NCBI RefSeq assembly: GCF_030656345.1
Contig: NZ_JAUSNR010000019.1
Span: 248,001-312,000 of the forward strand
Source: Pseudotabrizicola sp.
GTDB lineage: Bacteria; Pseudomonadota; Alphaproteobacteria; Rhodobacterales; Rhodobacteraceae
Direction: 5' to 3'
Length of the DNA: 64,000 nt
In this document: one piece after another, positions 1 through 64,000 of the stretch
Numbering within the stretch: the first letter of the stretch is position 1
How the letters are laid out: every line of letters begins with the position of its first letter
Made by a program: the position numbers and the translations under genes
Notes under the pieces: model-generated
Databases searched by the model: none
Told to the model about the DNA's origin: nothing
What the model saw: the letters and a program-made list of their open reading frames with translations, nothing else

Positions 1-111
1 ACCGACGCCTATCTGTTTGTTGTCGGCGCAGCTTTGGTTGGGCTGGTTCTGTTCGCACCCAAGGGCATTCTGGGCACCTTGCGCGAAAGGGTGTGGCGAT
101 GGTTGCCGTGA
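1..111 (+). CDS. livM: Branched-chain amino-acid-type ABC transporter permease, C-terminal fragment (LivM-like)
   Basis: The window opens inside a gene; only the last 36 codons are present, ending at TGA 109-111. The peptide has a hydrophobic stretch (FVVGAALVGLVLF) followed by the APKGILG motif and a basic tail, which is how LivM/HAAT-family permeases typically end. It overlaps the start of the following livG-type ATPase, so it belongs to the same operon. The substrate cannot be deduced from this fragment; the downstream hydantoinase genes suggest a cyclic amide rather than leucine. Confidence 0.7.
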   Translation, partial: TDAYLFVVGAALVGLVLFAPKGILGTLRERVWRWLP

Positions 112-818
112 TCAAGGCCACGGGGCTGACCCGGCACTTCGGCGGATTGCGCGCGGTGGATGGCGTGGATTTCACGCTGGAACAAGGCGAGATTCACGGG
201 CTGATCGGGCCGAACGGCGCAGGCAAGACCACCTTTGTCAGCCTGCTGTCGGGACGGATTCCGGTGCAATCCGGCGCGATCACCCTGAACGGCGAAGACA
301 TCACACGCCTGCCGGCGCATCTGCGGGTGCGCAAGGGCGTGGCCTATACGTTCCAGATCACCTCGGTCTATCCGCGCCTGTCGGTGTTCGACAATGTGGC
401 ACTGGCAGCCCAAAGCCAGGGGACGGCGGATGTGGCGGCAGAGGTGGCGCAGGCGCTTTCACGGGTCGGGATGACCGGGCTGGACCAGTCCTTGGCGGGC
501 ACGCTGTCTTATGGCCATCAGCGGCTGCTGGAGGTGGCGATGGGGCTGGCCCTGCGCCCGCTGGTGCTGATCTTGGATGAACCGACCCAAGGCTTGGCAT
601 CGGGTGAGATTGACGGGTTCAAGGCGCTGATCCGGTCCCTTGTGCCGCAGACCACCATTCTGCTGATCGAGCATAACATGGATGTGGTGATGGATCTTGC
701 CGACCGGATCACAGTGCTGAACTTCGGTCAGGTGCTGGCCGTGGGCACGCCGAACGCTATCCGTGCCAACACGGCGGTGCAGGATGCCTATCTGGGGGGC
801 GATCATGCTGCGGGTTGA
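99..818 (+). CDS. livG: ABC transporter ATP-binding protein, LivG type
   Basis: This is the first cytoplasmic ATPase of a branched-chain-type (HAAT) importer. Visible motifs are Walker A GPNGAGKTT near residue 38, the LSYGHQRLLEVAMGL signature and Walker B LVLILDEPTQGL, followed by the H-loop in LLIEHNMDVV. At about 239 residues the length is typical of LivG. An in-frame GTG lies at 93, but ATG 99 has a GAAAGG ribosome-binding site at a usual distance and is preferred. It overlaps the permease stop upstream and livF downstream, so the genes are translationally coupled. ATP hydrolysis would power uptake of the compound probably processed by HyuA/HyuB. Confidence 0.88.
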   Translation: MVAVIKATGLTRHFGGLRAVDGVDFTLEQGEIHGLIGPNGAGKTTFVSLLSGRIPVQSGAITLNGEDITRLPAHLRVRKGVAYTFQITSVYPRLSVFDNVALAAQSQGTADVAAEVAQALSRVGMTGLDQSLAGTLSYGHQRLLEVAMGLALRPLVLILDEPTQGLASGEIDGFKALIRSLVPQTTILLIEHNMDVVMDLADRITVLNFGQVLAVGTPNAIRANTAVQDAYLGGDHAAG

Positions 819-1500
819 AGGCATCACCGCTGGCTATGGCCCGGTCACCATTCTGCGTGAGTTGTCTTTTCACGCACAGGCCGGGCAGGTGACCTGCATC
901 ATGGGGCGCAACGGCGCGGGAAAATCGACCCTGCTAAAGGCGATCATGGGTCTGGTTCCGGTGCAATCGGGGCAGATCACGCTGAATGGTGTGCCGGTCC
1001 ACCGCCTGCCCGCGCATAAGGTGCCCGGCCACGGCATCGCCTATGTGCCGCAGGGGCGGCGGTTGTTCGGGCCGCTGACCGTGGCCGAGAATATCGAGGT
1101 TGGCCTGCTGACCCGCAACAAGGGGCCAAAAACGCGCGACTTCGTGCTGGGCCTGTTTCCGCGCCTGCGCGAACGGCTGGATCAGGTGGCCAGCACGCTT
1201 TCGGGGGGCGAACAGCAGATGCTGGCCATCGCGCGGGCGCTGTGTCTGGAACCGTCGGTCCTGCTGCTGGACGAACCCAGCGAAGGCTTGCAGCCTTCGA
1301 TGATCGCGCTGATCCGTGATACCGTGTTGCGCTTGCGCGATACGGGGCTGGCGACTGTGCTGGTGGAACAACGGGTGGATACCGTGCTGCGCATGGCGGA
1401 CCGGGTGGCCTTTATGGCGCATGGCAGGGTGGAAGCCGATGTCGCGCGTGAGGGCCTGACAGCGGAATCGACCCTGTTCCGGCAGTTTGTGGGGGTATGA
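805..1500 (+). CDS. livF: ABC transporter ATP-binding protein, LivF type
   Basis: Second ATPase of the same importer. It shows Walker A GRNGAGKST, the ABC signature LSGGEQQMLAIARAL and Walker B VLLLDEPSEGL, and the short length (231 residues) normal for LivF. The reading frame is open from 763, but ATG 805 opens a typical N-terminus (MLRVEGITAGYG) and has a GGGGGG purine run just upstream. It overlaps livG by 14 bases, and its stop overlaps the hyuA start (ATGATG). The overlaps tie transport and enzyme genes into one transcription unit. Confidence 0.88.
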   Translation: MLRVEGITAGYGPVTILRELSFHAQAGQVTCIMGRNGAGKSTLLKAIMGLVPVQSGQITLNGVPVHRLPAHKVPGHGIAYVPQGRRLFGPLTVAENIEVGLLTRNKGPKTRDFVLGLFPRLRERLDQVASTLSGGEQQMLAIARALCLEPSVLLLDEPSEGLQPSMIALIRDTVLRLRDTGLATVLVEQRVDTVLRMADRVAFMAHGRVEADVAREGLTAESTLFRQFVGV

Positions 1501-3521
1501 TGGCGGGTCTGGTCGCGGGCATTGACGTTGGCGGCACCTTCACCGATCTGGTGATCGTTGATCCTGCAACCGGGGCGGTCCGGCTGGCCAAGGTGCCCAC
1601 AACGCTGCCCAATCAGGCCCCCGGTGTTCTGAGCGCGCTGGAGGAGGCGGGGGCGGATCTGGCCGATATCGACCTGATCGTGCATGGCACCACCACCACC
1701 ACAAATGCCGTGCTGGAACGCACCTTGGCCAAGACCGGGTTGATCACCACGATGGGGTTCCGCGATGTGCTGGAACTGGGGCGGCGCACCCGGCCGCATG
1801 CCTATGGCATGCACGGGCAGTTCGTGCCGATCATCGCGCGCGATCTGCGGTTCGAAGTGCCGGAGCGGATGGATGCGCGGGGGGACATCCTGACGCCGCT
1901 GGACGAAGCCGCCGTGCGCAGAGCGGCTCTGCGCCTGCGGGATGTGGGCTGTGAAAGCGTGGTGATCCATTTCCTGCACGCCTATGCCAACCCGGCGCAT
2001 GAACGCCGCGCGGCGCAGATCGTGGCCGAGATCTGGCCGAACGATCACATCACCATGGGCCATGCCCTGCTGTCGGAAAGCCGCGAGTATGAGCGGGGGG
2101 TGACGGCGGCGGTCAACGCCAGCGTGCAGCCGCTGCTGGAGCGCTATGTCAGCCGTCTGGCCGATCAGCTGGCGGCGCGGGGGTATGCGCATGATCTGCT
2201 GGTGATGAACGGCAATGGCGGCATGGTTTCGGCGCGGTCGGTGTCGAAAGAGGCGGTGAAAACCGTGATGTCCGGCCCGGCATCGGGCGTGATGGCGGCG
2301 GTGGCCACCGGGCGGCGGGCGGGGATGACCAACCTTTTGACCTATGATATGGGCGGCACTTCTACCGATGTGGCAATGATCCGCGACGGCCGCGCCCCGG
2401 TCTCGAACGAGATCGAGGTGGAATATGCCATGCCGATCCATGTGCCGATGGTCGATGTGCGCACGGTGGGCGCCGGTGGCGGGTCTATCGCGCGACTGGA
2501 TGCCGCCGGAATGCTGCGGGTGGGGCCGGAAAGCGCCGGGTCCAGTCCCGGTCCGGTGTGCTATGGCCGGGGCGGCACACGGGTGACGATTTCCGACGCC
2601 AACCTGCTGCTGGGCCGCCTGCCCGCCGCGCGCTTCGGGCAAGCGGCAGAGGCGGCACGGGCGGCGATGGCGGATCAGATCGCCACGCCTTTGGGTCTGT
2701 CGGTTGAGGAAGCTGCCGAGGCGGTGGTGCGGATTGCCAACATCCATATGGCCGGGGCGATCCGGATGGTGTCCATCTCGATGGGGGCCGATCCGCGGGA
2801 TTTCGCGCTGTTCGCCTTTGGTGGGGCCGGGCCGCTGCATGCGGTGGCGCTGGCGCGCGAACTGGCGGTGCCGCAGGTGCTGATCCCGGCGCGGCCGGGG
2901 ATTACAAATGCGCTGGGCTGCGTGGTGGCCGATCTGCGGCAAGATTTTGTGCGCACGCTGAACCGGCCACTCGACAGCGTTGAAATCGACACTGTGCAAA
3001 GGATTCTGGCCGAGCAAGACGCCGAAGGGCGGCGTCTGATCGGGGCAGAGAAAATCCGCCTTGCCTCGGTGCGCACCGAGTTTTCGGCGGATATGCAATT
3101 TGTCGGCCAGACACATCTGCTGCGTGTGGCCTTGCCCGACGGCACACCGTCGCGTGACGATCTGCAACGGCTGTTTGAAGCCGCCTATCACCAACGCTTC
3201 CGCGTCACCTTGCCGACGATCCGGGCCAATCTGGTCAACCTGAACGTCTCTGTCATCGGTGAGCGGCCAGAAATGGATCTGTCGGCCCTGATCGACCGGG
3301 CGGGTCGCAAGGCCGAAGCTGCACCCAAAGAGTCGCGCAAAGTATGGTTCGGCAGCTGGGTGGACACCCCGGTGTACTGGCGCGACCACCTGCCGCTGGA
3401 TCTGCACCTGACCGGCCCGGCGATCATTGAACAGATGGATACGACAATCGTGATAGACCCGGGCTGCCACGTCACCTCGGACCCTGATGGCAACCTTATC
3501 GTGCAGGTGCCCCATGCCTGA
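1497..3521 (+). CDS. hyuA: Hydantoinase/oxoprolinase family subunit A (N-methylhydantoinase A-like)
   Basis: A 674-residue member of the hydantoinase A/5-oxoprolinase family, which opens cyclic amides in an ATP-dependent reaction. The N-terminus has the glycine-rich actin/acetate-kinase-fold nucleotide motif IDVGGTFTDLVIVD. The central part contains GHALLSESREYERG and TYDMGGTSTDVAMI, and later the GGAGPLHAVALAREL segment, all characteristic of the family. The start is ATG 1497 or 1500, overlapping the livF stop. It is followed by hyuB with an 8-base overlap, the usual A/B pairing. Whether the substrate is hydantoin, N-methylhydantoin, 5-oxoproline or another lactam cannot be read from sequence; genes of this family are often mislabelled. 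Confidence 0.88.
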   Translation: MMAGLVAGIDVGGTFTDLVIVDPATGAVRLAKVPTTLPNQAPGVLSALEEAGADLADIDLIVHGTTTTTNAVLERTLAKTGLITTMGFRDVLELGRRTRPHAYGMHGQFVPIIARDLRFEVPERMDARGDILTPLDEAAVRRAALRLRDVGCESVVIHFLHAYANPAHERRAAQIVAEIWPNDHITMGHALLSESREYERGVTAAVNASVQPLLERYVSRLADQLAARGYAHDLLVMNGNGGMVSARSVSKEAVKTVMSGPASGVMAAVATGRRAGMTNLLTYDMGGTSTDVAMIRDGRAPVSNEIEVEYAMPIHVPMVDVRTVGAGGGSIARLDAAGMLRVGPESAGSSPGPVCYGRGGTRVTISDANLLLGRLPAARFGQAAEAARAAMADQIATPLGLSVEEAAEAVVRIANIHMAGAIRMVSISMGADPRDFALFAFGGAGPLHAVALARELAVPQVLIPARPGITNALGCVVADLRQDFVRTLNRPLDSVEIDTVQRILAEQDAEGRRLIGAEKIRLASVRTEFSADMQFVGQTHLLRVALPDGTPSRDDLQRLFEAAYHQRFRVTLPTIRANLVNLNVSVIGERPEMDLSALIDRAGRKAEAAPKESRKVWFGSWVDTPVYWRDHLPLDLHLTGPAIIEQMDTTIVIDPGCHVTSDPDGNLIVQVPHA

Positions 3522-5196
3522 TCCCGTCACCCTCGCCGTTATTCAGGCCGGTCTGCAGCAGGTCTGCGACGAGATGGACCTGACCTTCAGCCGCGCCGCC
3601 TTTTCGCCGGTGATTGCGGAAGCCGACGACAGGTCAGACGGGATTTACAGCGCGACAGATGGCAGCCTGATCGCCCAGGGCTCCAAAGGGCTGCCGGTGT
3701 TTGTGGGCGTGATGCAGTTTTCCACCCGGACGATTGTGGAACGCATCCGCAGCGGCCTGACCGCAGCACCGGAACCGGGCGACATCTACATGGTGAACGA
3801 CCCCTATCTGGGCGGCACCCATCTGATGGATGTGCGCTTTGCCATGCCGGTCTGGCGCGATGGCGCAATTTATTGCTGGCTGTCCAATACCGGGCACTGG
3901 CCCGATACCGGCGGTATGGTCCCCGGCGGGTTCAGCGCCAGCGCAATCAGCGCCGAGCAGGAGGGGCTGCGCATTCCCCCGGTGAAACTGTTCAAAAAGG
4001 GCGCGTTAGACACGGAAATCTGGCAGATCATCTGCTCCAACATCCGGGTGTCGGATCAACGCATCGGCGATGTGCAGGCGCAGGCCAGTGCCCTGCTGAT
4101 CGGGGCGGAACGGTTGGCAGTGCTGCTCGACCGTTACGGTGATGCCGCGGTAACGGAGGCAATCGCCGAAATGCGGGTCCGCGCGGCACAGCAGATGCGG
4201 GCGATGATCGGGCTGATTGCCGATGGCAGCTACAGCGCGACGGCAATCGTCGATTCCGATGGGGTGGTGAATGAACCGCTGAAAATCGCCGTTACAGTGT
4301 CTAAAAACGCCGACGGGCTGACCTTTGATTTCTCGCAAAGCTCGCCCCCCTGCATGGGGCCGATGAATTCCGTCCGGGCGACCACGCTGTCTTCGGTCTA
4401 TCTGGCGATGCGCCATATTTTCCCCGATGTGCCGATCAGTGCGGGCGCGTTCGAGCCGCTGACCGTTACCGGCATCGAAGGCACCTTCCTTGATGCCCAA
4501 TACCCGCGCCCGGTGTCGGGCTGCGCAGCAGAGGTCAGCCAGCGCATTGCCGAGGCTGTCTTTGCAGCACTTGTTCAGGCGATTCCGGACCGGGTGACGG
4601 CAGCCCCTGCCGGAACCAGCGGGAATTTTGGGCTGGGCGGCCATGATCCTGACTCTGGGCAGGACTATGTGATGTACCAGATTTCCGGCGGCGGTTATGG
4701 CGGCAACGCGGGTCACGACGGGCTGTCGAACGGCTGTTCGACCATCGGCATCTCGAAAGCCCCGCCGGTGGAGATCATGGAGCAGAAGTTCCCGGTGCTG
4801 TACCGCCACTACGCCCTGCACGAAGGCAGCGGCGGGGCGGGCACCCATCGCGGCGGCTTCGGTCTGGATTACGAGATTGAGCTGTTGCGCGGTCAGGCCC
4901 GGGCGAGCTTTGTGATGGACCATGGCCGCACCGGGCCTTTGGGCGCGCAAGGCGGGCAGGATGGCGGGGTGAACCGGGTTGAGGTGATGCGCGGGGGTGA
5001 GACATTTGTGCCGCCACACCTGTCGAAAGCGCAGGATATTGTGCTGGCCCCCGGCGACAGGGTGCGCGTGCGCACCCCCGGCGGCGGCGGCTTTGGCGAC
5101 CCGCTGCTGCGTGACCCGGCCTTGATCGCGGAAGATATCCAGCTGGGCCGCTATACAGCGGCGCAGGCCCACGCACTGTGGAACTGGCCGGGTTAG
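3514..5196 (+). CDS. hyuB: Hydantoinase/oxoprolinase family subunit B (N-methylhydantoinase B-like)
   Basis: Partner of HyuA, about 560 residues, starting at ATG 3514 (MPDPVTLAVIQAGLQQVCDE) inside the hyuA 3' end. Typical HyuB features are the N-terminal DMTF-type segment MDLTFSRAAFSPVIAE, the NDPYLGGTHLMDV block, GHWPDTGGMVPGG, and the glycine-rich C-terminus VRTPGGGGFGDPL. The A and B subunits together form the ATP-dependent amide-ring-opening enzyme in characterised members. The stop codon (TAG 5194-5196) overlaps the convergent nagA stop (TAA on minus, 5193-5195), so the two operons abut with no terminator space between them. Confidence 0.88.
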   Translation: MPDPVTLAVIQAGLQQVCDEMDLTFSRAAFSPVIAEADDRSDGIYSATDGSLIAQGSKGLPVFVGVMQFSTRTIVERIRSGLTAAPEPGDIYMVNDPYLGGTHLMDVRFAMPVWRDGAIYCWLSNTGHWPDTGGMVPGGFSASAISAEQEGLRIPPVKLFKKGALDTEIWQIICSNIRVSDQRIGDVQAQASALLIGAERLAVLLDRYGDAAVTEAIAEMRVRAAQQMRAMIGLIADGSYSATAIVDSDGVVNEPLKIAVTVSKNADGLTFDFSQSSPPCMGPMNSVRATTLSSVYLAMRHIFPDVPISAGAFEPLTVTGIEGTFLDAQYPRPVSGCAAEVSQRIAEAVFAALVQAIPDRVTAAPAGTSGNFGLGGHDPDSGQDYVMYQISGGGYGGNAGHDGLSNGCSTIGISKAPPVEIMEQKFPVLYRHYALHEGSGGAGTHRGGFGLDYEIELLRGQARASFVMDHGRTGPLGAQGGQDGGVNRVEVMRGGETFVPPHLSKAQDIVLAPGDRVRVRTPGGGGFGDPLLRDPALIAEDIQLGRYTAAQAHALWNWPG

Positions 5197-6317
5197 AGCC
5201 GCTTTTGCCCGCCCTGCCAGACGGCGCTGACCTGATAGGCATCGGTCAGATGCACCAGATCGGCCCGCGCGCCCGCCTTCAGATGGCCCAGATCATCGCG
5301 CCCGATCAGTTGCGCCGGAATGCTGCTGGCCATCGCAAGCGCCCGCTCAACCGGCACGCCGACCGTGTTGACCATCACCGCAATGGCCTGCGGCAGGGTC
5401 AGATCCGCCCCGGCCAGCGTGCCATCTTCCAGCGTCAGCCGCCCGTCACGGCGGATGATCGTCCGGCCCCCCAGAGTGAACGTCTGCTGCTCGCTGCCCG
5501 CAGCGGCCATGCAGTCTGACACCAGAAAAAGCCCCTTCGGCCGCGCTGCAACAGCGATGCGCAGCGCCGCCGGTGCCACGTGAATTGCATCAGCAATCAC
5601 GCCTGCCGCGATATCATGCGTCAGCACCGCGCCCACCAGCCCCGGTTCACGGTGGCCAAGCGGGCCCATCGCGTTGAACAAATGCGTGGCGCAGCGCGCA
5701 CCCGCCGCGATGGCGGCCTCGGCTTGCGCAAACGTACACTCTGTGTGGCCCAGACTGACGATCACCCCGGCAGCGGCCAGTGCCGTGATCTGATCCGCGC
5801 GCACCGCGGACGGGGCCAGCGTGACCATCAGCGCCGGCAGGCGCCGGGCCGCGTCGATCAGCACCGCCAGATCCTCCTCCCCCATGGGCCGGATCAGCGC
5901 CGGATCATGCGCGCCTTTGCGGCGCACATCCAGATGCGGCCCTTCCAGATGCAGGCCCAGAAAGCCGGGCGTACTGATGCTGGCAACCGCGGCCGCAATC
6001 ACCCGGGCGGTGGCCTGCGGCGTGGAGGTGATCAGGGTCGGCAACAGCCCGGTGGTGCCCAGCTTCGCATGGGTTTCGCAGATCACGCGCAGCGTGCCGG
6101 CATCGGTCTGGTCATCGACCATCAGCCCGTTGCCGCCATTGACCTGCAGATCGATCAGCCCGGGGGCCAGTATCCCGCCCGTCAGCCTGATCACCGCCGC
6201 ACCCTGTGGCACGGTGGCGGACAGGCCGGTCACCATCTGCCCGTCGGTCAGCAGCACGGCATCGCGGTGCAGCGCCGTGCCATCAAACACCGTTGCGCCG
6301 ATGAATGCTGTGGTCAT
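5193..6317 (-). CDS. nagA: N-acetylglucosamine-6-phosphate deacetylase
   Basis: A 374-residue amidohydrolase. The N-terminal metal-site region LAPGLIDLQVNGGNG, the GLHLEGPHLDVRRKGAHDP block, the SLGHTECTFAQAEAAIAAGA histidine motif, and the ATHLFNAMGPLGHREPGLVG and LVSDCMAAAG segments are all diagnostic of NagA. It removes acetate from GlcNAc-6-phosphate in the cytoplasm. It follows the SIS-family gene with a one-base stop/start overlap (TGATG), which couples deacetylation to the next step, glucosamine-6-phosphate deamination. Confidence 0.92.
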   Translation of the reverse strand: MTTAFIGATVFDGTALHRDAVLLTDGQMVTGLSATVPQGAAVIRLTGGILAPGLIDLQVNGGNGLMVDDQTDAGTLRVICETHAKLGTTGLLPTLITSTPQATARVIAAAVASISTPGFLGLHLEGPHLDVRRKGAHDPALIRPMGEEDLAVLIDAARRLPALMVTLAPSAVRADQITALAAAGVIVSLGHTECTFAQAEAAIAAGARCATHLFNAMGPLGHREPGLVGAVLTHDIAAGVIADAIHVAPAALRIAVAARPKGLFLVSDCMAAAGSEQQTFTLGGRTIIRRDGRLTLEDGTLAGADLTLPQAIAVMVNTVGVPVERALAMASSIPAQLIGRDDLGHLKAGARADLVHLTDAYQVSAVWQGGQKRL

Positions 6318-7342
6318 CAGACGGTTTCCGTCACCTTGCGCAGATGCGGCGGCGTGTCGGGGTCAAAGCCACGTCGCCGCGCCAGACCTTCGACAAAACT
6401 GTAAAAGGCGGTTGCCAGCACAAGGGGCGCGACCAGCGGGTGCAGGTCCGGCACCGATGGCAGCAGCGTGGCACCCTGCGACGGCTGCCCGGTCAAAAAC
6501 ACATCGGCCCCCTGACGCGCCAGACGTTCCGCCGTGGTCACCACATGGGGCAAGGCTGCATCCTGCACGCCAAGCGCCAGAACCGGAAACTGGGCCTGCA
6601 CAATCGCGGCGGGGCCATGCAGCACTTCGGCCGCGGAATAGGATTCCGCGTGCAGGCCGCAGGTTTCCTTGAGCTTCAGGGCGCATTCATTCGCGATGGC
6701 AAAGGCAGGCCCGCGCCCCAGCACATAGACCGAATTCGCCCGCGCAAGCCGGGCCGCCAAGGGCGACCAGTCAAGCGCAAGCGCTTTTTCCAGCGCGTGG
6801 GGCAGCGTGTCCAGCGCCCGCAGCAAAGCCGCATCCTGCTGCCATTCGGCCAGCAGCGACAGGCCCGCCAGAACCGAGGTGACAAAGGTCTTGGTCGCCG
6901 CAACGCTGTGTTCGACCCCGGCCTGCAGATCAAGGCAATGGTTCGCCGCAAGACCCATCGGGCTGTTCGCCGAATTGGTGATCGCAACCGACAAGGCCCC
7001 GCCGGTCCGGGCGGCCTGCATCATCTCAACGATATCCGGGCTTTGGCCGGATTGCGAAATGCCGATGCAGACCGCGCCTTTCAGCCGCAACGGGCGACCG
7101 TAGACCGATGCGACGGATGGCCCGACCGAGGCCACCGGCACCCCCGCCAGCAGCTCGACCGCGTATTTCAGATAGGTCGCCGCATGGTCGGACGACCCCC
7201 GCGCAACCGTGATCAGCAGGCCCGGATCAAGGCTGCGCATCGCCGCCGCCGCATCGCGGACGGCTGGCCCGGTCTGGTCAAGAAACCGTGCGGCAGCCGC
7301 AGGAATTTCGGCAACTTCGCGGGCCATCTTGCTCTGCGTCAT
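6317..7342 (-). CDS. nagB-II: SIS-domain glucosamine-6-phosphate deaminase (NagB-II type)
   Basis: A 341-residue protein made of two sugar-isomerase (SIS) domains, without the glutamine amidotransferase domain of GlmS. Sugar-phosphate-binding motifs include ARGSSDHAATYLKYAVE and ISQSGQSPDIVEMM in the first domain and LGRGPAFAIANECALKLKE in the second. Proteins of this shape next to nagA act as NagB-II deaminases, making fructose-6-phosphate from glucosamine-6-phosphate; an AgaS-like role is the alternative. It is the first gene of the minus-strand operon. The 183-base space before the tRNA should hold its promoter, but no specific operator was recognised. Confidence 0.82.
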   Translation of the reverse strand: MTQSKMAREVAEIPAAAARFLDQTGPAVRDAAAAMRSLDPGLLITVARGSSDHAATYLKYAVELLAGVPVASVGPSVASVYGRPLRLKGAVCIGISQSGQSPDIVEMMQAARTGGALSVAITNSANSPMGLAANHCLDLQAGVEHSVAATKTFVTSVLAGLSLLAEWQQDAALLRALDTLPHALEKALALDWSPLAARLARANSVYVLGRGPAFAIANECALKLKETCGLHAESYSAAEVLHGPAAIVQAQFPVLALGVQDAALPHVVTTAERLARQGADVFLTGQPSQGATLLPSVPDLHPLVAPLVLATAFYSFVEGLARRRGFDPDTPPHLRKVTETV

Positions 7343-7525
7343 GGTCTGTTCCTTTCGTCATTCCGCCGTCCGGCACCGCCATGTTGGCATCCGCTGGCCT
7401 GCTCGTTGCACAAGATCCCCGAGAGCTTGCCAAAGCGCAATCCACCATCGTCCCGCACCCCAGACAGCCCCGCGCGTTTAAGTCTTGCAGGAACAGCAGC
7501 GACCGTTTAAGGGACGTGTCGCGTA

Positions 7526-7601
7526 GCCCCAATAGCTCAGCTGGTAGAGCACATCATTCGTAATGATGGGGTCGGCGGTTCGAGTCCGTCTTGGGGCACC
7601 A
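7526..7601 (+). tRNA. tRNA-Thr (anticodon CGT)
   Basis: A 76-base cloverleaf with acceptor stem GCCCCAA/TTGGGGC, D arm AGCTCAGCTGGTAGAGC, anticodon stem CATCA/TGATG around loop TTCGTAA (anticodon CGT, threonine), T arm with GGTTCGAGTCC, discriminator A and an encoded CCA end. Its last 17 bases form most of the left repeat of the adjacent integrated element, and the gene stays intact after integration. Confidence 0.95.
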
Positions 7602-7602
7602 C
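7585..7602 (+). repeat. attL core of the integrated element (18-bp direct repeat)
   Basis: TCCGTCTTGGGGCACCAC lies at the 3' end of the tRNA-Thr gene and recurs exactly at 16869-16886. The sequences diverge immediately outside the 18 bases on both sides. Integration at a tRNA 3' end that restores the gene is the usual behaviour of tyrosine integrases, and an integrase gene begins 16 bases further in. Confidence 0.9.
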
Positions 7603-7618
7603 CCGGCTATAAAGATCG

Positions 7619-8707
7619 TTATTTGTCAAGTTCTTGTCGCCTTCTGTTTCCCTTTTCGGGGCTACCTGTATCCAAATTTGCACCCGGTTCGTTCTCGGCC
7701 ACGCCCATGACAGCGCCCTTGCGGTCAAATTCGCGCTGATAGTGCTGCGCCAATTTCAGCGATTGATGGCCAGTCCAGGCGGCGCTTTGACTGGAGGTGC
7801 CGCCTCCCTCGATGATCGACGCCGCACGGGTTTTTCGCAGCCCATGGGCAGTGGCGTCGATTCCTGCCTCGGTGCAGGCCTTCAACATCATCGTGACGGC
7901 ACCCTTGGCAGACCGTGGCCTGCCGCCCTGCGCCGGCACAAAGCACAGGTGGCCTGCAAAGCCCGCTATTGCGGCCAGCATGGCCTGTCGATCAGCTTCC
8001 CGCGCATACGATGGCAGGGCGCAGCTCCACGGCACATAGGCGCGGTCGCTGGTCTTTTGTTGGCTGAAGATAAGGACCCCGTCGCCATCGACCATTTGCG
8101 GGCCCAGCAGCACAGCGTCGCTGATTCGTGCGCCGGTCCAGTGCAGCAGCTCCATCATCGCGCGCGGACTTGACCCGATAGGCCAGCGGGTGCGGAATTT
8201 GGCAATGTCTTCGTCTGTCCAGCGCCGGTGCCCGATCTTACCCTTGGCCTTCACCGCCTTGGGCATGCGCACTTTCAGCGCCGGGTTCTCGAGAATCAGC
8301 CCGCGCTCCTTGCACCAGGTGCCCCATGCGCGCCACGCCTTCAGGCGGTCGCCCGGGCTGGGGGCCTCGGCCACATCCTTGGTGATATGCGGGTCACGGA
8401 TGGCGCGGGCGCTGACGTGGCCCTTTGCGGCGCAGATCGCGTCGAACTGACGGGCCACCTTAGCGCGGTAGACGGGCGTCCAGCTGGCAAACATGGCACT
8501 TCCGCGCATGGCGCTCCAGGTGCTGGCCAATGTGCCTTGCTTTGGCTTTTCAGCAGGCTTGCCGTCGCGCGCCGCCTCGGCCCACGCGGCGATGAAGTCA
8601 GGGTGATCGTGGGGCAAGTCAGGCAGGGCCACCAGCTTGCTCTTGCCGCCCTTGCGGGTGCGATAGAATGCGCGGCCGTCGCGCGGCTGCACCCATAGCC
8701 CCTTCAT
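7619..8707 (-). CDS. int: Tyrosine-type site-specific integrase
   Basis: A 362-residue phage-type integrase. The catalytic domain shows WTGARISDAV (first arginine), the HGLRKTRAA box (histidine and second arginine), TGHQSL, and a candidate nucleophilic tyrosine in LAQHYQREF. An N-terminal arm/core-binding region precedes it. ATG 8707 is preferred over the in-frame ATG 8734 because it makes a four-base ATGA overlap with the preceding 63-residue gene. The gene ends 16 bases from attL, the standard position. It would catalyse insertion into and excision from the tRNA-Thr 3' end. Confidence 0.93.
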   Translation of the reverse strand: MKGLWVQPRDGRAFYRTRKGGKSKLVALPDLPHDHPDFIAAWAEAARDGKPAEKPKQGTLASTWSAMRGSAMFASWTPVYRAKVARQFDAICAAKGHVSARAIRDPHITKDVAEAPSPGDRLKAWRAWGTWCKERGLILENPALKVRMPKAVKAKGKIGHRRWTDEDIAKFRTRWPIGSSPRAMMELLHWTGARISDAVLLGPQMVDGDGVLIFSQQKTSDRAYVPWSCALPSYAREADRQAMLAAIAGFAGHLCFVPAQGGRPRSAKGAVTMMLKACTEAGIDATAHGLRKTRAASIIEGGGTSSQSAAWTGHQSLKLAQHYQREFDRKGAVMGVAENEPGANLDTGSPEKGNRRRQELDK

Positions 8708-8895
8708 CCTGATAACCCGAACGCTTTGTCGCATTCATCCGTCTCCCTTTCGGCCGAACCAAGCGGCAAGGGTGATAGATCCGGGGAGATTCGGTAAGTC
8801 GTGCCATCGGGGGCCTGAATGGTCACAGCGACACCCGCCTTAACCGCCACCTGGGCGGCGCGATGCAGCTCTGCGGCGGTGACACGGCGCGTCAT
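8704..8895 (-). CDS. Small conserved-looking protein between excisionase and integrase genes
   Basis: A 63-residue protein (MTRRVTAAELHRAAQVAVKA...), linked by ATGA overlaps to both the excisionase gene upstream and the integrase gene downstream, so it is very probably translated. The N-terminal half looks helical; the middle has VTIQAPDGTTYRISPD, a short beta-like segment. No family was recognised. An upstream in-frame ATG at 8928 would lengthen it to 74 residues but overlap the excisionase gene more. Its position between xis and int suggests a role in excision control or simple linkage; this is inference only. Confidence 0.6.
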   Translation of the reverse strand: MTRRVTAAELHRAAQVAVKAGVAVTIQAPDGTTYRISPDLSPLPLGSAERETDECDKAFGLSG

Positions 8896-9092
8896 CCCTG
8901 CAGCCTCTCGGATAGGGGCCTTTGGCACGCTTGGCGCAGCTCATCGACGTGCCATCTTTCGATATGCGAGTCCAGCCAGTGCCCTCGAGGCAGAATGCCG
9001 CCTTGGATCAGGCGGTCAAATTCGTGAAAGGTCAGCTCCAGCAGCTTTGCAGCGGTGCTGCGCGTGACCATGAAAGGCTGCAAATCTGCCAT
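8892..9092 (-). CDS. AlpA/excisionase-like DNA-binding protein
   Basis: A 66-residue protein starting MADLQPFMVTRSTAAKLL. The pattern (basic helix-turn-helix TRSTAAKLLELTFHEFDRLIQ followed by GGILPRG and a C-terminal WHVDELRQA segment) resembles short winged-helix excisionase/AlpA-type regulators that bind att sites. ATG 9092 is supported by a GAGG ribosome-binding site about eight bases upstream; the longer frame to 9188 would run through a stable hairpin and is unlikely. It is the first gene of a three-gene ATGA-coupled run ending with the integrase. Confidence 0.65.
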   Translation of the reverse strand: MADLQPFMVTRSTAAKLLELTFHEFDRLIQGGILPRGHWLDSHIERWHVDELRQACQRPLSERLQG

Positions 9093-9171
9093 CGCACATC
9101 CTCGAAGAAATAAGCGTCCGGTCATTGCGACGGTGCCGCAACGCTGTTCCGGCAGGAACGGGGTCAGGGGA

Positions 9172-9201
9172 CCGGAAGGGCGGCTCAAATCGCCCTTCCG
9201 G
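9172..9201. terminator. Stable hairpin after the protease-capsid gene
   Basis: CCGGAAGGGCG and its exact reverse complement CGCCCTTCCGG are separated by eight bases (11-bp stem). It lies 117 bases beyond the capsid-fusion stop and before the excisionase start. No T-run follows, so it is either an mRNA-stabilising or attenuating hairpin or a Rho-assisted terminator separating structural genes from the xis-int run. A second, shorter inverted repeat (GGTTGGC/GCCAACC) is at 9211-9240. Confidence 0.5.
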
Positions 9202-9317
9202 CCTCTTGTGGGTTGGCTGCCTCTGGCAAGAGCGCCAACCTACGGCGGGTGTTTTAAGCCACCGCCCGCTGGGCCATAGGGGACAAAGAGCGCGAACCCC
9301 TATTCCGTCGCTGGGGC

Positions 9318-11456
9318 TTATGCCCCGGCGTTCTTGAAGCCGCCCCGGAAGTCGATTGCTCCGCAGCCAAAATCCAGCTCGACAGACCACGCCATGCCCT
9401 GTTGGCCGAACGGCTCATCCATGCGCATCCGGGGGCCTTCCTCGCCCTCGAGGAAGCCGTAGACAAAGCAGGGGGCCGCGCTGGGGTCGGCAAAAACATA
9501 CCAGGCATTGCCGGTGATCTTCGCCGTGACCACTACTTGCAGCTTGCCCGCAAAGGGATTGACCTTGCCCGATTCGTTGGCGGTGATATCGGCCACAAGC
9601 TGCAGGGCCTCGAGCTCCTTATCCGGCCCGACCAGCAGGATTGCAGGCGTCAGCTCGAGGTCTTCGCCATCAAGCGATTTGCGCTTGCGCAGTGGAGCCC
9701 ATGCCGCCCCCAGAGACGTCAGTGACAGCGCTGCTGCCGTGCCGGCCTTGCTCAGATCCGTGGTATTGAAAACCTGACGGCCGGTCTGCAACAGGGTAGG
9801 GCCATCGCCCCCCGCCCCGGACAGCATCATCTCGTAAAAGATCTTGTCCTCGAATGCCGCAACCGCACGGCCCCGTTCGGACAAGATACGGTCAACCACG
9901 CCCAGATCGTCATCAATCAACATCTGGCGGGAAAGGCGGAACTGCTTGGCATAGGCCAGAAGCAAGAGCGATTCCTTGCTCTCCGAAATCGTTCCAGCCT
10001 TGATCTCGCCTGTTTCAGATACCCGCTCGAGCATCGGAAAATCACCAACACCCACAACCGAATGGGGGCGGAAGTCGCGGAATGGTCGCTCATCGGCAAT
10101 CAAGCGGTAGCTCGAGGGGGCTGCGTCATAAGAATTGCGCAGCGACTTGTTCAACGCGTTTTCAAAAACCGCCGGGAAGTCGGAAGTGCTGTGCGACCCC
10201 AAGCCCATTTCAATCACGCGCTGCCGATCGCCCGCGGTGCGCAGGCTCCCGCGGTGCCCGATATGGGTCGCCACCATTTCGGGAAAGCTCATGCCCATGT
10301 ATTGCTGCGCCGGCCCGCTGACTTGCTTTGCGCCGGTCATGCGTGCGACCAGTGCGCTGGTCATCCCGATCCGCATCGTGGTGCCCTGATCCTGCCCGCC
10401 AAACCGGTTCCACGGCGTATTGTTCCGGATATGACGCGTCAAGGGCTGCTCTTGTGCCTCGCGAGCAACGACCACTTCCACGGCCTTTTGCAGCGCGGCA
10501 TTCAGCAAAAGCCCCTTCGCTTTTGCCTGTGCAGGGGTGTCCTCTTGCTCATCATCTTCCGGGTCTTGCTCACCGAATAGCTGCGTTGCGATTTCCAGCA
10601 CGATGTCAGCAAGGTCATCGGCTTTGCCGGTAGCATCGACCAGATCCTTGATCCGCTGAAACAAGGTCGCCTGCGTGCCAGGGTGCACTCCTTCCACCAT
10701 CAGGGGGAAGAATGCCGTCAGCATTTCCGCGTTTGCGGCCTTGTTCCCCTTACCCCGGATAGACGCCAGCACCTTCGCCTGCAGCTGCGCAGACGGGGCC
10801 TTCCGGCCATTGTGATCCAACATGTCGAAACTCCTGTCTGTTTCATCAGGCGAAGCGGTCGCCCAACCGTTATTGCGCGCCAGCGCCACCAAGCGCTGGG
10901 GGGCATTGTGCAAGAGGCTCAGATCAAAGGCGGACGGCTCTGCGGCTTGTTCGTCATCAAGGTCATCACAGAAGCCTGCGGCCAGTGCTGCCGCGCCGTC
11001 GAAGTAGGTTTCGGCCCGCATGATCTCGCGCGCGGCCTCGAACGTGATTCCGGCCCGCTTGGCGTAGATCACGGCATAGGCATTGGCACAGAGGGCAAGA
11101 CTATCCGCTGTGCGACGGTGTTCATCCTCAGTGCCGCGCCCCTCGACGTAATCCGTTGCCGGGTCATGGATCATCAGAATCGAGCCATCAAGCATCGTGA
11201 TCCGGTCGCCTGCCATAGCAATCAGGCTTGCCGCCGATGCAGCTAATCCGTCGATGATAACGTGTTTTTCGCCGTTATGGCTGCGCAACAGATTGTAGAT
11301 TGTCTGACCGTATGTTGCGAAACCACCTCCCGAATTGATCCGAACGGTTATCGGCCCCGGCATGCCCGCCAAGTTATCCCGCACGGTCGAAGGCGTGAAA
11401 AATTCCTCGCCGAAACAGGACTCCCCGACCGAACCATAGAGGTAGAGAGTGTTCAT
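9318..11456 (-). CDS. ClpP-like prohead protease / major capsid protein fusion
   Basis: A 712-residue fusion. Residues 1 to about 190 are a ClpP-fold (S14) protease: INSGGGFATYGQTIYNLL, a nucleophile in DGLAASAASLIAMAG (about Ser75) and a histidine in ILMIHDPATD (about His98). A helical, acidic linker (about 200-340) resembles an HK97 scaffolding delta region, including the DDEQED stretch. Residues 350-712 look like a Mu/HK97-type major capsid protein (SFPEMVATHIG, FPAVFENALNKSL, the long SLTSLGAAWAPLRKRKSLDG region, and a C-terminal VELDFGCGAIDFRGG). In phages the protease trims the scaffold and matures the shell. GTG 11459 is an alternative start. The start codon overlaps the upstream stop (TGATG). 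Confidence 0.82.
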   Translation of the reverse strand: MNTLYLYGSVGESCFGEEFFTPSTVRDNLAGMPGPITVRINSGGGFATYGQTIYNLLRSHNGEKHVIIDGLAASAASLIAMAGDRITMLDGSILMIHDPATDYVEGRGTEDEHRRTADSLALCANAYAVIYAKRAGITFEAAREIMRAETYFDGAAALAAGFCDDLDDEQAAEPSAFDLSLLHNAPQRLVALARNNGWATASPDETDRSFDMLDHNGRKAPSAQLQAKVLASIRGKGNKAANAEMLTAFFPLMVEGVHPGTQATLFQRIKDLVDATGKADDLADIVLEIATQLFGEQDPEDDEQEDTPAQAKAKGLLLNAALQKAVEVVVAREAQEQPLTRHIRNNTPWNRFGGQDQGTTMRIGMTSALVARMTGAKQVSGPAQQYMGMSFPEMVATHIGHRGSLRTAGDRQRVIEMGLGSHSTSDFPAVFENALNKSLRNSYDAAPSSYRLIADERPFRDFRPHSVVGVGDFPMLERVSETGEIKAGTISESKESLLLLAYAKQFRLSRQMLIDDDLGVVDRILSERGRAVAAFEDKIFYEMMLSGAGGDGPTLLQTGRQVFNTTDLSKAGTAAALSLTSLGAAWAPLRKRKSLDGEDLELTPAILLVGPDKELEALQLVADITANESGKVNPFAGKLQVVVTAKITGNAWYVFADPSAAPCFVYGFLEGEEGPRMRMDEPFGQQGMAWSVELDFGCGAIDFRGGFKNAGA

Positions 11457-12013
11457 CACCGCTCCCCGCGTCCAATGCTGACATTGTAGGCGGCCCGCGT
11501 TTCGATTTGCGGAATGTCAGCGGCTTCAGGTAGCCCCATTTCATGGGCACGGGCAGCAACGAGGCGCGCGGCAGCCGAAGCGTTTGCAGCGATAACGCGC
11601 ATGAGACGGGATTTGTCGCCATACTCTTTCGCAGTCGCTTCAGCGTCGACCGCAAGTTCGATCATTGTCCCAGCGACAAAGAAAGTATGAAACGCGTCGT
11701 TGCCTTCGCCAAGGTCGGGATCATGGATCAGCGCCGCCCCAACCCAGAGATCAGCAGCACCCGGGTTTTGGTTGAGGGGATGGACCATCAGCTTATCGGT
11801 GCCACTCGCGACAATCTCGGAGGCCTGATCCATGGACACACCGCCCTGTGTCATCAGGTCGAGGAAAAGCCGCAGGTCATAGGCATTTTCCAAAGTGTAG
11901 TTCGCGGGTGGCACAGGGGCGGGAAATGGGAGCTTGTCGCGAAAGACATAGTGATCGAACCTGCGAGGATCGACATCGACACAGAACGCTATCGCGGCTC
12001 GCTTCATTTTCAA
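11456..12013 (-). CDS. Hypothetical phage protein with possible MerR-like N-terminal DNA-binding region
   Basis: A 185-residue protein. The N-terminus (AIAFCVDVDPRRFDHYVF, then YTLENAYDLRLFLDLMTQGGVSMDQAS) has the spacing of a MerR-type winged helix, where a helix-turn-helix is followed by a wing and a second helix pair. The rest has no recognised motif but is acidic and alanine-rich. It is coupled by a one-base stop/start overlap to the protease-capsid gene, so a role in packaging or head-gene regulation is possible. Function unknown; the MerR comparison is weak. Confidence 0.55.
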   Translation of the reverse strand: MKMKRAAIAFCVDVDPRRFDHYVFRDKLPFPAPVPPANYTLENAYDLRLFLDLMTQGGVSMDQASEIVASGTDKLMVHPLNQNPGAADLWVGAALIHDPDLGEGNDAFHTFFVAGTMIELAVDAEATAKEYGDKSRLMRVIAANASAAARLVAARAHEMGLPEAADIPQIETRAAYNVSIGRGER

Positions 12014-12094
12014 TTCTCCTTTTACAACGTTTGGTATATTGCATGGCGCGACCCTGGTGCACTGTCAAGAATTTTTACAATATGGATTGTAAGA

Positions 12095-12688
12095 TTACGC
12101 CAGCTCCCGCGCTGCATCCAACGCCGCCTCAAGCGCACTGGCCTTTGCCAACGTGGCTTCTATAACGGAAACAACGGGTTGCCCCTTCGGGCCGATCAGG
12201 CAGACCATTTTGTCAAGCGCCTGCGCCAGCCCGACCAGGACCACCGCTTCCCGGTAGCACTCGTTCAGCTCGTCGTCCAAAACCCGGGGGCTGTTCATAT
12301 CCCAACTCGCCTCGCCGCGCGTCAGGTTCATGCAGGCGGTGTCGAAGTCTTGCGGCACCACCGTGAAATTTACGCTCAGCACGATGAACAGCTCGGCAAG
12401 ATCAACCGCCGTAATCTGGGGGCGCTTTTCAATCTCGGCCTCAAGCCGGTCAAATTCCTTGCACAGCCGTTTATACTCGGCTGAGTCCTCGTCTTGCACA
12501 GCGTTGAGCTGCGAATGGCAAAGCTGCCACTCCCGAAACAAGCGTGATGGTCCCGAAGGATGTGGCGCAGGCGAATGGGCCCTTGGCAAACCTGCGTCAC
12601 TCACTGTTGCGCGGCGGGGGCCTTTAGTTGGCTTGCGAGCGCCCAAAGCAGCATCGTTCACCGAGTCGGTGTTATGGATCTTGTTCAT
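12095..12688 (-). CDS. Hypothetical protein of the integrated element
   Basis: A 197-residue protein. Residues 1-50 are polar, proline- and serine-rich and probably disordered. Residues 55-90 (LCHSQLNAVQDEDSAEYKRL...) look like a coiled-coil hairpin. The C-terminal part is alanine-rich and helical. No family was recognised. It sits first in the minus-strand run that continues through the 185-residue gene to the capsid fusion, downstream of the Arc-type regulator at 12766. It could be a scaffold or a terminase-like small protein, but nothing in the sequence shows this. Confidence 0.5.
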   Translation of the reverse strand: MNKIHNTDSVNDAALGARKPTKGPRRATVSDAGLPRAHSPAPHPSGPSRLFREWQLCHSQLNAVQDEDSAEYKRLCKEFDRLEAEIEKRPQITAVDLAELFIVLSVNFTVVPQDFDTACMNLTRGEASWDMNSPRVLDDELNECYREAVVLVGLAQALDKMVCLIGPKGQPVVSVIEATLAKASALEAALDAARELA

Positions 12689-12765
12689 TAGATGATACCT
12701 TAATCAGACATGGCTACGCCGTTCCCCGGCGCGGGGTTATTCCGATTTGGCTGGTCTTTTTAGGT

Positions 12766-12927
12766 TTAGGCTTTGGCGGTTTGGGGCAGGGCGCGCCGGT
12801 CGATTTCGGCTAGGATGATCCGCACCACTTCGCTGTTCATCGAAGCGCCGGTCTTGGCGGTTTCAGCCTCGAGCCATGCTTTGACGTTCGTGGGCAAGCG
12901 CAATTGGAGGGGCTTTCGATCGGTCAT
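12766..12927 (-). CDS. Arc/MetJ-type ribbon-helix-helix DNA-binding protein (minus strand)
   Basis: A 53-residue protein, MTDRKPLQLRLPTNVKAWLEAE followed by TGASMNSEVVRIILAEIDRRA. The LQLRLP beta strand followed by two helices with the GASMNSEVV turn is the classic Arc fold. ATG 12927 is chosen over the 91-residue frame to 13041, because the extra N-terminal sequence is simply the translated operator repeats (ARCH repeated). Its promoter region carries three GGCACCGTGCC palindromes shared with the divergent gene at 13029, so it is likely an autoregulator or a partner in a two-repressor switch. Confidence 0.75.
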   Translation of the reverse strand: MTDRKPLQLRLPTNVKAWLEAETAKTGASMNSEVVRIILAEIDRRALPQTAKA

Positions 12928-12941
12928 TCTATCACCTATGT

Positions 12942-13009
12942 GGCACCGTGCCCGCCATGTGTGGCACCGTGCCTGCATTTCGTCAAGCGCGAAGTTGTGG
13001 CACCGTGCC
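12942..13009. promoter_or_regulatory. Three copies of palindromic operator GGCACCGTGCC between divergent Arc-type genes
   Basis: Exact copies of the 11-bp palindrome (GGCAC-C-GTGCC) lie at 12942-12952, 12963-12973 and 12999-13009, each preceded by TGT. Start-to-start spacings are 21 and 36 bases. The 21-base step equals two helical turns, fitting cooperative binding of Arc-type dimers on one DNA face. They fill the 101-base gap between start codons 12927 (minus) and 13029 (plus), the layout of a bidirectional lysogeny-type switch. Confidence 0.75.
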
Positions 13010-13028
13010 TCAAAATTCAGGAATCGCC

Positions 13029-13364
13029 ATGGCAGCCCCAACAGCCCGAGACAGTGAAAAGTTTGTTTTGCGACTTCCGGACGGAATGCGTGATCGGATC
13101 AAGGCAGTTGCGGATCGAAACAACCGTTCAATGAATGCGGAAATCGTTGCCGGTCTTGAATATCTCTATCCTGCATCGGGGCCTGACCTGACCGCGTTTG
13201 CGGCCTTCATCCGAAGTGTAGCGCCGCACCTGATCACACCCGCCTATGCAGATCACTTAGCCTTCACGCTTAGCGAACGTGCGACGGAAATTATTGCCGA
13301 AGAATACAAAGCCGATAAGCGAATGAAGGTCGAAGAAAACGAAATCAAGCCTGCGAAGTCCTAA
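13029..13364 (+). CDS. Arc-type ribbon-helix-helix DNA-binding protein (plus strand)
   Basis: A 111-residue protein with an N-terminal Arc domain: SEKFVLRLPDGMRDRIKAVAD, then NNRSMNAEIVAGLEYLY. The C-terminal 60 residues (TAFAAFIRSVAPHLITPAYADHLAF...) are helical and could mediate oligomerisation. ATG 13029 follows the third operator by 19 bases; the frame upstream to 12948 is only translated operator sequence. It is the only plus-strand gene in the element, so it is a good candidate for the master repressor acting on both directions. Its stop overlaps the convergent 94-residue gene by four bases. Confidence 0.78.
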   Translation: MAAPTARDSEKFVLRLPDGMRDRIKAVADRNNRSMNAEIVAGLEYLYPASGPDLTAFAAFIRSVAPHLITPAYADHLAFTLSERATEIIAEEYKADKRMKVEENEIKPAKS

Positions 13365-13645
13365 GCCTCGCCCTGCGCTGGCATCTCGCTCAGCCCGTTG
13401 CTGTCGATCGACCGCGCCGCCCGCTCCACCAGATCCGCGTTCTGCCGCAGGTATCGCGCCGCCGTCTCTGGCCCAAGGGCCACCACAACCCGCTCCAGGA
13501 CGGTGCGGAACATCACATCCACCACAGTCAGGTAGTCAATGCCGTGATCGCGGGCCATCCTGACGGTCAGCTCCAGTGTTTGGACCTCCACCAGGTGGGG
13601 GCCGACAAGCGCCGTAGCGCCTTTCTCAGGGGTCTCTGCGGTCAT
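13361..13645 (-). CDS. Hypothetical small protein downstream of the tape-measure gene
   Basis: A 94-residue protein (MTAETPEKGATALVGPHLVE...). It is predicted mostly helical, with no membrane segment and no recognised motif. It follows the tape-measure and 41-residue frames on the minus strand and ends convergently against the Arc-type gene. Small genes in this place in tailed phages are often tail-assembly proteins, but no sequence feature proves that here. Confidence 0.5.
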   Translation of the reverse strand: MTAETPEKGATALVGPHLVEVQTLELTVRMARDHGIDYLTVVDVMFRTVLERVVVALGPETAARYLRQNADLVERAARSIDSNGLSEMPAQGEA

Positions 13646-13648
13646 CGG

Positions 13649-13774
13649 CTACGTCTCCCGGTCAAAAATCGGCGCAAGGCCATCCAGCGGCCCGATGCGG
13701 GCCGCTGCGTATGTTTGGGCGCTATCCGCGCCGCACCTTCTGAGGGCGCGCGCCAAATCGGCCCATAGAGCCAT
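13649..13774 (-). CDS. Possible 41-residue small protein overlapping the tape-measure 3' end
   Basis: An open frame MALWADLARALRRCGADSAQ... begins at ATG 13774 inside the end of the tape-measure gene and stops four bases before the next gene. The tight packing makes translation plausible. However, overlapping high-GC frames occur by chance, and the longer version up to 13846 is just an alternative frame of the tape-measure gene. Function unknown. Confidence 0.3.
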   Translation of the reverse strand: MALWADLARALRRCGADSAQTYAAARIGPLDGLAPIFDRET

Positions 13775-15410
13775 CGTGCCGCCCCTTGGCCAGCTGATCA
13801 CCCACGACGACGCGCACCATCTCTTCGCCGTTGGGGCCGCGCTCACGCTCTTCCCGGACCGGCTGGCCCGAATTGTTGATCACGTTCACCACGGTCCCTG
13901 CACCCCCGCCGCCGCCACCGGCAGCCCGAACCCCCAGCTTGCCGCCGATCCGGGTCAGCGGCATGATCGCCTCTGGTCCTGCCTCGCCCATCAGGCCGGT
14001 GCCGCCGCGCATTGGGAACATGGTTGGGCTGCTGACCACGCCACCAGCGGCAAAGGGGATCACCCGGCCACCACCGAATGCGTTGCCGTTGGCATTGGCC
14101 AAAAGCGGGATAAACCCCTCGGCGCCGAACGTGCCAGGTAACAGCCGCGACAGCAGGCGGAAGCTGGATTCCTGCAGCGCCATGGACAGCAGCTTTTTGC
14201 CCAGACCCTCGATCACCTCCCCGGCCTTGCCGCCGCCCTCGACGATCGAATCAAACAGCGCCGTCATGCTGCCCTTGATCTGTCCCGCCACGCCCTGGGC
14301 AAACTTGTTGGCGCTCTCAAACTCTGACCGCAGGGTGGCGGCCTTGCGGTTGTAGGTCTCCTGGTCGATTGCCCCCTGCGCCATCAGCTCATTGAGCTTG
14401 GCCATCTGCGCCGCATAGCGCTCAGCTGCGGTGCGGGTTTCGTCAAAGATCTTCTTGCCCTCTTCCACGGCCTTGTTGACCGCGCTGCCACCGCCGCCGC
14501 CCCCTTTACCCCCGCCCGTCGCATTGGGCTTGCCAGGGTCGCCGGTCGTGATGTCCTTGAACGTGGTCGCCATCGCCTCTTCGGTTTTCGAAATGGCAAG
14601 CCCCGTCAAAGTCGCCTCCGCACGAAGGCGGCGCATGTCCAGAAGTCGCTCCTTGTTTTGCCTCATCGCTTCGTCAAGCACCTGCTGCGCCTGTCCATCC
14701 GGACGGCGCACACCTGCCAGTCTGTAAGCGGCCTCTGCCGCCGCATCGCCCGTGTAACCGCTGGGGCCGCTGCCGACCTCTTCGGCCACGCCAAGCGCCT
14801 TCTGATAGTCTTTACGAAATTTCCCCTCGTTCTCCCTCAGCTCTGCCGCCTGTGTCCGCCCGCGCGTCTTAAGCAGCTCTAGTTCGAGCGCCAGCAGCTG
14901 CTTGCGCGCGTCAAACTCCGCCTGCGAATTTGCGATGACCAGGCGGGCCGCCTCGGACGATGCGCCGCCCTGCGAATTTATGGTATCGACATAGGTGCGC
15001 TGCACCGCCTCGAGCGCAGACACAGCGCCATTGACGGCACCGATGGACCCTTCGGCCTGCTTCATGCCTGCCGCCATCTCAGCGGCCCCCTTACCCCCCG
15101 AGAACAGCAACGGCACCAGCGTGGCCATGCCCGCCGCGATAATGCCCACGGGTCCGCCAAAGGCTGCCCCGGCCATCGCTGCGCGGCCCAGGCCCGAGAC
15201 CAGCGTGGCGGTCGCAGGCGCGCCGCCTGCTACCGCTCCGAACATCATCGCGGCTTCCCGTCCCACCTGCTGGAAGACGGGCGACAGGTTGCGCCCGCCC
15301 GCCGCAATCATCTGCATGGATCTGGCACCATCGCTACCGGCGGTGCGCAGCTCGCTGCGGAACTGGCTGCCGCCTACCACGGCCAGCCGAACAGAAACTT
15401 GGTCGCTCAT
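13722..15410 (-). CDS. Phage tail tape-measure-like protein
   Basis: A 562-residue protein. The N-terminal half has alanine/glycine-rich hydrophobic helices (GRAAMAGAAFGGPVGIIAAGMATLVPLLF is split across about residues 72-103) and a long helical coiled region (about 140-280). A glycine linker (about 300-315) follows. The C-terminus carries the signature of lambda-type tail length proteins: FAAGGVVSSPTMFPM, then GLMGEAGPEAIMPLTR and VVNVINNSGQ. It is short for a tape measure, implying a short tail or internal deletion. Start and stop of the upstream 232-residue ORF and this gene overlap by ATGA. Confidence 0.75.
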   Translation of the reverse strand: MSDQVSVRLAVVGGSQFRSELRTAGSDGARSMQMIAAGGRNLSPVFQQVGREAAMMFGAVAGGAPATATLVSGLGRAAMAGAAFGGPVGIIAAGMATLVPLLFSGGKGAAEMAAGMKQAEGSIGAVNGAVSALEAVQRTYVDTINSQGGASSEAARLVIANSQAEFDARKQLLALELELLKTRGRTQAAELRENEGKFRKDYQKALGVAEEVGSGPSGYTGDAAAEAAYRLAGVRRPDGQAQQVLDEAMRQNKERLLDMRRLRAEATLTGLAISKTEEAMATTFKDITTGDPGKPNATGGGKGGGGGGSAVNKAVEEGKKIFDETRTAAERYAAQMAKLNELMAQGAIDQETYNRKAATLRSEFESANKFAQGVAGQIKGSMTALFDSIVEGGGKAGEVIEGLGKKLLSMALQESSFRLLSRLLPGTFGAEGFIPLLANANGNAFGGGRVIPFAAGGVVSSPTMFPMRGGTGLMGEAGPEAIMPLTRIGGKLGVRAAGGGGGGAGTVVNVINNSGQPVREERERGPNGEEMVRVVVGDQLAKGRHDGSMGRFGARPQKVRRG

Positions 15411-16105
15411 TTTGTTGCAATCCTTTCAGAAGTTGCACGGCTGTAATGATTGTTGCAGTGTTGCACCCTTTGAAAAACCTGCAACAGTGAAGCAAACACG
15501 CTTTGCAGCACCGTATACAGATCGCCCCGGAAGGACCCGGAAAGGGGGGCACCTCGACCAGATGGCGCTTGGCCCAGGCCAGACCCGGGCAATCTGGGCA
15601 ATAAGGGCAGCTGCGTCCCGGCTGCAGTCCCTATATTTTGTGCCAGTGTGGGCTTTACATCTATATATTGATTTTCTGATGATCTGGCAGGGAGGATAGG
15701 GAGGATGAATGCCAGATCAGGGAGGATCTTTTTCGAAAAGGCTGTTTCCACAACCTGTTGTTTCACAACAACAAACAACCCTTTCAGGGAGGATAGGGAG
15801 CATAGGGAGGATATTTTACAACTAACGCGTAAGAAGCTCTTTACCCCATGATCGCTGTCAGGCTGGCAGACTGCCACACTTCTGCGCGCGCGCGCGCCCG
15901 TGCATAGGTTGAAAAGATCCTCCCTATGCTCCCTATCCTCCCTGAGCCGCCGTAAGGCTTGGAAAGCATTGGCACAATTTCCCCCGCACCCCCGTGCAAC
16001 ATCCTCCCTGATCGAGGGTCTATCCTCCCTATCCTCCCTGCTTTCACCGAAAAACGGGTGAAGGGCGGGGGCAAGGCGGTGATCCTTGGCCGATCGGCGC
16101 GTCAT
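15407..16105 (-). CDS. Repeat-containing ORF of unknown function (232 residues)
   Basis: The ORF starts with an ATGA overlap on the winged-helix gene stop and ends with an ATGA overlap on the tape-measure start, which argues for translation. The peptide is odd: REDRED and REDREHRED near the N-terminus, SLCSLSSLKG in the middle, then ILPDLAFILPILP. These are different-frame readings of the same DNA nonamer present in both orientations. No family was recognised. Either a gene has been invaded by repeats, or the frame is maintained because stops are absent from the repeats. Confidence 0.4.
   Translation of the reverse strand: MTRRSAKDHRLAPALHPFFGESREDREDRPSIREDVARGCGGNCANAFQALRRLREDREHREDLFNLCTGARARRSVAVCQPDSDHGVKSFLRVSCKISSLCSLSSLKGLFVVVKQQVVETAFSKKILPDLAFILPILPARSSENQYIDVKPTLAQNIGTAAGTQLPLLPRLPGSGLGQAPSGRGAPLSGSFRGDLYTVLQSVFASLLQVFQRVQHCNNHYSRATSERIATK
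15688..16040. repeat. Array of 12 AGGGAGGAT nonamers in two inverted groups with a 28-29-bp perfect hairpin
   Basis: Plus-oriented copies begin at 15689, 15698, 15719, 15786, 15795 (AGGGAGCAT variant) and 15804. Minus-oriented copies occupy 15917-15925, 15926-15934 (same C variant), 15935-15943, 16001-16009, 16022-16030 and 16031-16039. The triplet at 15785-15812 is the exact reverse complement of 15917-15944, including the variant base, with 104 bases between that include a (GC)7 tract at 15884-15897. The first cluster is enclosed by GATCTGGC (15681) and GCCAGATC (15711). This is not a CRISPR: units are nine bases and mostly without spacers. Confidence 0.85.
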
Positions 16106-16761
16106 ACCTGCACCCCGACGCCGGCCAGCTCGCTCTGGCTCACCAGTCCAAGCCTGATCATTTCTCTGCCCATGGTTGGTTTGATGGCGCTGGGCGGGAT
16201 AAATTTTCCCTTCCTTATTTTCTCAGCCCAAAACCTCGCCATGCCGTCGCCTTCGTCAGGCTCGCGCGCACCAGGTTCTCTTACAGGTTCTCTTACAGGT
16301 TTGTGTCCGGCGGGCCGGACACGGGATTCGGCCAAAATCGGACACGGGATTGCCCCTAAATCGGACACGGGATTGCTCGGCTTTCCGTGTCCGGTTTCCG
16401 GACACGGCTCATCTGAATTCAGAGGCATTTCCGCCTGATCCGAACCTTTAGCATCCTTCGATTTCAGAGCCTCAAAACCGTCCTCGAATGCGAACATGTA
16501 TCGGGTCGGCTTCTGCTGCCGCGTCTTGGGGTCGATCTGCCGAACACGTCGGATCAAGCCTGCGGCCTCAAGGGCGGCAAGATGGACGTTCAACTGCGAC
16601 CGCGACACTTCACAATCTGCGGTCAGCCGCCCCTGCGATGGAAAGCAGCCCAGGTCAGGGTTGTGACGGTCGGCAAGGTGGAACAGCACCAGCTTTGCAC
16701 CAGCGGTCAGACCCATGCCAAGCCCGGCCCCAATGGCCCATGATGTGGCTTTGTGGCTCAT
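16102..16761 (-). CDS. Winged-helix (phage replication O-like) DNA-binding protein
   Basis: A 219-residue protein. Residues 1-95 form a helix-turn-helix/winged-helix region: SHKATSWAIGAG, then AKLVLFHLADRHNPDLGCF, PSQGRLTADCEVSRSQLNVH and LAALEAAGLIRRVRQ. The middle is low-complexity (CPETGHGKPSN..., PVREPVREP from a 12-base tandem repeat at 16273-16296) and contains the iterons described separately. A C-terminal region (GMARFWAEKIRKGKFIPPSAI) follows. The domain plan resembles lambda O-type initiators, whose genes also contain the origin. ATG 16761 is preferred to the TTG at 16785. It is first in the minus-strand run that includes the tape-measure gene. Confidence 0.65.
   Translation of the reverse strand: MSHKATSWAIGAGLGMGLTAGAKLVLFHLADRHNPDLGCFPSQGRLTADCEVSRSQLNVHLAALEAAGLIRRVRQIDPKTRQQKPTRYMFAFEDGFEALKSKDAKGSDQAEMPLNSDEPCPETGHGKPSNPVSDLGAIPCPILAESRVRPAGHKPVREPVREPGAREPDEGDGMARFWAEKIRKGKFIPPSAIKPTMGREMIRLGLVSQSELAGVGVQV
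16303..16407. repeat. Iteron cluster inside the winged-helix gene; candidate replication origin of the element
   Basis: CGGACACGGGATT occurs exactly at 16316-16328, 16339-16351 and 16362-16374, a constant 23-base period; the last two share 19 bases (AAAT and GC flanks). They are framed by inverted copies: GTGTCCGG/CCGGACAC at 16303-16322, and a perfect 10-bp hairpin CCGTGTCCGG/CCGGACACGG at 16385-16407. That gives six CGGACAC units in 105 bases. An AT-rich stretch lies at about 16199-16233 on the downstream side of the gene, the place of the unwinding region in lambda-type origins. Confidence 0.6.
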
Positions 16762-16868
16762 GCCGCCACCCGCTCGCGCTTCCAATCGCGTGTAAGCCCT
16801 TGATACTTGGTAAGCCGGTTCGCCTCCACTTTTGTGGAGTTATCCAGCAATTTCAGGCGTTGCGGGGC

Positions 16869-16886
16869 TCCGTCTTGGGGCACCAC
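16869..16886 (+). repeat. attR core of the integrated element (18-bp direct repeat)
   Basis: An exact second copy of TCCGTCTTGGGGCACCAC, matching the tRNA-Thr 3' end at 7585-7602. No tRNA body precedes it, so it is a duplicated fragment left at the far end. Between the winged-helix gene and this repeat (16762-16868) only a small hairpin (CTCCAC/GTGGAG at 16824-16839) is visible. Confidence 0.9.
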
Positions 16887-16950
16887 GCGCATCCTCCGTT
16901 TCGTTTATTTGGCAGGTCACCACCTGCGGCGGGCAAGCTGCCCGCGCCGG

Positions 16951-18420
16951 TCAGTCCGGGCGGGGCTGGGTTGGGATCACCTCGGCGTCTTCTGCTGTCG
17001 ATGCTTCAGGCGGCGGCTCTACAGGCTCTGGCTCGATGGGTGCGGGCTGGCCGACAATCAGCGGCAGCAGTTCGGTGCCCGTGGCGCTTGGGCCCGTCGT
17101 TTCGGGTGGTTCGCGCCAGCTGAGCGTGTCGAACCCGCCGCAATTGTCGCAGATCGGGTGCCAGGTTGCGTGGATGGCCTGACACTTGTCGCAGCACCAT
17201 TGCGGGCCGCGCGGGGCGGTCAGGGCGCGGGTCAGCCAGCCACGGACGACGGAATCATCCTCACCCTCGCCTCGCGCAATGGCGGCCATGATGGCCAGCG
17301 ACCTTTGCGTCGGATGGGTGGTGACGATGTCGCCAAGGTCGCGCCGGGCGGCAGGGAAATCTTCGGCGGACACGTGAAGCTCGGCCAACAAAAGCCGGGT
17401 CTGCTCATGGTCACGCTGAACATCGGTCAGCGCCCGGAACCGCTTGATCCGTTCGACCGGCGTTTCGGTCGGCTCAATCTCGGCAAAGGCGGCGGCCAGA
17501 TCGGGGTGCGGATGCACCGACCACGCTTTTTTGAGCACACGGGTGGCACCCTTGCGGTCGCCCTTTGCCACCAGCCCGCGTGCCGCCATGGCGGCGGCGG
17601 GAATCAGGTCGGGGGACAGGCGGTTTGCTTCGATCGCGGCTTCGCGCGCCTCGATGCTGGCGGTGTCGTCGATCACGGTCTTCGCCTCTTGCAGGGCCAG
17701 AACGGCGTCGCGGCGGCGGTAGACATCGCGCGGCAATTCGCCGGCCTTCAGCTTGGCACCCAGCGTCAGGCGCGCACCCTTCCAGTCGGCGCTTTCGGCC
17801 TGCAGTTTCAGCAGGATATCCTGCGTTTCGGCATGGCGCGGCTTCATCGCAAAGGCCTTTTCGGCCAGCTTCAGCGCCATATCGGTATCACCCTCGGCCA
17901 GCTTCTGCTTCATCAGGCCCCGGACGCCGACAAAGCGGGTCTTGTCGTCGGACAGCAGCCGTTTGTAGGCATCGGAAGCGCGCTTGGTATCGCCCGAGGC
18001 TTCGGCCGATTGCGCCATCAGCAGAGTGGTCAGTTCCGGTTTGGCCAGATAGCGTTCGGCCCGCTGCGCCCGCGCCATGGCAACCCGGCCTTCGCCAGAA
18101 GCAAGGGCAAGAAAGCCTTCGGTCAGCGCCTGATAGCCCTTACGTTCCCGGTTGCGGTCGAAATAGCGCGAGATGGCGGTTTCGTCGCCGGACAAAAAGC
18201 GCAGGACGGCCACCAGAAAGCTGACAATCTTGAACACCACCCAAAGGGCAATGATCAGCACCAGCGTCAGGATGACCGACTGCAACGGCCCAAGGGTAAA
18301 TTCCCAGCCCGCAACGGCGACCCGGATGCCGCCGCCGGTTTCCAGAAGCACACCTGCGCCAAAGGTCAGCGCCGCAATGAAACAGACAAACAGAACGACT
18401 TTCAGCAATGTCCAAAGCAT
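16951..18420 (-). CDS. hemY: HemY-like membrane protein with TPR region and C-terminal zinc-ribbon motif
   Basis: A 489-residue protein. Two N-terminal membrane segments (about residues 3-22 and 42-70) are followed by the HemY_N region with SGDETAISRYFDRNRERKG and a long TPR-like helical repeat region (about 100-370). Near the C-terminus CDKC and CDNC pairs (about residues 418-437) form a zinc-ribbon-like motif, then a proline-rich tail. The gene lies with hemD and the mitofilin-like gene as in many alphaproteobacteria. HemY of this type is not the protoporphyrinogen oxidase of the same name; its exact role in haem metabolism is unsettled. Confidence 0.85.
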   Translation of the reverse strand: MLWTLLKVVLFVCFIAALTFGAGVLLETGGGIRVAVAGWEFTLGPLQSVILTLVLIIALWVVFKIVSFLVAVLRFLSGDETAISRYFDRNRERKGYQALTEGFLALASGEGRVAMARAQRAERYLAKPELTTLLMAQSAEASGDTKRASDAYKRLLSDDKTRFVGVRGLMKQKLAEGDTDMALKLAEKAFAMKPRHAETQDILLKLQAESADWKGARLTLGAKLKAGELPRDVYRRRDAVLALQEAKTVIDDTASIEAREAAIEANRLSPDLIPAAAMAARGLVAKGDRKGATRVLKKAWSVHPHPDLAAAFAEIEPTETPVERIKRFRALTDVQRDHEQTRLLLAELHVSAEDFPAARRDLGDIVTTHPTQRSLAIMAAIARGEGEDDSVVRGWLTRALTAPRGPQWCCDKCQAIHATWHPICDNCGGFDTLSWREPPETTGPSATGTELLPLIVGQPAPIEPEPVEPPPEASTAEDAEVIPTQPRPD

Positions 18421-18429
18421 CTGCTTATC

Positions 18430-19686
18430 CTATTCTTGCAAGGCGGCTGACAGCGACGCAACCGCTTCGAGCGCATCCAGACGCTGCTGCGCCAGTGCAG
18501 ACCATTCCGCCATTTCGGCAAGCCCTTCCGGCGGCAGACCCTGCAATTCGCCAAGCGCCCGGGCAAGGTCGCCCGCGCCCACAGCGGCTTCGGCGCGGGA
18601 CAGAACGGCATCGGGATCGGTGCCTTCGCGCGGGGTCAGCGAGCGTACCCCGGTTGTGGCCTGAAACAGGCTGCCAAGGCGTTCGGTCCACCCGTCGCCC
18701 ATATCAGCGCGACGCGATGCGTCGAGTGCAGCACGGGCGGCAGGTGGAAAGCCATCCTCCAGCAGTTTGCGCGATGGCACGCCGGTTTCTGCAAGGCTGG
18801 TCAGGCTTTGCGGAACCTCAATGCCGGACAGATCTGCCAGGGCCCCGGAAAACGGCACGCCGCTTTCCACTGCTGCCTGCACGCGGCTGAGCGCTGCTGC
18901 GGTCACTGCGCGACCGGCTGTCGCCTCTGCCTCGGCGCGCAGGGCTGCCGCTTGGGCTTCTGCCTCGGCCAGACGCTCTTCGGTCTGGGCGGTCAACGCC
19001 TCCAGCTCTGCGGTCGAGCGGGCACCGGAGGCTTCAATCTCGGCGACCTGCGCACGCAGGGACTCGACCAAAGCCACCACCTCCTCTGCGGCACCTTCGC
19101 CCGACAGAGCTGCCGGGCGCGACTCGATGGCGGCAATGCGGCTTTCCAGCGTGGTCAGCGCGTCTGTCAGCGAAGACAGGTCCGGCTCTGGCGCAGCCTG
19201 TTCCGGCCGCGATTCCAGCGCGGCAATCCGGTCGGCATGGGTTGCGTCAGGGGCCGGCGCGGATTCAAGCACCTCCACCCGGCCCGCCAGCGCCTGCACA
19301 TCGGCCTGCGTCGCCACGGGAGCGTCCGGGGTGCCCATGCCGGGAAAAGGCACAAAGATCGCCAGCGCATAACCGGCGGCGGCGGCAACCACCCCGCCCA
19401 AAGCGGTGCCCAGAAACCCGCTGCCGCCAGATTTTTCCGATGGCGCTGATGCGGATGGCGGCAATGGGGCCACGGCATCTGGCTCCGCAGGGCCCTGCAA
19501 TTGCGGCACCACAGGTTCCTGATCCGGGGCGGTGCTTTCAGCGCGCTGCGGTTCTTCCATGGTCACAGGGTCCACAGCCTCCGCCACCGGCGACTCTACG
19601 ATCTCTGCATCCGCCGGTTCGACAGGCTCTGCCGGTTTTACCAGATCCGCTTCTTCCGCTGGGTTTGAAGGAGGGCGTTTGGCCAT
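18430..19686 (-). CDS. Mitofilin-domain (Mic60-like) inner-membrane protein
   Basis: A 418-residue protein starting MAKRPPSNPAEEADLVKPAE. The N-terminal 90 residues are acidic and proline-rich. One membrane helix follows (about 100-120, GTALGGVVAAAAGYALAIFVPF). Then comes a long coiled coil rich in EALTAQTEERLAEAEAQAA-type repeats, and a C-terminal helical domain resembling the Mic60/mitofilin domain. Alphaproteobacterial relatives bend the inner membrane and pair with outer-membrane partners. The gene lies between hemD and hemY, the conserved site for this gene. The frame is open further upstream to 19989, but that part overlaps hemD and is not expected to be translated. Confidence 0.82.
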   Translation of the reverse strand: MAKRPPSNPAEEADLVKPAEPVEPADAEIVESPVAEAVDPVTMEEPQRAESTAPDQEPVVPQLQGPAEPDAVAPLPPSASAPSEKSGGSGFLGTALGGVVAAAAGYALAIFVPFPGMGTPDAPVATQADVQALAGRVEVLESAPAPDATHADRIAALESRPEQAAPEPDLSSLTDALTTLESRIAAIESRPAALSGEGAAEEVVALVESLRAQVAEIEASGARSTAELEALTAQTEERLAEAEAQAAALRAEAEATAGRAVTAAALSRVQAAVESGVPFSGALADLSGIEVPQSLTSLAETGVPSRKLLEDGFPPAARAALDASRRADMGDGWTERLGSLFQATTGVRSLTPREGTDPDAVLSRAEAAVGAGDLARALGELQGLPPEGLAEMAEWSALAQQRLDALEAVASLSAALQE

Positions 19687-19768
19687 TCTGACATTCCTGA
19701 CTTTAACATTGAGAGAGCGTCGCCGGTGGACCCTTGGGTGCAATCCTAATCCTGCACCACTCCGGGCA

Positions 19769-20503
19769 TCAAGCGGTGAAGATAAAACGATCCAGCGCCA
19801 AGAACAGTTCCGCCAGCGTGGGTGCTGCGGCGATGGCAAGATGACCGGCCTGGCAATCGGTGAAGGTTTCGGCCACTGCGGCGCTGAATGCAATGATGCG
19901 CAGCCGGGAAAGCACGGTTTCGTCCGGGATTTCCGATTGCAGGGCAGCGCGGAACAGCGTCGCAGTGCGGGGCGAAAACAGCGGCACAATCACTGGCCCG
20001 CCCGCAGACAGGACACGGACCGCGTCTTGCGACAGGGCGACCGGCTGCTGCACGTAGACAACCGCGTCATGGGCGCGCAGACCTGCGCCGGCCAGCCGCG
20101 CCACCAGATCGCCGCGCGTGTCCTGCCCCCGCAGGTGCAGGAACGGCGCGTGTTCCGGCTGGGTCCGCACCAGGTGAAACAGATCGCCGGCATCGCCTTT
20201 GGCGGAAATTGCCTGAAACCCCAGGTCTGTGGCCACTTCGGCGGTCCTGTCGCCCACGCAAAACGCTTGGGCTGGCAGCCCCGCAAGCGCCGCCGCCGCC
20301 CGTGCGCCGGTTTCAGATGTCAGCACAACCGACCGGAAGGACATGCCGCGCAGATCAGGCGTCAGGAAACTTGGCTCCAGCAGCGGCGTCAGCACCGGGT
20401 CAACCCGGTTGCCGTATCTGTCCCGCAGCGCAGAGGCGAAGCGGCTGGCCTGCGGCTCGGGTCGGGTGATCAACACTGGCAGGGCGCGGGATTGCGAGAG
20501 CAT
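19769..20503 (-). CDS. hemD: Uroporphyrinogen-III synthase
   Basis: A 244-residue protein beginning MLSQSRALPVLITRPEPQA. HemD proteins are poorly conserved, but the RPEP start, the FTSETGARAAA-like segment (SVVLTSETGARA), FCVGDRTAEVA and the second-domain VPLFSPRTATLF with a C-terminal AFSAAVAETF fit the bilobed family. It closes hydroxymethylbilane to uroporphyrinogen III, the common precursor of haem, sirohaem, cobalamin and bacteriochlorophyll. It is divergent from tsaD with 45 bases between start codons. The frame continues to 20554, but that would overlap the tsaD start. Confidence 0.85.
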   Translation of the reverse strand: MLSQSRALPVLITRPEPQASRFASALRDRYGNRVDPVLTPLLEPSFLTPDLRGMSFRSVVLTSETGARAAAALAGLPAQAFCVGDRTAEVATDLGFQAISAKGDAGDLFHLVRTQPEHAPFLHLRGQDTRGDLVARLAGAGLRAHDAVVYVQQPVALSQDAVRVLSAGGPVIVPLFSPRTATLFRAALQSEIPDETVLSRLRIIAFSAAVAETFTDCQAGHLAIAAAPTLAELFLALDRFIFTA

Positions 20504-20548
20504 GCTTAGGGTGTTACCTGCTGATATGCCCTGGCGCAACGGCGGACC

Positions 20549-21640
20549 ATGCACAAAAGCCTGACCTTCCTTGGAATCGAATCAAGCTGCGATGACTCGG
20601 CCGCCGCGATCGTGCGCTGCGGGGAAAGTACCGGGATTCTGTCTTCGGTGGTGGAGGGGCAGGTCAACCTGCATGCCGCGTTTGGTGGCGTGGTGCCCGA
20701 AATCGCCGCGCGGGCGCATGTCGAACGGCTCGATTTCTGTGTCGAACGCGCGATGGCCGAGGCGGGGGTCAGCTTTGCAGATCTTGACGGGATTGCGGTC
20801 ACGGCTGGCCCCGGGCTGATCGGCGGGGTGTTGTCGGGCGTGATGCTGGCAAAGGGGTTATCAGCTGGCACAGGGTTGCCGCTGGTCGGGGTCAACCATC
20901 TGGCCGGCCATGCGCTGACGCCGCGCCTGACCGACGGTCTGGCCTTTCCCTATCTGATGCTGCTGGTGTCGGGTGGTCATTGCCAGTTCCTGATTGTGGG
21001 CGGGCCAGAGTCGTTTCGCCGCATCGGCGGCACCATCGACGACGCGCCGGGAGAGGCATTTGACAAGATCGCCAAACTGCTGGGCCTGCCGCAACCGGGC
21101 GGTCCGGCGGTGGAGGGACAGGCAGCAAAGGGCAATCCGGCGCGCTTTGTGATGCCGCGCCCGCTGCTGGACAGGCCGGGATGCGACATGTCTTTTTCGG
21201 GGCTGAAAACCGCCGTGCTGCGGGCACGCGACGGGGTGATCGCGCAAAAGGGCGGGTTAACGCTGGCCGACCGGCAGGACCTGTGCGCCGGTTTTCAGAC
21301 CGCGATGACGGCGGTGTTGCACGAAAAGACCCGCCGCGCGCTGGAAGTCTATCTGGCCACAGGCCCGGCGGTTCCAGCCTTTGCCATTGCCGGTGGTGTC
21401 GCCGCAAATCAGCCCATTCGTGCCGCGTTAGAGACGCTTTGTGATGCAAAGGCGGTGCGGTTTCTCGCCCCGCCGTTGCGGCTGTGCACCGACAACGCGG
21501 CGATGATCGCCTTTGCGGGGATCGAACGGTTCCGGCTGGGCCACCGCGATGACATGACCCTGACCGCCCGACCGCGCTGGCCACTGGACCCGACCGCGCC
21601 GGCGATGATCGGCTCGGGCAAGAAGGGGGCCAAGGCATGA
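20549..21640 (+). CDS. tsaD: tRNA N6-threonylcarbamoyladenosine (t6A37) transferase TsaD
   Basis: A 363-residue ASKHA-fold protein. The N-terminus [14 protein letters not shown], the metal-binding [10 protein letters not shown] histidines, [13 protein letters not shown] and the C-terminal [21 protein letters not shown] are diagnostic. With TsaB, TsaE (a tsaE gene is at 31668) and TsaC it forms t6A in tRNAs reading ANN codons, including the threonine tRNA seen in this window. Its stop overlaps the gpsA start as ATGA. Confidence 0.95.
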
Positions 21641-22611
21641 CCGCACTCATTGGTCTTGCGGGTGCCGGTGCCTTTGGTGCGGCGCTGGCCATTGCGCTGG
21701 CAAAGCAGGGGCAAAACGTGCGGCTTTGGGCGCGGGACGCGACTGTTGTTGAAACGATGGCCCAAACCCGGCAAGTGCATCGCCTGCCGGGTGCCGCGCT
21801 ACCCAAAACAGTGTCTGTGACAGCGGATATCGCCGATCTGGCGGACTGCCCGTCCGTGTTGCTGGCCGTACCGATGCAGCAGCTTTCCCGCTTTCTGACC
21901 CTGCACGGCAAGATGCTGGATGGCCGCGCGCTGGTTGCCTGCTGCAAGGGCATGGATCTGGCCACGCAAAAGGGCCCGACTGCCCTGATCGCCGATGCCT
22001 GTCCGCATGCCACGCCGATGATCCTGACAGGCCCCAGTTTTGCTACCGATATCGCAAAGGGCCTTGCCACCGCCCTGACCTTGGCCAGCACCGACGACGC
22101 GGCCAGCCAGCATATGCAGGGCGTGCTGTCCGGCCCCATTCTGCGGATCTATCGCAATTCGGATGTTGTCGGTGCCGAACTGGGTGGTGCGTTAAAGAAT
22201 GTGATCGCGATTGCCGCCGGAATCGTCATGGGTGCTGGCCTGGGCGAAAGCGCCCGGGCCGCCCTGATGGCGCGCGGCTTTGCCGAAATGGTGCGCTTTT
22301 CGGTCCGGCTGGGCGCGCGGCCAGACACCCTGATGGGGCTGTCTGGTCTGGGTGATCTGGTGCTGACCTGTACCTCGGCCCAGTCGCGCAACTATTCCCA
22401 TGGGCTGGCCCTCGGGCGCGGTGACCGCACCGATCCTGCGGTCACGGTCGAAGGCGTGGCCACATCGCAGGCCGTTCTGCGCCAGACGCTGGCCCTTGGC
22501 CTGTCGGATGATATGCCCGTCACCACCATGGTGGCAGAGGTGACAGCCGGAACCATAACCATTCCCCGTGCCATTCAGGCCCTGATGTCCCGCCCGCTGA
22601 AAGAGGAGTAA
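21637..22611 (+). CDS. gpsA: Glycerol-3-phosphate dehydrogenase [NAD(P)+]
   Basis: A 324-residue protein. The NAD-binding Rossmann motif [20 protein letters not shown] is at the N-terminus; [28 protein letters not shown], and the catalytic-domain [19 protein letters not shown] and [19 protein letters not shown] follow, all conserved GpsA blocks. It reduces dihydroxyacetone phosphate to sn-glycerol-3-phosphate for phospholipid synthesis. It overlaps tsaD by four bases and is followed three bases later by a YciI-like gene. Confidence 0.95.
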
Positions 22612-22614
22612 CCC

Positions 22615-22887
22615 ATGCGCGTCGCCCTGATCTGCATCGACAAGCCCGACCATCTGCAAACCCGCACCGACAATCGCGCGGCCCATCTGGAGCATATCAC
22701 CGCCAGCGGCATTGTTGAAATGGCCGGTCCGTTTCTGGATGCCGAAGGCCGCATGACCGGCAGTCTGGTGATCCTGAGCGTCGACACCATGGATCAGGCG
22801 CAAGCCTGGGCAGAGGCGGACCCCTATGCACGCGCCGGGCTGTTCCAGAGCGTGTCGATCCGCGAATGGAAAAAGGTGATCGGATGA
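22615..22887 (+). CDS. YciI-like protein
   Basis: A 90-residue single-domain protein (MRVALICIDKPDHLQTRTDN...) of the YciI/YCII ferredoxin-like fold. It has the RAAHLEHI histidine segment and GSLVILSVDTMDQAQAWAEADPYARAGLF, the usual C-terminal block. Some family members act as small dehydrochlorinases or bind metabolites; the function here is unknown. It sits in a tight operon between gpsA and an EVE-domain gene, overlapping the latter by ATGA. This gene order recurs in Rhodobacteraceae. Confidence 0.85.
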   Translation: MRVALICIDKPDHLQTRTDNRAAHLEHITASGIVEMAGPFLDAEGRMTGSLVILSVDTMDQAQAWAEADPYARAGLFQSVSIREWKKVIG

Positions 22888-23306
22888 ATTTCTGGCTGTT
22901 CAAGTCAGAGCCTGATGCCTGGAGCTGGGATCAGCAGGTCGCCCGCGGCGAGGCGGGTGAGGAATGGGGCGGGGTCAGAAATTATCAGGCCCGCAACAAC
23001 ATGCGCGCGATGAAGGTGGGTGACCGCGGGTTTTTCTATCACTCCAATATCGGCAAAGAGATTGTCGGCATTGTCGAGGTGATCCGGACAAGCGCGCCGG
23101 ACAGCACCACCGATGACCCGCGATGGGATTGCGTGGTGATAAAGGCGGTTCAGTCCGTGAAGCGGCCGGTTTCGCTGGACGATTGCAAGGCCGCCCCCGG
23201 GTTGGAAAACATGGCGCTGGTCAAAAGCACCCGCCTGTCGGTGCAGCCGGTGACCGAGAAGGAATGGGCAATCGTCTGCGACATGGCACAGACGAAACCC
23301 GACTGA
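22884..23306 (+). CDS. EVE-domain protein (PUA-like; modified-nucleotide binding)
   Basis: A 140-residue protein starting MNFWLFKSEPDAWSWDQQ, the hallmark start of EVE-domain proteins, with GVRNYQARNNMRAMKVGDRGFFYHSN next. EVE domains have a PUA-like fold and are thought to bind modified bases in DNA or RNA. ATG 22884 overlaps the previous stop by ATGA; an in-frame codon upstream at 22866 is less likely. It is last in the tsaD-gpsA-yciI run. Confidence 0.88.
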   Translation: MNFWLFKSEPDAWSWDQQVARGEAGEEWGGVRNYQARNNMRAMKVGDRGFFYHSNIGKEIVGIVEVIRTSAPDSTTDDPRWDCVVIKAVQSVKRPVSLDDCKAAPGLENMALVKSTRLSVQPVTEKEWAIVCDMAQTKPD

Positions 23307-23347
23307 CACCGGCAGCGCGTCTTATCGCGGGATGAGACTATGAAAAC

Positions 23348-23376
23348 GGAGGGTCCAATGCATCAAAGGACCCTCC
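23348..23376 (+). terminator. Hairpin after the tsaD-gpsA-EVE operon
   Basis: GGAGGGTCC and GGACCCTCC form a 9-bp perfect stem with an 11-base loop, 42 bases beyond the EVE gene stop. There is no T-run, so it is either a Rho-dependent or processing hairpin. The remainder of 23377-23569 shows no gene or further motif. Confidence 0.5.
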
Positions 23377-23569
23377 ATCCACCCCACGTGTCCCCTAGCA
23401 CCACACGTGTTCCGAAAAAGGGTCCGAGGCATCCTGCCTGTCACCTTTGACGCTAGGCGATTTCGGGGCAATTGCGCAAGCGCAGTACGTGTAAAACTGT
23501 CCGGGCTTAGGAATTTTTTCAGATTGTCTTTTGCGAATCATCTGTTGCCCAGACAAGAGACCGGCCAGT

Positions 23570-23911
23570 CTATTTGTAGGCGGCTTCTTTGCCGAAATGC
23601 TTGACCAGCATATAATAGACAACGGCGCGGTATTTGCTGCGGTTTGATCTGCCATAGGTATCAATCACGGCATTGAGCGCTTCCATCAGCTTTGGCCCAT
23701 CCTCAAGTCCAAGCTTTTTCATCAGGAAGTTCTTCCTGATGGTTTCAAGCTCTGCCGGGTCCGTGCCCGCGACGGTCGAGGCATCCTCGCTGTAAATCGC
23801 CGGACCACAGCCAATTGTGACTTTGGTCAGCAATGCCATATCCGGCGTCATGTTGCATTTTGTGGAAAGTTCTTCCGCATATTTCGCGATCAATTCGTCA
23901 CGTTTGCTCAT
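23570..23911 (-). CDS. DUF2853 family protein
   Basis: A 113-residue soluble helical protein. MSKRDELIAKYAEELSTKC is followed by IRKNFLMKKLGLEDGPKL and by YRAVVYYMLVKHFGKE near the end, the conserved blocks of the DUF2853 family. Function is unknown. ATG 23911 is preferred to the longer frame at 23941. A 9-bp inverted repeat (CCCTGCCAG/CTGGCAGGG, 23941-23972) lies just upstream of its start and may affect expression. Confidence 0.8.
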   Translation of the reverse strand: MSKRDELIAKYAEELSTKCNMTPDMALLTKVTIGCGPAIYSEDASTVAGTDPAELETIRKNFLMKKLGLEDGPKLMEALNAVIDTYGRSNRSKYRAVVYYMLVKHFGKEAAYK

Positions 23912-24057
23912 GCTTTTTGTCCCTGTCGGTCCTGGTTCCACCCTGCCAGAGCGTAGCTCCGCGCTGGCAGGGCAAACTTTAGCCAGAAAAGGCGTTTTCG
24001 ACCAAGGGAAAAGTCACAGCGACCGGCATGCGGCGCCGGGCGCGGAATTTGCAGCGG

Positions 24058-24080
24058 ATGCCGCCCCAATGGGGCGGCAT
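24058..24080 (-). terminator. Hairpin downstream of ahcY
   Basis: ATGCCGCCCC and GGGGCGGCAT form a 10-bp stem with a 3-base loop, 17 bases past the ahcY stop on the minus strand. A T-run is absent, so termination may depend on Rho or the hairpin may protect the transcript end. Confidence 0.55.
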
Positions 24081-24096
24081 GCTGTGTCGGCTTGGT

Positions 24097-25482
24097 TCAG
24101 TAGCGGTAGTGATCAGACTTGAACGGGCCATCAACCGAAACGCCGATATAATCCGCCTGATCGCGGCGCAGTTCTGTCAATTTCACGCCGATTTTTTTCA
24201 GATGCAGGCGCGCCACTTTTTCGTCCAGCGCCTTGGGCAGAATATAGACGCCGGGTTTGTAATCTTCCCCCTTGGTCCACAATTCAATCTGCGCCAGCAC
24301 CTGATTGGTGAAAGAGGCCGACATCACAAAAGACGGGTGGCCGGTGGCATTGCCAAGGTTCAGCAGGCGACCTTCGGACAGCAGAATGATGCGATTGCCA
24401 TTCGGCATTTCGATCATGTCGACCTGTTCCTTGATATTGGTCCATTTGTGGTTTTTCAGGGCGGCGACCTGAATTTCATTGTCGAAATGGCCAATATTGC
24501 CGACAATCGCCATATCCTTCATCTCACGGATATGTTCGATGCGGATCACGTCCTTGTTGCCGGTGGTGGTGATGAAGATATCGGCGCTTGCCACCACATC
24601 TTCCAGCAGCACCACCTCAAACCCGTCCATCGCGGCCTGCAGCGCGCAGATCGGGTCTACTTCCGTGACCTTGACGCGCGCACCGGCCCCCTGAAGCGAC
24701 GCGGCCGAACCTTTGCCCACATCGCCGTAACCGCAGACGACCGCGACCTTGCCGGCCATCATCGTGTCGGTCGCGCGGCGGATGCCATCGACCAGCGATT
24801 CCTTGCAGCCGTATTTGTTGTCGAACTTCGACTTGGTAACAGAGTCGTTGACGTTGATCGCCGGGAAGGGCAGCGCGCCCTTTTTATGCAGATCATACAA
24901 GCGGTGAACGCCGGTGGTGGTTTCCTCGGACACGCCCTTGATCGCCGCCTTGGTCTTGGTGAACCAGCCGGGGCTTTCTTTCATGCGCTTGTGGATCTGC
25001 GCCTTGATCACCTCTTCCTCCTCCGAGGCGGGGACGGCCAGAATCTCCTCACCCGCTTCGGCGCGGGCCCCGAGCAGCACGTACAGCGTGGCATCGCCGC
25101 CATCGTCGAGGATCATGTTCGCGCCTTCGGGGAACATGAAGGACCGGTCCAGATAATCCCAATGTTCGGTCAGGGTCTGGCCCTTGATGGCGAACACCGG
25201 CGTGCCGCCTGCGGCAATCGCGGCGGCGGCGTGATCCTGCGTCGAAAAGATGTTGCACGACGCCCAGCGCACATCCGCGCCCAGCGCGGTCAGGGTTTCG
25301 ATCAGAACGGCGGTCTGGATCGTCATATGCAGCGATCCGACGATGCGTGCACCTTTCAGCGGCTGGCTGGCCCCGAACTCTTCGCGGCAGGCCACCAGAC
25401 CAGGCATCTCGGTTTCTGCGATGGTCAGCTCTTTGCGCCCGAATTCGGCAAGTGAGATGTCCTTTACGATGTAGTCAACCAT
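24097..25482 (-). CDS. ahcY: S-adenosylhomocysteine hydrolase
   Basis: A 461-residue cytosolic NAD-dependent enzyme that splits S-adenosylhomocysteine into adenosine and homocysteine. It shows [31 protein letters not shown], the NAD-binding [17 protein letters not shown] and the C-terminal KSDHYRY, all diagnostic. ATG 25482 has an AGGAG ribosome-binding site nine bases upstream; a TTG two codons earlier is also open. In Rhodobacter capsulatus ahcY follows regA-hvrA; here it stays near but is separated by two genes. No SAH riboswitch consensus was recognised in the 96-base leader. Confidence 0.95.
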
Positions 25483-25578
25483 GTTCAAAAACTCCTGTCA
25501 TTTGAACGTGGCCTTATCATCGAAGCCTTGCTGAAACAACGCGGCAAAACAGACAATGCTGCGGATGCGCGCCCCGGA

Positions 25579-26001
25579 TCAGCTCAGCGGATGGTCCTGC
25601 ACCACGTCTTGCGCGGTCATGCCCTCGGTCCAGCCGAAACCCGAGGACAGGATGCAGGCCAGCCCGGCGTTTTCGACATGAAGAACAGTCCAAGTGCCCA
25701 TCAGATCAGAGGTCCAGACTTCGATGGTCACATCCTGATCCTGCGCCCATGACGCCTCTAGCGTTTCAGCGAAATCATGCGAAAGATCCTCGGTGATCTG
25801 CTCACGGGCGTCGCACAGCGGGTCTTGCAGCGTTTCGGGAAGCGACGCGGCGAAATCCTGTACGGAGAGATTTGACGCGGAAGCAAAGCCGGTGACCGCC
25901 GGGGCGGGGTCGGCCTGAAAATTCGCCTCAACGCGCTCTATCGCACCGGAATACCCAAGCGCAACGGCGGACAGGGCCAGAAATGGGAGCGGATTGAACA
26001 T
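25579..26001 (-). CDS. Hypothetical secreted/periplasmic protein
   Basis: A 140-residue protein beginning MFNPLPFLALSAVALGYSGA, a short hydrophobic stretch that could be a signal peptide or anchor. The remainder is acidic, with two cysteines (CDAREQITEDLSHDF and LACILSSGFGW) that could form a disulfide, and WTVLHVENAGLACIL near the end. No family was recognised. ATG 26001 is preferred to 26028. It lies between ahcY and the divergent HD hydrolase gene. Confidence 0.65.
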   Translation of the reverse strand: MFNPLPFLALSAVALGYSGAIERVEANFQADPAPAVTGFASASNLSVQDFAASLPETLQDPLCDAREQITEDLSHDFAETLEASWAQDQDVTIEVWTSDLMGTWTVLHVENAGLACILSSGFGWTEGMTAQDVVQDHPLS

Positions 26002-26142
26002 GTGTCTCTTCCGTTTTCCTTTAAACAATCACAAACAAAACGGCGCCGGTCCGGAAAAGTTCCGCAAACGGGCTTTGAATGAATTTGATCCGGCACCGAT
26101 GCTGCGTTACCAACCGGGTGAAATTGTCTCTGGAGACTAACT

Positions 26143-26739
26143 TTGGCGAAGCCCAAACGCGCGTGGCAAAGAATGCTGTCCGGCCGGCGGCTGGATCTTC
26201 TGGACCCTACCCCGGTGGATATCGAAATTGAGGATATTGCCCACGGACTGGCCTTTGTGGCCCGGTGGAACGGCCAGACCCATGGCGACTGGCCCTATTC
26301 GGTTGCCGAGCATTCACTTTTGGTTGAGACGATCCTTTGCCGCCAGCAACCGGGCGTTTTGCCAAAGTGGAAGCTTGCGGCTTTGCTGCATGATGCGCCG
26401 GAATATGTGATCGGGGATATGATTTCGCCGGTCAAATCCGCTGTCGGCCCAGAATATGGCGCGCTGGATGAACGGCTGACCGCAGCCATTCATCTGCGAT
26501 TCGGTCTGCCGGCGATTTTGCCCGCAGCGGTGAAGGCGCAGATCAAATCCGCTGACCGCATTTCTGCCTGGATGGAGGCTGTGTTGATCGCGGGGTTTTC
26601 AGAACCGGAAGCCAACAAGCTTTTTGGCAGGCCCGATGCCGCACTTATCGCGGGCCTTACGGTGCAGCCGCGCTCCCCGGCGATGGTGCGTGGCGATTTC
26701 ATCAAACGCCACGCGGACCTGATCGCCGAGCTTGGGTGA
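26143..26739 (+). CDS. HD-domain phosphohydrolase (YfbR-like)
   Basis: A 198-residue HD-superfamily protein: WQRMLSGRRLDLLDPTPVDI is followed by histidine-containing YSVAEHSLLVE, the HD pair in LAALLHDAPEYVIGDM, and SADRISAWMEAVLI with a late aspartate, consistent with a metal-dependent phosphohydrolase acting on nucleotides such as 5'-deoxynucleotides. The likely start is TTG 26143, supported by GGAG seven bases upstream; no ATG fits as well. Convergent with hvrA, sharing the hairpin between them. Confidence 0.8.
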   Translation: MAKPKRAWQRMLSGRRLDLLDPTPVDIEIEDIAHGLAFVARWNGQTHGDWPYSVAEHSLLVETILCRQQPGVLPKWKLAALLHDAPEYVIGDMISPVKSAVGPEYGALDERLTAAIHLRFGLPAILPAAVKAQIKSADRISAWMEAVLIAGFSEPEANKLFGRPDAALIAGLTVQPRSPAMVRGDFIKRHADLIAELG

Positions 26740-26747
26740 CGGATCAG

Positions 26748-26777
26748 AAAAAAAATGCCATCCCGAGGATGGCATTT
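26748..26777 (-). terminator. Rho-independent terminator of hvrA
   Basis: AAATGCCATCC/GGATGGCATTT form an 11-bp perfect stem with a CGA loop. On the minus strand the stem is followed by an eight-T run (positions 26755-26748), directly after the hvrA stop. The A/T flanks also let it work partly in the other direction for the HD gene. Confidence 0.85.
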
Positions 26778-26782
26778 GCAGA

Positions 26783-27100
26783 TCAGATTGCCAGATCGTC
26801 CGGCTTTTTGCCCGCTTTCAGCGCCGCTTCAAACCAGCGCGGCTTGCGCCCGCGACCCGACCATGTGTCAGACGCATCGGCCGGATTTGCGTATTTGGCG
26901 ACAGCAGGCGACCGTTTGCGCGTTGGGGTCAGGCCCGTAAGTTCGGCCAGTGAAAAACCCATGGCGCGCGCCCTTTCGTCCAGCTCTGCCAAAGCCTCTT
27001 TCTTCTTGCGGTCTTCATAACCGTTAATCGCTTTTGCAACCTGAGCCTGAAGTTCCTTCAGCTCTTTAAGCGACATTCCATTCAGATCAATGTCCATCAT
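26783..27100 (-). CDS. hvrA: H-NS-family nucleoid protein HvrA
   Basis: A 105-residue H-NS-like protein. The N-terminal helical dimerisation region has SLKELKELQAQVAKAINGYEDRKKKE. The C-terminal DNA-binding loop is TWSGRGRKPRWFEAAL, typical of the alphaproteobacterial H-NS/HvrA group. In Rhodobacter capsulatus HvrA adjusts photosynthesis and nitrogen-fixation genes to light and redox, and is encoded beside regA as here. Start is ATG 27100 or 27097. A strong terminator follows. Confidence 0.9.
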   Translation of the reverse strand: MMDIDLNGMSLKELKELQAQVAKAINGYEDRKKKEALAELDERARAMGFSLAELTGLTPTRKRSPAVAKYANPADASDTWSGRGRKPRWFEAALKAGKKPDDLAI

Positions 27101-27172
27101 TGGTACCCTTACATGAATTCTTCATTCTCTGATTAGTCGCAAACCAATCGCTCTTCAAGCAAGGTGGCAAGA

Positions 27173-27727
27173 TTATTTCGGTCCGCGCTTAGCAAGGATC
27201 CGCTGAAGTGTCCTGCGATGCATCGACAGACGGCGCGCGGTTTCAGACACGTTGCGATCACACATTTCGTAAACGCGCTGAATATGTTCCCACCGCACCC
27301 GGTCTGCAGACATTGGGTTTTCGGGTGGCGCAGGCATCGATTCACCTTTGCACAGAAGCGCATTGGTCACATCATTGGCATCGGCAGGCTTTGACAAATA
27401 ATCGGTCGCGCCAATTTTCACCGCAGCAACCGCCGTTGCGATTGCGCCATATCCCGTCAGCACCACAATACGGCAATCGGGCCGCCTTTCGCGCAGCGCC
27501 TCGACAACATCCAGCCCGTTGCCGTCTTCCAGCCGCAGATCCACCACGGCATAGGCCGGGGGGCGCGACTGGGCGATGGCCTTTCCGGCCGCGACGCTTT
27601 CCGCCGTTTCGGGAATGAACCCCCGACGCTCCATCGCGCGGGCAAGGCGTTTGACAAACGGCTCATCGTCATCGACCAGAAGCAGAGTACGATCCGGACC
27701 CAGATCTGCGGTGATGTCCTCAGCCAT
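27173..27727 (-). CDS. regA: Redox response regulator RegA (PrrA/ActR)
   Basis: A 184-residue response regulator. The receiver domain has the DDDE acidic pocket (residues 19-22), phosphoacceptor Asp63 in VVDLRLEDGNG, the switch threonine in VLTGYG and lysine in YLSKPAD. The C-terminal Fis-type helix-turn-helix is NVSETARRLSMHRRTLQRIL, almost invariant in the RegA family. It is phosphorylated by RegB (gene at 28524) when quinone or cysteine redox state changes, and controls photosynthesis, carbon and nitrogen fixation and respiratory genes in relatives. Upstream is senC on the same strand. Confidence 0.95.
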   Translation of the reverse strand: MAEDITADLGPDRTLLLVDDDEPFVKRLARAMERRGFIPETAESVAAGKAIAQSRPPAYAVVDLRLEDGNGLDVVEALRERRPDCRIVVLTGYGAIATAVAAVKIGATDYLSKPADANDVTNALLCKGESMPAPPENPMSADRVRWEHIQRVYEMCDRNVSETARRLSMHRRTLQRILAKRGPK

Positions 27728-27792
27728 TTGTTTCTCCCTGCTCTTTCTGTCTTTATGCTTGGAAAGATAGCCTGTCTGGCCCCGCCGTCAAT

Positions 27793-28431
27793 TTATCTGC
27801 TCGCCTGCGACACAGGCGCATTTGAGACAAAGCAGGCCACCCGGTCCGCCATTTGAACCGCCGTATCTTCGCGACGGAAGAAATCGACAAAACCGACGCC
27901 CGGCAAGGTCAGGTAGGTAAAGGTGGAGTGGTCCACCAGATAGTAGTCCGGGTCGCCGCCATCCTGCTTGCGGTAAAACGTTTTATAGGCCTGTGACGCC
28001 GCCCTGACCTGATCGGCCGATCCGGTCAGCCCGATCATGTTCGGGTGAAGGTAGTCGGTAAATTCCGCCAGAACCTCGGGCGTGTCACGTTCGGGATCGA
28101 TCGAGATGAAAACCGGCGTTACGTCGAACCCCTGTTCTTCCAGAATATCCACGGCTTCGGCATTGCGGGCGGCGTCAATCGGGCAGACGTCCGGGCAGAA
28201 CGTATAGCCAAAGTAGATCAGCGACGGCTTGGCCAGCACATCGGCATCTGTCACCGTCGCCCCGGTTTCATCGACAAGCGTGAAGGGACCGCCAATATCG
28301 CCGCCACCGATCTGACCGCCCCGGCATTGCGCAAAGGCATCGTCACCGTTCTGAAGAAAGATATACAGGGCGGTTCCGCCCAAAAGCCCCGCAACGGCGG
28401 CCGCAGCGATGGCCGCATACATCTTTGTCAT
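27793..28431 (-). CDS. senC: SCO1/SenC family copper protein
   Basis: A 212-residue membrane-anchored thioredoxin-fold protein. An N-terminal signal anchor (about residues 4-26) precedes the domain, whose copper-binding CPDVC motif is at residues 79-83 (YFGYTFCPDVCPIDAARN) with a later histidine in LVDHSTFTYLTLPG. Members deliver copper to the CuA site of cytochrome oxidase; the Rhodobacter homologues SenC/PrrC also influence RegB signalling. ATG 28431 is preferred to 28515. It is divergent from regB with a 92-base gap, the conserved arrangement. Confidence 0.93.
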   Translation of the reverse strand: MTKMYAAIAAAAVAGLLGGTALYIFLQNGDDAFAQCRGGQIGGGDIGGPFTLVDETGATVTDADVLAKPSLIYFGYTFCPDVCPIDAARNAEAVDILEEQGFDVTPVFISIDPERDTPEVLAEFTDYLHPNMIGLTGSADQVRAASQAYKTFYRKQDGGDPDYYLVDHSTFTYLTLPGVGFVDFFRREDTAVQMADRVACFVSNAPVSQASR

Positions 28432-28523
28432 TTCCAGCACCCCACCTGCGCAATCACCGCATTGATCCTTGCCCTTTGCGGGCCTAACACTTGCGTTCCT
28501 AATGTCTTTGAACAAGGGATGCC

Positions 28524-29912
28524 ATGCTTTCCCAAGGTGCCGGCCCGTTTTCCCGCGATACGCGCAGCGACTGGGTCCGGTTGCGCACCCTTATTTTACT
28601 GCGCTGGATGGCGATTGTCGGACAACTTGCCGCAATCACCGTGGCCGACCGCTACTACAACATGCAGCTGCCGCTGGGGCTTTGCTATCTTGCGGTGGGC
28701 GCGTCGGTTACGGCCAATCTGGTGTCTGCCTTCGTCTTCCCCGAAAGCAAGCGCCTGTCAGAAACCGAGGCGATGCTGACGCTTCTGTTTGATTTGTCGC
28801 AGCTTTCCTTCCTTTTGTATCTGACCGGCGGGCTGGCGAACCCGTTTGCCCTGCTGATCCTTGCGCCGGTCACGATTTCAGCCTCGGCGCTGGAACTACG
28901 CACGACGCTGTTTCTGGGCAGCCTGTCGATCATTTTCATCACCCTGATCGCCTTTGTCCACGTGCCGCTGCTGTATGCCGACGGGTCGGCACTGACGGTT
29001 CCGGTGTTGTTCGGATTTGGGTTCTGGCTGTCGATCGTGATCGGGATTCTGTTTCTGGGCCTGTATTCGCGCCGGGTGGCGACAGAGATCCGGTCGATGT
29101 CAGATGCCCTGCTTGCCACCCAGATGGCCCTGGCACGGGAACAGAAGCTGACCGACCTTGGCGGCGTGGTGGCCGCTGCCGCACATGAGCTTGGCACACC
29201 GCTGGCCACCATAAAGCTGGTGTCTGCCGAGATGATCGACGCACTGGAGGATCAGCCAGAGCTGCAGGACGATGCGCGCCTGATCCGCGATCAGGCCAAC
29301 CGCTGCCGCGACATCCTGCATTCGATGGGTCGCGCCGGGAAAGACGATCTGCACATGCGCACGGTGCCGCTGTCGATGCTGGTGAGCGAGGCGGCAGAGC
29401 CGCATCAGCACCGCGGCAAGCGACTGGATCTGACCTTTCGGCCGGGCGAGGGGGCGGCGGAGCGGCAGCCGAACGTCCGGCGCCGGCCCGAGGTTATTCA
29501 CGGTCTGCGCAATCTTATACAAAACGCCGTAGATTTTGCGCAAACGACCGCCTGGGTTCACGGAGAATGGACCGGAACAAAGTTGACGATTCGCATTATG
29601 GATGACGGAGAGGGATTTCCTTCGCATGTTATCGGTCGGATCGGTGATCCCTTTGTCCGCAGTCGAAGATCTTCGCAAGATCTTGCGCGGCGACCAGAGT
29701 ATGAAGGGATGGGACTCGGATTGTTCATTGCCAAAACTCTGTTGGAGCGGACCGGGGCGGAATTGACCTTTGCAAATGGCTCGGACCCGTTTCTGAGCCG
29801 CGAAGAACGCCCCCAGCGCAGCGGAGCGATTGTCGAGGTCAGTTGGCCCTTGGACCGTCTTGTTCAGAACGGCGATCATGGGCTGGGGCCGAACGAACCG
29901 ATTGAAACGTAA
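28524..29912 (+). CDS. regB: Redox sensor histidine kinase RegB (PrrB/ActS)
   Basis: A 462-residue inner-membrane kinase with about six membrane helices in residues 20-180. The quinone-binding heptapeptide GGLANPF is at 102-108. Phospho-accepting His221 lies in the H-box AAAAHELGTPLATIKL. The redox-active cysteine (Cys261 here, in NRCRDILHSMGRAGK) matches Cys265 of R. capsulatus. The N box (NLIQNAVDFA) and G boxes (DDGEGFP, GMGLGLFIAK) complete the ATPase. It phosphorylates RegA. The full set of sensing residues is present, so normal redox regulation is expected. Confidence 0.95.
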   Translation: MLSQGAGPFSRDTRSDWVRLRTLILLRWMAIVGQLAAITVADRYYNMQLPLGLCYLAVGASVTANLVSAFVFPESKRLSETEAMLTLLFDLSQLSFLLYLTGGLANPFALLILAPVTISASALELRTTLFLGSLSIIFITLIAFVHVPLLYADGSALTVPVLFGFGFWLSIVIGILFLGLYSRRVATEIRSMSDALLATQMALAREQKLTDLGGVVAAAAHELGTPLATIKLVSAEMIDALEDQPELQDDARLIRDQANRCRDILHSMGRAGKDDLHMRTVPLSMLVSEAAEPHQHRGKRLDLTFRPGEGAAERQPNVRRRPEVIHGLRNLIQNAVDFAQTTAWVHGEWTGTKLTIRIMDDGEGFPSHVIGRIGDPFVRSRRSSQDLARRPEYEGMGLGLFIAKTLLERTGAELTFANGSDPFLSREERPQRSGAIVEVSWPLDRLVQNGDHGLGPNEPIET

Positions 29913-29964
29913 AATGCACTGTGATCTGTCAGCCACAGATCGGTACCAAACCATAGATACATGG

Positions 29965-29980
29965 TTAACTTTTCGTTAAC
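29965..29980. promoter_or_regulatory. CtrA-type binding site TTAA-N7-TTAAC
   Basis: TTAA at 29965-29968 and TTAAC at 29976-29980 are separated by exactly seven bases, an exact match to the full CtrA consensus. Seen another way, two GTTAAC palindromes flank TTTTC. It lies 47 bases before the start of the PAS-type gene at 30027. A 7-bp inverted repeat (GATCTGT/ACAGATC, 29923-29941) just upstream may end the regB transcript. Confidence 0.6.
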
Positions 29981-30026
29981 AAACTACCGTATAAGTTGTG
30001 AGTGGAATGCTGGTAATGGAATCTTT

Positions 30027-31622
30027 ATGGAAACGCATTTCGTCTTAGGTGTCGGAATGGGATTGGCAGCAATTCTGTCCGCATTGGGCAGCATCCTGTT
30101 GCTGTCTGCGTTTCACGGAAACAGAACCCCGGTCCGCAGCAGTATTTTTGACGAACGTCAAAAGGGCACACTGTTTCTGTTCGACGGCGAGGCGCTGATC
30201 GATTGCACGCCGGGCGGGCGGGCCGTTATATCAGCTTCGGCAGTGCCGGGGTCGGATTGGGCCAAGCTTCTGGTGCATCTTTCCGTGCAGTTTCCAGAGA
30301 TTGACCAACATCTTGCCAAACTGCCGACCGAAGGCGCGGTCAGCCTTTCTGCCGAAGATGCGTCGGGTCAGACCATCCTTTTGCTTGCTGAATATCGCGG
30401 CGGGCTGACCCATATCACCCTGATAGACCCGGAATCGCGCGGCGCGTCCTTTGGGTATGATCTGCTTGCCCAACGCTCGATGAGCGATGATCTGGCGTTT
30501 TTGCGATCGATGGTGTCGCACGCTCCGTTTCTGGCCTGGCGAGAAAAGGAAAACGGCGATGTGATCTGGGCAAACACCGCCTATCTGCTGCGTGCGGGCG
30601 ATCTGCTGCCTGTGGGGCAAGATCTGACATGGCCGCTGCCAAAGCTGTTTGACCGGACCGCGATTTTGCAGGGCGTCAGCGGGCAACGCCAGAAACTGCG
30701 TTTTCCCGATGGCAGGGTGCAGTGGTTCGAGCTTGTCAGCATGCCAGACGGCGACGGGCGCAGAATTTACGCCCTGCCCGCAGATTCGGCGGTAATGGCA
30801 GAAACCACCCTGCGCGATTTCATGCAGACCCTGACAAAGACCTTTGCGCACCTGCCCATCGGACTGGCGATCTTTGACAGCAGGCGTCAGCTGCAGCTGT
30901 TCAATCCCGCACTGCTGGATCTGACCGGACTGCCGCCGGATTTCCTGTCCCTGCGGCCGTCGCTTCTGTCTGTCCTTGATGCCCTGCGCGATCGCAGCAT
31001 GGTTCCCGAGCCCAAGGATTATCACGACTGGCGCAGCCAGATCACCGATATCGAACGCGCCGCAGCCTCTGGCGTGTATGAGGAAACCTGGAACTTGCCG
31101 GGCGGCCAGACCTACAAGGTCGTCGGGCGACCGCATCCGAACGGTGCGCTTGCGCTGATGATCGAAGATATCTCGACCGAAATCACCCGCACCCGCCGCT
31201 ATCGTGCAGATATGGAACTGGGGCAGTCTGTCATCGACTCGATGGATGAAGCAATCGCCGTGTTTTCCGAAACCGGGCTGCTGGTGATGACCAACACCCG
31301 CTATGCGAAACTGTGGGAACATGACCCGACTGACAGTCTTGCCAGTGTCGGCATAACATCTTTGACCCGCCATTGGCGCAGCAAATCTGCCCCCAACGCG
31401 CTGTGGGCAGAGGCCGAGGAATTTGTCTGCACCGTGGGGGATCGTGAAACATGGTCTGCCGATCTGCGGATGCTGGACGGGCGGCTGATCACCTGCCGCC
31501 TGAGCCCGCTGACTGGCGGGGCGACGCTGGTCGGCTTCCGGCTTGCGTCCGGCGCGGCGGATGCCCTTGCGGATATTGCCGATGCCGAGCCGGATAATAC
31601 GCCGGAAAGACGCTCTGCCTGA
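30027..31622 (+). CDS. Membrane-anchored PAS-domain protein (sensor-like, no kinase domain)
   Basis: A 531-residue protein. A single N-terminal membrane segment (about residues 3-25) is followed by a variable region. It then has two or three PAS-like domains: around SHAPFLAWREKENGDVIWAN, around HLPIGLAIFDSRRQLQLFNP and around VIDSMDEAIAVFSETG. The chain ends after the third PAS region with no histidine-kinase, GGDEF or EAL domain, so it looks like a truncated sensor (DivL-like or PAS-only). ATG 30027 is chosen; an upstream frame runs to 29961 through the CtrA site. The CtrA box suggests cell-cycle or motility-linked expression; the signalling partner is unknown. Confidence 0.75.
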   Translation: METHFVLGVGMGLAAILSALGSILLLSAFHGNRTPVRSSIFDERQKGTLFLFDGEALIDCTPGGRAVISASAVPGSDWAKLLVHLSVQFPEIDQHLAKLPTEGAVSLSAEDASGQTILLLAEYRGGLTHITLIDPESRGASFGYDLLAQRSMSDDLAFLRSMVSHAPFLAWREKENGDVIWANTAYLLRAGDLLPVGQDLTWPLPKLFDRTAILQGVSGQRQKLRFPDGRVQWFELVSMPDGDGRRIYALPADSAVMAETTLRDFMQTLTKTFAHLPIGLAIFDSRRQLQLFNPALLDLTGLPPDFLSLRPSLLSVLDALRDRSMVPEPKDYHDWRSQITDIERAAASGVYEETWNLPGGQTYKVVGRPHPNGALALMIEDISTEITRTRRYRADMELGQSVIDSMDEAIAVFSETGLLVMTNTRYAKLWEHDPTDSLASVGITSLTRHWRSKSAPNALWAEAEEFVCTVGDRETWSADLRMLDGRLITCRLSPLTGGATLVGFRLASGAADALADIADAEPDNTPERRSA

Positions 31623-31667
31623 ACAGACCGGCTTGCGGCTGCGCGGCGGAGACGTAAAACAGGGCGC

Positions 31668-32141
31668 ATGTGCCCCGAAACCCGCCATCAGCTGTACCTG
31701 CCCTCCGAAGACGCAACCGACAGGCTTGGCGGTGTGTTGGCTGAACACCTGCGCCCGGGCGATACGATCTTGCTGACCGGACCGATCGGGGCCGGGAAAT
31801 CCCATCTGTCGCGCGCCATCATCCGGGCGCGGCTGGGGCGGATGGAGGATGTGCCCTCCCCCACCTTTACGCTGGTCCAGACGTATGAAGACGCGTCCGG
31901 CGATATCTGGCACGCTGATCTTTACCGCCTGTCCCACCCGGATGAGGTGCTGGAACTTGGGCTGGAGGAGGCGATGGCAACCGCGATCTGTCTGATCGAA
32001 TGGCCGGACAGGCTTGGGTCGCATCTGCCGCCAGACGCGATAGTAATTGCACTGTCACCGCAGCAAGAGGGCCGTCGCGCGCAGATCGTCTTTACCGGGC
32101 GCCCCGAACTGGCCAAGGCTTTGCATGACCCGGCGCGTTGA
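31668..32141 (+). CDS. tsaE: tRNA t6A biosynthesis ATPase TsaE
   Basis: A 157-residue P-loop ATPase. Walker A GPIGAGKSHLSRAI, then DVPSPTFTLVQTYE and WHADLYRLSHPDEVLELGLEEA with the C-terminal IEWPDRLG block are typical of TsaE (YjeE). It drives turnover of the TsaBD complex in t6A synthesis. It begins an overlapping run tsaE-amgK-murU-addB-addA; its stop lies 17 bases inside the next gene. Confidence 0.93.
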   Translation: MCPETRHQLYLPSEDATDRLGGVLAEHLRPGDTILLTGPIGAGKSHLSRAIIRARLGRMEDVPSPTFTLVQTYEDASGDIWHADLYRLSHPDEVLELGLEEAMATAICLIEWPDRLGSHLPPDAIVIALSPQQEGRRAQIVFTGRPELAKALHDPAR

Positions 32142-33138
32142 CGCATCAAACGCCTTTCTGGCGGCAAACGGCTGGGGTCAGGCTGTGCGGCAGTTTCTGG
32201 CGGGCGATGCCTCTGACCGCAGCTATGACCGGCTGACCCGCGGGGATGAGACGGCGGTGCTGATGGATGCGCCGCCCGGGTCGGCGGACGATACAGGCGC
32301 TTTCGTTTCTGTCGCGGCGCATTTGCGCGGTATCGGCCTGTCTGCGCCCGAAGTACTGGCACAGGATCTGGCACAGGGTTTCCTGCTGATCGAAGATCTT
32401 GGCGACGCCCTGTTCGCGCGCGTTCTGGAAACGTCGGCACAGCAGGAGGCAGGCCTGTATCACGCGGCGGCAGACGTTCTTGTAAGGGTGCAGGCCCAAC
32501 CCGCACCTGTGGGCCTGCCCGACCTGACCGCGGCAGACTGGGCGCAGGCGGCAGTCTTTGCGCTGGACTGGTACGTTTACGCCGCAACCGGGCATCGGCC
32601 AGACCCGGCACGTTTTGTGCAGACACTGACCGATGCTCTGACAACACATGCCGACGGGCCAAGGGTCCTGATCCTGCGCGATTATCATGCGGAAAACCTT
32701 CTGCATCTGCCCCACAGGACAGGGGTGGCGGCGGTCGGGCTGCTGGATTTCCAGCTCGCCCAGATGGGGCAGCCGGGGTATGATCTGGTGTCTTTGCTGC
32801 AGGATGCCCGGCGCGATGTGTCGCCCGAGGTGGCTGCCAGCGTGACCGCCTATTTTGCAGATGCAACCGGACGGGATCTGCCGGGTTTTGAAGCCTCTTG
32901 CGCGGTTCTTGGCGCGCAGCGGTCTTTGCGTATTCTGGGCATATTCGCCCGGCTGTGCCTTGTGGGCGGCAAGCCGGGATATCTGAAACTGATGCCAAGG
33001 GTGTGGCGGCAGTTGCAGATCAACCTGTCGCATCCCGCGCTGGCTGACCTTCGCGCCGTCTGCGATGGCCTTTTGCCCGCCCCCACCGACACCGTTTTAC
33101 AAAAGATCGGGGACCAATGCGCCAGCCCTACCCCCTGA
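32125..33138 (+). CDS. amgK: N-acetylmuramate/N-acetylglucosamine kinase (AmgK-like)
   Basis: A 337-residue aminoglycoside-phosphotransferase-fold kinase. The catalytic loop ILRDYHAENLLHLPHR and the metal-binding GLLDFQLAQMGQPGYDLVSLLQDARRD (here split around the DFQ) are clear. Relatives phosphorylate the anomeric position of MurNAc, and MurU then makes UDP-MurNAc, bypassing de novo synthesis. Position directly before a MurU-type gene with a 22-base overlap supports this. ATG 32125 overlaps the tsaE end. Confidence 0.85.
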   Translation: MTRRVDASNAFLAANGWGQAVRQFLAGDASDRSYDRLTRGDETAVLMDAPPGSADDTGAFVSVAAHLRGIGLSAPEVLAQDLAQGFLLIEDLGDALFARVLETSAQQEAGLYHAAADVLVRVQAQPAPVGLPDLTAADWAQAAVFALDWYVYAATGHRPDPARFVQTLTDALTTHADGPRVLILRDYHAENLLHLPHRTGVAAVGLLDFQLAQMGQPGYDLVSLLQDARRDVSPEVAASVTAYFADATGRDLPGFEASCAVLGAQRSLRILGIFARLCLVGGKPGYLKLMPRVWRQLQINLSHPALADLRAVCDGLLPAPTDTVLQKIGDQCASPTP

Positions 33139-33827
33139 TGCTGTTCGCCGCCGGCTTCGGCACCCGCATGGGCGCACTGACCGCACATCAGCCCAAACCG
33201 CTGGTCAGGGTTGCCGGCCTGCCGCTGATTGACCACGCAAGGCAGATCGCCGCGCAGGCCGGGGTGACGCATCTGGTGGCAAATCTGCACTACCTCGGCG
33301 ACCAGCTCGCCGCGCATCTTATGGGCAGCAACGTGGCGCTGTCGTGGGAGCGGGATGCGATCCTTGATACCGGCGGCGGGCTGAAGGCCGCGCTGCCGCT
33401 GCTCGGCCCCGGGCCTGTGCTGACACTGAACACCGATGCGGTCTGGACCGGGGCCAACCCGCTGACCCGGCTGATGCAGGCGTGGGACGACACGAAGATG
33501 GACCAGCTGTTCCTGCTGCTGCCCGCAGCACAGGCCTGCAGCGCCACGGGCCGGTCTGATTTTGTGATGGACGATGCGGGCCGTGTCGACTGGGCCAAGG
33601 GTCGGGACGGGTATCTTTATCTGGGCGCACAGATCATCCATCCGCGCCTTCTGACCGAGACCGAAGCGTCATTTTCGCTGCATGGCCCGTGGAGCCGGTC
33701 AATGGCCGCAGGCCGCGCTTACGGTGTGTTGCACAAGGGCGACTGGTGCGATGTCGGCCATCCGGAAGGCATTGCCGCGGCCGAAGCCATGGTGTCGGCA
33801 AAGGATTGCCCCGATGTTCAGCCCTGA
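33117..33827 (+). CDS. murU: N-acetylmuramate alpha-1-phosphate uridylyltransferase (MurU-like)
   Basis: A 236-residue nucleotidyltransferase. The N-terminal LFAAGFGTRMGALTAHQPKPLV signature, split here by one non-consensus position, the LDTGGGLKAALPLL region and the LTLNTDAVW metal site fit the MurU/RmlA-type family. It would convert MurNAc-1-phosphate to UDP-MurNAc in peptidoglycan recycling, after AmgK. It overlaps both neighbours, being 14 bases into addB. Confidence 0.85.
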   Translation: MRQPYPLMLFAAGFGTRMGALTAHQPKPLVRVAGLPLIDHARQIAAQAGVTHLVANLHYLGDQLAAHLMGSNVALSWERDAILDTGGGLKAALPLLGPGPVLTLNTDAVWTGANPLTRLMQAWDDTKMDQLFLLLPAAQACSATGRSDFVMDDAGRVDWAKGRDGYLYLGAQIIHPRLLTETEASFSLHGPWSRSMAAGRAYGVLHKGDWCDVGHPEGIAAAEAMVSAKDCPDVQP

Positions 33828-36771
33828 CGAGCCCCGCCTGTTCGCCGTTCCGCCCGGCGTGGATTTCCCTGCCGCGCTGGTCGCGGGCCTGCGCGCACGG
33901 ATGCAGGGCCAACCCCCCGAGTCGATGGCGCGGGTGACGCTGTACCTGAACACCACCCGGATGCGGCGCCGTGTGGTTCAGCTGTTCGGCCAGCAGGGGG
34001 CGGGGTTCCTGCCGCGCATCCGGCTGGTGACAGATCTGGAAGCGGACGCCGCCGCCCCTGCCCTGCCACCCGCCATCCCTGCCCTGCGCAGCAAGCTGCA
34101 ACTGACCGTGCTGATCGGGCGGCTGCTGGACACTCTGCCCGACCTTGCGCCGCGCTCTGCCTTGGCCGATCTGGCCGACAGCCTGTCCGCCCTGATGTCG
34201 GAAATGCAGGGCGAAGGCGTGACGCCAGACCGGATTGCCGGGCTGGATGTGTCGGACCATTCTGAACACTGGGCGCGCACCCGCGAATTCCTGACCATCA
34301 TCGCGCCATTCTTCGCCGATGACAGCCAGATCGATGCCGAAGGGCGTCAACGCCGGCTTGTGCAGATGCTGGCCGAGCTTTGGTCCGCCATGCCGCCGAA
34401 TGATCCGGTAATCATTGCCGGATCAACAGGGTCGCGCGGAACCACGGCGCTGCTGATGCAGGCGGTGGCCCGGCTGCCGCATGGCGCGATCATCCTGCCC
34501 GGTTATGATTTCGACATGCCGGAACAGGTCTGGCAGGGGCTGGATGACGCGCTGACCAGTGAAGATCACCCGCAATACCGCTTCCACCGGCTGATGGCGC
34601 TGACAGGCTCTACGCCTGCGGACATTCGGCCTTGGCACGACACCCCGCCGCCAAGTGCGGCACGCAACAAGGTGGTGTCGCTGGCCCTGCGCCCTGCCCC
34701 GGTGACCGATCAGTGGCTGGTCGAGGGGCCGTCGTTGCCTGACCTGACCATGGCGATGGAAGGGGCGACGCTGATGGAAGCACCCTCGCCCAGACAGGAG
34801 GCCCTGTCGATCGCGCTGATCCTGCGCGACGCGGCGGAACGGCGGGTTCCGGCGGCGCTGATCTCACCCGACAGGGTGCTGACCCGTCAGGTGGCAGCGG
34901 CTTTGGACCGTTGGGGCATCCGCCCGGATGACAGCGCCGGGGTGCCGCTGAACCAGTCTGCCCCCGGACGATTTCTGCGCCATGTTGTGCGGTTGTTCGG
35001 GCAAAAGCTGACCTCTGACGCGCTGCTGACCATGCTGAAGCATCCGCTGACAGCCTCGGCGATGGACCGGGGGCAACACTTGCTGTTGTCGCGCGATCTG
35101 GAGCTGAAGCTGCGGCGGGAAGGCCCCGCCTTTCCGACCGGGCCGGATCTGATCAGCTGGGCGATGGTGCAGCGCAATGACCATGCGCTTGGCTGGGCAA
35201 CCGCCTTGGCCGGGGCGCTGGACGGGCTGGCAGAGGCAGGCCCGGTGCATCTGGCAGATCACCTTGCCCGCACGCGCACGCTTGCCGAACGCCTGTCACG
35301 CGGCCCGGCCCCCGATGGCACCGGGCGGCTGTGGGAAGAAGCGGCGGGTGAGGCGGCGCAGGCGTTTCTGTGCCAGCTGGAGGCAGAGGCCGGTCACGGC
35401 GGCACCCTGACCCCCGGCGAATTCCGCGATCTGTTCGAAGGGTTGATCTCGGGCGAAGAGGTGCGCGCGCCGATGATCGCGCATCCCGGCATCATGATCT
35501 GGGGCACGCTGGAGGCGCGGGTTCAGGGGGCAGAGCTGGTCATTCTGGCCGGACTGAACGATGGCACATGGCCCGCCCTGCCCCCGCCAGACCCCTGGCT
35601 GAACCGCAAGATGCGGATGGATGCGGGGCTCTTGTTGCCCGAACGCCGGATCGGACTGTCAGCGCATGATTTTCAACAGGCGGTTGCCGCGCCGCAGGTG
35701 GTGCTGTCGCGCGCGCTGCGCAATGCCGAGGCCGAAACCGTGCCATCGCGCTGGATCAACCGCCTGACCAACCTGATGGACGGGCTGCCGGTGCGCAACG
35801 GCCCTGAGGCGCTGCGCCAGATGCGCGCGCGCGGGCAGGTGTGGCTGGACCGCGCCGCCGCGATGGACAGGCCGCTGGCAGACCCGGATGCCGGGCTGCG
35901 CCCGGCGCGGCGCCCGTCGCCCTGCCCGCCGCTGGCGGCGCGACCCGATGCCCTGTCGCTGACCCGGATCGAGGTGCTGATCCGTGATCCCTACGCCATC
36001 TATGCCGACAAGGTGCTGAACCTGCGCCCGCTGGACCCGATCCGACAGGCCCCCGATGCGCGCGACCGTGGGACGGTGGTTCACGCTGTTCTGGAATGTT
36101 TCGCGCGCGAAAGACCGCAGGATGAAGACCGCGACGCCGCCTATACGCGCCTGATGCAGATCACCGCCCGGGTGCTGGAGGCAAAGGTGCCATGGCCCGC
36201 CGCCCGCGCGCTGTGGTCCGCCCGGATGGAACGCGCGGCCAACCATTTCCTGACGGTTGATGCCGCCGACGGGGGCGAGACCATTCTGGTCGAGGGCCGG
36301 GGCGAGCTGCTGTTGCAGGATCTGACCTTCACCCTGTTCGGCACGCCCGACCGCATCGACCTGCTGCCCGGCGGCAAGCTGCACCTGATCGATTACAAGA
36401 CCGGCAGCCCGCCCTCGGAAAAAGAGCAGAAATCCTTTGCCAAGCAACTGCATCTGGCCGCGCTGATTGCCGAAGACGGCGGATTCAAGGGGCTTGGGCC
36501 GCAAGAGGTGGCCAAGATCACCTATGTCGGCCTTGGCTCATCCGGCAAGGTGACGGAAGATGAGATCACCGAGGACAAACTGGCCGCAGTGCGTGATGGG
36601 CTGTACCATCTGATCGGGTCTTATGCCCGGCTGGGTCAGGGCTACACCTCGCGCCGGGCAGTGTTCACCGAACGCTTCCCCGGTGATTACGACCATCTGG
36701 CGCGCTTTGGCGAATGGGAGATGACCGACAGGCCGGACCCGCAGCCAGTGGGCGGAAAGGCCGACACATGA
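33814..36771 (+). CDS. addB: Double-strand break repair protein AddB (alphaproteobacterial type)
   Basis: A 985-residue subunit of the AddAB helicase-nuclease. The inactivated helicase-like N-terminal part includes FAVPPGVDFPAALVAGLR and VIIAGSTGSRGTTALLMQAVA. The C-terminal PD-(D/E)XK nuclease region has GTVVHAVLECFA and LHLIDYKTGSPPSEKE, with the key aspartate and lysine in DYKTG. It works with AddA to resect broken ends to recombination-ready DNA. ATG 33814 lies in murU; its stop overlaps addA by ATGA. Confidence 0.93.
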   Translation: MFSPDEPRLFAVPPGVDFPAALVAGLRARMQGQPPESMARVTLYLNTTRMRRRVVQLFGQQGAGFLPRIRLVTDLEADAAAPALPPAIPALRSKLQLTVLIGRLLDTLPDLAPRSALADLADSLSALMSEMQGEGVTPDRIAGLDVSDHSEHWARTREFLTIIAPFFADDSQIDAEGRQRRLVQMLAELWSAMPPNDPVIIAGSTGSRGTTALLMQAVARLPHGAIILPGYDFDMPEQVWQGLDDALTSEDHPQYRFHRLMALTGSTPADIRPWHDTPPPSAARNKVVSLALRPAPVTDQWLVEGPSLPDLTMAMEGATLMEAPSPRQEALSIALILRDAAERRVPAALISPDRVLTRQVAAALDRWGIRPDDSAGVPLNQSAPGRFLRHVVRLFGQKLTSDALLTMLKHPLTASAMDRGQHLLLSRDLELKLRREGPAFPTGPDLISWAMVQRNDHALGWATALAGALDGLAEAGPVHLADHLARTRTLAERLSRGPAPDGTGRLWEEAAGEAAQAFLCQLEAEAGHGGTLTPGEFRDLFEGLISGEEVRAPMIAHPGIMIWGTLEARVQGAELVILAGLNDGTWPALPPPDPWLNRKMRMDAGLLLPERRIGLSAHDFQQAVAAPQVVLSRALRNAEAETVPSRWINRLTNLMDGLPVRNGPEALRQMRARGQVWLDRAAAMDRPLADPDAGLRPARRPSPCPPLAARPDALSLTRIEVLIRDPYAIYADKVLNLRPLDPIRQAPDARDRGTVVHAVLECFARERPQDEDRDAAYTRLMQITARVLEAKVPWPAARALWSARMERAANHFLTVDAADGGETILVEGRGELLLQDLTFTLFGTPDRIDLLPGGKLHLIDYKTGSPPSEKEQKSFAKQLHLAALIAEDGGFKGLGPQEVAKITYVGLGSSGKVTEDEITEDKLAAVRDGLYHLIGSYARLGQGYTSRRAVFTERFPGDYDHLARFGEWEMTDRPDPQPVGGKADT

Positions 36772-39700
36772 CGCATGATGCAAGCCTTGCGCAGATGGCT
36801 GCGGCGCAACCGGCGCTGTCAACATGGCTGTCGGCGAATGCGGGGTCGGGCAAGACCCGGGTGCTGACCGACCGGGTGGCGCGGCTGCTGCTGAACAAGG
36901 TGCAGCCCCAGCACATCCTGTGCCTGACCTATACCAAAGCCGCCGCGACCGAGATGCAGAACCGCCTGTTCCGCCGTCTGGGTGAATGGGCGATGAAGCC
37001 GGATGACGCCCTGCGCGCCGATCTGACCGATCTGGGCGAAGGCGATGCGCTTGACGCGGGCCAACTGGCGCTTGCCCGCCAGCTTTTTGCCCGCGCGATC
37101 GAAACGCCGGGCGGGTTGCGCATTCAGACCATCCACAGCTTTTGCGCCACGCTGCTGCGCCGCTATCCGCTGGAGGCTGGCGTCACCCCCGGCTTCAAGG
37201 AAATGGACGACCGCACCGCCAGAACCCTGCGCGATGATATCGTGCAGGACATGGCAGACCGGCTTGCGCCCGCGCAGGTGGCGACTTTGGCGCGACACTA
37301 TACGGCGGAAGATTTCGGCGCGCTGATGAATGAAATCTGCATCCGCGCCGATGATTTTGCCCGCCCGCTGTCGCGCGCGGATGCGCTTGCGCGGTTTGAC
37401 CAGCCGGAAACCCTGACGCTGGACCGGCTGCTGGCATCGGTGTTTCTGGGGGATGAAGGCGATATTCTGGCCGAACTGACCGCCCGGCTGGCCGGCAGCG
37501 GCGTGAACGATCAGAAGGCCGGGAACAAGCTGGCAGCGCTGGACCCGTTTATCCCGGACCTGCGCAGCCTGCAGGTGCTGGAAGGCATCTTCCTGTTCGG
37601 ATCGGGCGCGCGGGCCAATCAAGCCAAGCTGAACGACTTCCCAGCCAAAGACCTGCGCAATGCCCTTGGGCCCTTGGGCGACCGGCTGCAAAAGCTGATG
37701 GGCCGGGTCGAGGGCGCACGCGCGGCGCGGGTGGCACTTGAGGCAGCGGAAAAGACCCTCGCCCTGCATGATTTTGCACGCGTCTTTCTGGGGCTTTACA
37801 CCCAGCGCAAGGCTGACCGGGGCTTTCTCGACTTCGACGACCTGATCCGCAAGGCGGGCCGTTTGCTGAACGATCCCGGCCTTGCGGCATGGGTGCTGTT
37901 CCGGCTGGATGGCGGTATCGACCACATTCTGGTGGACGAGGCGCAGGACACATCCCCCGCGCAATGGCGGGTGATCGAAAAGCTGACGGCGGAATTCACA
38001 GCCGGACGCGGGGCCAGCGACAAGACCCGCACGCTGTTTGTGGTGGGTGACAAGAAACAATCGATCTATTCCTTTCAGGGTGCCGATCTGTCAGCGTTCG
38101 AGGCCAGACGGCAGGAATTCGGTGCCAAGTTTGCCGCCATCGACCAACCGATGCAGGACCGCACGCTGGACTATTCCTTCCGCTCATCGCGGGCCGTTCT
38201 GGATGTGGTGGACGCCACCTTTGGCAATGCCTTTCCCGCCGCCATGGGCGATCCGCCCCGACATGTCGCGTTTTTCGACACGCTTCCCGGCCGGGTCGAT
38301 CTGTGGCCGCTGATCCCCAAGGCTGACACCACGGCGGATGAGGATGGCTGGAACCCGGTTGACCTGATTTCCGACAGCCACCACACGGTGGAACTCGCCC
38401 GGCTGATCGCGGCGGAAATCCGCGCGATGATTGATGCGGGCGTGCATATTCCCACCGCCAAAGGCGAAAGCCGCCCGGTGCAGGCGGGCGATGTGCTGAT
38501 TTTGGTGCAGACCCGCGGCACCTTGTTTTCGCAGATCATCCGCGCCTGCAAGCAGGCCGGGCTGCCGATTGCCGGGGCCGACCGGCTGAAGCTGGGCGAA
38601 GAGCTGGCGGTCAAGGATCTGGTGGCGTTGCTGTCATTTGTGGCCACGCCCGAAGACAGCCTGTCACTGGCCGCCGCCCTGCGCTCACCCCTGTTTGGCT
38701 GGTCCGAGGACCGGCTGTTCCGTCTGGCGCATGGCCGGGCGGACCGGCACCTGTGGGCCAGCTTGCGCAACACCGACGCGCCGGACACCCTGCCCATTCT
38801 GAACGATCTGCGCAGTCAGGCCGACTTTCTGCGCCCCTATGAGATGCTGGAACGCATCCTGACCCGCCACAAGGGGCGCCAGCGCCTGCTGACCCGGCTG
38901 GGGCCAGAGGCGGAGGATGGCATAGACGAGCTGCTCAATCAGGCGCTGGCCTATGAGAGCAATGATGTGCCCAGCCTGACGGGCTTTCTCACATGGCTGG
39001 AAAGCGATGTGGTCGAGGTCAAGCGCCAGCTGGACAGCGAGGGGTCAAACATCCGGGTGATGACTGTGCACGGGTCAAAGGGGCTGGAGGCACCGATTGT
39101 CATCCTGCCCGACACCGCCGACCGCAGCCCGCGCGACCATGCCGAAGTGATCCGGCTGGCAGATGGCTTGCCCGTCTGGAAAACCGCCGAAAAGGACAGC
39201 CCGCCGGATGTTGCAGCGGCGCTGGATCTGCGCAAAGCTAGGATCGCCGAGGAAAACCTGCGCCTTTTGTATGTTGCCCTCACCCGGGCGCGGTCGTGGC
39301 TGATCGTCGCCGGTGCCGGTGAGGCGAAGATCGCCAGCGGCAAAGAGGCGAAACCGCGCGAGAAATGGGCCTGGCACCGGCAGGTCGAAGCCGGGCTGAA
39401 CGCGCTGGGCGCACGCGCCGATGCAACAGGCCGCCTGCGCCATCAGGTCGGGCTGTGGCCTGCGAACGGGCTGGTGCCGGTGGCAAAGCCATCGGTTGCC
39501 ACCTTGCCCGGTTGGGTCGCTACCCCCGCGCCGGATGCGCCGCGTGATCTGGCCCCGCTGTCACCCTCCGACCTTGGCGGTGCCAAGGCCCTGCCAGGCG
39601 AAGGCGATCCGGTCGATGTGGCCAAGGCGCGCGGCACCGCCCTGCACCGCCTGCTGGAAACCCTGCCCGCGCTCGACCGTGCACTGTGGCCCGCCACAGC

Positions 39701-40130
39701 CCGCGCCCTGACGCCCGCTGCGTTCGATCCGGAGGCGTTCCTGTCCGAGGCGGCAGCGGTGCTGTCGATGCCAGAGGCCGCCGCCCTGTTCGCGCGCGAA
39801 ACATTGGCCGAAGTGTCCGTCACCGCGACCCTGCACGGCCAGCAACTGGCCGGCACGATAGACCGGGTGGTGCTCACGCCGGACCACGTGCTTGTGGTCG
39901 ATTTCAAGACCAACCGGGTGGTGCCTGACACCCCCGATCTGGTGCCTGAATCCATTTTGCGGCAGTTGGGGGCCTATGCCCATGCGATGCGTCAGATCTA
40001 CCCGGACCGGCAGATCGAGACGGCGATTTTGTGGACGGCTGCACCGAAACTCATGTATCTTGATCCCGAAGCCGTGACTGCAGCGCTTGGCCGGGCCCCG
40101 TTGCTTGACCTTTCGACTGGCAATGCCTAG
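36768..40130 (+). CDS. addA: Double-strand break repair helicase-nuclease AddA
   Basis: A 1120-residue UvrD-type helicase with C-terminal nuclease. Walker [21 protein letters not shown] is at the N-terminus. [17 protein letters not shown] (motif Ia), [14 protein letters not shown] (motif II), [16 protein letters not shown] (motif III) and [18 protein letters not shown] (motif V) follow in order. [17 protein letters not shown] (motif VI) and a nuclease core with [10 protein letters not shown] complete it. ATG 36768 forms an ATGA overlap with addB. Full length with all motifs present indicates a functional enzyme. Confidence 0.95.
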
Positions 40131-40167
40131 CTTTGCCTGTGAACATATTCCATTCAGGAGATACGAA

Positions 40168-40494
40168 ATGGGCGCTGCGACCGTTGCTGTCACCGACGCC
40201 ACCTTTGATGCCGAGGTCCGCCAGTCGGCCCTTCCCGTCGTGGTGGATTTCTGGGCCGAATGGTGCGGCCCCTGCCGTCAGATCGGCCCGGCTCTGGAAG
40301 AGCTGGCCACCGAATATGCCGGCAAGGTCAAGATCGTGAAGATCAACGTGGATGAAAATCCCGAAAGCCCGGCGCAACTGGGCGTGCGCGGCATTCCGGC
40401 ACTGTTCCTGTTCAAGGACGGGCAGGTTGTGTCGAACAAAGTGGGTGCTGCGCCGAAAGCGGCGCTTGCAACATGGATTCAGTCGGCGATCTGA
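40168..40494 (+). CDS. trxA: Thioredoxin 1
   Basis: A 108-residue cytoplasmic disulfide reductase with active site WCGPC (residues 32-36) in [18 protein letters not shown], cis-proline in [19 protein letters not shown] ribosome-binding site precedes ATG 40168. The gene starts 37 bases after addA and is followed by a strong terminator, so it can end the tsaE-addA transcript and may also have its own promoter within addA. Confidence 0.96.
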
Positions 40495-40515
40495 TTGCTG
40501 CTGATCATCAGCAAG

Positions 40516-40546
40516 GGGCGGTCCTGCGGGGCCGCCCTTTTGTTTT
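40516..40546 (+). terminator. Rho-independent terminator of trxA
   Basis: A 9-bp stem (GGGCGGTCC/GGGCCGCCC, one G-T pair) with a TGCG loop is followed by TTTTGTTTT, 21 bases beyond the trxA stop. This is the clearest plus-strand intrinsic terminator in the window. Confidence 0.9.
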
Positions 40547-40590
40547 GCGCCCCGGTCGCCATATAAGGGGGCAAGTGACGGAGGCATCAT

Positions 40591-41151
40591 ATGGCAGACG
40601 ATAAATTCCCGGGCTGGCACGGCACCACCATTCTTGCAGTGCGCCGGGGGGGTGAGGTTGTGGTGGCGGGCGACGGGCAGGTCAGCCTTGGCCAGACCGT
40701 CATCAAAGGCACCGCGCGCAAGGTGCGCCGCCTGTCGCCCGGCGGGCATGATGTGGTCTGCGGCTTTGCCGGGTCCACCGCCGATGCCTTCACCCTGCTG
40801 GAACGGCTGGAGAAAAAACTGGAAGCCGCCCCCGGCCAGCTCGCCCGCGCCTGTGTCGATCTGGCGAAAGACTGGCGCATGGACAAATACCTGCGCAACC
40901 TTGAGGCCATGCTGATCGTCACCGACGGGCGCGAGCTGTATGTGATCACCGGCGCAGGCGATGTGCTGGAACCGGAGCATGATGTCGCCGCCATCGGCTC
41001 GGGCGGCAACTTCGCACTGGCCGCAGCCCGCGGGTTGATGGAATCCGATCTGACCGCCGAAGATGTGGCCCGCAAGGCAATGGCGATCGCCGCCAGCATT
41101 TGTGTTTATACGAATGGCAATCTGACGGTGGAAACCATCAAGGCCGTCTGA
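40591..41151 (+). CDS. hslV: ATP-dependent protease subunit HslV
   Basis: A 186-residue proteasome-type peptidase. The catalytic threonine follows Gly11 ([12 protein letters not shown]), so a propeptide is removed. [22 protein letters not shown] and [25 protein letters not shown] are conserved HslV segments. It forms the double hexamer proteolytic core with HslU (gene at 42914). A GGAGG-like ribosome-binding site precedes ATG 40591. Unlike most genomes, hslU is not next door: a toxin-antitoxin pair and a membrane gene intervene. Confidence 0.95.
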
Positions 41152-41425
41152 CCTTTTGCGCCTGAACATAGGCCCGCAGGACAGCGTTCATGCGGGTCTG
41201 ATAGCCTTTGCCGTTGGATTTAAAGAATTCCAGAATGTCGGCATCCAGTCGGAGCGACACCATCTGCTTGTTTGCAGGCTCGACCAGAACGGCCTTGTCC
41301 CAATCTACAGGGAACTCCTCGGGACCCTCATAATCCCCCGCGTTCCTGAGGTGATCCCAATCGGTTTCACCCTTCCTCGCCCGGAGTTCGGCGAGCGACA
41401 TACGCTTCAAATTGCTCCCGCTCAT
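41138..41425 (-). CDS. brnA: BrnA-type antitoxin
   Basis: A 95-residue protein: the C-terminal [34 protein letters not shown] is a ribbon-helix-helix DNA-binding domain (split here between its strand and helices) characteristic of BrnA. The N-terminal [19 protein letters not shown] would bind and neutralise BrnT. Two starts fit, ATG 41425 and ATG 41401. It overlaps the toxin gene by up to 59 bases in another frame, and its 3' end overlaps the hslV 3' end by 14 bases, tail to tail. Confidence 0.85.
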
Positions 41426-41654
41426 ATTTTCGTGCCCTTCGTGCGGTGATAATGCGAATTGAATCGCCTCGTCTGGTGTGGATCACAGCCAGAAAGACGC
41501 CATGGAACTGACCAACCGCGATCCTGCGATCCTCGATCTCGCTGCGGGCCATGAGAAGCAGATGCTCTTGCAGAAAGATCTCTGCGGCGTCGATGAAGTC
41601 TATGCTGTGCTTCTCAAGCGTAGCCAGACGTTTGGTTTCGTCCCATTCGAACAT
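41367..41654 (-). CDS. brnT: BrnT-type toxin (RNase)
   Basis: A 95-residue protein: MFEWDETKRLATLEKHSIDF, the family-defining start with W-x-x-x-K-x-x-x-N/T-x-x-K-H, then [31 protein letters not shown] with the RIITARRA motif. BrnT is a RelE-like mRNA interferase in Brucella. As usual for this family the toxin gene precedes the antitoxin. The pair sits between hslV and the gene for a membrane protein, interrupting hslVU. Confidence 0.88.
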   Translation of the reverse strand: MFEWDETKRLATLEKHSIDFIDAAEIFLQEHLLLMARSEIEDRRIAVGQFHGVFLAVIHTRRGDSIRIITARRARKYEREQFEAYVARRTPGEEG

Positions 41655-41665
41655 CTCAGAGGTTC

Positions 41666-41693
41666 CTTATGATCATTAGTAATGGTTCATAAG
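41666..41693. promoter_or_regulatory. Inverted repeat upstream of brnT, candidate BrnA operator
   Basis: CTTATGA (41666-41672) and TCATAAG (41687-41693) are inverted copies with 21 bases between starts; ATGATCAT (41669-41676) is an additional palindrome. The site begins 12 bases upstream of the brnT start on the minus strand. Further upstream a TTGACA (41791-41786, minus) with a weak GATAAG could be the promoter, and TGTCATGACA (41773-41782) is another perfect palindrome. The rest of 41694-41861 shows no gene. Confidence 0.4.
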
Positions 41694-41861
41694 TTCACCT
41701 CACGATCTGGATTGATCTTCACATGAGAAGAAGCGCTCTGAACCCACTTCTTCACAAAATACGCCTTATCAATGTCATGACAAAATGTCAATACAAAATC
41801 CCACCCTTGGAACGCCTGACCAGAACGGCTATCTGTTCGGCATGAATGAACGGAAGCATCC

Positions 41862-42917
41862 ATGATCGACCCACAAGATCTTCGCGCCGCCGTGCAGCGC
41901 GGGCTGATTACCGAGGCGCAGGCGGCGGGGCTGACGGGAATCGCCGAGGCGCGGCGGCAGGCGGTTGCGGGGGTGGCAACGGGAGAAGAGCCGTTTGTGC
42001 TGTTCAAAGGCTTTAACGAGATCTTCATCGTCATCGGGCTGACCATCCTGTTCACCGGATGGATCGGCATCTCTGCAGCACTTGGGGCCGAGGTGTTCAG
42101 CCCCGGCGGGTTTGATACCCTTCTGGTGGCGCTGGTCACGCTGGCCGGGCTGGCGGTGGTGCAGGGGTACTTTACCCTGACGCGGCGGATGATTGCGCCG
42201 TCGATTGCTTTGGCGATCATGTCGGCGCTGGCGGCCTGGGTTCTGGGCGCGGCTTTGGCGGATGTGATCGGCCTGCGCGGGCTGGCGGCATCGGCGGCAG
42301 GCTCTGCCGTGGTGGCCGGGCTGATGCTGCTGCATTACCAGCGCTTTCGGGTGCCGTTTGATGCGGCGATCATTGCAACTGCGGTGTTTTCGACCGTGTG
42401 GTCGCTGCTGGCCAGTGGTGGGGTGTTGCCAACGGATGGCATGGGCCTGCTGCATCTGTCCGGCACCGGACCCCTATCCATCCTGTCGCTGCTCTTCGGG
42501 TTGCTGACCTTTGCGCTGGCCATGCGGTTTGACATGTCTGACCCGCTGCGCGTGTCGACCCGCAGCACCACCGGGTTCTGGCTGCACGTGGTGGCGGCCC
42601 CGGCCATCGTCAACACCGTCGCGGTGTTCCTGTTGTCCGGCGGGCAGGGTGGCAAGCTGCTGCTGCTCGCCTTCCTGATGGCCATCGCGCTGGTCGCCCT
42701 CGCCATCGACCGGCGGTCTTTCCTCGTGTCAGGCGCAGGCTATGCGGTCTGGCTGATATTTGAGCTGTTCGACGGGTCGGCCATGGTGATCCTGTTCCTT
42801 GGCTTTGCGCTGGTCTTCCTTGGCGCGCAGTGGGACCGGCTGCGGTCTGCCCTGATGCGCGCCCTGCCGGCGTTTCCCGGCAAAACCAACCTTCCCCCCT
42901 ATGGGAGCACATTATGA
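41862..42917 (+). CDS. Polytopic membrane protein of unknown function
   Basis: A 351-residue protein: a soluble N-terminus (about 1-45, [20 protein letters not shown]) is followed by about ten hydrophobic segments (for example [65 protein letters not shown]). It resembles the DUF2157-like membrane proteins with an N-terminal cytoplasmic motif, but assignment is tentative. Its stop overlaps the hslU start (ATGA), so it is expressed with hslU. Confidence 0.7.
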
Positions 42918-44209
42918 CTGACCTGACCCCGCGCGAAATCGTGTCCGAGCTTGACCGCTTTATCATCGGCCAGAACGACGCCAAACGCGCCGTGGCCGTG
43001 GCCCTGCGCAACCGCTGGCGCCGCAAGCTGCTGGCCGATGACCTGCGCGATGAGGTGTATCCGAAGAACATCCTGATGATCGGGCCGACGGGCGTGGGCA
43101 AGACCGAGATTTCGCGCCGGCTGGCCAAGCTGGCGAAAGCCCCGTTCCTGAAGGTCGAGGCGACCAAGTTCACCGAAGTCGGCTATGTCGGTCGCGATGT
43201 CGACAGCATCATCCGCGATCTGGTGGATGCCGCGATGATCGACACCCGCGAGCGGATGCGCGAAGACGTGAAAGCCCGCGCGCAGGCGGCGGCAGAGGAG
43301 CGTGTGATCGAGGCATTGGCCGGGAAAGACGCCCGCGACCAGACCCGCGAAATGTTTCGCGGCAAGCTGCGCCGGGGCGAGCTGGACAAAACGGTGATCG
43401 AACTGGAGATCGCCGACACCTCCAGCCCGCTGCCGATGATGGGCGGGCCGGGGATGGAGCAGCAGATGCAGGGGTTGCAGGATCTGTTCAAAGCCTTCGG
43501 CACCCGCACCGTGCGCAAAAAGGTGTCGGTGGCGGAAAGTTATGATCTGCTGATCGGGCAAGAGGCCGACAAGCTGCTGGATGACGAGGCGGTCAAGGCC
43601 ACGGCGCTGACGGCGGTGCAGGAAAACGGCATCGTGTTTCTGGATGAGATCGACAAGATCTGCGCCCGCAGCGATGCGCGCGGCGGTGATGTGTCGCGTG
43701 AAGGCGTGCAGCGCGACCTGCTGCCGCTGATCGAAGGCACGACGGTTTCGACCAAATACGGGCCGGTCAAGACCGACCATATCCTGTTCATCGCCAGCGG
43801 TGCCTTCCACATTGCCAAGCCATCCGACCTGCTGCCCGAACTGCAGGGCCGCCTGCCGATCCGCGTCGAATTGCGCCCGCTGACCGAAGCCGATTTCGTG
43901 CGTATCCTGACCGAGACCGAAAACGCGCTGACCCTGCAGTATTCGGCGCTGATGGCGACCGAAGCCGTCACCGTTACTTTCACAACCGATGGGATCGCGG
44001 CTTTGGCCCGCATTGCTGCCGATGTGAACCAATCGGTGGAAAACATCGGCGCGCGGCGGCTTTACACCATTCTGGAACGGGTGTTCGAAGAGCTGAGCTT
44101 TTCCGCGCCTGACCGATCAGGCGAAGCTGTCAGCATAGATGCCGATTTTGTCGAGGCGAATGTCGGTGCCCTGGCACGGTCTGCTGATCTGTCGCGCTAC
44201 GTTCTGTAG
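42914..44209 (+). CDS. hslU: ATP-dependent protease ATPase subunit HslU
   Basis: A 431-residue AAA+ unfoldase. [22 protein letters not shown] is the standard N-terminus, followed by Walker [37 protein letters not shown] with the pore motif GYVG, Walker [15 protein letters not shown] and the C-terminal [15 protein letters not shown], whose tail docks into HslV. It feeds unfolded substrates to HslV. The start overlaps the membrane-protein gene by ATGA. Confidence 0.96.
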
Positions 44210-44222
44210 CGGTGCGGGGCCG

Positions 44223-44819
44223 CTATTTCCCACGCCGCAGATAAACGTAATAGGCCCCTGAACCCCCATGCTTTGCGTGCGATTCGGCGACCTGCAGGAC
44301 AACCCCCCCGATGGGGGGCAAGCGCAGCCACTGGGGCACCTGATGGCGCAAGGCACCGATGCGGGACGGGATCGGGCCGTGGTCCGGCTTTGTCTTGCCC
44401 TTGCCGGTGATGACCAGAACCAGCCGCAGGCCCTGTGCATGGGCGTTCAGGATAAAGCGGATCAGGTCCGGATGCGCCTCGGCAAGGGTCAGGCCGTGCA
44501 GGTCGATCCGCGCCTCGGGTGCCAGTTTGCCACGCGTCATGCGGCCGTAGGCTTTGGCATCCATCTGCACGGCGGTCTCTGCAGGCGGCTTGTGCAGGCT
44601 CAGGCCTGACCTGGGGGCAGGTGACCGGCTCTTTTCCCCCAGACGGAACGGGGCAAGTGGCGGGCTGGGCTTTTCCGGGGCGGTCAAGGGCTTCGGCTCG
44701 TCGGGTTTTTCGCTGCCGTGCAGAACCTCGGTCCCGTTGGAATGCATGGGCCGGGCGGTGCGGGCGACCGCATGCCACAGGTCTACTTCATCGGGCCTTA
44801 GGGTGCGACGCCGTGCCAT
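44223..44819 (-). CDS. Smr-domain protein
   Basis: A 198-residue protein. The C-terminal Smr domain shows RIDLHGLTLAEAHPDLIRF with the LHGL motif and LVLVITGKGKT, as in MutS2 C-termini and stand-alone Smr endonucleases. The first 85 residues are proline- and lysine-rich and probably disordered. It starts four bases before the mltA stop boundary (44823), so it follows mltA in an operon. A role in cleaving or binding branched nucleic acids or ribosomes is inferred from family only. Confidence 0.85.
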   Translation of the reverse strand: MARRRTLRPDEVDLWHAVARTARPMHSNGTEVLHGSEKPDEPKPLTAPEKPSPPLAPFRLGEKSRSPAPRSGLSLHKPPAETAVQMDAKAYGRMTRGKLAPEARIDLHGLTLAEAHPDLIRFILNAHAQGLRLVLVITGKGKTKPDHGPIPSRIGALRHQVPQWLRLPPIGGVVLQVAESHAKHGGSGAYYVYLRRGK

Positions 44820-44822
44820 GGA

Positions 44823-45854
44823 TCATCTGTCAGACAAAAGCGCATAGGCGCGGTCAATCGGCAAAAGCTGGATCAGCCGACCGCCATCCTTGATCTTTCC
44901 CGCCGCTTCCCCGGCGGAAAAGCCGGTGCCGTAAAAGATGTCGGCCCGTTGAGCGCCCTTGATCGCGCCGCCGGTATCCTGCGCGATCATCAGGCGGCGC
45001 AATGGCTGACGACCCTCTTTCTCGACCCAGACCGGCGCGCCGAGCGGAACATAGGCCGGATCAATGGCGACAGAGCGCAATCCGGTGATCGACCGCCCCA
45101 TCGCCCCGATCGGGCCGCTTTCCGCTGGCAGATCGTCGAGCTTGCGGAAGAACACGTAAGACGGGTTTGAATTCAGCAGATCGCGTCCGGGGCCGGGGTT
45201 TGCCCGGACCCAGGCCTTTATGTCCTGCGCCGACACATCGGCCATCGACGCGCCGCGGCGGATCAGCTCTTGCCCGATAGACCGATACGGCTGCCCGTTT
45301 TTGCCGGCATAGCCAAGCCGCAGCACCCGCCGGTCTGGCAACACGATGCGGCCAGAGCCCTGCACCTGCAGAAAATACACCTCAACCGGATCGTCGAGCC
45401 AGACCAGCTCCAGCCCGCGTCCGCGCAGGGCACCCGATTCAATCGCATCGCGCGGGTGGAAGACCTGACCTTCGGTCAGTTCCGGCGGCTTGCGGTACAA
45501 TGGATAGGTAAAGCGCGGCGTGCGGGTGAGCGATCCCTGCAATTCCGGCTCGTAATACCCGGTAAACAGCGCAGGCGGGTCGCCCACGACGACCGGGCGG
45601 AACAACAGCTCAAAGAACTGGCGGGCGGCGGTGCGGCTGTCAGCCGCATCGGCGGCCAGTTTGCACACCGGCGCCCAGACCGGATCGCGCAGCGCGCCAC
45701 AGGTGGTGCGGAACACCGTCAGCGCCGCCTGATGATCATCATCTGCCCAGCCGTCAAGCGTGTCAAACTCAAGAACCTGCGCGGGGGCGGGTGCTGCGGC
45801 CATCAGCGTGGCCCCGAGCAACGCGGCACGAACTGCATGTGTGATCCGCCCCAC
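44823..45854 (-). CDS. mltA: Membrane-bound lytic transglycosylase MltA
   Basis: A 343-residue periplasmic enzyme. A signal peptide (about residues 1-25, ending in PAPAQV) is visible; there is no lipobox cysteine, so it may be soluble or otherwise anchored. LFTGYYEPELQGSLTRTPRF, YFLQVQGSGRIVLPD and the 3D-domain catalytic IAQDTGGAIKGAQRADIFYG, containing the key aspartate, identify MltA. It cuts peptidoglycan strands to 1,6-anhydro ends, the input for the recycling enzymes encoded at 32125-33827. Confidence 0.93.
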   Translation of the reverse strand: MGRITHAVRAALLGATLMAAAPAPAQVLEFDTLDGWADDDHQAALTVFRTTCGALRDPVWAPVCKLAADAADSRTAARQFFELLFRPVVVGDPPALFTGYYEPELQGSLTRTPRFTYPLYRKPPELTEGQVFHPRDAIESGALRGRGLELVWLDDPVEVYFLQVQGSGRIVLPDRRVLRLGYAGKNGQPYRSIGQELIRRGASMADVSAQDIKAWVRANPGPGRDLLNSNPSYVFFRKLDDLPAESGPIGAMGRSITGLRSVAIDPAYVPLGAPVWVEKEGRQPLRRLMIAQDTGGAIKGAQRADIFYGTGFSAGEAAGKIKDGGRLIQLLPIDRAYALLSDR

Positions 45855-45863
45855 GTCCAGACC

Positions 45864-46523
45864 TTAGTCGCCGGTGGCGACAAGTTGCCAGTTCGGATCA
45901 GAGGCACCCATGACCCGCGCATAGGTCCAGATATCGCGCTGACGCTTGATTTCCTTGGCGCTGCCCTCAACAATTTCACCCGCCTTGTTGCGGATGACAG
46001 AGGTCAGCTCGCCGACATAGCGCACCGAAATTTCCGCCCGCTGGGTCGTGCGGTCAAAGGTGGCGTTGTGCAGCGCCAGCTCGCGCAGGCCGATGAACGT
46101 GGCCTCAACGGTCATGCCTTCGGCTTCACGCGCGTTGATCGCCTGGGCAAAGGCGGCCTCGATCTCATCATCGAGGAACGGGCGGATCGGGTCCAGCTCG
46201 CCACGCTCAAACGACATCAGGATCATCTCATAGGCACCGCGCGCACCCTGCAGGAAGGTGTTCACCGAAAAGTCCGGTTCTGCCAGTTTCATTGCGGCGA
46301 GCGCCTTGGCGGCATCCGACCCGTCGGCAACATGGTCGGTGATATCGCGGTCGGGACCGCCCTCAATCACCTCAAAGTCACGCTTGACGCGCGGCCGCAC
46401 CTCTTCCAGCGGGACCGGCGGTTTTTCAAAGCCGTCGCGGGTTCCCAGAACGGAACGCAGCTTCAGGATCAGGAAAATTGCAATCCCGGCAAGCACGAGA
46501 AGCTGGATCAGGGAAGAGTTCAT
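45864..46523 (-). CDS. timA: Tim44/TimA-like inner-membrane protein
   Basis: A 219-residue protein. An N-terminal membrane segment (LIQLLVLAGIAIFLILKLRS) is followed by GTRDGFEKPPVPL, then a Tim44-type domain (FSVNTFLQGARGAYEMILMSFERGELD and IRPFLDDEI, a later VRYVGELTSVIRN block and the IWTYARVM ending). The alphaproteobacterial TimA is the bacterial relative of mitochondrial Tim44. Upstream divergent neighbour is fxsA; downstream mltA is nine bases away, the conserved order in this group. Confidence 0.9.
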   Translation of the reverse strand: MNSSLIQLLVLAGIAIFLILKLRSVLGTRDGFEKPPVPLEEVRPRVKRDFEVIEGGPDRDITDHVADGSDAAKALAAMKLAEPDFSVNTFLQGARGAYEMILMSFERGELDPIRPFLDDEIEAAFAQAINAREAEGMTVEATFIGLRELALHNATFDRTTQRAEISVRYVGELTSVIRNKAGEIVEGSAKEIKRQRDIWTYARVMGASDPNWQLVATGD

Positions 46524-46658
46524 TCATAACCTCGATCAGACGCCGTGAAAGACCGGCTGTATTGGGGTTGGTAAACTGGGCAGTCGGCTCTTATGTAGGG
46601 CTGGTAGCGGGCGGTGTCTACGCCACCCGGCCCGCAAATACCGATGAAGGAGGCCAAG

Positions 46659-47129
46659 ATGTGGCTTTTCGCGCTGTTCCTGCTGGTTCCGATGATCGAG
46701 ATCGCTCTTTTCATCACCATAGGCGGGTGGCTGACCCTGTGGCCGACGCTTGGTCTTGTGCTGCTGACCGGCGTTATCGGCACCACTTTGATGCGCTGGC
46801 AGGGGCTGAAGGTGCTGGCCGAGCTGCGGGGCGATATGGGTCAGCTGAAGAACCCGCTGTCGCCGCTGGCACATGGCGCACTGATCGTTCTGGCGGGTCT
46901 TTTGTTGCTGACCCCGGGATTTTTCACCGATGCCATCGGGTTTTTGCTGATGGTGCCAAAGGTTCGTGAATTCGTGATCGCTTTCGTCGGCGCGCGGGTG
47001 AAGATCCAGACATTCGGTGCGCAACCGCCCCGGTCGGCCCCGACAGGCCCGACCGTCATCGACGGTGAGTTTTTCGAGATCGACGAAAACCAGCCCCCGC
47101 GCCCCCCCTCTGGCTGGACCCGGCATTGA
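46659..47129 (+). CDS. fxsA: FxsA-family membrane protein
   Basis: A 156-residue membrane protein: LFALFLLVPMIEIALFITIGG, then LGLVLLTGVIGTTLMRWQGL and GALIVLAGLLLLTPGFFTDAIG, the conserved FxsA core, with a soluble acidic tail ending SGWTRH. ATG 46659 has an AAGGAGG ribosome-binding site six bases upstream; ATG 46644 five codons earlier is an alternative. FxsA suppresses F-exclusion of phage T7 in E. coli; its housekeeping function is not settled. Confidence 0.9.
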   Translation: MWLFALFLLVPMIEIALFITIGGWLTLWPTLGLVLLTGVIGTTLMRWQGLKVLAELRGDMGQLKNPLSPLAHGALIVLAGLLLLTPGFFTDAIGFLLMVPKVREFVIAFVGARVKIQTFGAQPPRSAPTGPTVIDGEFFEIDENQPPRPPSGWTRH

Positions 47130-47189
47130 GCCCATGCATCTGACCTGATAGGAACATATCCGAACCGTTTCTCAGGGAGAAAAGACACG

Positions 47190-47699
47190 ATGGCCGAGGA
47201 AAATGGCGCAGCCGCGCAACCACAGGCGCAGCCACAGATCAAGATGCAGGTGCTGGCGCAGTTCATCCGCGACATGTCATTCGAAAATGCGGTCGCGCAG
47301 AAGGGCCTGAACGGCGGCGAAGTGCAGCCGGATATTCAGGTGGCTGTCAGCCTTGACGCCCGCAAGCGGCCACAGGACCACCAGTTCGAGGTGATCCAGA
47401 AGTTCAAGGTGACCTCAAAGAACCGGACCAATGGCGAGACGCTGTTCCTGCTGGAGGTTGATTACGGCGGCGTGTTCCATATCGAAGGCGTGCCGGACGA
47501 ACAGATCCACCCGTTTCTGATGATCGAATGCCCGCGCCTGTTGTTCCCGTTTGTCCGCCGCATTATCAGCGATGTGACCCGTGACGGTGGCTTCCCGCCG
47601 CTGAACATCGACACGGTGGATTATCTGGCGCTGTACCGGCAAGAGCTGGCACGCCGGGCGCAGGCCACCGCAGCCGCGCCGCAGGGCCAGCCGAACTGA
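47190..47699 (+). CDS. secB: Protein-export chaperone SecB
   Basis: A 169-residue acidic tetrameric chaperone. QVLAQFIRDMSFENAVAQKG, the FEVIQKFKVTSK strand, FLLEVDYGGVFHIEGVP, and CPRLLFPFVRRIISDVTRDGGFPPLNIDTVDYLALY (here divided between strand and helix) are signature SecB regions. It keeps preproteins unfolded for SecA. The gene is followed by a shared bidirectional hairpin. Confidence 0.95.
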   Translation: MAEENGAAAQPQAQPQIKMQVLAQFIRDMSFENAVAQKGLNGGEVQPDIQVAVSLDARKRPQDHQFEVIQKFKVTSKNRTNGETLFLLEVDYGGVFHIEGVPDEQIHPFLMIECPRLLFPFVRRIISDVTRDGGFPPLNIDTVDYLALYRQELARRAQATAAAPQGQPN

Positions 47700-47718
47700 A
47701 CCGGACGACACGATCAGG

Positions 47719-47743
47719 GGCCGGTCTGTGCAGACCGGCCTTT
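47719..47743. terminator. Bidirectional hairpin between secB and dnaQ
   Basis: GGCCGGTCTG and CAGACCGGCC are almost adjacent inverted copies (10-bp palindrome with TG centre), followed on plus by TTTG. It lies between convergent stops at 47699 and 47749, so it can end both transcripts. Confidence 0.75.
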
Positions 47744-47748
47744 GCCGT

Positions 47749-48447
47749 TCAACCCCGTTTCAGCCAGACCGCAGCATCACCCAGTTTTGCGACAAACGCG
47801 GCATGGGCCGCCGCCTCTGCTTCGGTCAGCCGCGATGGAAGCGCAACCGGGCGCGGACGCGGGCGCCAGTCGGTATGTGTACCCGAAGCCCCGGACGATT
47901 TGTTCTTATCCGCTGTGGCAAGGGCAAAATCTGGCTGCCGGCCACCGACCAGTTCCAGATAAATCTCTGCCAGAATCTCGGAATCGAGCAGGGCCCCGTG
48001 CTTTTCCCGCGCCGAGTTGTCGACGCCGAAGCGGCGGCACAGGGCATCAAGCGAGGCGGGCGAGCCCGGGAATTTGCGCCGCGCAATCAACAGCGTATCG
48101 GTGGCCCGGCTGTTGGGAAGCGTTGGCAGCCCGGCGCGCTGCAACTCGAAATTCAGGAACTTCATGTCGAAGGCCGCATTGTGGATGACAAGCTGCGCAT
48201 CGGCCACAAAGTCGAGGAACGCCTGCCCGATGGCCGCGAACAGCGGTTTGTCTTTCAGAAAGTCATCGCCCAGCCCGTGAACATCAAACGCCTCTTTTGG
48301 CATCAGCCGTTCGGGGTTTATGTATTGATGGTAGGTTTTGCCAGTCGGCAGATGGTTGAACAGCTCTACCGCGCCAATTTCTACGATGCGGTGGCCTTCG
48401 GTGGGTTCAAATCCTGTGGTTTCGGTGTCGAGGACGATTTCACGCAT
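47749..48447 (-). CDS. dnaQ: DNA polymerase III epsilon subunit (3'-5' proofreading exonuclease)
   Basis: A 232-residue protein. ExoI LDTETTGFEP, ExoII VIHNAAFDMKFLNFELQRAG and ExoIII region EKHGALLDSEILAEIYLELVGG carry the catalytic D-E-D residues. The C-terminus has a basic linker for the alpha subunit. It starts eight bases inside the coaE gene end, fourth in the maf-aroE-coaE-dnaQ operon, so replication fidelity is expressed from the oriC-proximal promoter. Confidence 0.93.
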   Translation of the reverse strand: MREIVLDTETTGFEPTEGHRIVEIGAVELFNHLPTGKTYHQYINPERLMPKEAFDVHGLGDDFLKDKPLFAAIGQAFLDFVADAQLVIHNAAFDMKFLNFELQRAGLPTLPNSRATDTLLIARRKFPGSPASLDALCRRFGVDNSAREKHGALLDSEILAEIYLELVGGRQPDFALATADKNKSSGASGTHTDWRPRPRPVALPSRLTEAEAAAHAAFVAKLGDAAVWLKRG

Positions 48448-49030
48448 GGCTGCCTCGCAAATGGTCGATCAGCGCCAGAACATAGGCGCGGGTCTGGTCG
48501 ATGGTCAGGGTTTCAACGATATGCGTGGCCCGGGCCCGTTTTTCAGCATCCGGCATCTGGCGTGCCAACAGCAAAGCGAACTGCGCATCGGTCATGCCGG
48601 GCCGGGCGAGCACGCGTTGGCGCTGCAGGATCTTTGGCGCGGTGACCAGCAGGGTCGCATCCATCTGCGCCTCGGTGCCCTTTTCAAACAACAGAGGAAT
48701 GTCGAAAACCGCGATGTCAGTGTCGCATTGCGCCGCAAAACCATCGCGATCTGCAGCAACCAGCGGATGCACGACCGCCTCCAGCCGGGGCAGGGCAGAG
48801 GGATCGGATTCGATCCAGTTCCGCAAGGCCGCGCGGTCAATCTGACCGTCGCGCAGGGCGACGGGGCAAAGGTGCGCCACAGCCTCAACCGCCGCACCGC
48901 CGGTGGAATAAAGCCGGTGGACAGCGGCATCAGCGTCCCACACCGGAAGACCTTCAGCGGCAAACAGCGCAGCCGTGGTGGATTTGCCCATACCGATGGA
49001 GCCGGTCAACCCGAGCCGGAACACGCTCAT
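48440..49030 (-). CDS. coaE: Dephospho-CoA kinase
   Basis: A 196-residue P-loop kinase with GLTGSIGMGKSTTAALFA at the N-terminus, DADAAVHRLYSTGGAAVEAV for substrate binding, and FDIPLLFEKGTEAQMDATLLV, all CoaE blocks. It catalyses the last CoA biosynthetic step. ATGA overlap with aroE upstream. Confidence 0.95.
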   Translation of the reverse strand: MSVFRLGLTGSIGMGKSTTAALFAAEGLPVWDADAAVHRLYSTGGAAVEAVAHLCPVALRDGQIDRAALRNWIESDPSALPRLEAVVHPLVAADRDGFAAQCDTDIAVFDIPLLFEKGTEAQMDATLLVTAPKILQRQRVLARPGMTDAQFALLLARQMPDAEKRARATHIVETLTIDQTRAYVLALIDHLRGSHA

Positions 49031-49866
49031 GCCGACAAGACCGCCTGACGGGTGGCGTCGTCCACATCGGGGCGATGACCGAACCAGCGTTCAAAGCCGG
49101 GGGCGGCCTGGTGCAGCAACATGCCCAGACCGTCCACCACGGTGCAGCCCATGGCCTGCGCTTCGATCAGGAACTGCGTCATCAGGGGGGTGTAGACCAG
49201 ATCTGTCACCACCGCATCAGACCGCAGCCCGTCGAGCGGCACCCGCAGATCGGATTTGCCCACCATGCCAAGCGAGGTGGTGTTGATCACGGTCGTCGCA
49301 CCATCCAGCATGTTTGCGCCTTGCGTCCATTCGCTGACCACCAGTTTGGCCCCGAAGTCTGACCGCAACCCCTCGGCCCTCGGGCGGGTGCGGTTGGAGA
49401 TGCGGATTTCCGGCACGCCCACCTCTATCAGCGCGGCGACCACCGCCCGCGCGGCACCGCCCGCCCCGAACACCACGGCGGGGCCGTCATGCGGCCGCCA
49501 GTGCGGAGCGTTTTGCCGCAGGTTGGCAATGAACCCGGACCCGTCGGTATTGTCGGCCTGAATCCGGCCGTCTTTGCGGAAAATCAAGGTGTTGGCAGCC
49601 CCGATCAGCGCCGCGCGATCGGTGATCACATCGGCAATATGAAGCACGGCTTCCTTGTGCGGAATGGTGATATTGACCCCGACAAATCCCATTTTCGGCA
49701 ATGCGCGCAGCATATCCGCCAGATCGGATGTCGCGATATCCAGCGGAATGTAGTGGCCGCGAATGCCGTATCGCTTCAGCCAATAACCATGCAGCGCGGG
49801 AGAGCGGCTGTGCGCGATGGGGTGTCCGATGACGCCGGCAAGCGGGATGCGGGGATGATCTGTCAT
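49027..49866 (-). CDS. aroE: Shikimate dehydrogenase (NADP+)
   Basis: A 279-residue enzyme. The substrate motif HSRSPALHGYWLKRYG and NITIPHKEAVLH with the catalytic lysine are followed by NTDGSGFIANLRQN and the Rossmann VVFGAGGAARAVVAAL. It reduces 3-dehydroshikimate for aromatic amino acids. It overlaps maf and coaE by ATGA on both sides. Confidence 0.95.
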   Translation of the reverse strand: MTDHPRIPLAGVIGHPIAHSRSPALHGYWLKRYGIRGHYIPLDIATSDLADMLRALPKMGFVGVNITIPHKEAVLHIADVITDRAALIGAANTLIFRKDGRIQADNTDGSGFIANLRQNAPHWRPHDGPAVVFGAGGAARAVVAALIEVGVPEIRISNRTRPRAEGLRSDFGAKLVVSEWTQGANMLDGATTVINTTSLGMVGKSDLRVPLDGLRSDAVVTDLVYTPLMTQFLIEAQAMGCTVVDGLGMLLHQAAPGFERWFGHRPDVDDATRQAVLSA

Positions 49867-50456
49867 GTCGGAATAAGACCTCTGTCACCGAGGTAGCCCA
49901 GAACCGGCAAAAGGGGAAGGCCCATGACGGTAAACGAATCGCCCTCAACCGCGGAAAACAGGCGTGATCCTTCCTCCTCCAGCTTGTAGCAGCCGACGCT
50001 GTGGCGGATGCTGTGCCAGTTCCGGTCAACGTAATCGTTCAGATAGACGTCAGACAGCGGGCGCATCAAAAGCCGCGCTTCGCCCATGAAGCGCCAGACC
50101 GGCCTTGCGTTGTCATAGATAACGGCAGCGGACCACAGCTTGTGCCGCTGGCCCCTGAGCTTGCGAAGCTGGTCGCGCGCGTCATCCGGGGTTTCTGGCT
50201 TTGCAAACACCTCGCCCTGAAACTCCAGGATCTGATCACACCCCAGAACCATGCACTCGGGCCGCTTTTCGGCGATTTTCCGGGCCTTCATCTCGGCCAG
50301 GGTGTCAGCAATATCGCGCGGCCGCGCCTGTTCGGCCTGCAGGGCGCGGCGGATCGTATCTTCATCGATCTTCGCCGGCTGGACCGTAAACGGCACGCCC
50401 GCTGCGGTTAGCAGCTGCTGCCGGATCTGAGAGGTGGAGGCCAGAATAAGGGTCAT
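49863..50456 (-). CDS. maf: Maf-family nucleoside triphosphate pyrophosphatase
   Basis: A 197-residue protein starting MTLILASTSQIRQQLLTAAG, the Maf signature near the start, with the conserved ARKIAEKRPECMVLGCDQIL stretch and a late ALRGYLGDRGLIP-like ending (GYLGDRGLIPT). The family hydrolyses dTTP/UTP or modified nucleotides such as m7GTP to guard the pool. ATG 50456 is preferred over an in-frame ATG at 50501. It is the first gene of the operon leading away from the putative oriC. Confidence 0.9.
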   Translation of the reverse strand: MTLILASTSQIRQQLLTAAGVPFTVQPAKIDEDTIRRALQAEQARPRDIADTLAEMKARKIAEKRPECMVLGCDQILEFQGEVFAKPETPDDARDQLRKLRGQRHKLWSAAVIYDNARPVWRFMGEARLLMRPLSDVYLNDYVDRNWHSIRHSVGCYKLEEEGSRLFSAVEGDSFTVMGLPLLPVLGYLGDRGLIPT

Positions 50457-50871
50457 TTCAGTCAGGACAGTCCTGTGGATATGCTTGCTTTGTTCACGCA
50501 CCGCTTTTTGTGCGCAGGAGGCAGTTCTTGGCGAAGGGTGGCAAGTGGCACCTGTTTGTCAAGCAAGCCGGGGAAGATATCCCGCTGTGGATGGGAGAGA
50601 TCTGGCGGTGTGGGAAGGCGACTAAATTGTGAAAATGTGGGAAACCCGCTGTGACACCATCAGATGTCTAAAATTTGTAAGCCGCTGTTAAATATTGGAT
50701 TGTTCATTCTTATCCCCAGACACTGCTGATTTTCCACCGTCTTATCCAGAGGCCAACGGATGTGCACAAGATCGGGGAGAAAACTGTTCATTCTGTTGTC
50801 CACAGGGCCTACAACTACATTCCTTTCTTATATTTCTTTTAATAAGAAGAGGGAAAGCAGGCGGGGGCGAC
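50457..50871. other. Putative chromosomal replication origin (oriC)
   Basis: This 415-base gap between divergent maf and hemJ holds eight nonamers with one or two mismatches to the DnaA box TTWTNCACA: minus at 50474-50482, 50586-50594, 50636-50644 and 50761-50769; plus at 50710-50718, 50730-50738, 50742-50750 and 50796-50804. An AT-rich tract (about 50811-50851, including TTTCTTATATTTC) follows at the hemJ side and fits an unwinding element. Gene context (rho, mnmE, mnmG, rsmG, parA and parB on one side, maf to secB on the other) matches origin regions of related bacteria. No protein-coding frame of note lies inside. Confidence 0.75.
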
Positions 50872-51321
50872 ATGGCAGGATTTCTGGCGGACTGGTATTT
50901 CTGGACAAAGGCCCTGCACATCATTTCTGTCATCGCCTGGATGGCCGGTCTGTTCTACCTGCCGAGGCTGTACGTTTATCATGTAGAATCGGTTAAGACT
51001 GGCACAGAGACCGACAGCCTGTTTCAAACAATGGAACGCAGATTGCTGCGCGCCATCATGAACCCGGCAATGATTGCGACCTGGATTTTCGGTCTTGTGC
51101 TGGTGATGACGCCGGGCGTTGTGGACTGGTCGATGGTATGGCCTTGGGTCAAGGCAGCGTCGGTTCTTGCGATGACGTGGTTTCACATGTGGCTTGCGGG
51201 GCGGCGCAAGGATTTTGTCGGTGGGACCAATACGCTGACCGGGCGGCGCTACCGGATGATGAACGAGGTGCCGACGGTTCTGCTGGTGCTGATCGTGTTT
51301 TCGGTGGTTGTGAAGTTCTGA
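50872..51321 (+). CDS. hemJ: Protoporphyrinogen IX oxidase HemJ
   Basis: A 149-residue membrane protein with four predicted helices: WTKALHIISVIAWMAGLFYLPRL (histidine-bearing first helix), MNPAMIATWIFGLVLVMTPG, VKAASVLAMTWFHMW and PTVLLVLIVFSVVVKF. RRKDFVGGTNTLTGRRYRMMNEVPT is the conserved loop (divided around the TGRR). HemJ oxidises protoporphyrinogen in haem and bacteriochlorophyll synthesis. First gene to the right of the putative origin. Confidence 0.9.
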   Translation: MAGFLADWYFWTKALHIISVIAWMAGLFYLPRLYVYHVESVKTGTETDSLFQTMERRLLRAIMNPAMIATWIFGLVLVMTPGVVDWSMVWPWVKAASVLAMTWFHMWLAGRRKDFVGGTNTLTGRRYRMMNEVPTVLLVLIVFSVVVKF

Positions 51322-51443
51322 TTTATTGACTTTTGACTGGTCTGGTCTTATCCGGAGCGGGACGTGGCCGTCCGGCCTTTGTTTTTCCCCCTTGATACTG
51401 TGGCGCTGCCTGTCGATCTGACAGGTTGCCGAAGGACCGATCC

Positions 51444-52715
51444 ATGACCGTAGAACGTTTGAATCTCGCTGATCTGAAAGCCAAGACCCCGGCCGACCTG
51501 CTGGCGATGGCTGAAGAATGGGAGATTGAGAACGCGCCCAGCATGCGCAAGGGCGAGATGATGTTCCAGATCCTGAAGGAACATGCGGAAGAAGGGTTTG
51601 AGATCGGCGGCGATGGCGTTCTTGAGGTGCTGCAGGACGGATTCGGGTTTCTGCGCAGCCCGTCGGCGAACTATCTGTCCGGCCCGGATGATATTTATGT
51701 CAGCCCCGAGATGATCCGCCAGTTCAGCTTGCGGACAGGGGATTCGATTGAAGGGGTCATTCAGGCCCCACGGGAAAATGAGAAGTATTTCAGCCTGATA
51801 AAGGCGACCAAGATCAATTTTGATGATCCGGAGCGGGCAAAGCACAAGGTGCATTTCGATAACCTGACGCCCCTGTACCCGGATGAGCGGTTCAAGATGG
51901 AGGTTGAGGACCCTACGATCAAGGATCGTTCGGCCCGGATCATCGATCTGGTGGCACCGATCGGCAAAGGGCAGCGCGCGTTGATCGTTGCACCGCCACG
52001 AACGGGTAAGACGGTGCTGTTGCAGAACATTGCGCATTCGGTAGCGACCAACCATCCCGAATGTTATCTGATTGTGTTGCTGATTGACGAGCGGCCCGAG
52101 GAAGTGACCGACATGCAGCGGAGCGTGAAGGGGGAGGTTGTGGCCTCCACCTTTGACGAGCCGGCGACGCGGCACGTGGCCGTGGCGGAGATGGTGATCG
52201 AGAAAGCCAAGCGGCTGGTCGAACACAAGCGCGACGTGGTGATTCTGCTGGATTCGATCACCCGTCTGGGACGCGCGTTCAACACGGTTGTGCCGTCGTC
52301 GGGCAAGGTTCTGACCGGCGGTGTGGATGCCAATGCGCTGCAGCGGCCGAAGCGGTTCTTTGGTGCGGCGCGCAATATCGAAGAGGGTGGTTCGCTGACG
52401 ATTATCGCGACGGCTTTGATCGACACCGGCAGCCGGATGGATGAGGTGATCTTTGAAGAGTTCAAGGGCACCGGCAACAGCGAGATTGTGCTGGACCGCA
52501 AGGTGGCCGACAAGCGGGTGTTCCCGGCGATCGATATCCTGAAATCGGGCACGCGGAAGGAAGATCTTCTGGTTGAGAAGACCGATCTGCAGAAGACCTA
52601 TGTGCTGCGTCGTATCCTGAACCCGATGGGCACGACCGATGCGGTTGAGTTCCTGATCACAAAGCTGAAGCAGACCAAGTCGAATGCCGAGTTCTTCGAG
52701 TCGATGAACACCTGA
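51444..52715 (+). CDS. rho: Transcription termination factor Rho
   Basis: A 423-residue hexameric RNA helicase. The N-terminal helical domain starts [20 protein letters not shown]. The RNA-binding cold-shock-like domain has [20 protein letters not shown]. The Walker A is [20 protein letters not shown], and the secondary RNA site has the [22 protein letters not shown] motif (split around Gly). ATG 51444 has GAAGGA upstream; an in-frame start at 51426 is less likely. Many gene ends here lack T-run terminators, consistent with heavy use of Rho. Confidence 0.96.
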
Positions 52716-52738
52716 GTGTCCTGAACAGAGGCCAGAGC

Positions 52739-54016
52739 ATGACGGACACGATATTTGCGCTGGCCACGGCCCGCGGCAAGGCGGGTATTGCTGTTGTAAG
52801 GGTGTCTGGCCCGGCTGCGCTTGAGGCTGCTGCTGCGCTTGGGGTTCATGGGCTTGTGCCACGGCAGGTGGCGTTGCGGCGGTTGATGGTTGGTGAAGAT
52901 CTTCTGGATGACGGGCTTGTCCTGTTCTTTGAAGAGGGAGCGAGCTTTACCGGCGAAAAAATTGTTGAATTTCAGATACATGGGAGTGAAGCCGTTGTTG
53001 CGGCGCTGTTGGCGTTTCTGGCCGGGGTGCCTGATCTGCGCTTGGCCGAACCGGGTGAATTCACCCGACGGGCGCTTGAAAATGGCAGGCTTGATCTGAC
53101 GCAGGTTGAGGCGCTTGCCGATCTGATCGACGCTGAGACGGAAGCTCAGAGACGACAGGCGCAGCGGGTTTTGGCGGGGGGGCTTGGCCAGCGGGCGGCC
53201 CTCTGGCGCAAGGATCTGATCCGCGCGGGCGCGTTGATTGAAGCGACCATCGATTTTGCGGATGAAGATATTCCTGTCGATGTTATTCCCGAGGTCTGTG
53301 ACATTGTGGAGCGCCTGTCGCGCGCATTTGCGGATGAAATTGACGGCAGCCGGAGTGCTGAGCGTGTCAGAGCGGGATTTGAAGTCGCGATCACCGGCGC
53401 TCCGAATGTTGGAAAGTCCAGCCTTTTGAATGCGTTGGTCGGAAGAGATGTTGCGATAACGTCTGCTGTCGCCGGGACGACGCGCGATATCATTGAGGTC
53501 AGGATGGATCTGGGCGGACTGCCTGTCACGTTGCTTGACACAGCGGGTCTGCGCGAGGCGACGGATGAAGTCGAACGGATTGGCGTGGAGCGGGCGCGGG
53601 AGAGGGCACGACTTGCCGATCTGCGCGTGCTTTTGCTTGAGCCTGGCGACACGGCACCGGATGACAGCGCCGATATCATCGTCTGGAGCAAGGCAGATAT
53701 TGCACCCGGACCGCGCTCTGTCTCCGGCCACACGGGCTATGGCCTTGATGGGCTTATCGAGGATATCCGGACACGCCTTCAAGGCCGCGTCTCGGGTTCC
53801 GGGTTGCTGATCCGTGACCGGCATCGCTCGGCGCTGGCTTTGGCCAGCGAATCCATGGCGTCTGCGCGCAAAGCTTTGTATGCTGTAGATCCGTCACTCG
53901 AGTTGGTTGCTGCTGATATCCGGTCTGCGGGCCATGCGCTGGATCTGCTAGTGGGTAAAATCGGAGTCGAGACCTTGCTGGACGAGATATTCAGCAGTTT
54001 CTGCATTGGAAAGTAG
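52739..54016 (+). CDS. mnmE: tRNA modification GTPase MnmE
   Basis: A 425-residue dimeric GTPase. The N-terminal folate-binding domain opens [20 protein letters not shown] and includes [11 protein letters not shown]. The G domain has G1 [15 protein letters not shown]2 [12 protein letters not shown] and G3 [13 protein letters not shown]. The C-terminal CxGK is CIGK. With MnmG it adds the carboxymethylaminomethyl group at U34. It ends two bases before a parS-like site that covers the mnmG start. Confidence 0.95.
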
Positions 54017-54019
54017 GAG

Positions 54020-54035
54020 TGTTTCACGTGGAACA
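54020..54035. promoter_or_regulatory. parS-like site 1 (one mismatch), over the mnmG start
   Basis: TGTTTCACGTGGAACA differs from the consensus parS TGTTTCACGTGAAACA by one base. It starts four bases after the mnmE stop and covers the mnmG start codon region. ParB should nucleate here, weaker than at the two exact sites. Confidence 0.8.
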
Positions 54036-55902
54036 TTTTGATGTCATCGTGATCGGCGGCGGACATGCCGGAACCGAGGCTGCCTCAGCCGCGGCGCGTG
54101 CCGGTGCCCGGGTCGTGCTTATCACGCAGAAACTTGCGACCATCGGCATGATGTCCTGCAATCCGGCGATCGGTGGGCTTGGAAAGGGCCATCTGGTCCG
54201 CGAAATTGATGCCCTTGACGGGATCATGGGCCGGGCGGCTGATGCGGCTGGCATCCAGTTCAGGTTGCTCAATCGCCGAAAGGGGCCGGCGGTTCAGGGC
54301 CCGCGCGCGCAGGCCGACCGGGCGCTGTACCGCGCGTTTGTGCAGGCGGACTTGTCTAAACAAGAGAATCTGTCGTTGCTTGAGGGTGAAGTCATTGACC
54401 TAGTGGTTTCTGACGCACGGGTTACCGGGGTCGTGCTGTCTGATGGTCAAACACTTAACGCGAGGTCCGTCGTTCTGACTGCGGGCACTTTCCTGAACGG
54501 CCTGATCCATATCGGCGATCAGCAGCATGCAGGCGGGCGTATGGGCGATGCCCCGTCGGCGCGTCTGGGTGACCGGCTGAATGACTTGGACCTGAAGCGC
54601 GGGAGGCTGAAAACAGGAACACCACCACGGCTTGACGGACGGACGATCAACTGGTCGGTGCTGGAGGAGCAGAAGGGTGACGATGAGCCGACGATGTTCT
54701 CGTTCTTGAACCGCCAGCCTGTCGCGCGGCAGATTTCCTGTGGCATAACGCGGACCAATGAAAAGACGCATGATGTCATCCGGGCAAACCTGTCGCGCTC
54801 GGCCATGTATGGCGGGCATATTGACGGAGTTGGCCCGAGATACTGCCCGTCAATCGAAGATAAAGTTGTCAGGTTCGCGGATAAAGACAGCCATCAGGTC
54901 TTTCTGGAGCCTGAGGGGTTAAATGATCATACTGTCTATCCAAATGGCATTTCCTCTTCCCTTCCGCTGGAAGTGCAGACTGCCTACGTCGCTTCGATCC
55001 TCGGCTTGGAGAAGGCAGTTATTTTGCAGCCGGCCTACGCCATTGAGTACGATTTTTTTGATCCGAAAGCGTTGTCGGCGGGGCTCGAAGTTCTGAACCT
55101 CGAAGGTCTGTTTTTCGCCGGACAGATCAATGGGACGACTGGGTATGAGGAGGCTGCGGCGCAAGGTCTTGCAGCAGGACTGAACGCCGCGCGCCGTGCC
55201 AAGGGGCAGGACGAAGTCCAGTTTCATCGGTCCGGAAGCTATATTGGCGTTTTGCTGGATGATCTGAGGTCGCGTGGAGTGACCGAGCCCTACAGGATGT
55301 TCACATCGCGCGCGGAGTATCGGCTGTCGCTTCGGGCAGACAATGCCGACCAGCGGCTTACCGATTATGGAATCGGTCTGGGTATCGTCTCGGAAGAGAG
55401 AGAGGCAAGCTTTGGGAAGAAGCTGTCTCGTCTGAATGATGTAAAGGCACGGCTTGAGCAACGGACCTTCACGTCCCATGATCTGCTGGACCGTGGGCTT
55501 CAGGTAAGCTCGGATGGGTCTCGCCGAACCGGATTGGAAGTGCTGGGGGCGTTTCCAATGGTGCCGGAGCTTCAGGCTACCCTCTTTCCCGAATTGGAAG
55601 CTGTAGAGCCCGAAATTCTCAGCCAAATTCTTCGGGATGCGATGTACGGCCGCTACCTTGACCGCCAACAGGTACAAATTCATCAGCTCAAGCGCGAAGA
55701 GTTGACCGAAATTCCTAAAGATTTTCCTTATGCCGAGCTGTCTGGTTTGTCAGGCGAGCTCAAGGCTAAGCTTCTTCGCCAGCGGCCAGCATCACTGGCG
55801 CGCGCTGCCGAGATGGAGGGGATGACTCCGGCGGCGTTGGCGCTGATTCTCGCGCGCATCCGCCGGTCAGCAGCGCCGAAAGAAGCCGCCGATGTCGCGT
55901 GA
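54028..55902 (+). CDS. mnmG: tRNA uridine-5-carboxymethylaminomethyl modification enzyme MnmG
   Basis: A 624-residue FAD enzyme. The dinucleotide-binding motif [19 protein letters not shown] is near the N-terminus, followed by [38 protein letters not shown] and [16 protein letters not shown]. Together with MnmE it modifies wobble uridines. The likely start is GTG 54028, with AGGAG (54015-54019) eight bases upstream; GTG 54019 is also in frame but lies directly on that ribosome-binding site. The start lies inside the parS-like site. The gene overlaps rsmG by 11 bases. Confidence 0.93.
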
Positions 55903-56515
55903 GCAGGATCTTTTGGCGGCTTCTGGTGTTTCACGTGAAACAATGGAGAGGTTCAAGCTGCTCGAATCCCTCATCAGAAAGTGGAATCCGGTCATCAACC
56001 TCGTTTCCAAAGGCAGCATTTCGGAAATCTATGCCCGCCACATAATGGACTCCGTTCAACTGTTTGATCTCGTGGAGCTTCGCGAGGGCGTGTGGTGTGA
56101 TATGGGAAGTGGGGGCGGATTTCCTGGCCTGGTTATTGCGGCTATGGCGAAAGGTGCAGGCCGAACTTATGACTTGCAAATGATAGAATCCGACAGTCGA
56201 AAAGCCGTTTTCCTAAGAGAGGCGGCGCGCCAGCTGGACCTGCATGCAGTGGTTGTCAACGCGAGAGTTGAGGCTGTGCCGCCGTTGTCGGCCAACGTGC
56301 TTTCGGCCCGCGCCCTCGGCCCCCTTTCAAAGCTGTGTGAATTCGCGGTCCGCCATATCGGTGACGCGGGCGTCTCATTGTTTCCAAAAGGAATTAACTA
56401 CGCCGATGAGATCGAAAAAGCGCGCGTTGACTGGTCTTTTGATCTAACGGTCCACCCGAGCAAGACCGAAGCCGATGCGGCGATTCTGGAGCTGAGGAAT
56501 ATTCAACATGTCTGA
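55892..56515 (+). CDS. rsmG: 16S rRNA (guanine527-N7)-methyltransferase RsmG
   Basis: A 207-residue SAM-dependent enzyme: [27 protein letters not shown], split around the RHIMDS motif, and the SAM-binding [16 protein letters not shown] are clear. It methylates G527 of 16S rRNA. An exact parS lies within codons 12-17. It overlaps mnmG upstream and parA downstream by 8 bases, part of the standard origin-proximal string. Confidence 0.94.
55927..55942. promoter_or_regulatory. parS site 2 (perfect consensus), inside rsmG
   Basis: TGTTTCACGTGAAACA is an exact 16-bp palindrome. It reads within rsmG as part of GVSRET (residues 12-17). It lies about 580 bases before parA. Confidence 0.95.
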
Positions 56516-57320
56516 GGACGCTCAACGCCTGCCACCCCGTGTGATCGCTATCGCCAATCAGAAGGGCGGAGTAGGGAAGACCACAACAACAATCAATCTG
56601 GCTGCAGGACTTGCCGAGTTCGGCTATAAGGTGCTGGTCATTGATATGGACCCGCAGGGCAATGCATCCACCGGCCTTGGCGTCCCACCAGAAGCACGAA
56701 AGCACACGAGCTACGATCTGTTGTTGGATCAGGCTCTGCTGGCCGACCTGATTCAAGGCACGACTGTGCCGGGCATTTCCCTGTGTCCTGCAAATGCCGA
56801 TCTTGCTTCAGCAGATATCGACCTCGTTTCGAGCGAAAAGCGCTCGTTCCTCCTGTCAGATGCGCTACAGGAGGCTCAATTTCTGGCAACCGGGCATGAC
56901 TTTGTGCTCGTGGATTGCCCGCCATCTTTGTCTCTGCTGACTGTGAATGCGCTTGTTGCGTCTGAATCGGTGCTGATCCCTCTGCAAAGTGAGTTCTTTG
57001 CGCTTGAGGGTCTGTCCCAGCTGATGCTCACAATCAGAGAGATCCGGAAGTCCGCCAATCCAAAGCTGCGGATCGAGGGTGTGCTTGTCACAATGACGGA
57101 CAGCAGAAATCGCCTGTCACAGCAGGTAGAGGCCGACGCACGCGCAACTTTAGGCGATATGGTCTTTTCAACAACCATTCCCAGAAATGTAAGGGTGTCG
57201 GAGGCACCGTCCTACGCCTTGCCGGTCCTTCAGTATGACCCGACCTCGAAAGGCGCGGATGCATATCGGCGTCTGTCGCTTGAGGTCATTTCGCGAAGAT
57301 CAAATGGCCGGGCAGCCTGA
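56508..57320 (+). CDS. parA: Chromosome partitioning ATPase ParA
   Basis: A 270-residue deviant-Walker ATPase with AIANQKGGVGKTTTTINLAAG at the N-terminus (two lysines of the KGGVGKT motif present), LVIDMDPQGNASTGLG and FVLVDCPPSLSLLTVNAL. It moves the parS-ParB complexes toward opposite poles. It overlaps rsmG by 8 bases and is followed after 16 bases by parB. Confidence 0.95.
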   Translation: MSEDAQRLPPRVIAIANQKGGVGKTTTTINLAAGLAEFGYKVLVIDMDPQGNASTGLGVPPEARKHTSYDLLLDQALLADLIQGTTVPGISLCPANADLASADIDLVSSEKRSFLLSDALQEAQFLATGHDFVLVDCPPSLSLLTVNALVASESVLIPLQSEFFALEGLSQLMLTIREIRKSANPKLRIEGVLVTMTDSRNRLSQQVEADARATLGDMVFSTTIPRNVRVSEAPSYALPVLQYDPTSKGADAYRRLSLEVISRRSNGRAA

Positions 57321-57336
57321 CGCAAAAGGAAGAGTT

Positions 57337-58251
57337 ATGGAAAAGAAGATTGAACGTAAGGGGTTAGGGCGGGGGCTTTCTGCGCTGATGGCGGATGTGA
57401 ATCTCCTGAAAGGCGATGTCGACTCATCAGAGAAAAGCAGCATCTCAGCTGATGTTGTCCTTCCCATAGAGAAGATTTTCCCAAATCCAAATCAACCGCG
57501 GCGCGATTTTGATCCGGCGCTCCTGGAAGAGCTTGCGGCATCCATACGGGCACGGGGCATTATCCAGCCTTTGGTTGTGCGCCCGATGATTGAGGGCGAC
57601 GGCTATCAGATCGTTGCTGGTGAGAGGCGGTGGCGGGCTGCGCAGATGGCTCAGCTGCATCAGGTTCCTGTGGTTGTCAGGTCCTTCTCGGACGACGAAG
57701 TTCTCGAAATCGCGATCATCGAGAACATTCAGCGCGCCGATCTCAACGCGGTTGAGGAGGCGCTGGGTTTCAGGCAGTTGATGGATAACTTCGGCCACAC
57801 ACAGGAAAAGCTTGCCGAGGCGCTGTCAAAAAGCCGGTCGCATGTGGCCAACACGATGCGACTGCTCAGCTTGCCCGATGACGTGCTCACCATGATCCGG
57901 ACCGGCAAGCTGTCGGCGGGTCATGCCCGTGCGCTGATCGGAACGCCCGATCCGCTCGCCCTTGCGGTAAAGGTGGTGGGCGCGGGTCTTTCAGTTCGGG
58001 CGACCGAAAAACTGGTGCGCACTGTGGCAACGGACAGAGCTGACCGGCCAAAACGGGCTGTCCGGGACGAAAAAGACGCTGATACCCGCGCAATCGAGCT
58101 GGATCTGAGCGCGAACCTTGGGATGGGCGTCACCATTGACCACGACCCCTCGGGCGAGGGCGGGGTTTTGCGTTTGCGCTACAGGGATCTGGATCAGCTT
58201 GATATGCTGTGTCAGGCCCTGTCGGTCTTGCCCCGCGACTTCACGCCATAA
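57337..58251 (+). CDS. parB: Chromosome partitioning protein ParB
   Basis: A 304-residue CTP-dependent clamp protein. ERKGLGRGLSALM is the ParA-stimulating N-terminus, with IFPNPNQPRRDFDPALLEEL after it. The CTP-binding GERRWRAAQMA and ENIQRADLNAVEEALGF motifs precede the helix-turn-helix AEALSKSRSHVANTMRLLSLP. A C-terminal dimerisation region ends the chain. ATG 57337 has AAGGAAG upstream. It loads at the three parS sites listed here. Confidence 0.95.
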   Translation: MEKKIERKGLGRGLSALMADVNLLKGDVDSSEKSSISADVVLPIEKIFPNPNQPRRDFDPALLEELAASIRARGIIQPLVVRPMIEGDGYQIVAGERRWRAAQMAQLHQVPVVVRSFSDDEVLEIAIIENIQRADLNAVEEALGFRQLMDNFGHTQEKLAEALSKSRSHVANTMRLLSLPDDVLTMIRTGKLSAGHARALIGTPDPLALAVKVVGAGLSVRATEKLVRTVATDRADRPKRAVRDEKDADTRAIELDLSANLGMGVTIDHDPSGEGGVLRLRYRDLDQLDMLCQALSVLPRDFTP

Positions 58252-58253
58252 CG

Positions 58254-59414
58254 TCAGGACAGCAAAAGCTCCTTCAGAACCCAGTTCAGAAGGAGCCTGC
58301 CCGAGGCTGTGGTGTGCAGCCTGTCATCGGTCATGGCCACAAGACCTTGCTCTTTCAGGCTCTGGATCTTTGTCGGAGACAGCGGTTTGCCCATCAGGCG
58401 CTGGTAGTCTTGCAGATCGATGCCATCATTCACCCGCATACCCATCAGCACAAACTCTGTGGCCTGCGCTTCCGCCGTCAAAAGCTCTCGCCCATCCGCC
58501 ATATCCAGACCCTTCAGCGCCCCTTCCAGCCATTCCCCCGGCATAAGCTGGGCGGCGGTGGAATGTCGGTTTCCGGTCAAATCCGTAAGCCTGCCGTGCG
58601 CGCCGGGCCCTATGCCGACAAAATCACCGCAGCGCCAGTAAATCAAGTTGTGGCGCGACTCGTCTCCGGCTCGGGCGTGGTTCGAGATTTCATAGGCGGG
58701 TCGGCCGTTCTCCTTGCATAGCGCCTGCGTCAGATCATACATGTCCGCCGCGACGTCTTCTTCCGGCAGCCCTTTCAACAGCCCGCGCTCGAACCGGGCA
58801 CCGAAAACCGTACCTGGCTCGATTGTCAGCTGATAAAGTGACAGATGGCCCGCCGCCAGGAGTAATGCCTCCGTCAGTTCGGCCTCCCAACTGGCGAGGC
58901 TTTGGTCTTGCCTCGCATAGATAAGATCAAAGCTCGTGCGCTCAAAAATGGTCTGAGAGATTTCAATAGCTCTGCGGGCTTCGCGCGCGTCATGCATTCT
59001 GCCCAGTCGGCGCAGATCCTGATCGTTCAGGGCCTGGACTCCGACCGACACCCGATTTATCCCTGCCGCGCGAAAATCTGTGAACCGCCCGACCTCGACA
59101 GACGTCGGATTGGCCTCCAGCGTGATTTCAATATTGTTTGCCGGTGTCCACAGTTTCACCGCCTCATCCACAAGCGCAGCAACCGTTGCAGGCTTCATCA
59201 GTGATGGTGTGCCGCCACCGAAAAAGATGCTGCTGAGGACGCGATCCGGTGTTTCTCTGGCATACCGGCGCATTTCCAGCAAATACGCCTCGGCCCAGTC
59301 GTCATGATTCACCATCTCAGATACATGGCTGTTGAAGTCACAATAGGGGCATTTGGATTGACAAAACGGCCAGTGAACGTAAAGGCCAAATCCGGCCTCT
59401 TGCCATCTCTGCAT
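58254..59414 (-). CDS. hemW: Radical SAM haem chaperone HemW (HemN-like)
   Basis: A 386-residue radical SAM protein. The N-terminus YVHWPFCQSKCPYCDFNSH contains the CX3CX2C cluster motif; IFFGGGTPSL, IEITLEANPTS and INRVSVGVQALND follow. It lacks the second-radical region of HemN and is therefore HemW, which binds and transfers haem. ATG 59414 has GGAGG five bases upstream. It is convergent with parB, with only two bases between stops. Confidence 0.9.
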   Translation of the reverse strand: MQRWQEAGFGLYVHWPFCQSKCPYCDFNSHVSEMVNHDDWAEAYLLEMRRYARETPDRVLSSIFFGGGTPSLMKPATVAALVDEAVKLWTPANNIEITLEANPTSVEVGRFTDFRAAGINRVSVGVQALNDQDLRRLGRMHDAREARRAIEISQTIFERTSFDLIYARQDQSLASWEAELTEALLLAAGHLSLYQLTIEPGTVFGARFERGLLKGLPEEDVAADMYDLTQALCKENGRPAYEISNHARAGDESRHNLIYWRCGDFVGIGPGAHGRLTDLTGNRHSTAAQLMPGEWLEGALKGLDMADGRELLTAEAQATEFVLMGMRVNDGIDLQDYQRLMGKPLSPTKIQSLKEQGLVAMTDDRLHTTASGRLLLNWVLKELLLS

Positions 59415-59463
59415 GTCGTCCTCCATCGCCTTGGCGGACTGCGCCAAGGCTGGGTGTCAAATG

Positions 59464-59479
59464 TGTTTCACGTGAAACA
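59464..59479. promoter_or_regulatory. parS site 3 (perfect consensus), over the rdgB stop codon
   Basis: TGTTTCACGTGAAACA is an exact copy. On the minus strand the site encodes the last residues of RdgB (CFT) and its stop codon, so it needs no extra space. It is about 8.8 kb from the middle of the putative oriC. Confidence 0.95.
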
Positions 59480-60076
59480 GTGGGATACGAGCTTTCGGAA
59501 CGCATCCGCCCGATGGCTGATCTTTCCCTTTACCGACCTGTCCATTTCGGCAAAGGTCAGGTCGTCGCGGTCAGGCACAAACATCGGGTCATACCCATGC
59601 CCCTGCGCGCCCCGCATTGGCCAAGCCAAGCGACCAGGTGCCTGACCTTCAAAAACCAGATCGGTTCCATCGGGCCATGCCAGCACCAGCGTACAGCGAA
59701 ACTGCGCCAGACGCGGATGCGGCGCAGCGACAGCCTCGCAAGCCTCCCACGTCCGCGTCATGGCCAGCGTGAAATCTCGGCCAGCTGGGGTTTCAGCCCA
59801 GTCGGCAGTATACACGCCCGGGGCCCCATCCAGCGCATCCACGCATATCCCGGAATCATCGGCCAGCGCAGGCAGCCCAGTCGCTTTCGCTGCAGCATGG
59901 GCCTTTATTCTGGCATTGCCGACAAAGCTGTTCTCGGTCTCCTCAGGCTCCGGCAGCCCGAACGAGGCTGCAGAGACCACCTCAACCCCATACGGCCGCA
60001 GAAGATCGGCTATTTCCTCCAGCTTCCCGGCATTATGTGTCGCCACCAGAAGCCTGGGCCCAAGCTCAACCGCCAT
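59468..60076 (-). CDS. rdgB: XTP/dITP diphosphatase (non-canonical purine NTP pyrophosphatase)
   Basis: A 202-residue house-cleaning enzyme: LLVATHNAGKLEEIADLL, the lysine-bearing signature; ALADDSGICVDALDGAPGVYTA; GHGYDPMFVPDRDDLTFAEM. It removes ITP/XTP from nucleotide pools. ATG 60076 is used; GTG 60079 is in frame and makes a GTGA overlap with rph. Its stop lies in a perfect parS. Confidence 0.94.
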   Translation of the reverse strand: MAVELGPRLLVATHNAGKLEEIADLLRPYGVEVVSAASFGLPEPEETENSFVGNARIKAHAAAKATGLPALADDSGICVDALDGAPGVYTADWAETPAGRDFTLAMTRTWEACEAVAAPHPRLAQFRCTLVLAWPDGTDLVFEGQAPGRLAWPMRGAQGHGYDPMFVPDRDDLTFAEMDRSVKGKISHRADAFRKLVSHCFT

Positions 60077-60795
60077 CACGACACCTTCAGTGCCGCAGCC
60101 TGCGCCGCAACCAAAAGCTTCGATCCTGCCTCTGCCAGATCCAGCAACTCCAGCATCTCCGCACGCGAAAACGAAGCGCCCTCGGCCGACATCTGCACTT
60201 CAATCAACCGACCGCGCCCGGTCATCACAAAGTTGCCATCGGTCCCCGCAGCCGAATCCTCCGGGTAATCCAGGTCGAGCAGTGGCTGCCCCGCATAAAT
60301 CCCGCAGGACACCGCAGCGACATGATCCATGATCGGGTCGCTGACGATGGTTCCCGCCGCCAGAAGCCGGTTCACCGCCAGCCGCAGCGCCACCCAACCG
60401 CCGGTGATTGACGCACAGCGGGTGCCGCCATCGGCCTGCAGCACATCACAATCCACCACAATCTGCCGCTCCCCCAGCGCACTCCGGTCAACCCCGGCCC
60501 GCAGTGATCGACCTATAAGCCTTTGAATTTCTTGTGTTCTTCCGCTTTGCTTGCCCACGGCAGCCTCCCGACGCATGCGGCTGTTCGTCGCCCGCGGCAG
60601 CATCCCGTATTCCGCCGTCACCCAGCCAAGGCCGGTATTCTTAAGGAACGACGGGGCCTTGTCTTCAATCGTTGCCGAACACAGAACATGCGTGTCCCCC
60701 ATCTTGATCAGGCAAGATCCTTCGGCATGCCGCATCACACCAGTTTCAATCGAAATCGACCGCATTTGGTCCAGTTTCCGGCCAGAGGGGCGCAT
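60076..60795 (-). CDS. rph: Ribonuclease PH
   Basis: A 239-residue phosphorolytic 3'-5' exoribonuclease: [20 protein letters not shown] start, [53 protein letters not shown] and [18 protein letters not shown]. It trims tRNA 3' ends by phosphorolysis. It is followed by rdgB with a one- or four-base overlap. The divergent gene is hrcA. Confidence 0.95.
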
Positions 60796-60907
60796 CAGTC
60801 TTCCTTTCCATGGATTTAAGTCAGATATGCGTGGCCAAGGGGGCGATGCAACCCCGATTGACCATCCTGCTGATCGGAATACTCTTGCAAAATAAAAGGA
60901 GTCGCAG

Positions 60908-61978
60908 ATGACCGATGGCGCAAAACTGCTGACCGAGATGAATGACCGGTCCCGCGAAGTGTTCCGGCGCGTGGTCGAAGGCTATCTCACCTCGGGCGAA
61001 CCCGTCGGCTCGCGCAGCCTGACGCGCAGCATGTCCGAAAAGGTTTCGGCCGCCACCATCCGCAATGTGATGCAGGATCTCGAATTTCTGGGCCTGCTGG
61101 ACAGCCCGCATATCTCTGCCGGCCGCATCCCCACCCAGCGTGGGTTGCGGATGTTCGTTGACGGGCTGCTCGAAGTTGGCACCGTTGCTCAGGAAGACCG
61201 CGACAAGATCGATGCCACCTTCAGCGAGTCCGACCGCGATGTCGCCTCGCTGCTCGATCAGGTCGGCTCGGCCCTCTCCGGCATCACCCGCGGGGCCAGT
61301 CTGGTGCTGTCGCCCAAGCGCGAGGCACCGATCAAGCATATCGAATTTGTCAGCCTGGCCCCCGACCGCGCGCTGGTGGTTCTGGTCTTTGCCGATGGCC
61401 ATGTCGAAAACCGGCTGTTCACTCCGCCCGCCGGGCAAACCCCGTCTTCCATGCGCGAAGCTGCCAATTTCCTGAACGCCCTTGCCGAAGGCCGCACCCT
61501 GTCTGACCTGCGGCGCACCATGACTCAGGACATCGCCCGCCACCGGCAGGAGATCGACGTTCTGGCCCGCGATCTGGTCGAAAGCGGCATCGCGATCTGG
61601 GAAAACGGTGGCGAGCAAAGCGAACGGCTGATCGTGCGGGGCCGCGCCAACCTGCTGGAAGGCGCCACCGAAGGGCAGGAGATTGACCGCATCCGCATCC
61701 TGTTCGATGATCTGGAACGCAAGCGCGATATCGCCGACTTTCTCGAACTGACCGAGGCCGGCGACGGTGTGCGCATTTTTATTGGTTCCGAGAACAAGCT
61801 TTTCTCACTTTCGGGTTCCTCTCTGGTGGTCTCTCCCTATATGAACGCTGATCGTAAGATCATCGGTGCCGTTGGCGTCATTGGTCCGACGCGGCTGAAC
61901 TATGGCCGTATCGTTCCGATTGTCGATTATACGGCGCAACTTGTCGGGCGGATGGTGTCCGAACGCGGCAAGGGCTAA
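60908..61978 (+). CDS. hrcA: Heat-inducible transcription repressor HrcA
   Basis: A 356-residue repressor. The winged-helix N-terminus includes [19 protein letters not shown] and [20 protein letters not shown]; the [19 protein letters not shown] and SEKQ-like core follow, with [33 protein letters not shown] near the end (two segments). HrcA normally binds CIRCE elements of groE and dnaK genes; no CIRCE was seen in the 112-base leader here. An AGGAG ribosome-binding site precedes ATG 60908. A TTGACC at 60858 with TACTCT 16 bases on is a weak promoter candidate. Confidence 0.94.
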
Positions 61979-62022
61979 TCGGCGGATGATCGACCAAAGG
62001 TTTGTGTAAGGAAGACGAAAAG

Positions 62023-62556
62023 ATGGCGCAGGACAACACCAGCCCCGAGACGACAGAGATCGAAGAGATCGAGGATTTCATCGGAACAGACGAACTCGAC
62101 GCATTGCGCGCCGAACGCGATGAGCTGCGGGACCGTTTCATGCGCGCCCTTGCCGATGCCGAAAACTCGCGCAAACGGGCCGATCGTGACCGGCGCGAGG
62201 CTGAACAATACGGCAGCACCCGGCTCGCCCGTGATCTGCTGCCGGTGTTCGACAACCTGAAACGGGCTCTGGATGCGACAACCGATGATACCCGCACGCA
62301 GGCCTCTGCCCTGATCGAGGGTGTCGAGCTGACGCTGCGCGAGCTGACTCAGGTCATGACCAAACATGGCATGACCCCGATTTCGCCCGCACCGGGCGAT
62401 GCGTTCGATCCGCAGCTGCATCAGGCCATGTTTGAGGCTCCCGTGCCCGGCACCAAAGCCGGCCAGATCATTCAGGTGATGACCGAAGGCTTCATGCTGC
62501 ACGACAGGCTTCTGCGTCCGGCGCAGGTCGGCGTGTCATCCACGCCCGCCAACTGA
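62023..62556 (+). CDS. grpE: Nucleotide exchange factor GrpE
   Basis: A 177-residue DnaK cochaperone. A long acidic helix (EELEDFIGTD-like IEEIEDFIGTDELDALRAER) is followed by the four-helix-bundle and beta-wing region with FDNLKRALDA, VELTLRELTQVMTKHGM, FDPQLHQAMFEAPVPG and GFMLHDRLLRPAQVGVS. It removes ADP from DnaK. It follows hrcA by 44 bases with an AAGGAA site; pairing hrcA-grpE is typical. Confidence 0.94.
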   Translation: MAQDNTSPETTEIEEIEDFIGTDELDALRAERDELRDRFMRALADAENSRKRADRDRREAEQYGSTRLARDLLPVFDNLKRALDATTDDTRTQASALIEGVELTLRELTQVMTKHGMTPISPAPGDAFDPQLHQAMFEAPVPGTKAGQIIQVMTEGFMLHDRLLRPAQVGVSSTPAN

Positions 62557-62570
62557 CCAGACCTGGGGCA

Positions 62571-62591
62571 GGGTGGCCGGTCAGGCCACCC
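62571..62591. terminator. Hairpin at the end of grpE, overlapping the phnM 3' end
   Basis: GGGTGGCC and GGCCACCC form an 8-bp perfect stem with a 5-base loop, 15 bases after the grpE stop. The right arm lies within the last codons of the convergent phnM gene. The following sequence has only a short T-run (GCTTTCC), so strength is moderate. Confidence 0.55.
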
Positions 62592-63723
62592 GCTTTCCCT
62601 GCACCCAGGTGCCACGCACCGCTGCTGCAGTCCCGACACGTGCCACACGCACCACATCGGCCCGCGCCCCCGGCACCAGCTGCCCACGATCCTGCAACCC
62701 GGTCGCCAGCGCCGGGGCCTGCGTCACACAGGCCACACCCCGCGCCACATCGCCCCACAGATCGCCCAGCAGCAATGCTGCCGACAGCAGCGACGACGGC
62801 ACATAGTCGGACGAGACAATATCCAGCAGATCCGCCTCTGCCAGCACGCTTGCCGCCACATTCCCCGAATGTGACCCGCCCCGGATCAGGTTCGGCGCCC
62901 CCATCATCACCCTGATCCCGTGCTGACGACAGGCCGCCGCCGCCTCCACCGTGGTCGGAAACTCGGCAAAGGTCACCCCATGCCCGGCAGACACCCCCAC
63001 CTGCGGCGCTGTGGTGTCGTCATGGCTGGCCAGAGTCGCCCCATAGCGCCGGCTTTCCGCCACCGCCGTCGCCTCGTGCAGCGCGCCCAGCCGGTCGCGC
63101 AACGCCCGCAGCCCTTCCACATGCGCCACAAAGCCTGCGTCATCCATACCATGCTTGCCGCAGACATAATCCTTCAGTTTTGACACATCGCGGAACTGCC
63201 GCTCCCCCGGTGTATGGTCCATCAGGCTGACAATGCCGATCCGGTCCTCTGGCCCGAACTTTGCCATTTCCTCCACCAGCGTTTCAGAACAGATCTCGGC
63301 CCGCAGGTGCAGAAAATGGCTGATCCGCAAGGCCCCCTGCGCCCGCAGCTCCAGAATCTCATCCGCCAGCGCGCGGGCATATTCGCCGTAATTCGCCTTG
63401 GCGTTCGAGGTCACCGATCCGACCCGCAGCGCATCGAACACCGTGGTGATCCCCACGCTGGCAAGCTCTGCATCATGCGCGATGATCGCCGCCTGATGCG
63501 GCCAGTTCACCCGGGGGCGCGGCTCGATATGCCGTTCCAGATTGTCGGTGTGCAATTCGATCAGGCCCGGCATCACCAGATCACCCCCGCAATCCACCGC
63601 GCCCGCCGCCCCAGCAGCGCCAGAGCTGATATCGGCGATCCGTCCGTCTTTCATCTGCAGGCTGCCCCGGATCACCTCATCCGGCAGCACCAGAACGGCG
63701 TTTTCAAGAATTACTTCGGTCAT
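62581..63723 (-). CDS. phnM: Alpha-D-ribose 1-methylphosphonate 5-triphosphate diphosphatase PhnM
   Basis: A 380-residue amidohydrolase of the carbon-phosphorus lyase pathway. The N-terminal metal site LVMPGLIELHTDNLERHIEP is specific for PhnM, with VNWPHQAAIIAHDAELASVG, IVSLMDHTPGERQFRD, SHDDTTAPQVGVSAGHG and SSDYVPSSLLSAALLL further on. It releases pyrophosphate from the phosphonate intermediate before C-P cleavage. ATG 63723 is chosen; an upstream frame to 63795 exists. The other phn genes are not in the window; the neighbour at 63825 belongs to the same system. Confidence 0.93.
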   Translation of the reverse strand: MTEVILENAVLVLPDEVIRGSLQMKDGRIADISSGAAGAAGAVDCGGDLVMPGLIELHTDNLERHIEPRPRVNWPHQAAIIAHDAELASVGITTVFDALRVGSVTSNAKANYGEYARALADEILELRAQGALRISHFLHLRAEICSETLVEEMAKFGPEDRIGIVSLMDHTPGERQFRDVSKLKDYVCGKHGMDDAGFVAHVEGLRALRDRLGALHEATAVAESRRYGATLASHDDTTAPQVGVSAGHGVTFAEFPTTVEAAAACRQHGIRVMMGAPNLIRGGSHSGNVAASVLAEADLLDIVSSDYVPSSLLSAALLLGDLWGDVARGVACVTQAPALATGLQDRGQLVPGARADVVRVARVGTAAAVRGTWVQGKRVA

Positions 63724-63824
63724 GTCTTCAGTCCTGTCTTGCGATCCGTGGGGCAGGGGGTGCAATGACATTTTCCCGTCACACCCATGTGACAAACCCT
63801 GCCTATGCCGCCACCATGGATCAG

Positions 63825-64000
63825 ATGAAACGTTTCGCCGTCTATTACGCCCCGCGCCCCGGCGCTTTTGCCGATGCCACCGCAGCCCTGCTGGGGTGGG
63901 ACAATGCCCGCGCCTGCCCGGTGCCGCAACCAGATCTGCCCGGTCTGCCCGCGCCCTTGACCAGCCTGACCAGCGATCCGCGCAAATACGGCTTTCACGG
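63825..64000 (+). CDS. DUF1045-family phosphonate-associated protein, N-terminal part (truncated by window end)
   Basis: An open frame beginning MKRFAVYYAPRPGAFADATA runs off the window. The YYAPRPG start and DPRKYGFHG at the end of the visible part match DUF1045 proteins, which have a 2H-phosphoesterase-like fold and are linked to phosphonate gene clusters. ATG 63816 three codons upstream is an alternative. It is divergent from phnM with about 100 bases between; that gap should carry Pho-type promoters, but no Pho box was recognised. Confidence 0.75.
   Translation, partial: MKRFAVYYAPRPGAFADATAALLGWDNARACPVPQPDLPGLPAPLTSLTSDPRKYGFH

Follow-up and report, generated by a model that had tools for sequence, protein, structure and literature searches.

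A 9.3-kb tRNA-Thr element of Pseudotabrizicola sp. with a phage-type capsid, a tape-measure gene and an origin-like array is a probable helper-dependent phage satellite

Is a small integrated element that carries head, tail and replication genes, and no recognisable packaging genes, a phage satellite or what is left of a prophage? A locus in a 64,000-nucleotide stretch (the window) of a Pseudotabrizicola sp. contig raises this question. The element spans 9,284 bp at the 3' end of a tRNA-Thr gene and is bordered by an exact 18-bp repeat (Table 1), which bears out an earlier note on this DNA that described a compact 9.3-kb element between exact tRNA-end repeats. Rfam identified nothing besides the tRNA over positions 7300–17100. 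The tRNA-Thr site was empty in two of the eight sister genomes compared (two sister species), with the remaining six having no alignment on both sides. Based on its sequence, we read the element as an integrated, helper-dependent phage satellite of the p185 family (a family defined in this analysis) that carries a phage-type capsid, a tape-measure protein (TMP) and an origin-like array, and assign this reading a probability of roughly 0.6.

Table 1. Features of the element and its insertion site (positions are those of the window)
Feature	Position	Strand	Basis
tRNA-Thr (CGT), insertion target	7526..7601	+	ARAGORN; Rfam RF00005
attL, 18-bp tRNA 3' end, TCCGTCTTGGGGCACCAC	7585..7602	.	Exact repeat
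Tyrosine integrase, 371 aa	7619..8734	-	Pfam PF00589 (Phage_integrase 3.6e-11)
74-aa ORF at integrase border	8704..8928	-	phmmer homologs in L089, L090, L093, L095
AlpA-like HTH gene	8892..9188	-	Weak PHROG HTH match, E 0.049
ClpP-like protease/major capsid protein fusion, 713 aa, phage-type	9318..11459	-	Pfam/PHROG; tree
p185, MerR-like protein, satellite-family marker	11456..12013	-	Profile searches; loci
p197, function unassigned	12095..12688	-	Weak match (E 0.004) to gene beside p185 in L097
Arc-like gene of divergent pair	12766..13041	-	Pfam weak (0.0052); PHROG up to 9e-6
Second Arc-like gene, divergent partner	13029..13364	+	Homologs in L134, L132, L118
p94, function unassigned	13361..13645	-	No family match
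Tail tape-measure protein (TMP), 562 aa, mosaic of two phage types	13722..15410	-	PHROG; RcGTA-type model
12-unit inverted AGGGAGGAT array, phage origin-like site	15688..16041	.	Repeats; phage comparison
O-like replication initiator	16102..16785	-	HTH_36 3.5e-11; PHROG replication families
attR, exact second copy of TCCGTCTTGGGGCACCAC	16869..16886	.	Exact repeat

Most of the gene content proposed from the letters alone was recovered. Pfam and PHROG support the integrase, the ClpP–capsid fusion (Phage_capsid_4, 6.4e-47; CLP_protease, 1.8e-16), the TMP, which matches PHROG tape-measure families, and the winged-helix, O-like gene. Both Arc-type genes also stand, one by its Pfam and PHROG matches and the other, which lay outside the Pfam/PHROG scans of ten ORFs, by homologs; the pair recurs in L118, a locus with no p185 or capsid match. 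Identification of the AlpA-like gene is more tentative, with homologs in satellites L133 and L134 and a match in phage Mel-JY03. Homologs of the 74-aa ORF are small and lie upstream of related integrases, and the integrase itself is related to those of prophages. No match to p197 was found among phage records, and none of the TMP, p94 and p197 matched a defence family. Kinship of p94 with a small gene near terS in kin was considered, and is not claimed given a marginal profile E of 0.024. The tight couplings noted earlier are present at p185/capsid, where the p185 gene overlaps the capsid gene start through TGATG, and at the border of the 74-aa ORF and integrase (ATGA). Coupling of the winged-helix gene to the TMP is doubtful, because the codon model does not predict the ORF that would join them (15407–16105), which runs across the array.

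As the earlier note had claimed, there is no detectable terminase, portal or lysis gene: Pfam and PHROG scans of ten ORFs matched none of these families and no HNH endonuclease, and tblastn with 14 TerL, TerS, portal, adaptor, decoration, primase and RepA queries gave no match in the element. Applied to the G120 element as a control, the same queries detected TerL, portal and adaptor and missed TerS, which makes the absence of a diverged TerS less sure; the portal and head–tail connectors were undetected in both the ten-ORF scans and the tblastn search with its working control. No packaging site was identified in the element, and the phrog_15 terminase was not found in the host genome in a search that detects it in 4 of 14 control genomes. 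With no recognisable packaging machinery, the element probably needs a helper phage for both copying and packing. The host genome also contains a Mu-like prophage, a possible helper that is unmatched.

The connection to satellites comes mainly from p185 and gene order, because the AlpA-like gene, Arc pair and integrase all have relatives outside satellites. p185 was detected in 10 of 394 Rhodobacteraceae genomes, nine times in a locus with an integrase and a capsid gene; the tenth genome (G304; E 8e-6, no satellite context) was excluded. Large terminase and portal are both absent from five of the nine usable loci, including the present one, and the kin in G120, G166 and G207 encode TerS, TerL, portal and adaptor too. 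p185 had no match in 50,697 phage records or in a viral-contig scan. Against genome contigs, a single-protein search returned nothing and an alignment search returned one match (L129), with a sequence context identical to that of G301, and there was no significant match between p185 and the HTH protein at the equivalent place in G016. p185 and the gene arrangement, from integrase through AlpA-like gene and capsid to p185, place the element in a family of capsid-encoding Rhodobacteraceae satellites. It has the family layout, with p185 before a capsid, protease or portal gene and the integrase at the element end; its capsid, which the family definition would place on the satellite side of the tree, falls in a phage clade (support 100/100). 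Kin proved similar in length, a point that the earlier note proposed to check, with five elements with placed ends at 9.3–10.2 kb (9,284, 9,664, 9,682 and 10,154 bp, plus G289, an element of another lineage, at ~9,750 bp). Sharing of the same tRNA, which the note also asked about, was not seen: kin with an integrase-adjacent tRNA use Arg, Pro and Cys. The G128 copy may be damaged, as its integrase reads as two ORFs. Pairwise dN/dS was 0.30–0.47, values that include phage history and, no near kin of the complete element having been found, do not measure selection within the satellite lineage.

Residues 1–408 of the TMP match that of Nostoc phage Nsp-JY21 (53%), and its C-terminal part is closer to the G201 prophage. 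A shortened tail (562 aa compared to 663 aa in G201) was considered and rejected, as the protein of Nsp-JY21, the nearest N-terminal relative, has 546 aa. The array also resembles Nsp-JY21 (76.5% identity across 82% of the query, E 8e-41), and its unit spacing (9,21,67,9,9,113,9,9,66,21,9) is nearly that of the phage (9,21,67,9,9,111,9,9,66,21,9). In Nsp-JY21 the 12-unit array adjoins the primase, whereas in the element it adjoins the TMP. Of the 33 viral loci carrying the array 18-mer, 23 have a D5 primase no more than 500 bp away, and the same primase–array pair occurs in phage Pan4, which was compared for this pair. No D5 primase was found in the element by tblastn, or in the host genome by a search without a control of its own. 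One noncoding stretch each of G301, G128 and G357 contained no comparable phage array. A role as a pac or cos site is disfavoured, as the array adjoins a D5 primase in both Nsp-JY21 and Mel-JY03, and the annotated terminase and capsid of Mel-JY03 are of a different type. Judging from these similarities, the element is a chimera of a phage-clade capsid, a mosaic TMP and an array apparently copied from an Nsp-JY21-like phage.

Several known systems share part of this design. Like capsid-forming PICIs (cf-PICIs), the element is integrated and has an integrase and its own major capsid protein and protease; its tentatively assigned AlpA-like gene may be a further shared part. However, the cf-PICI definition includes portal, connectors, both terminase subunits and HNH (PMC10690885), all undetected here (with TerS weakly covered by tblastn), and the element is smaller, at 9.3 kb, than the 14-kb cf-PICI mean (PMC10803314). 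P4-like satellites and PICIs are closer in size (near 10 kb; PMC10803314) and are helper-packaged, as the element probably is, but they redirect the helper capsid by scaffold-type proteins (PMC10690885) whereas the element encodes a capsid protein. Vibrio cholerae PLEs also encode TMPs, which join satellite virions alongside phage tail parts (PMC12987554), and their chimeric tails are the model adopted here; compared by description, PLEs take over the capsid of the phage and carry a tail-chaperone gene, whereas the element has its own capsid. A figure legend in the same paper also marks some cf-PICIs as having putative tmp genes. Both TMP-encoding and capsid-forming satellites have been published before, and the present element is a variant of these. 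Among phages, Nsp-JY21 shares the array and relatives of the capsid and TMP (Sc-Yong805-1 gives the same matches), but is a full phage with primase, terminase, portal and tail genes; G201 likewise has capsid, TMP and integrase relatives within a full prophage.

The phage type of the capsid, the TMP and the array alike, which a remnant would also show, counts against the satellite reading, and the element could instead derive by deletion from an Nsp-JY21- or G201-like prophage, a few structural genes and an origin surviving by chance. The earlier note held that the same genes inside a full prophage would indicate such an origin, and full prophages do carry part of the set: G201 has related capsid, TMP and integrase genes together, plus a portal. 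Neither the AlpA-like gene nor the Arc pair is restricted to satellites, and the adjacency and polarity of array and TMP would be as in Nsp-JY21 if everything between them had been lost. Yet the element is transcribed in the order replication gene, array, TMP, then capsid and integrase, whereas the phage runs from capsid to TMP, a reversal that leaves the element not collinear with the full phage, as a defective prophage would be apart from its deletions. The main ORFs are open, the length is close to that of four other elements, and p185, absent from phage records, recurs in satellites, forming a unit with the capsid. We consider the deletion origin unlikely. Of the two possibilities in the earlier note, the remnant is thus disfavoured and the phage-parasitic element is favoured by the p185 family, the empty sites, the similar-length kin without packaging genes and the primase-less array.

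Another improbable explanation is an interference island, in which the capsid and TMP would serve as decoys, poisoning the assembly of an infecting phage and staying out of satellite particles. It draws on G357, where an unrelated gene takes the TMP's position between Arc pair and replication gene, on the GmrSD-type restriction gene beside the replication gene in G128, and on the tail-assembly inhibitors that satellites can carry (PMC11364771). A full-length capsid with its protease, an open integrase, att repeats, a replication gene and an origin-like array argue against it. The host has an RcGTA-like cluster, and the TMP matches the RcGTA-type model (6.3e-33, though its 114 bits fall short of the curated cut-off, 220), as expected of a parasite of the host's own gene transfer agent. 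We regard this as very improbable: the best TMP relatives are phage proteins of 546 and 663 aa, compared to 218 aa for the GTA-type TMP of the host, and the capacity of GTA heads is far below 9.3 kb.

In the favoured satellite reading, an infecting Nsp-JY21-like siphophage would supply a D5-type primase–helicase that fires the copied array; portal and terminase would likewise come from this helper, as would most of the tail proteins. The protease–capsid fusion of the element would form heads for the ~9.3-kb genome, its TMP would become part of a chimeric tail, and p185 and the Arc pair may regulate the element. The element's own O-like gene weighs against helper-driven replication, which we infer. 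We tentatively suggest, at somewhat less than even odds, that the satellite rebuilt itself from its helper, taking the helper's origin without the gene that fires it, together with helper-type head and tail-length genes, and leaving the helper to copy and pack it; it would then be one end of a capsid-bearing series that lost portal and terminase.

The element would join the satellites known to carry a tape-measure gene. A phage-type capsid in a portal-less genome leads one to predict heads that would have to take in the portal of the helper. The shared cis-acting site ties the satellite to a phage group, so that the helper can be searched for. In Rhodobacteraceae, p185 marks a graded series, from a full packaging set through TerS only to capsid only, that lets one ask what the minimum gene set of a capsid-bearing satellite may be.

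The element is inserted at the end of a tRNA-Thr gene and bounded by exact tRNA-end repeats, as the earlier note had described: the last 18 bases of the tRNA recur at its far end, giving 9,284 bp from start to start of the two copies. Eight sister genomes were fetched for an empty-site comparison. In two of these, G011 and G009, both flanks could be aligned, and the right flank resumes 80 bp and 29 bp after the tRNA, respectively, so that the tRNA-Thr site is empty there; the remaining six could not be aligned across both flanks and are hence uninformative. Genes elsewhere in the window (rho, mnmE, gidA and parB) suggest that it lies near the chromosomal origin.

Features of the window discussed in the text
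Feature	Position	Remark
tRNA-Thr(CGT)	7526-7601	3' end = start of element
Second copy of the tRNA's last 18 bases	16869-16886	far end of element
232-aa ORF	15407-16105	overlaps repeat array
Repeat array	15689-16039	two inverted arms
rho, mnmE, gidA, parB	51444-58251	

Eleven protein genes were considered in the element, ten of which were scanned against protein families, recognising an integrase, a ClpP-capsid fusion, a tape-measure protein (TMP) of the type found in the gene transfer agent RcGTA, an Arc-like gene and an O-like initiator, the last with its closest relatives in a Labrenzia phage (43.5%) and Rhodobacter phages (42-46%). The proposed absence of terminase, portal and lysis genes held up: terminase, portal, connector and lysis families had no match among the ten scanned ORFs, and tblastn of 14 reference proteins, covering terminase and portal, had none in the element; in the control, a related element in G120, the same references recovered TerL, portal and adaptor and missed TerS. 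Tight gene couplings were previously read as a sign of selection; the apparent ATGA coupling to the TMP gene is weakened, because the 232-aa ORF was not called as coding and looks like a chance ORF.

The 185-aa protein p185, whose gene overlaps the start of the capsid gene, had no match in Pfam, PHROG or NCBIfam, and p185 and two further element ORFs, p197 and p94, had none in 50,697 phage records. The confidently predicted structure of p185 (mean pLDDT 87) combines a MerR-type HTH with an alpha/beta part; the best solved-structure match was the MerR-type regulator CvkR (E = 2e-3), with none at E 1e-3 or better and none in the viral structure library. A homolog with 37% identity occupies the same position in G301, and a two-row profile picked up p185 in 10 of the 394 genomes of the family, the window's own among them. 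Eight further loci were fetched and one (G304) was dropped for lack of satellite context, so that the window and G301 bring the set to nine. Three of these carry TerL as well as a portal (G120, G166 and G207) and five carry neither (window, G052, G128, G301 and G357), G052 among them having TerS; the locus in G176, truncated at a contig end, includes a portal. Lengths with placed ends are 9,284 bp (window), 9,664 bp (G301), 9,682 bp (G128) and 10,154 bp (G120); ends were not placed in G052 and G357. A divergent Arc pair is common to the window, G357 and G052 and also occurs in L118, a locus without p185 or capsid match, and the AlpA-like gene has a match in phage Mel-JY03, so the family claim is carried by p185 and gene order.

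Several other loci have features of their own. The G128 satellite contains a GmrSD-type restriction gene adjoining its replication gene (L135:6283-7977), and that of G301 a dense direct-repeat array (L097:10308-11172) for which no comparable phage match was found. An element of another lineage in a tRNA-Cys of G289 (L059:1393-11160; ~9,750 bp, 14-bp repeat) encodes a capsid of an unrelated family together with a TMP, a D5 primase and an integrase, with no TerL or portal match and one small protein weakly matching a TerS family (E = 0.002). In G055, a single 563-aa ORF (L044:5548-7239) joins the N-terminal part of TerL to the C-terminal part of a portal, through natural fusion, deletion or an assembly effect.

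By sequence, the element is a chimera and its TMP, an open ORF, a mosaic. In a 40-row capsid tree, the 17 loci assigned to satellites from their gene content, some of which were not traced to their ends, group on one side (support 92/96, short of the tool's star). The capsid of the window lies inside the phage clade (100/100), where its neighbours are L070 and the mutually identical L067 and L068, all IMG/VR phages (95/96; 57-59% identity). The TMP is 55-59% identical to that of Nsp-JY21 over residues 1-300, 48% over 301-400 and 26-36% beyond, where identity to a G201 prophage is 58-64%. Best matches to the capsid are in Paracoccus phages and two phages recorded from cyanobacteria, L191 (PP438413) and OP858991, which may in reality infect alphaproteobacteria present in the cyanobacterial cultures.

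The earlier suggestion of a phage-parasitic element or a kept remnant is partly borne out: p185 and the capsid form a satellite unit and the TMP/capsid order is reversed relative to phage Nsp-JY21, set against three parts that are phage-like. The same unit and reversed order argue against a deletion derivative of a prophage; the phage-like parts and several backbone genes not confined to satellites speak for it. Other rival readings are an interference island and a parasite of gene transfer agents. We consider the element a real satellite and probably a functional one.

The repeat array consists of twelve exact AGGGAG(G/C)AT units found nowhere else in the window, and a 15-mer scan returned six matches, with 0.01 expected. 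Its strongest blastn matches (76.5% over 82%, E = 8e-41) are in the Nostoc phage Nsp-JY21 and the Synechococcus phage Sc-Yong805-1; three further phages gave weaker hits, and one in an Acinetobacter phage was no better than chance. The units of Nsp-JY21 are spaced as in the window except for a central difference of 2 bp; of exact units, Mel-JY03 retains only 2 and Pan4 only 3. In all three of these annotated phages a primase gene abuts the array. Among 33 viral loci with the array's 18-mer, a D5 primase lies within 500 bp in 23, at 634 bp in one and is uncalled in nine. One of these nine, L163, duplicates the contig of L079, which does have the primase, and in some others the sequence breaks off close to the array. 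The exact 18-mer occurs in 2 of 394 family genomes, the window's and G162, where the locus has primase, TerS, TerL and portal matches. No D5 primase match was found in the element (by tblastn) or in the host genome (a search without a control of its own). We infer that the array is a replication origin, because Mel-JY03 keeps the primase-array pair despite a different terminase and capsid type; a packaging site is disfavoured on the same ground.

Capsid-forming PICIs (cf-PICIs) by definition encode portal, connectors, TerL, TerS and HNH, according to PMC10690885; none was detected in the element, which is therefore not a cf-PICI. Those listed in the PICMI paper (PMC10803314) are mainly from other bacterial groups, and their average size is given there as 14 kb. 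Chimeric tails with satellite TMPs have been shown for PLEs, satellites of Vibrio cholerae, and a figure legend places putative tmp genes in some cf-PICIs (PMC12987554). The literature searched, mostly non-subscription and with the original cf-PICI paper outside it, yielded no account of a satellite that encodes a capsid but neither portal nor terminase, nor of one that has a helper-type origin and lacks the primase belonging to it.

A phrog_2 search of the host genome found two terminases, located in an RcGTA-like cluster and in a prophage; the phrog_15 terminase was not found there, in a search positive in 4 of 14 control genomes. The regions at C30 ~209-266 kb and C23:366-384 kb are a Mu-like-looking prophage, so judged by eye from its genes, and an RcGTA-like cluster. 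As neither of the two fits the primase-array module, the helper is expected to be a phage that infects the host. Most likely, such a phage carrying the D5-primase/array module would copy the element, whose protease-capsid fusion would build heads matched to its own genome; the helper's portal and terminase would pack it, and the element's TMP would be used in tails otherwise made of helper parts. Having no portal of its own, the element would need heads that accept the helper's, with which a phage-type capsid is in keeping, and it may work partly like a cf-PICI.
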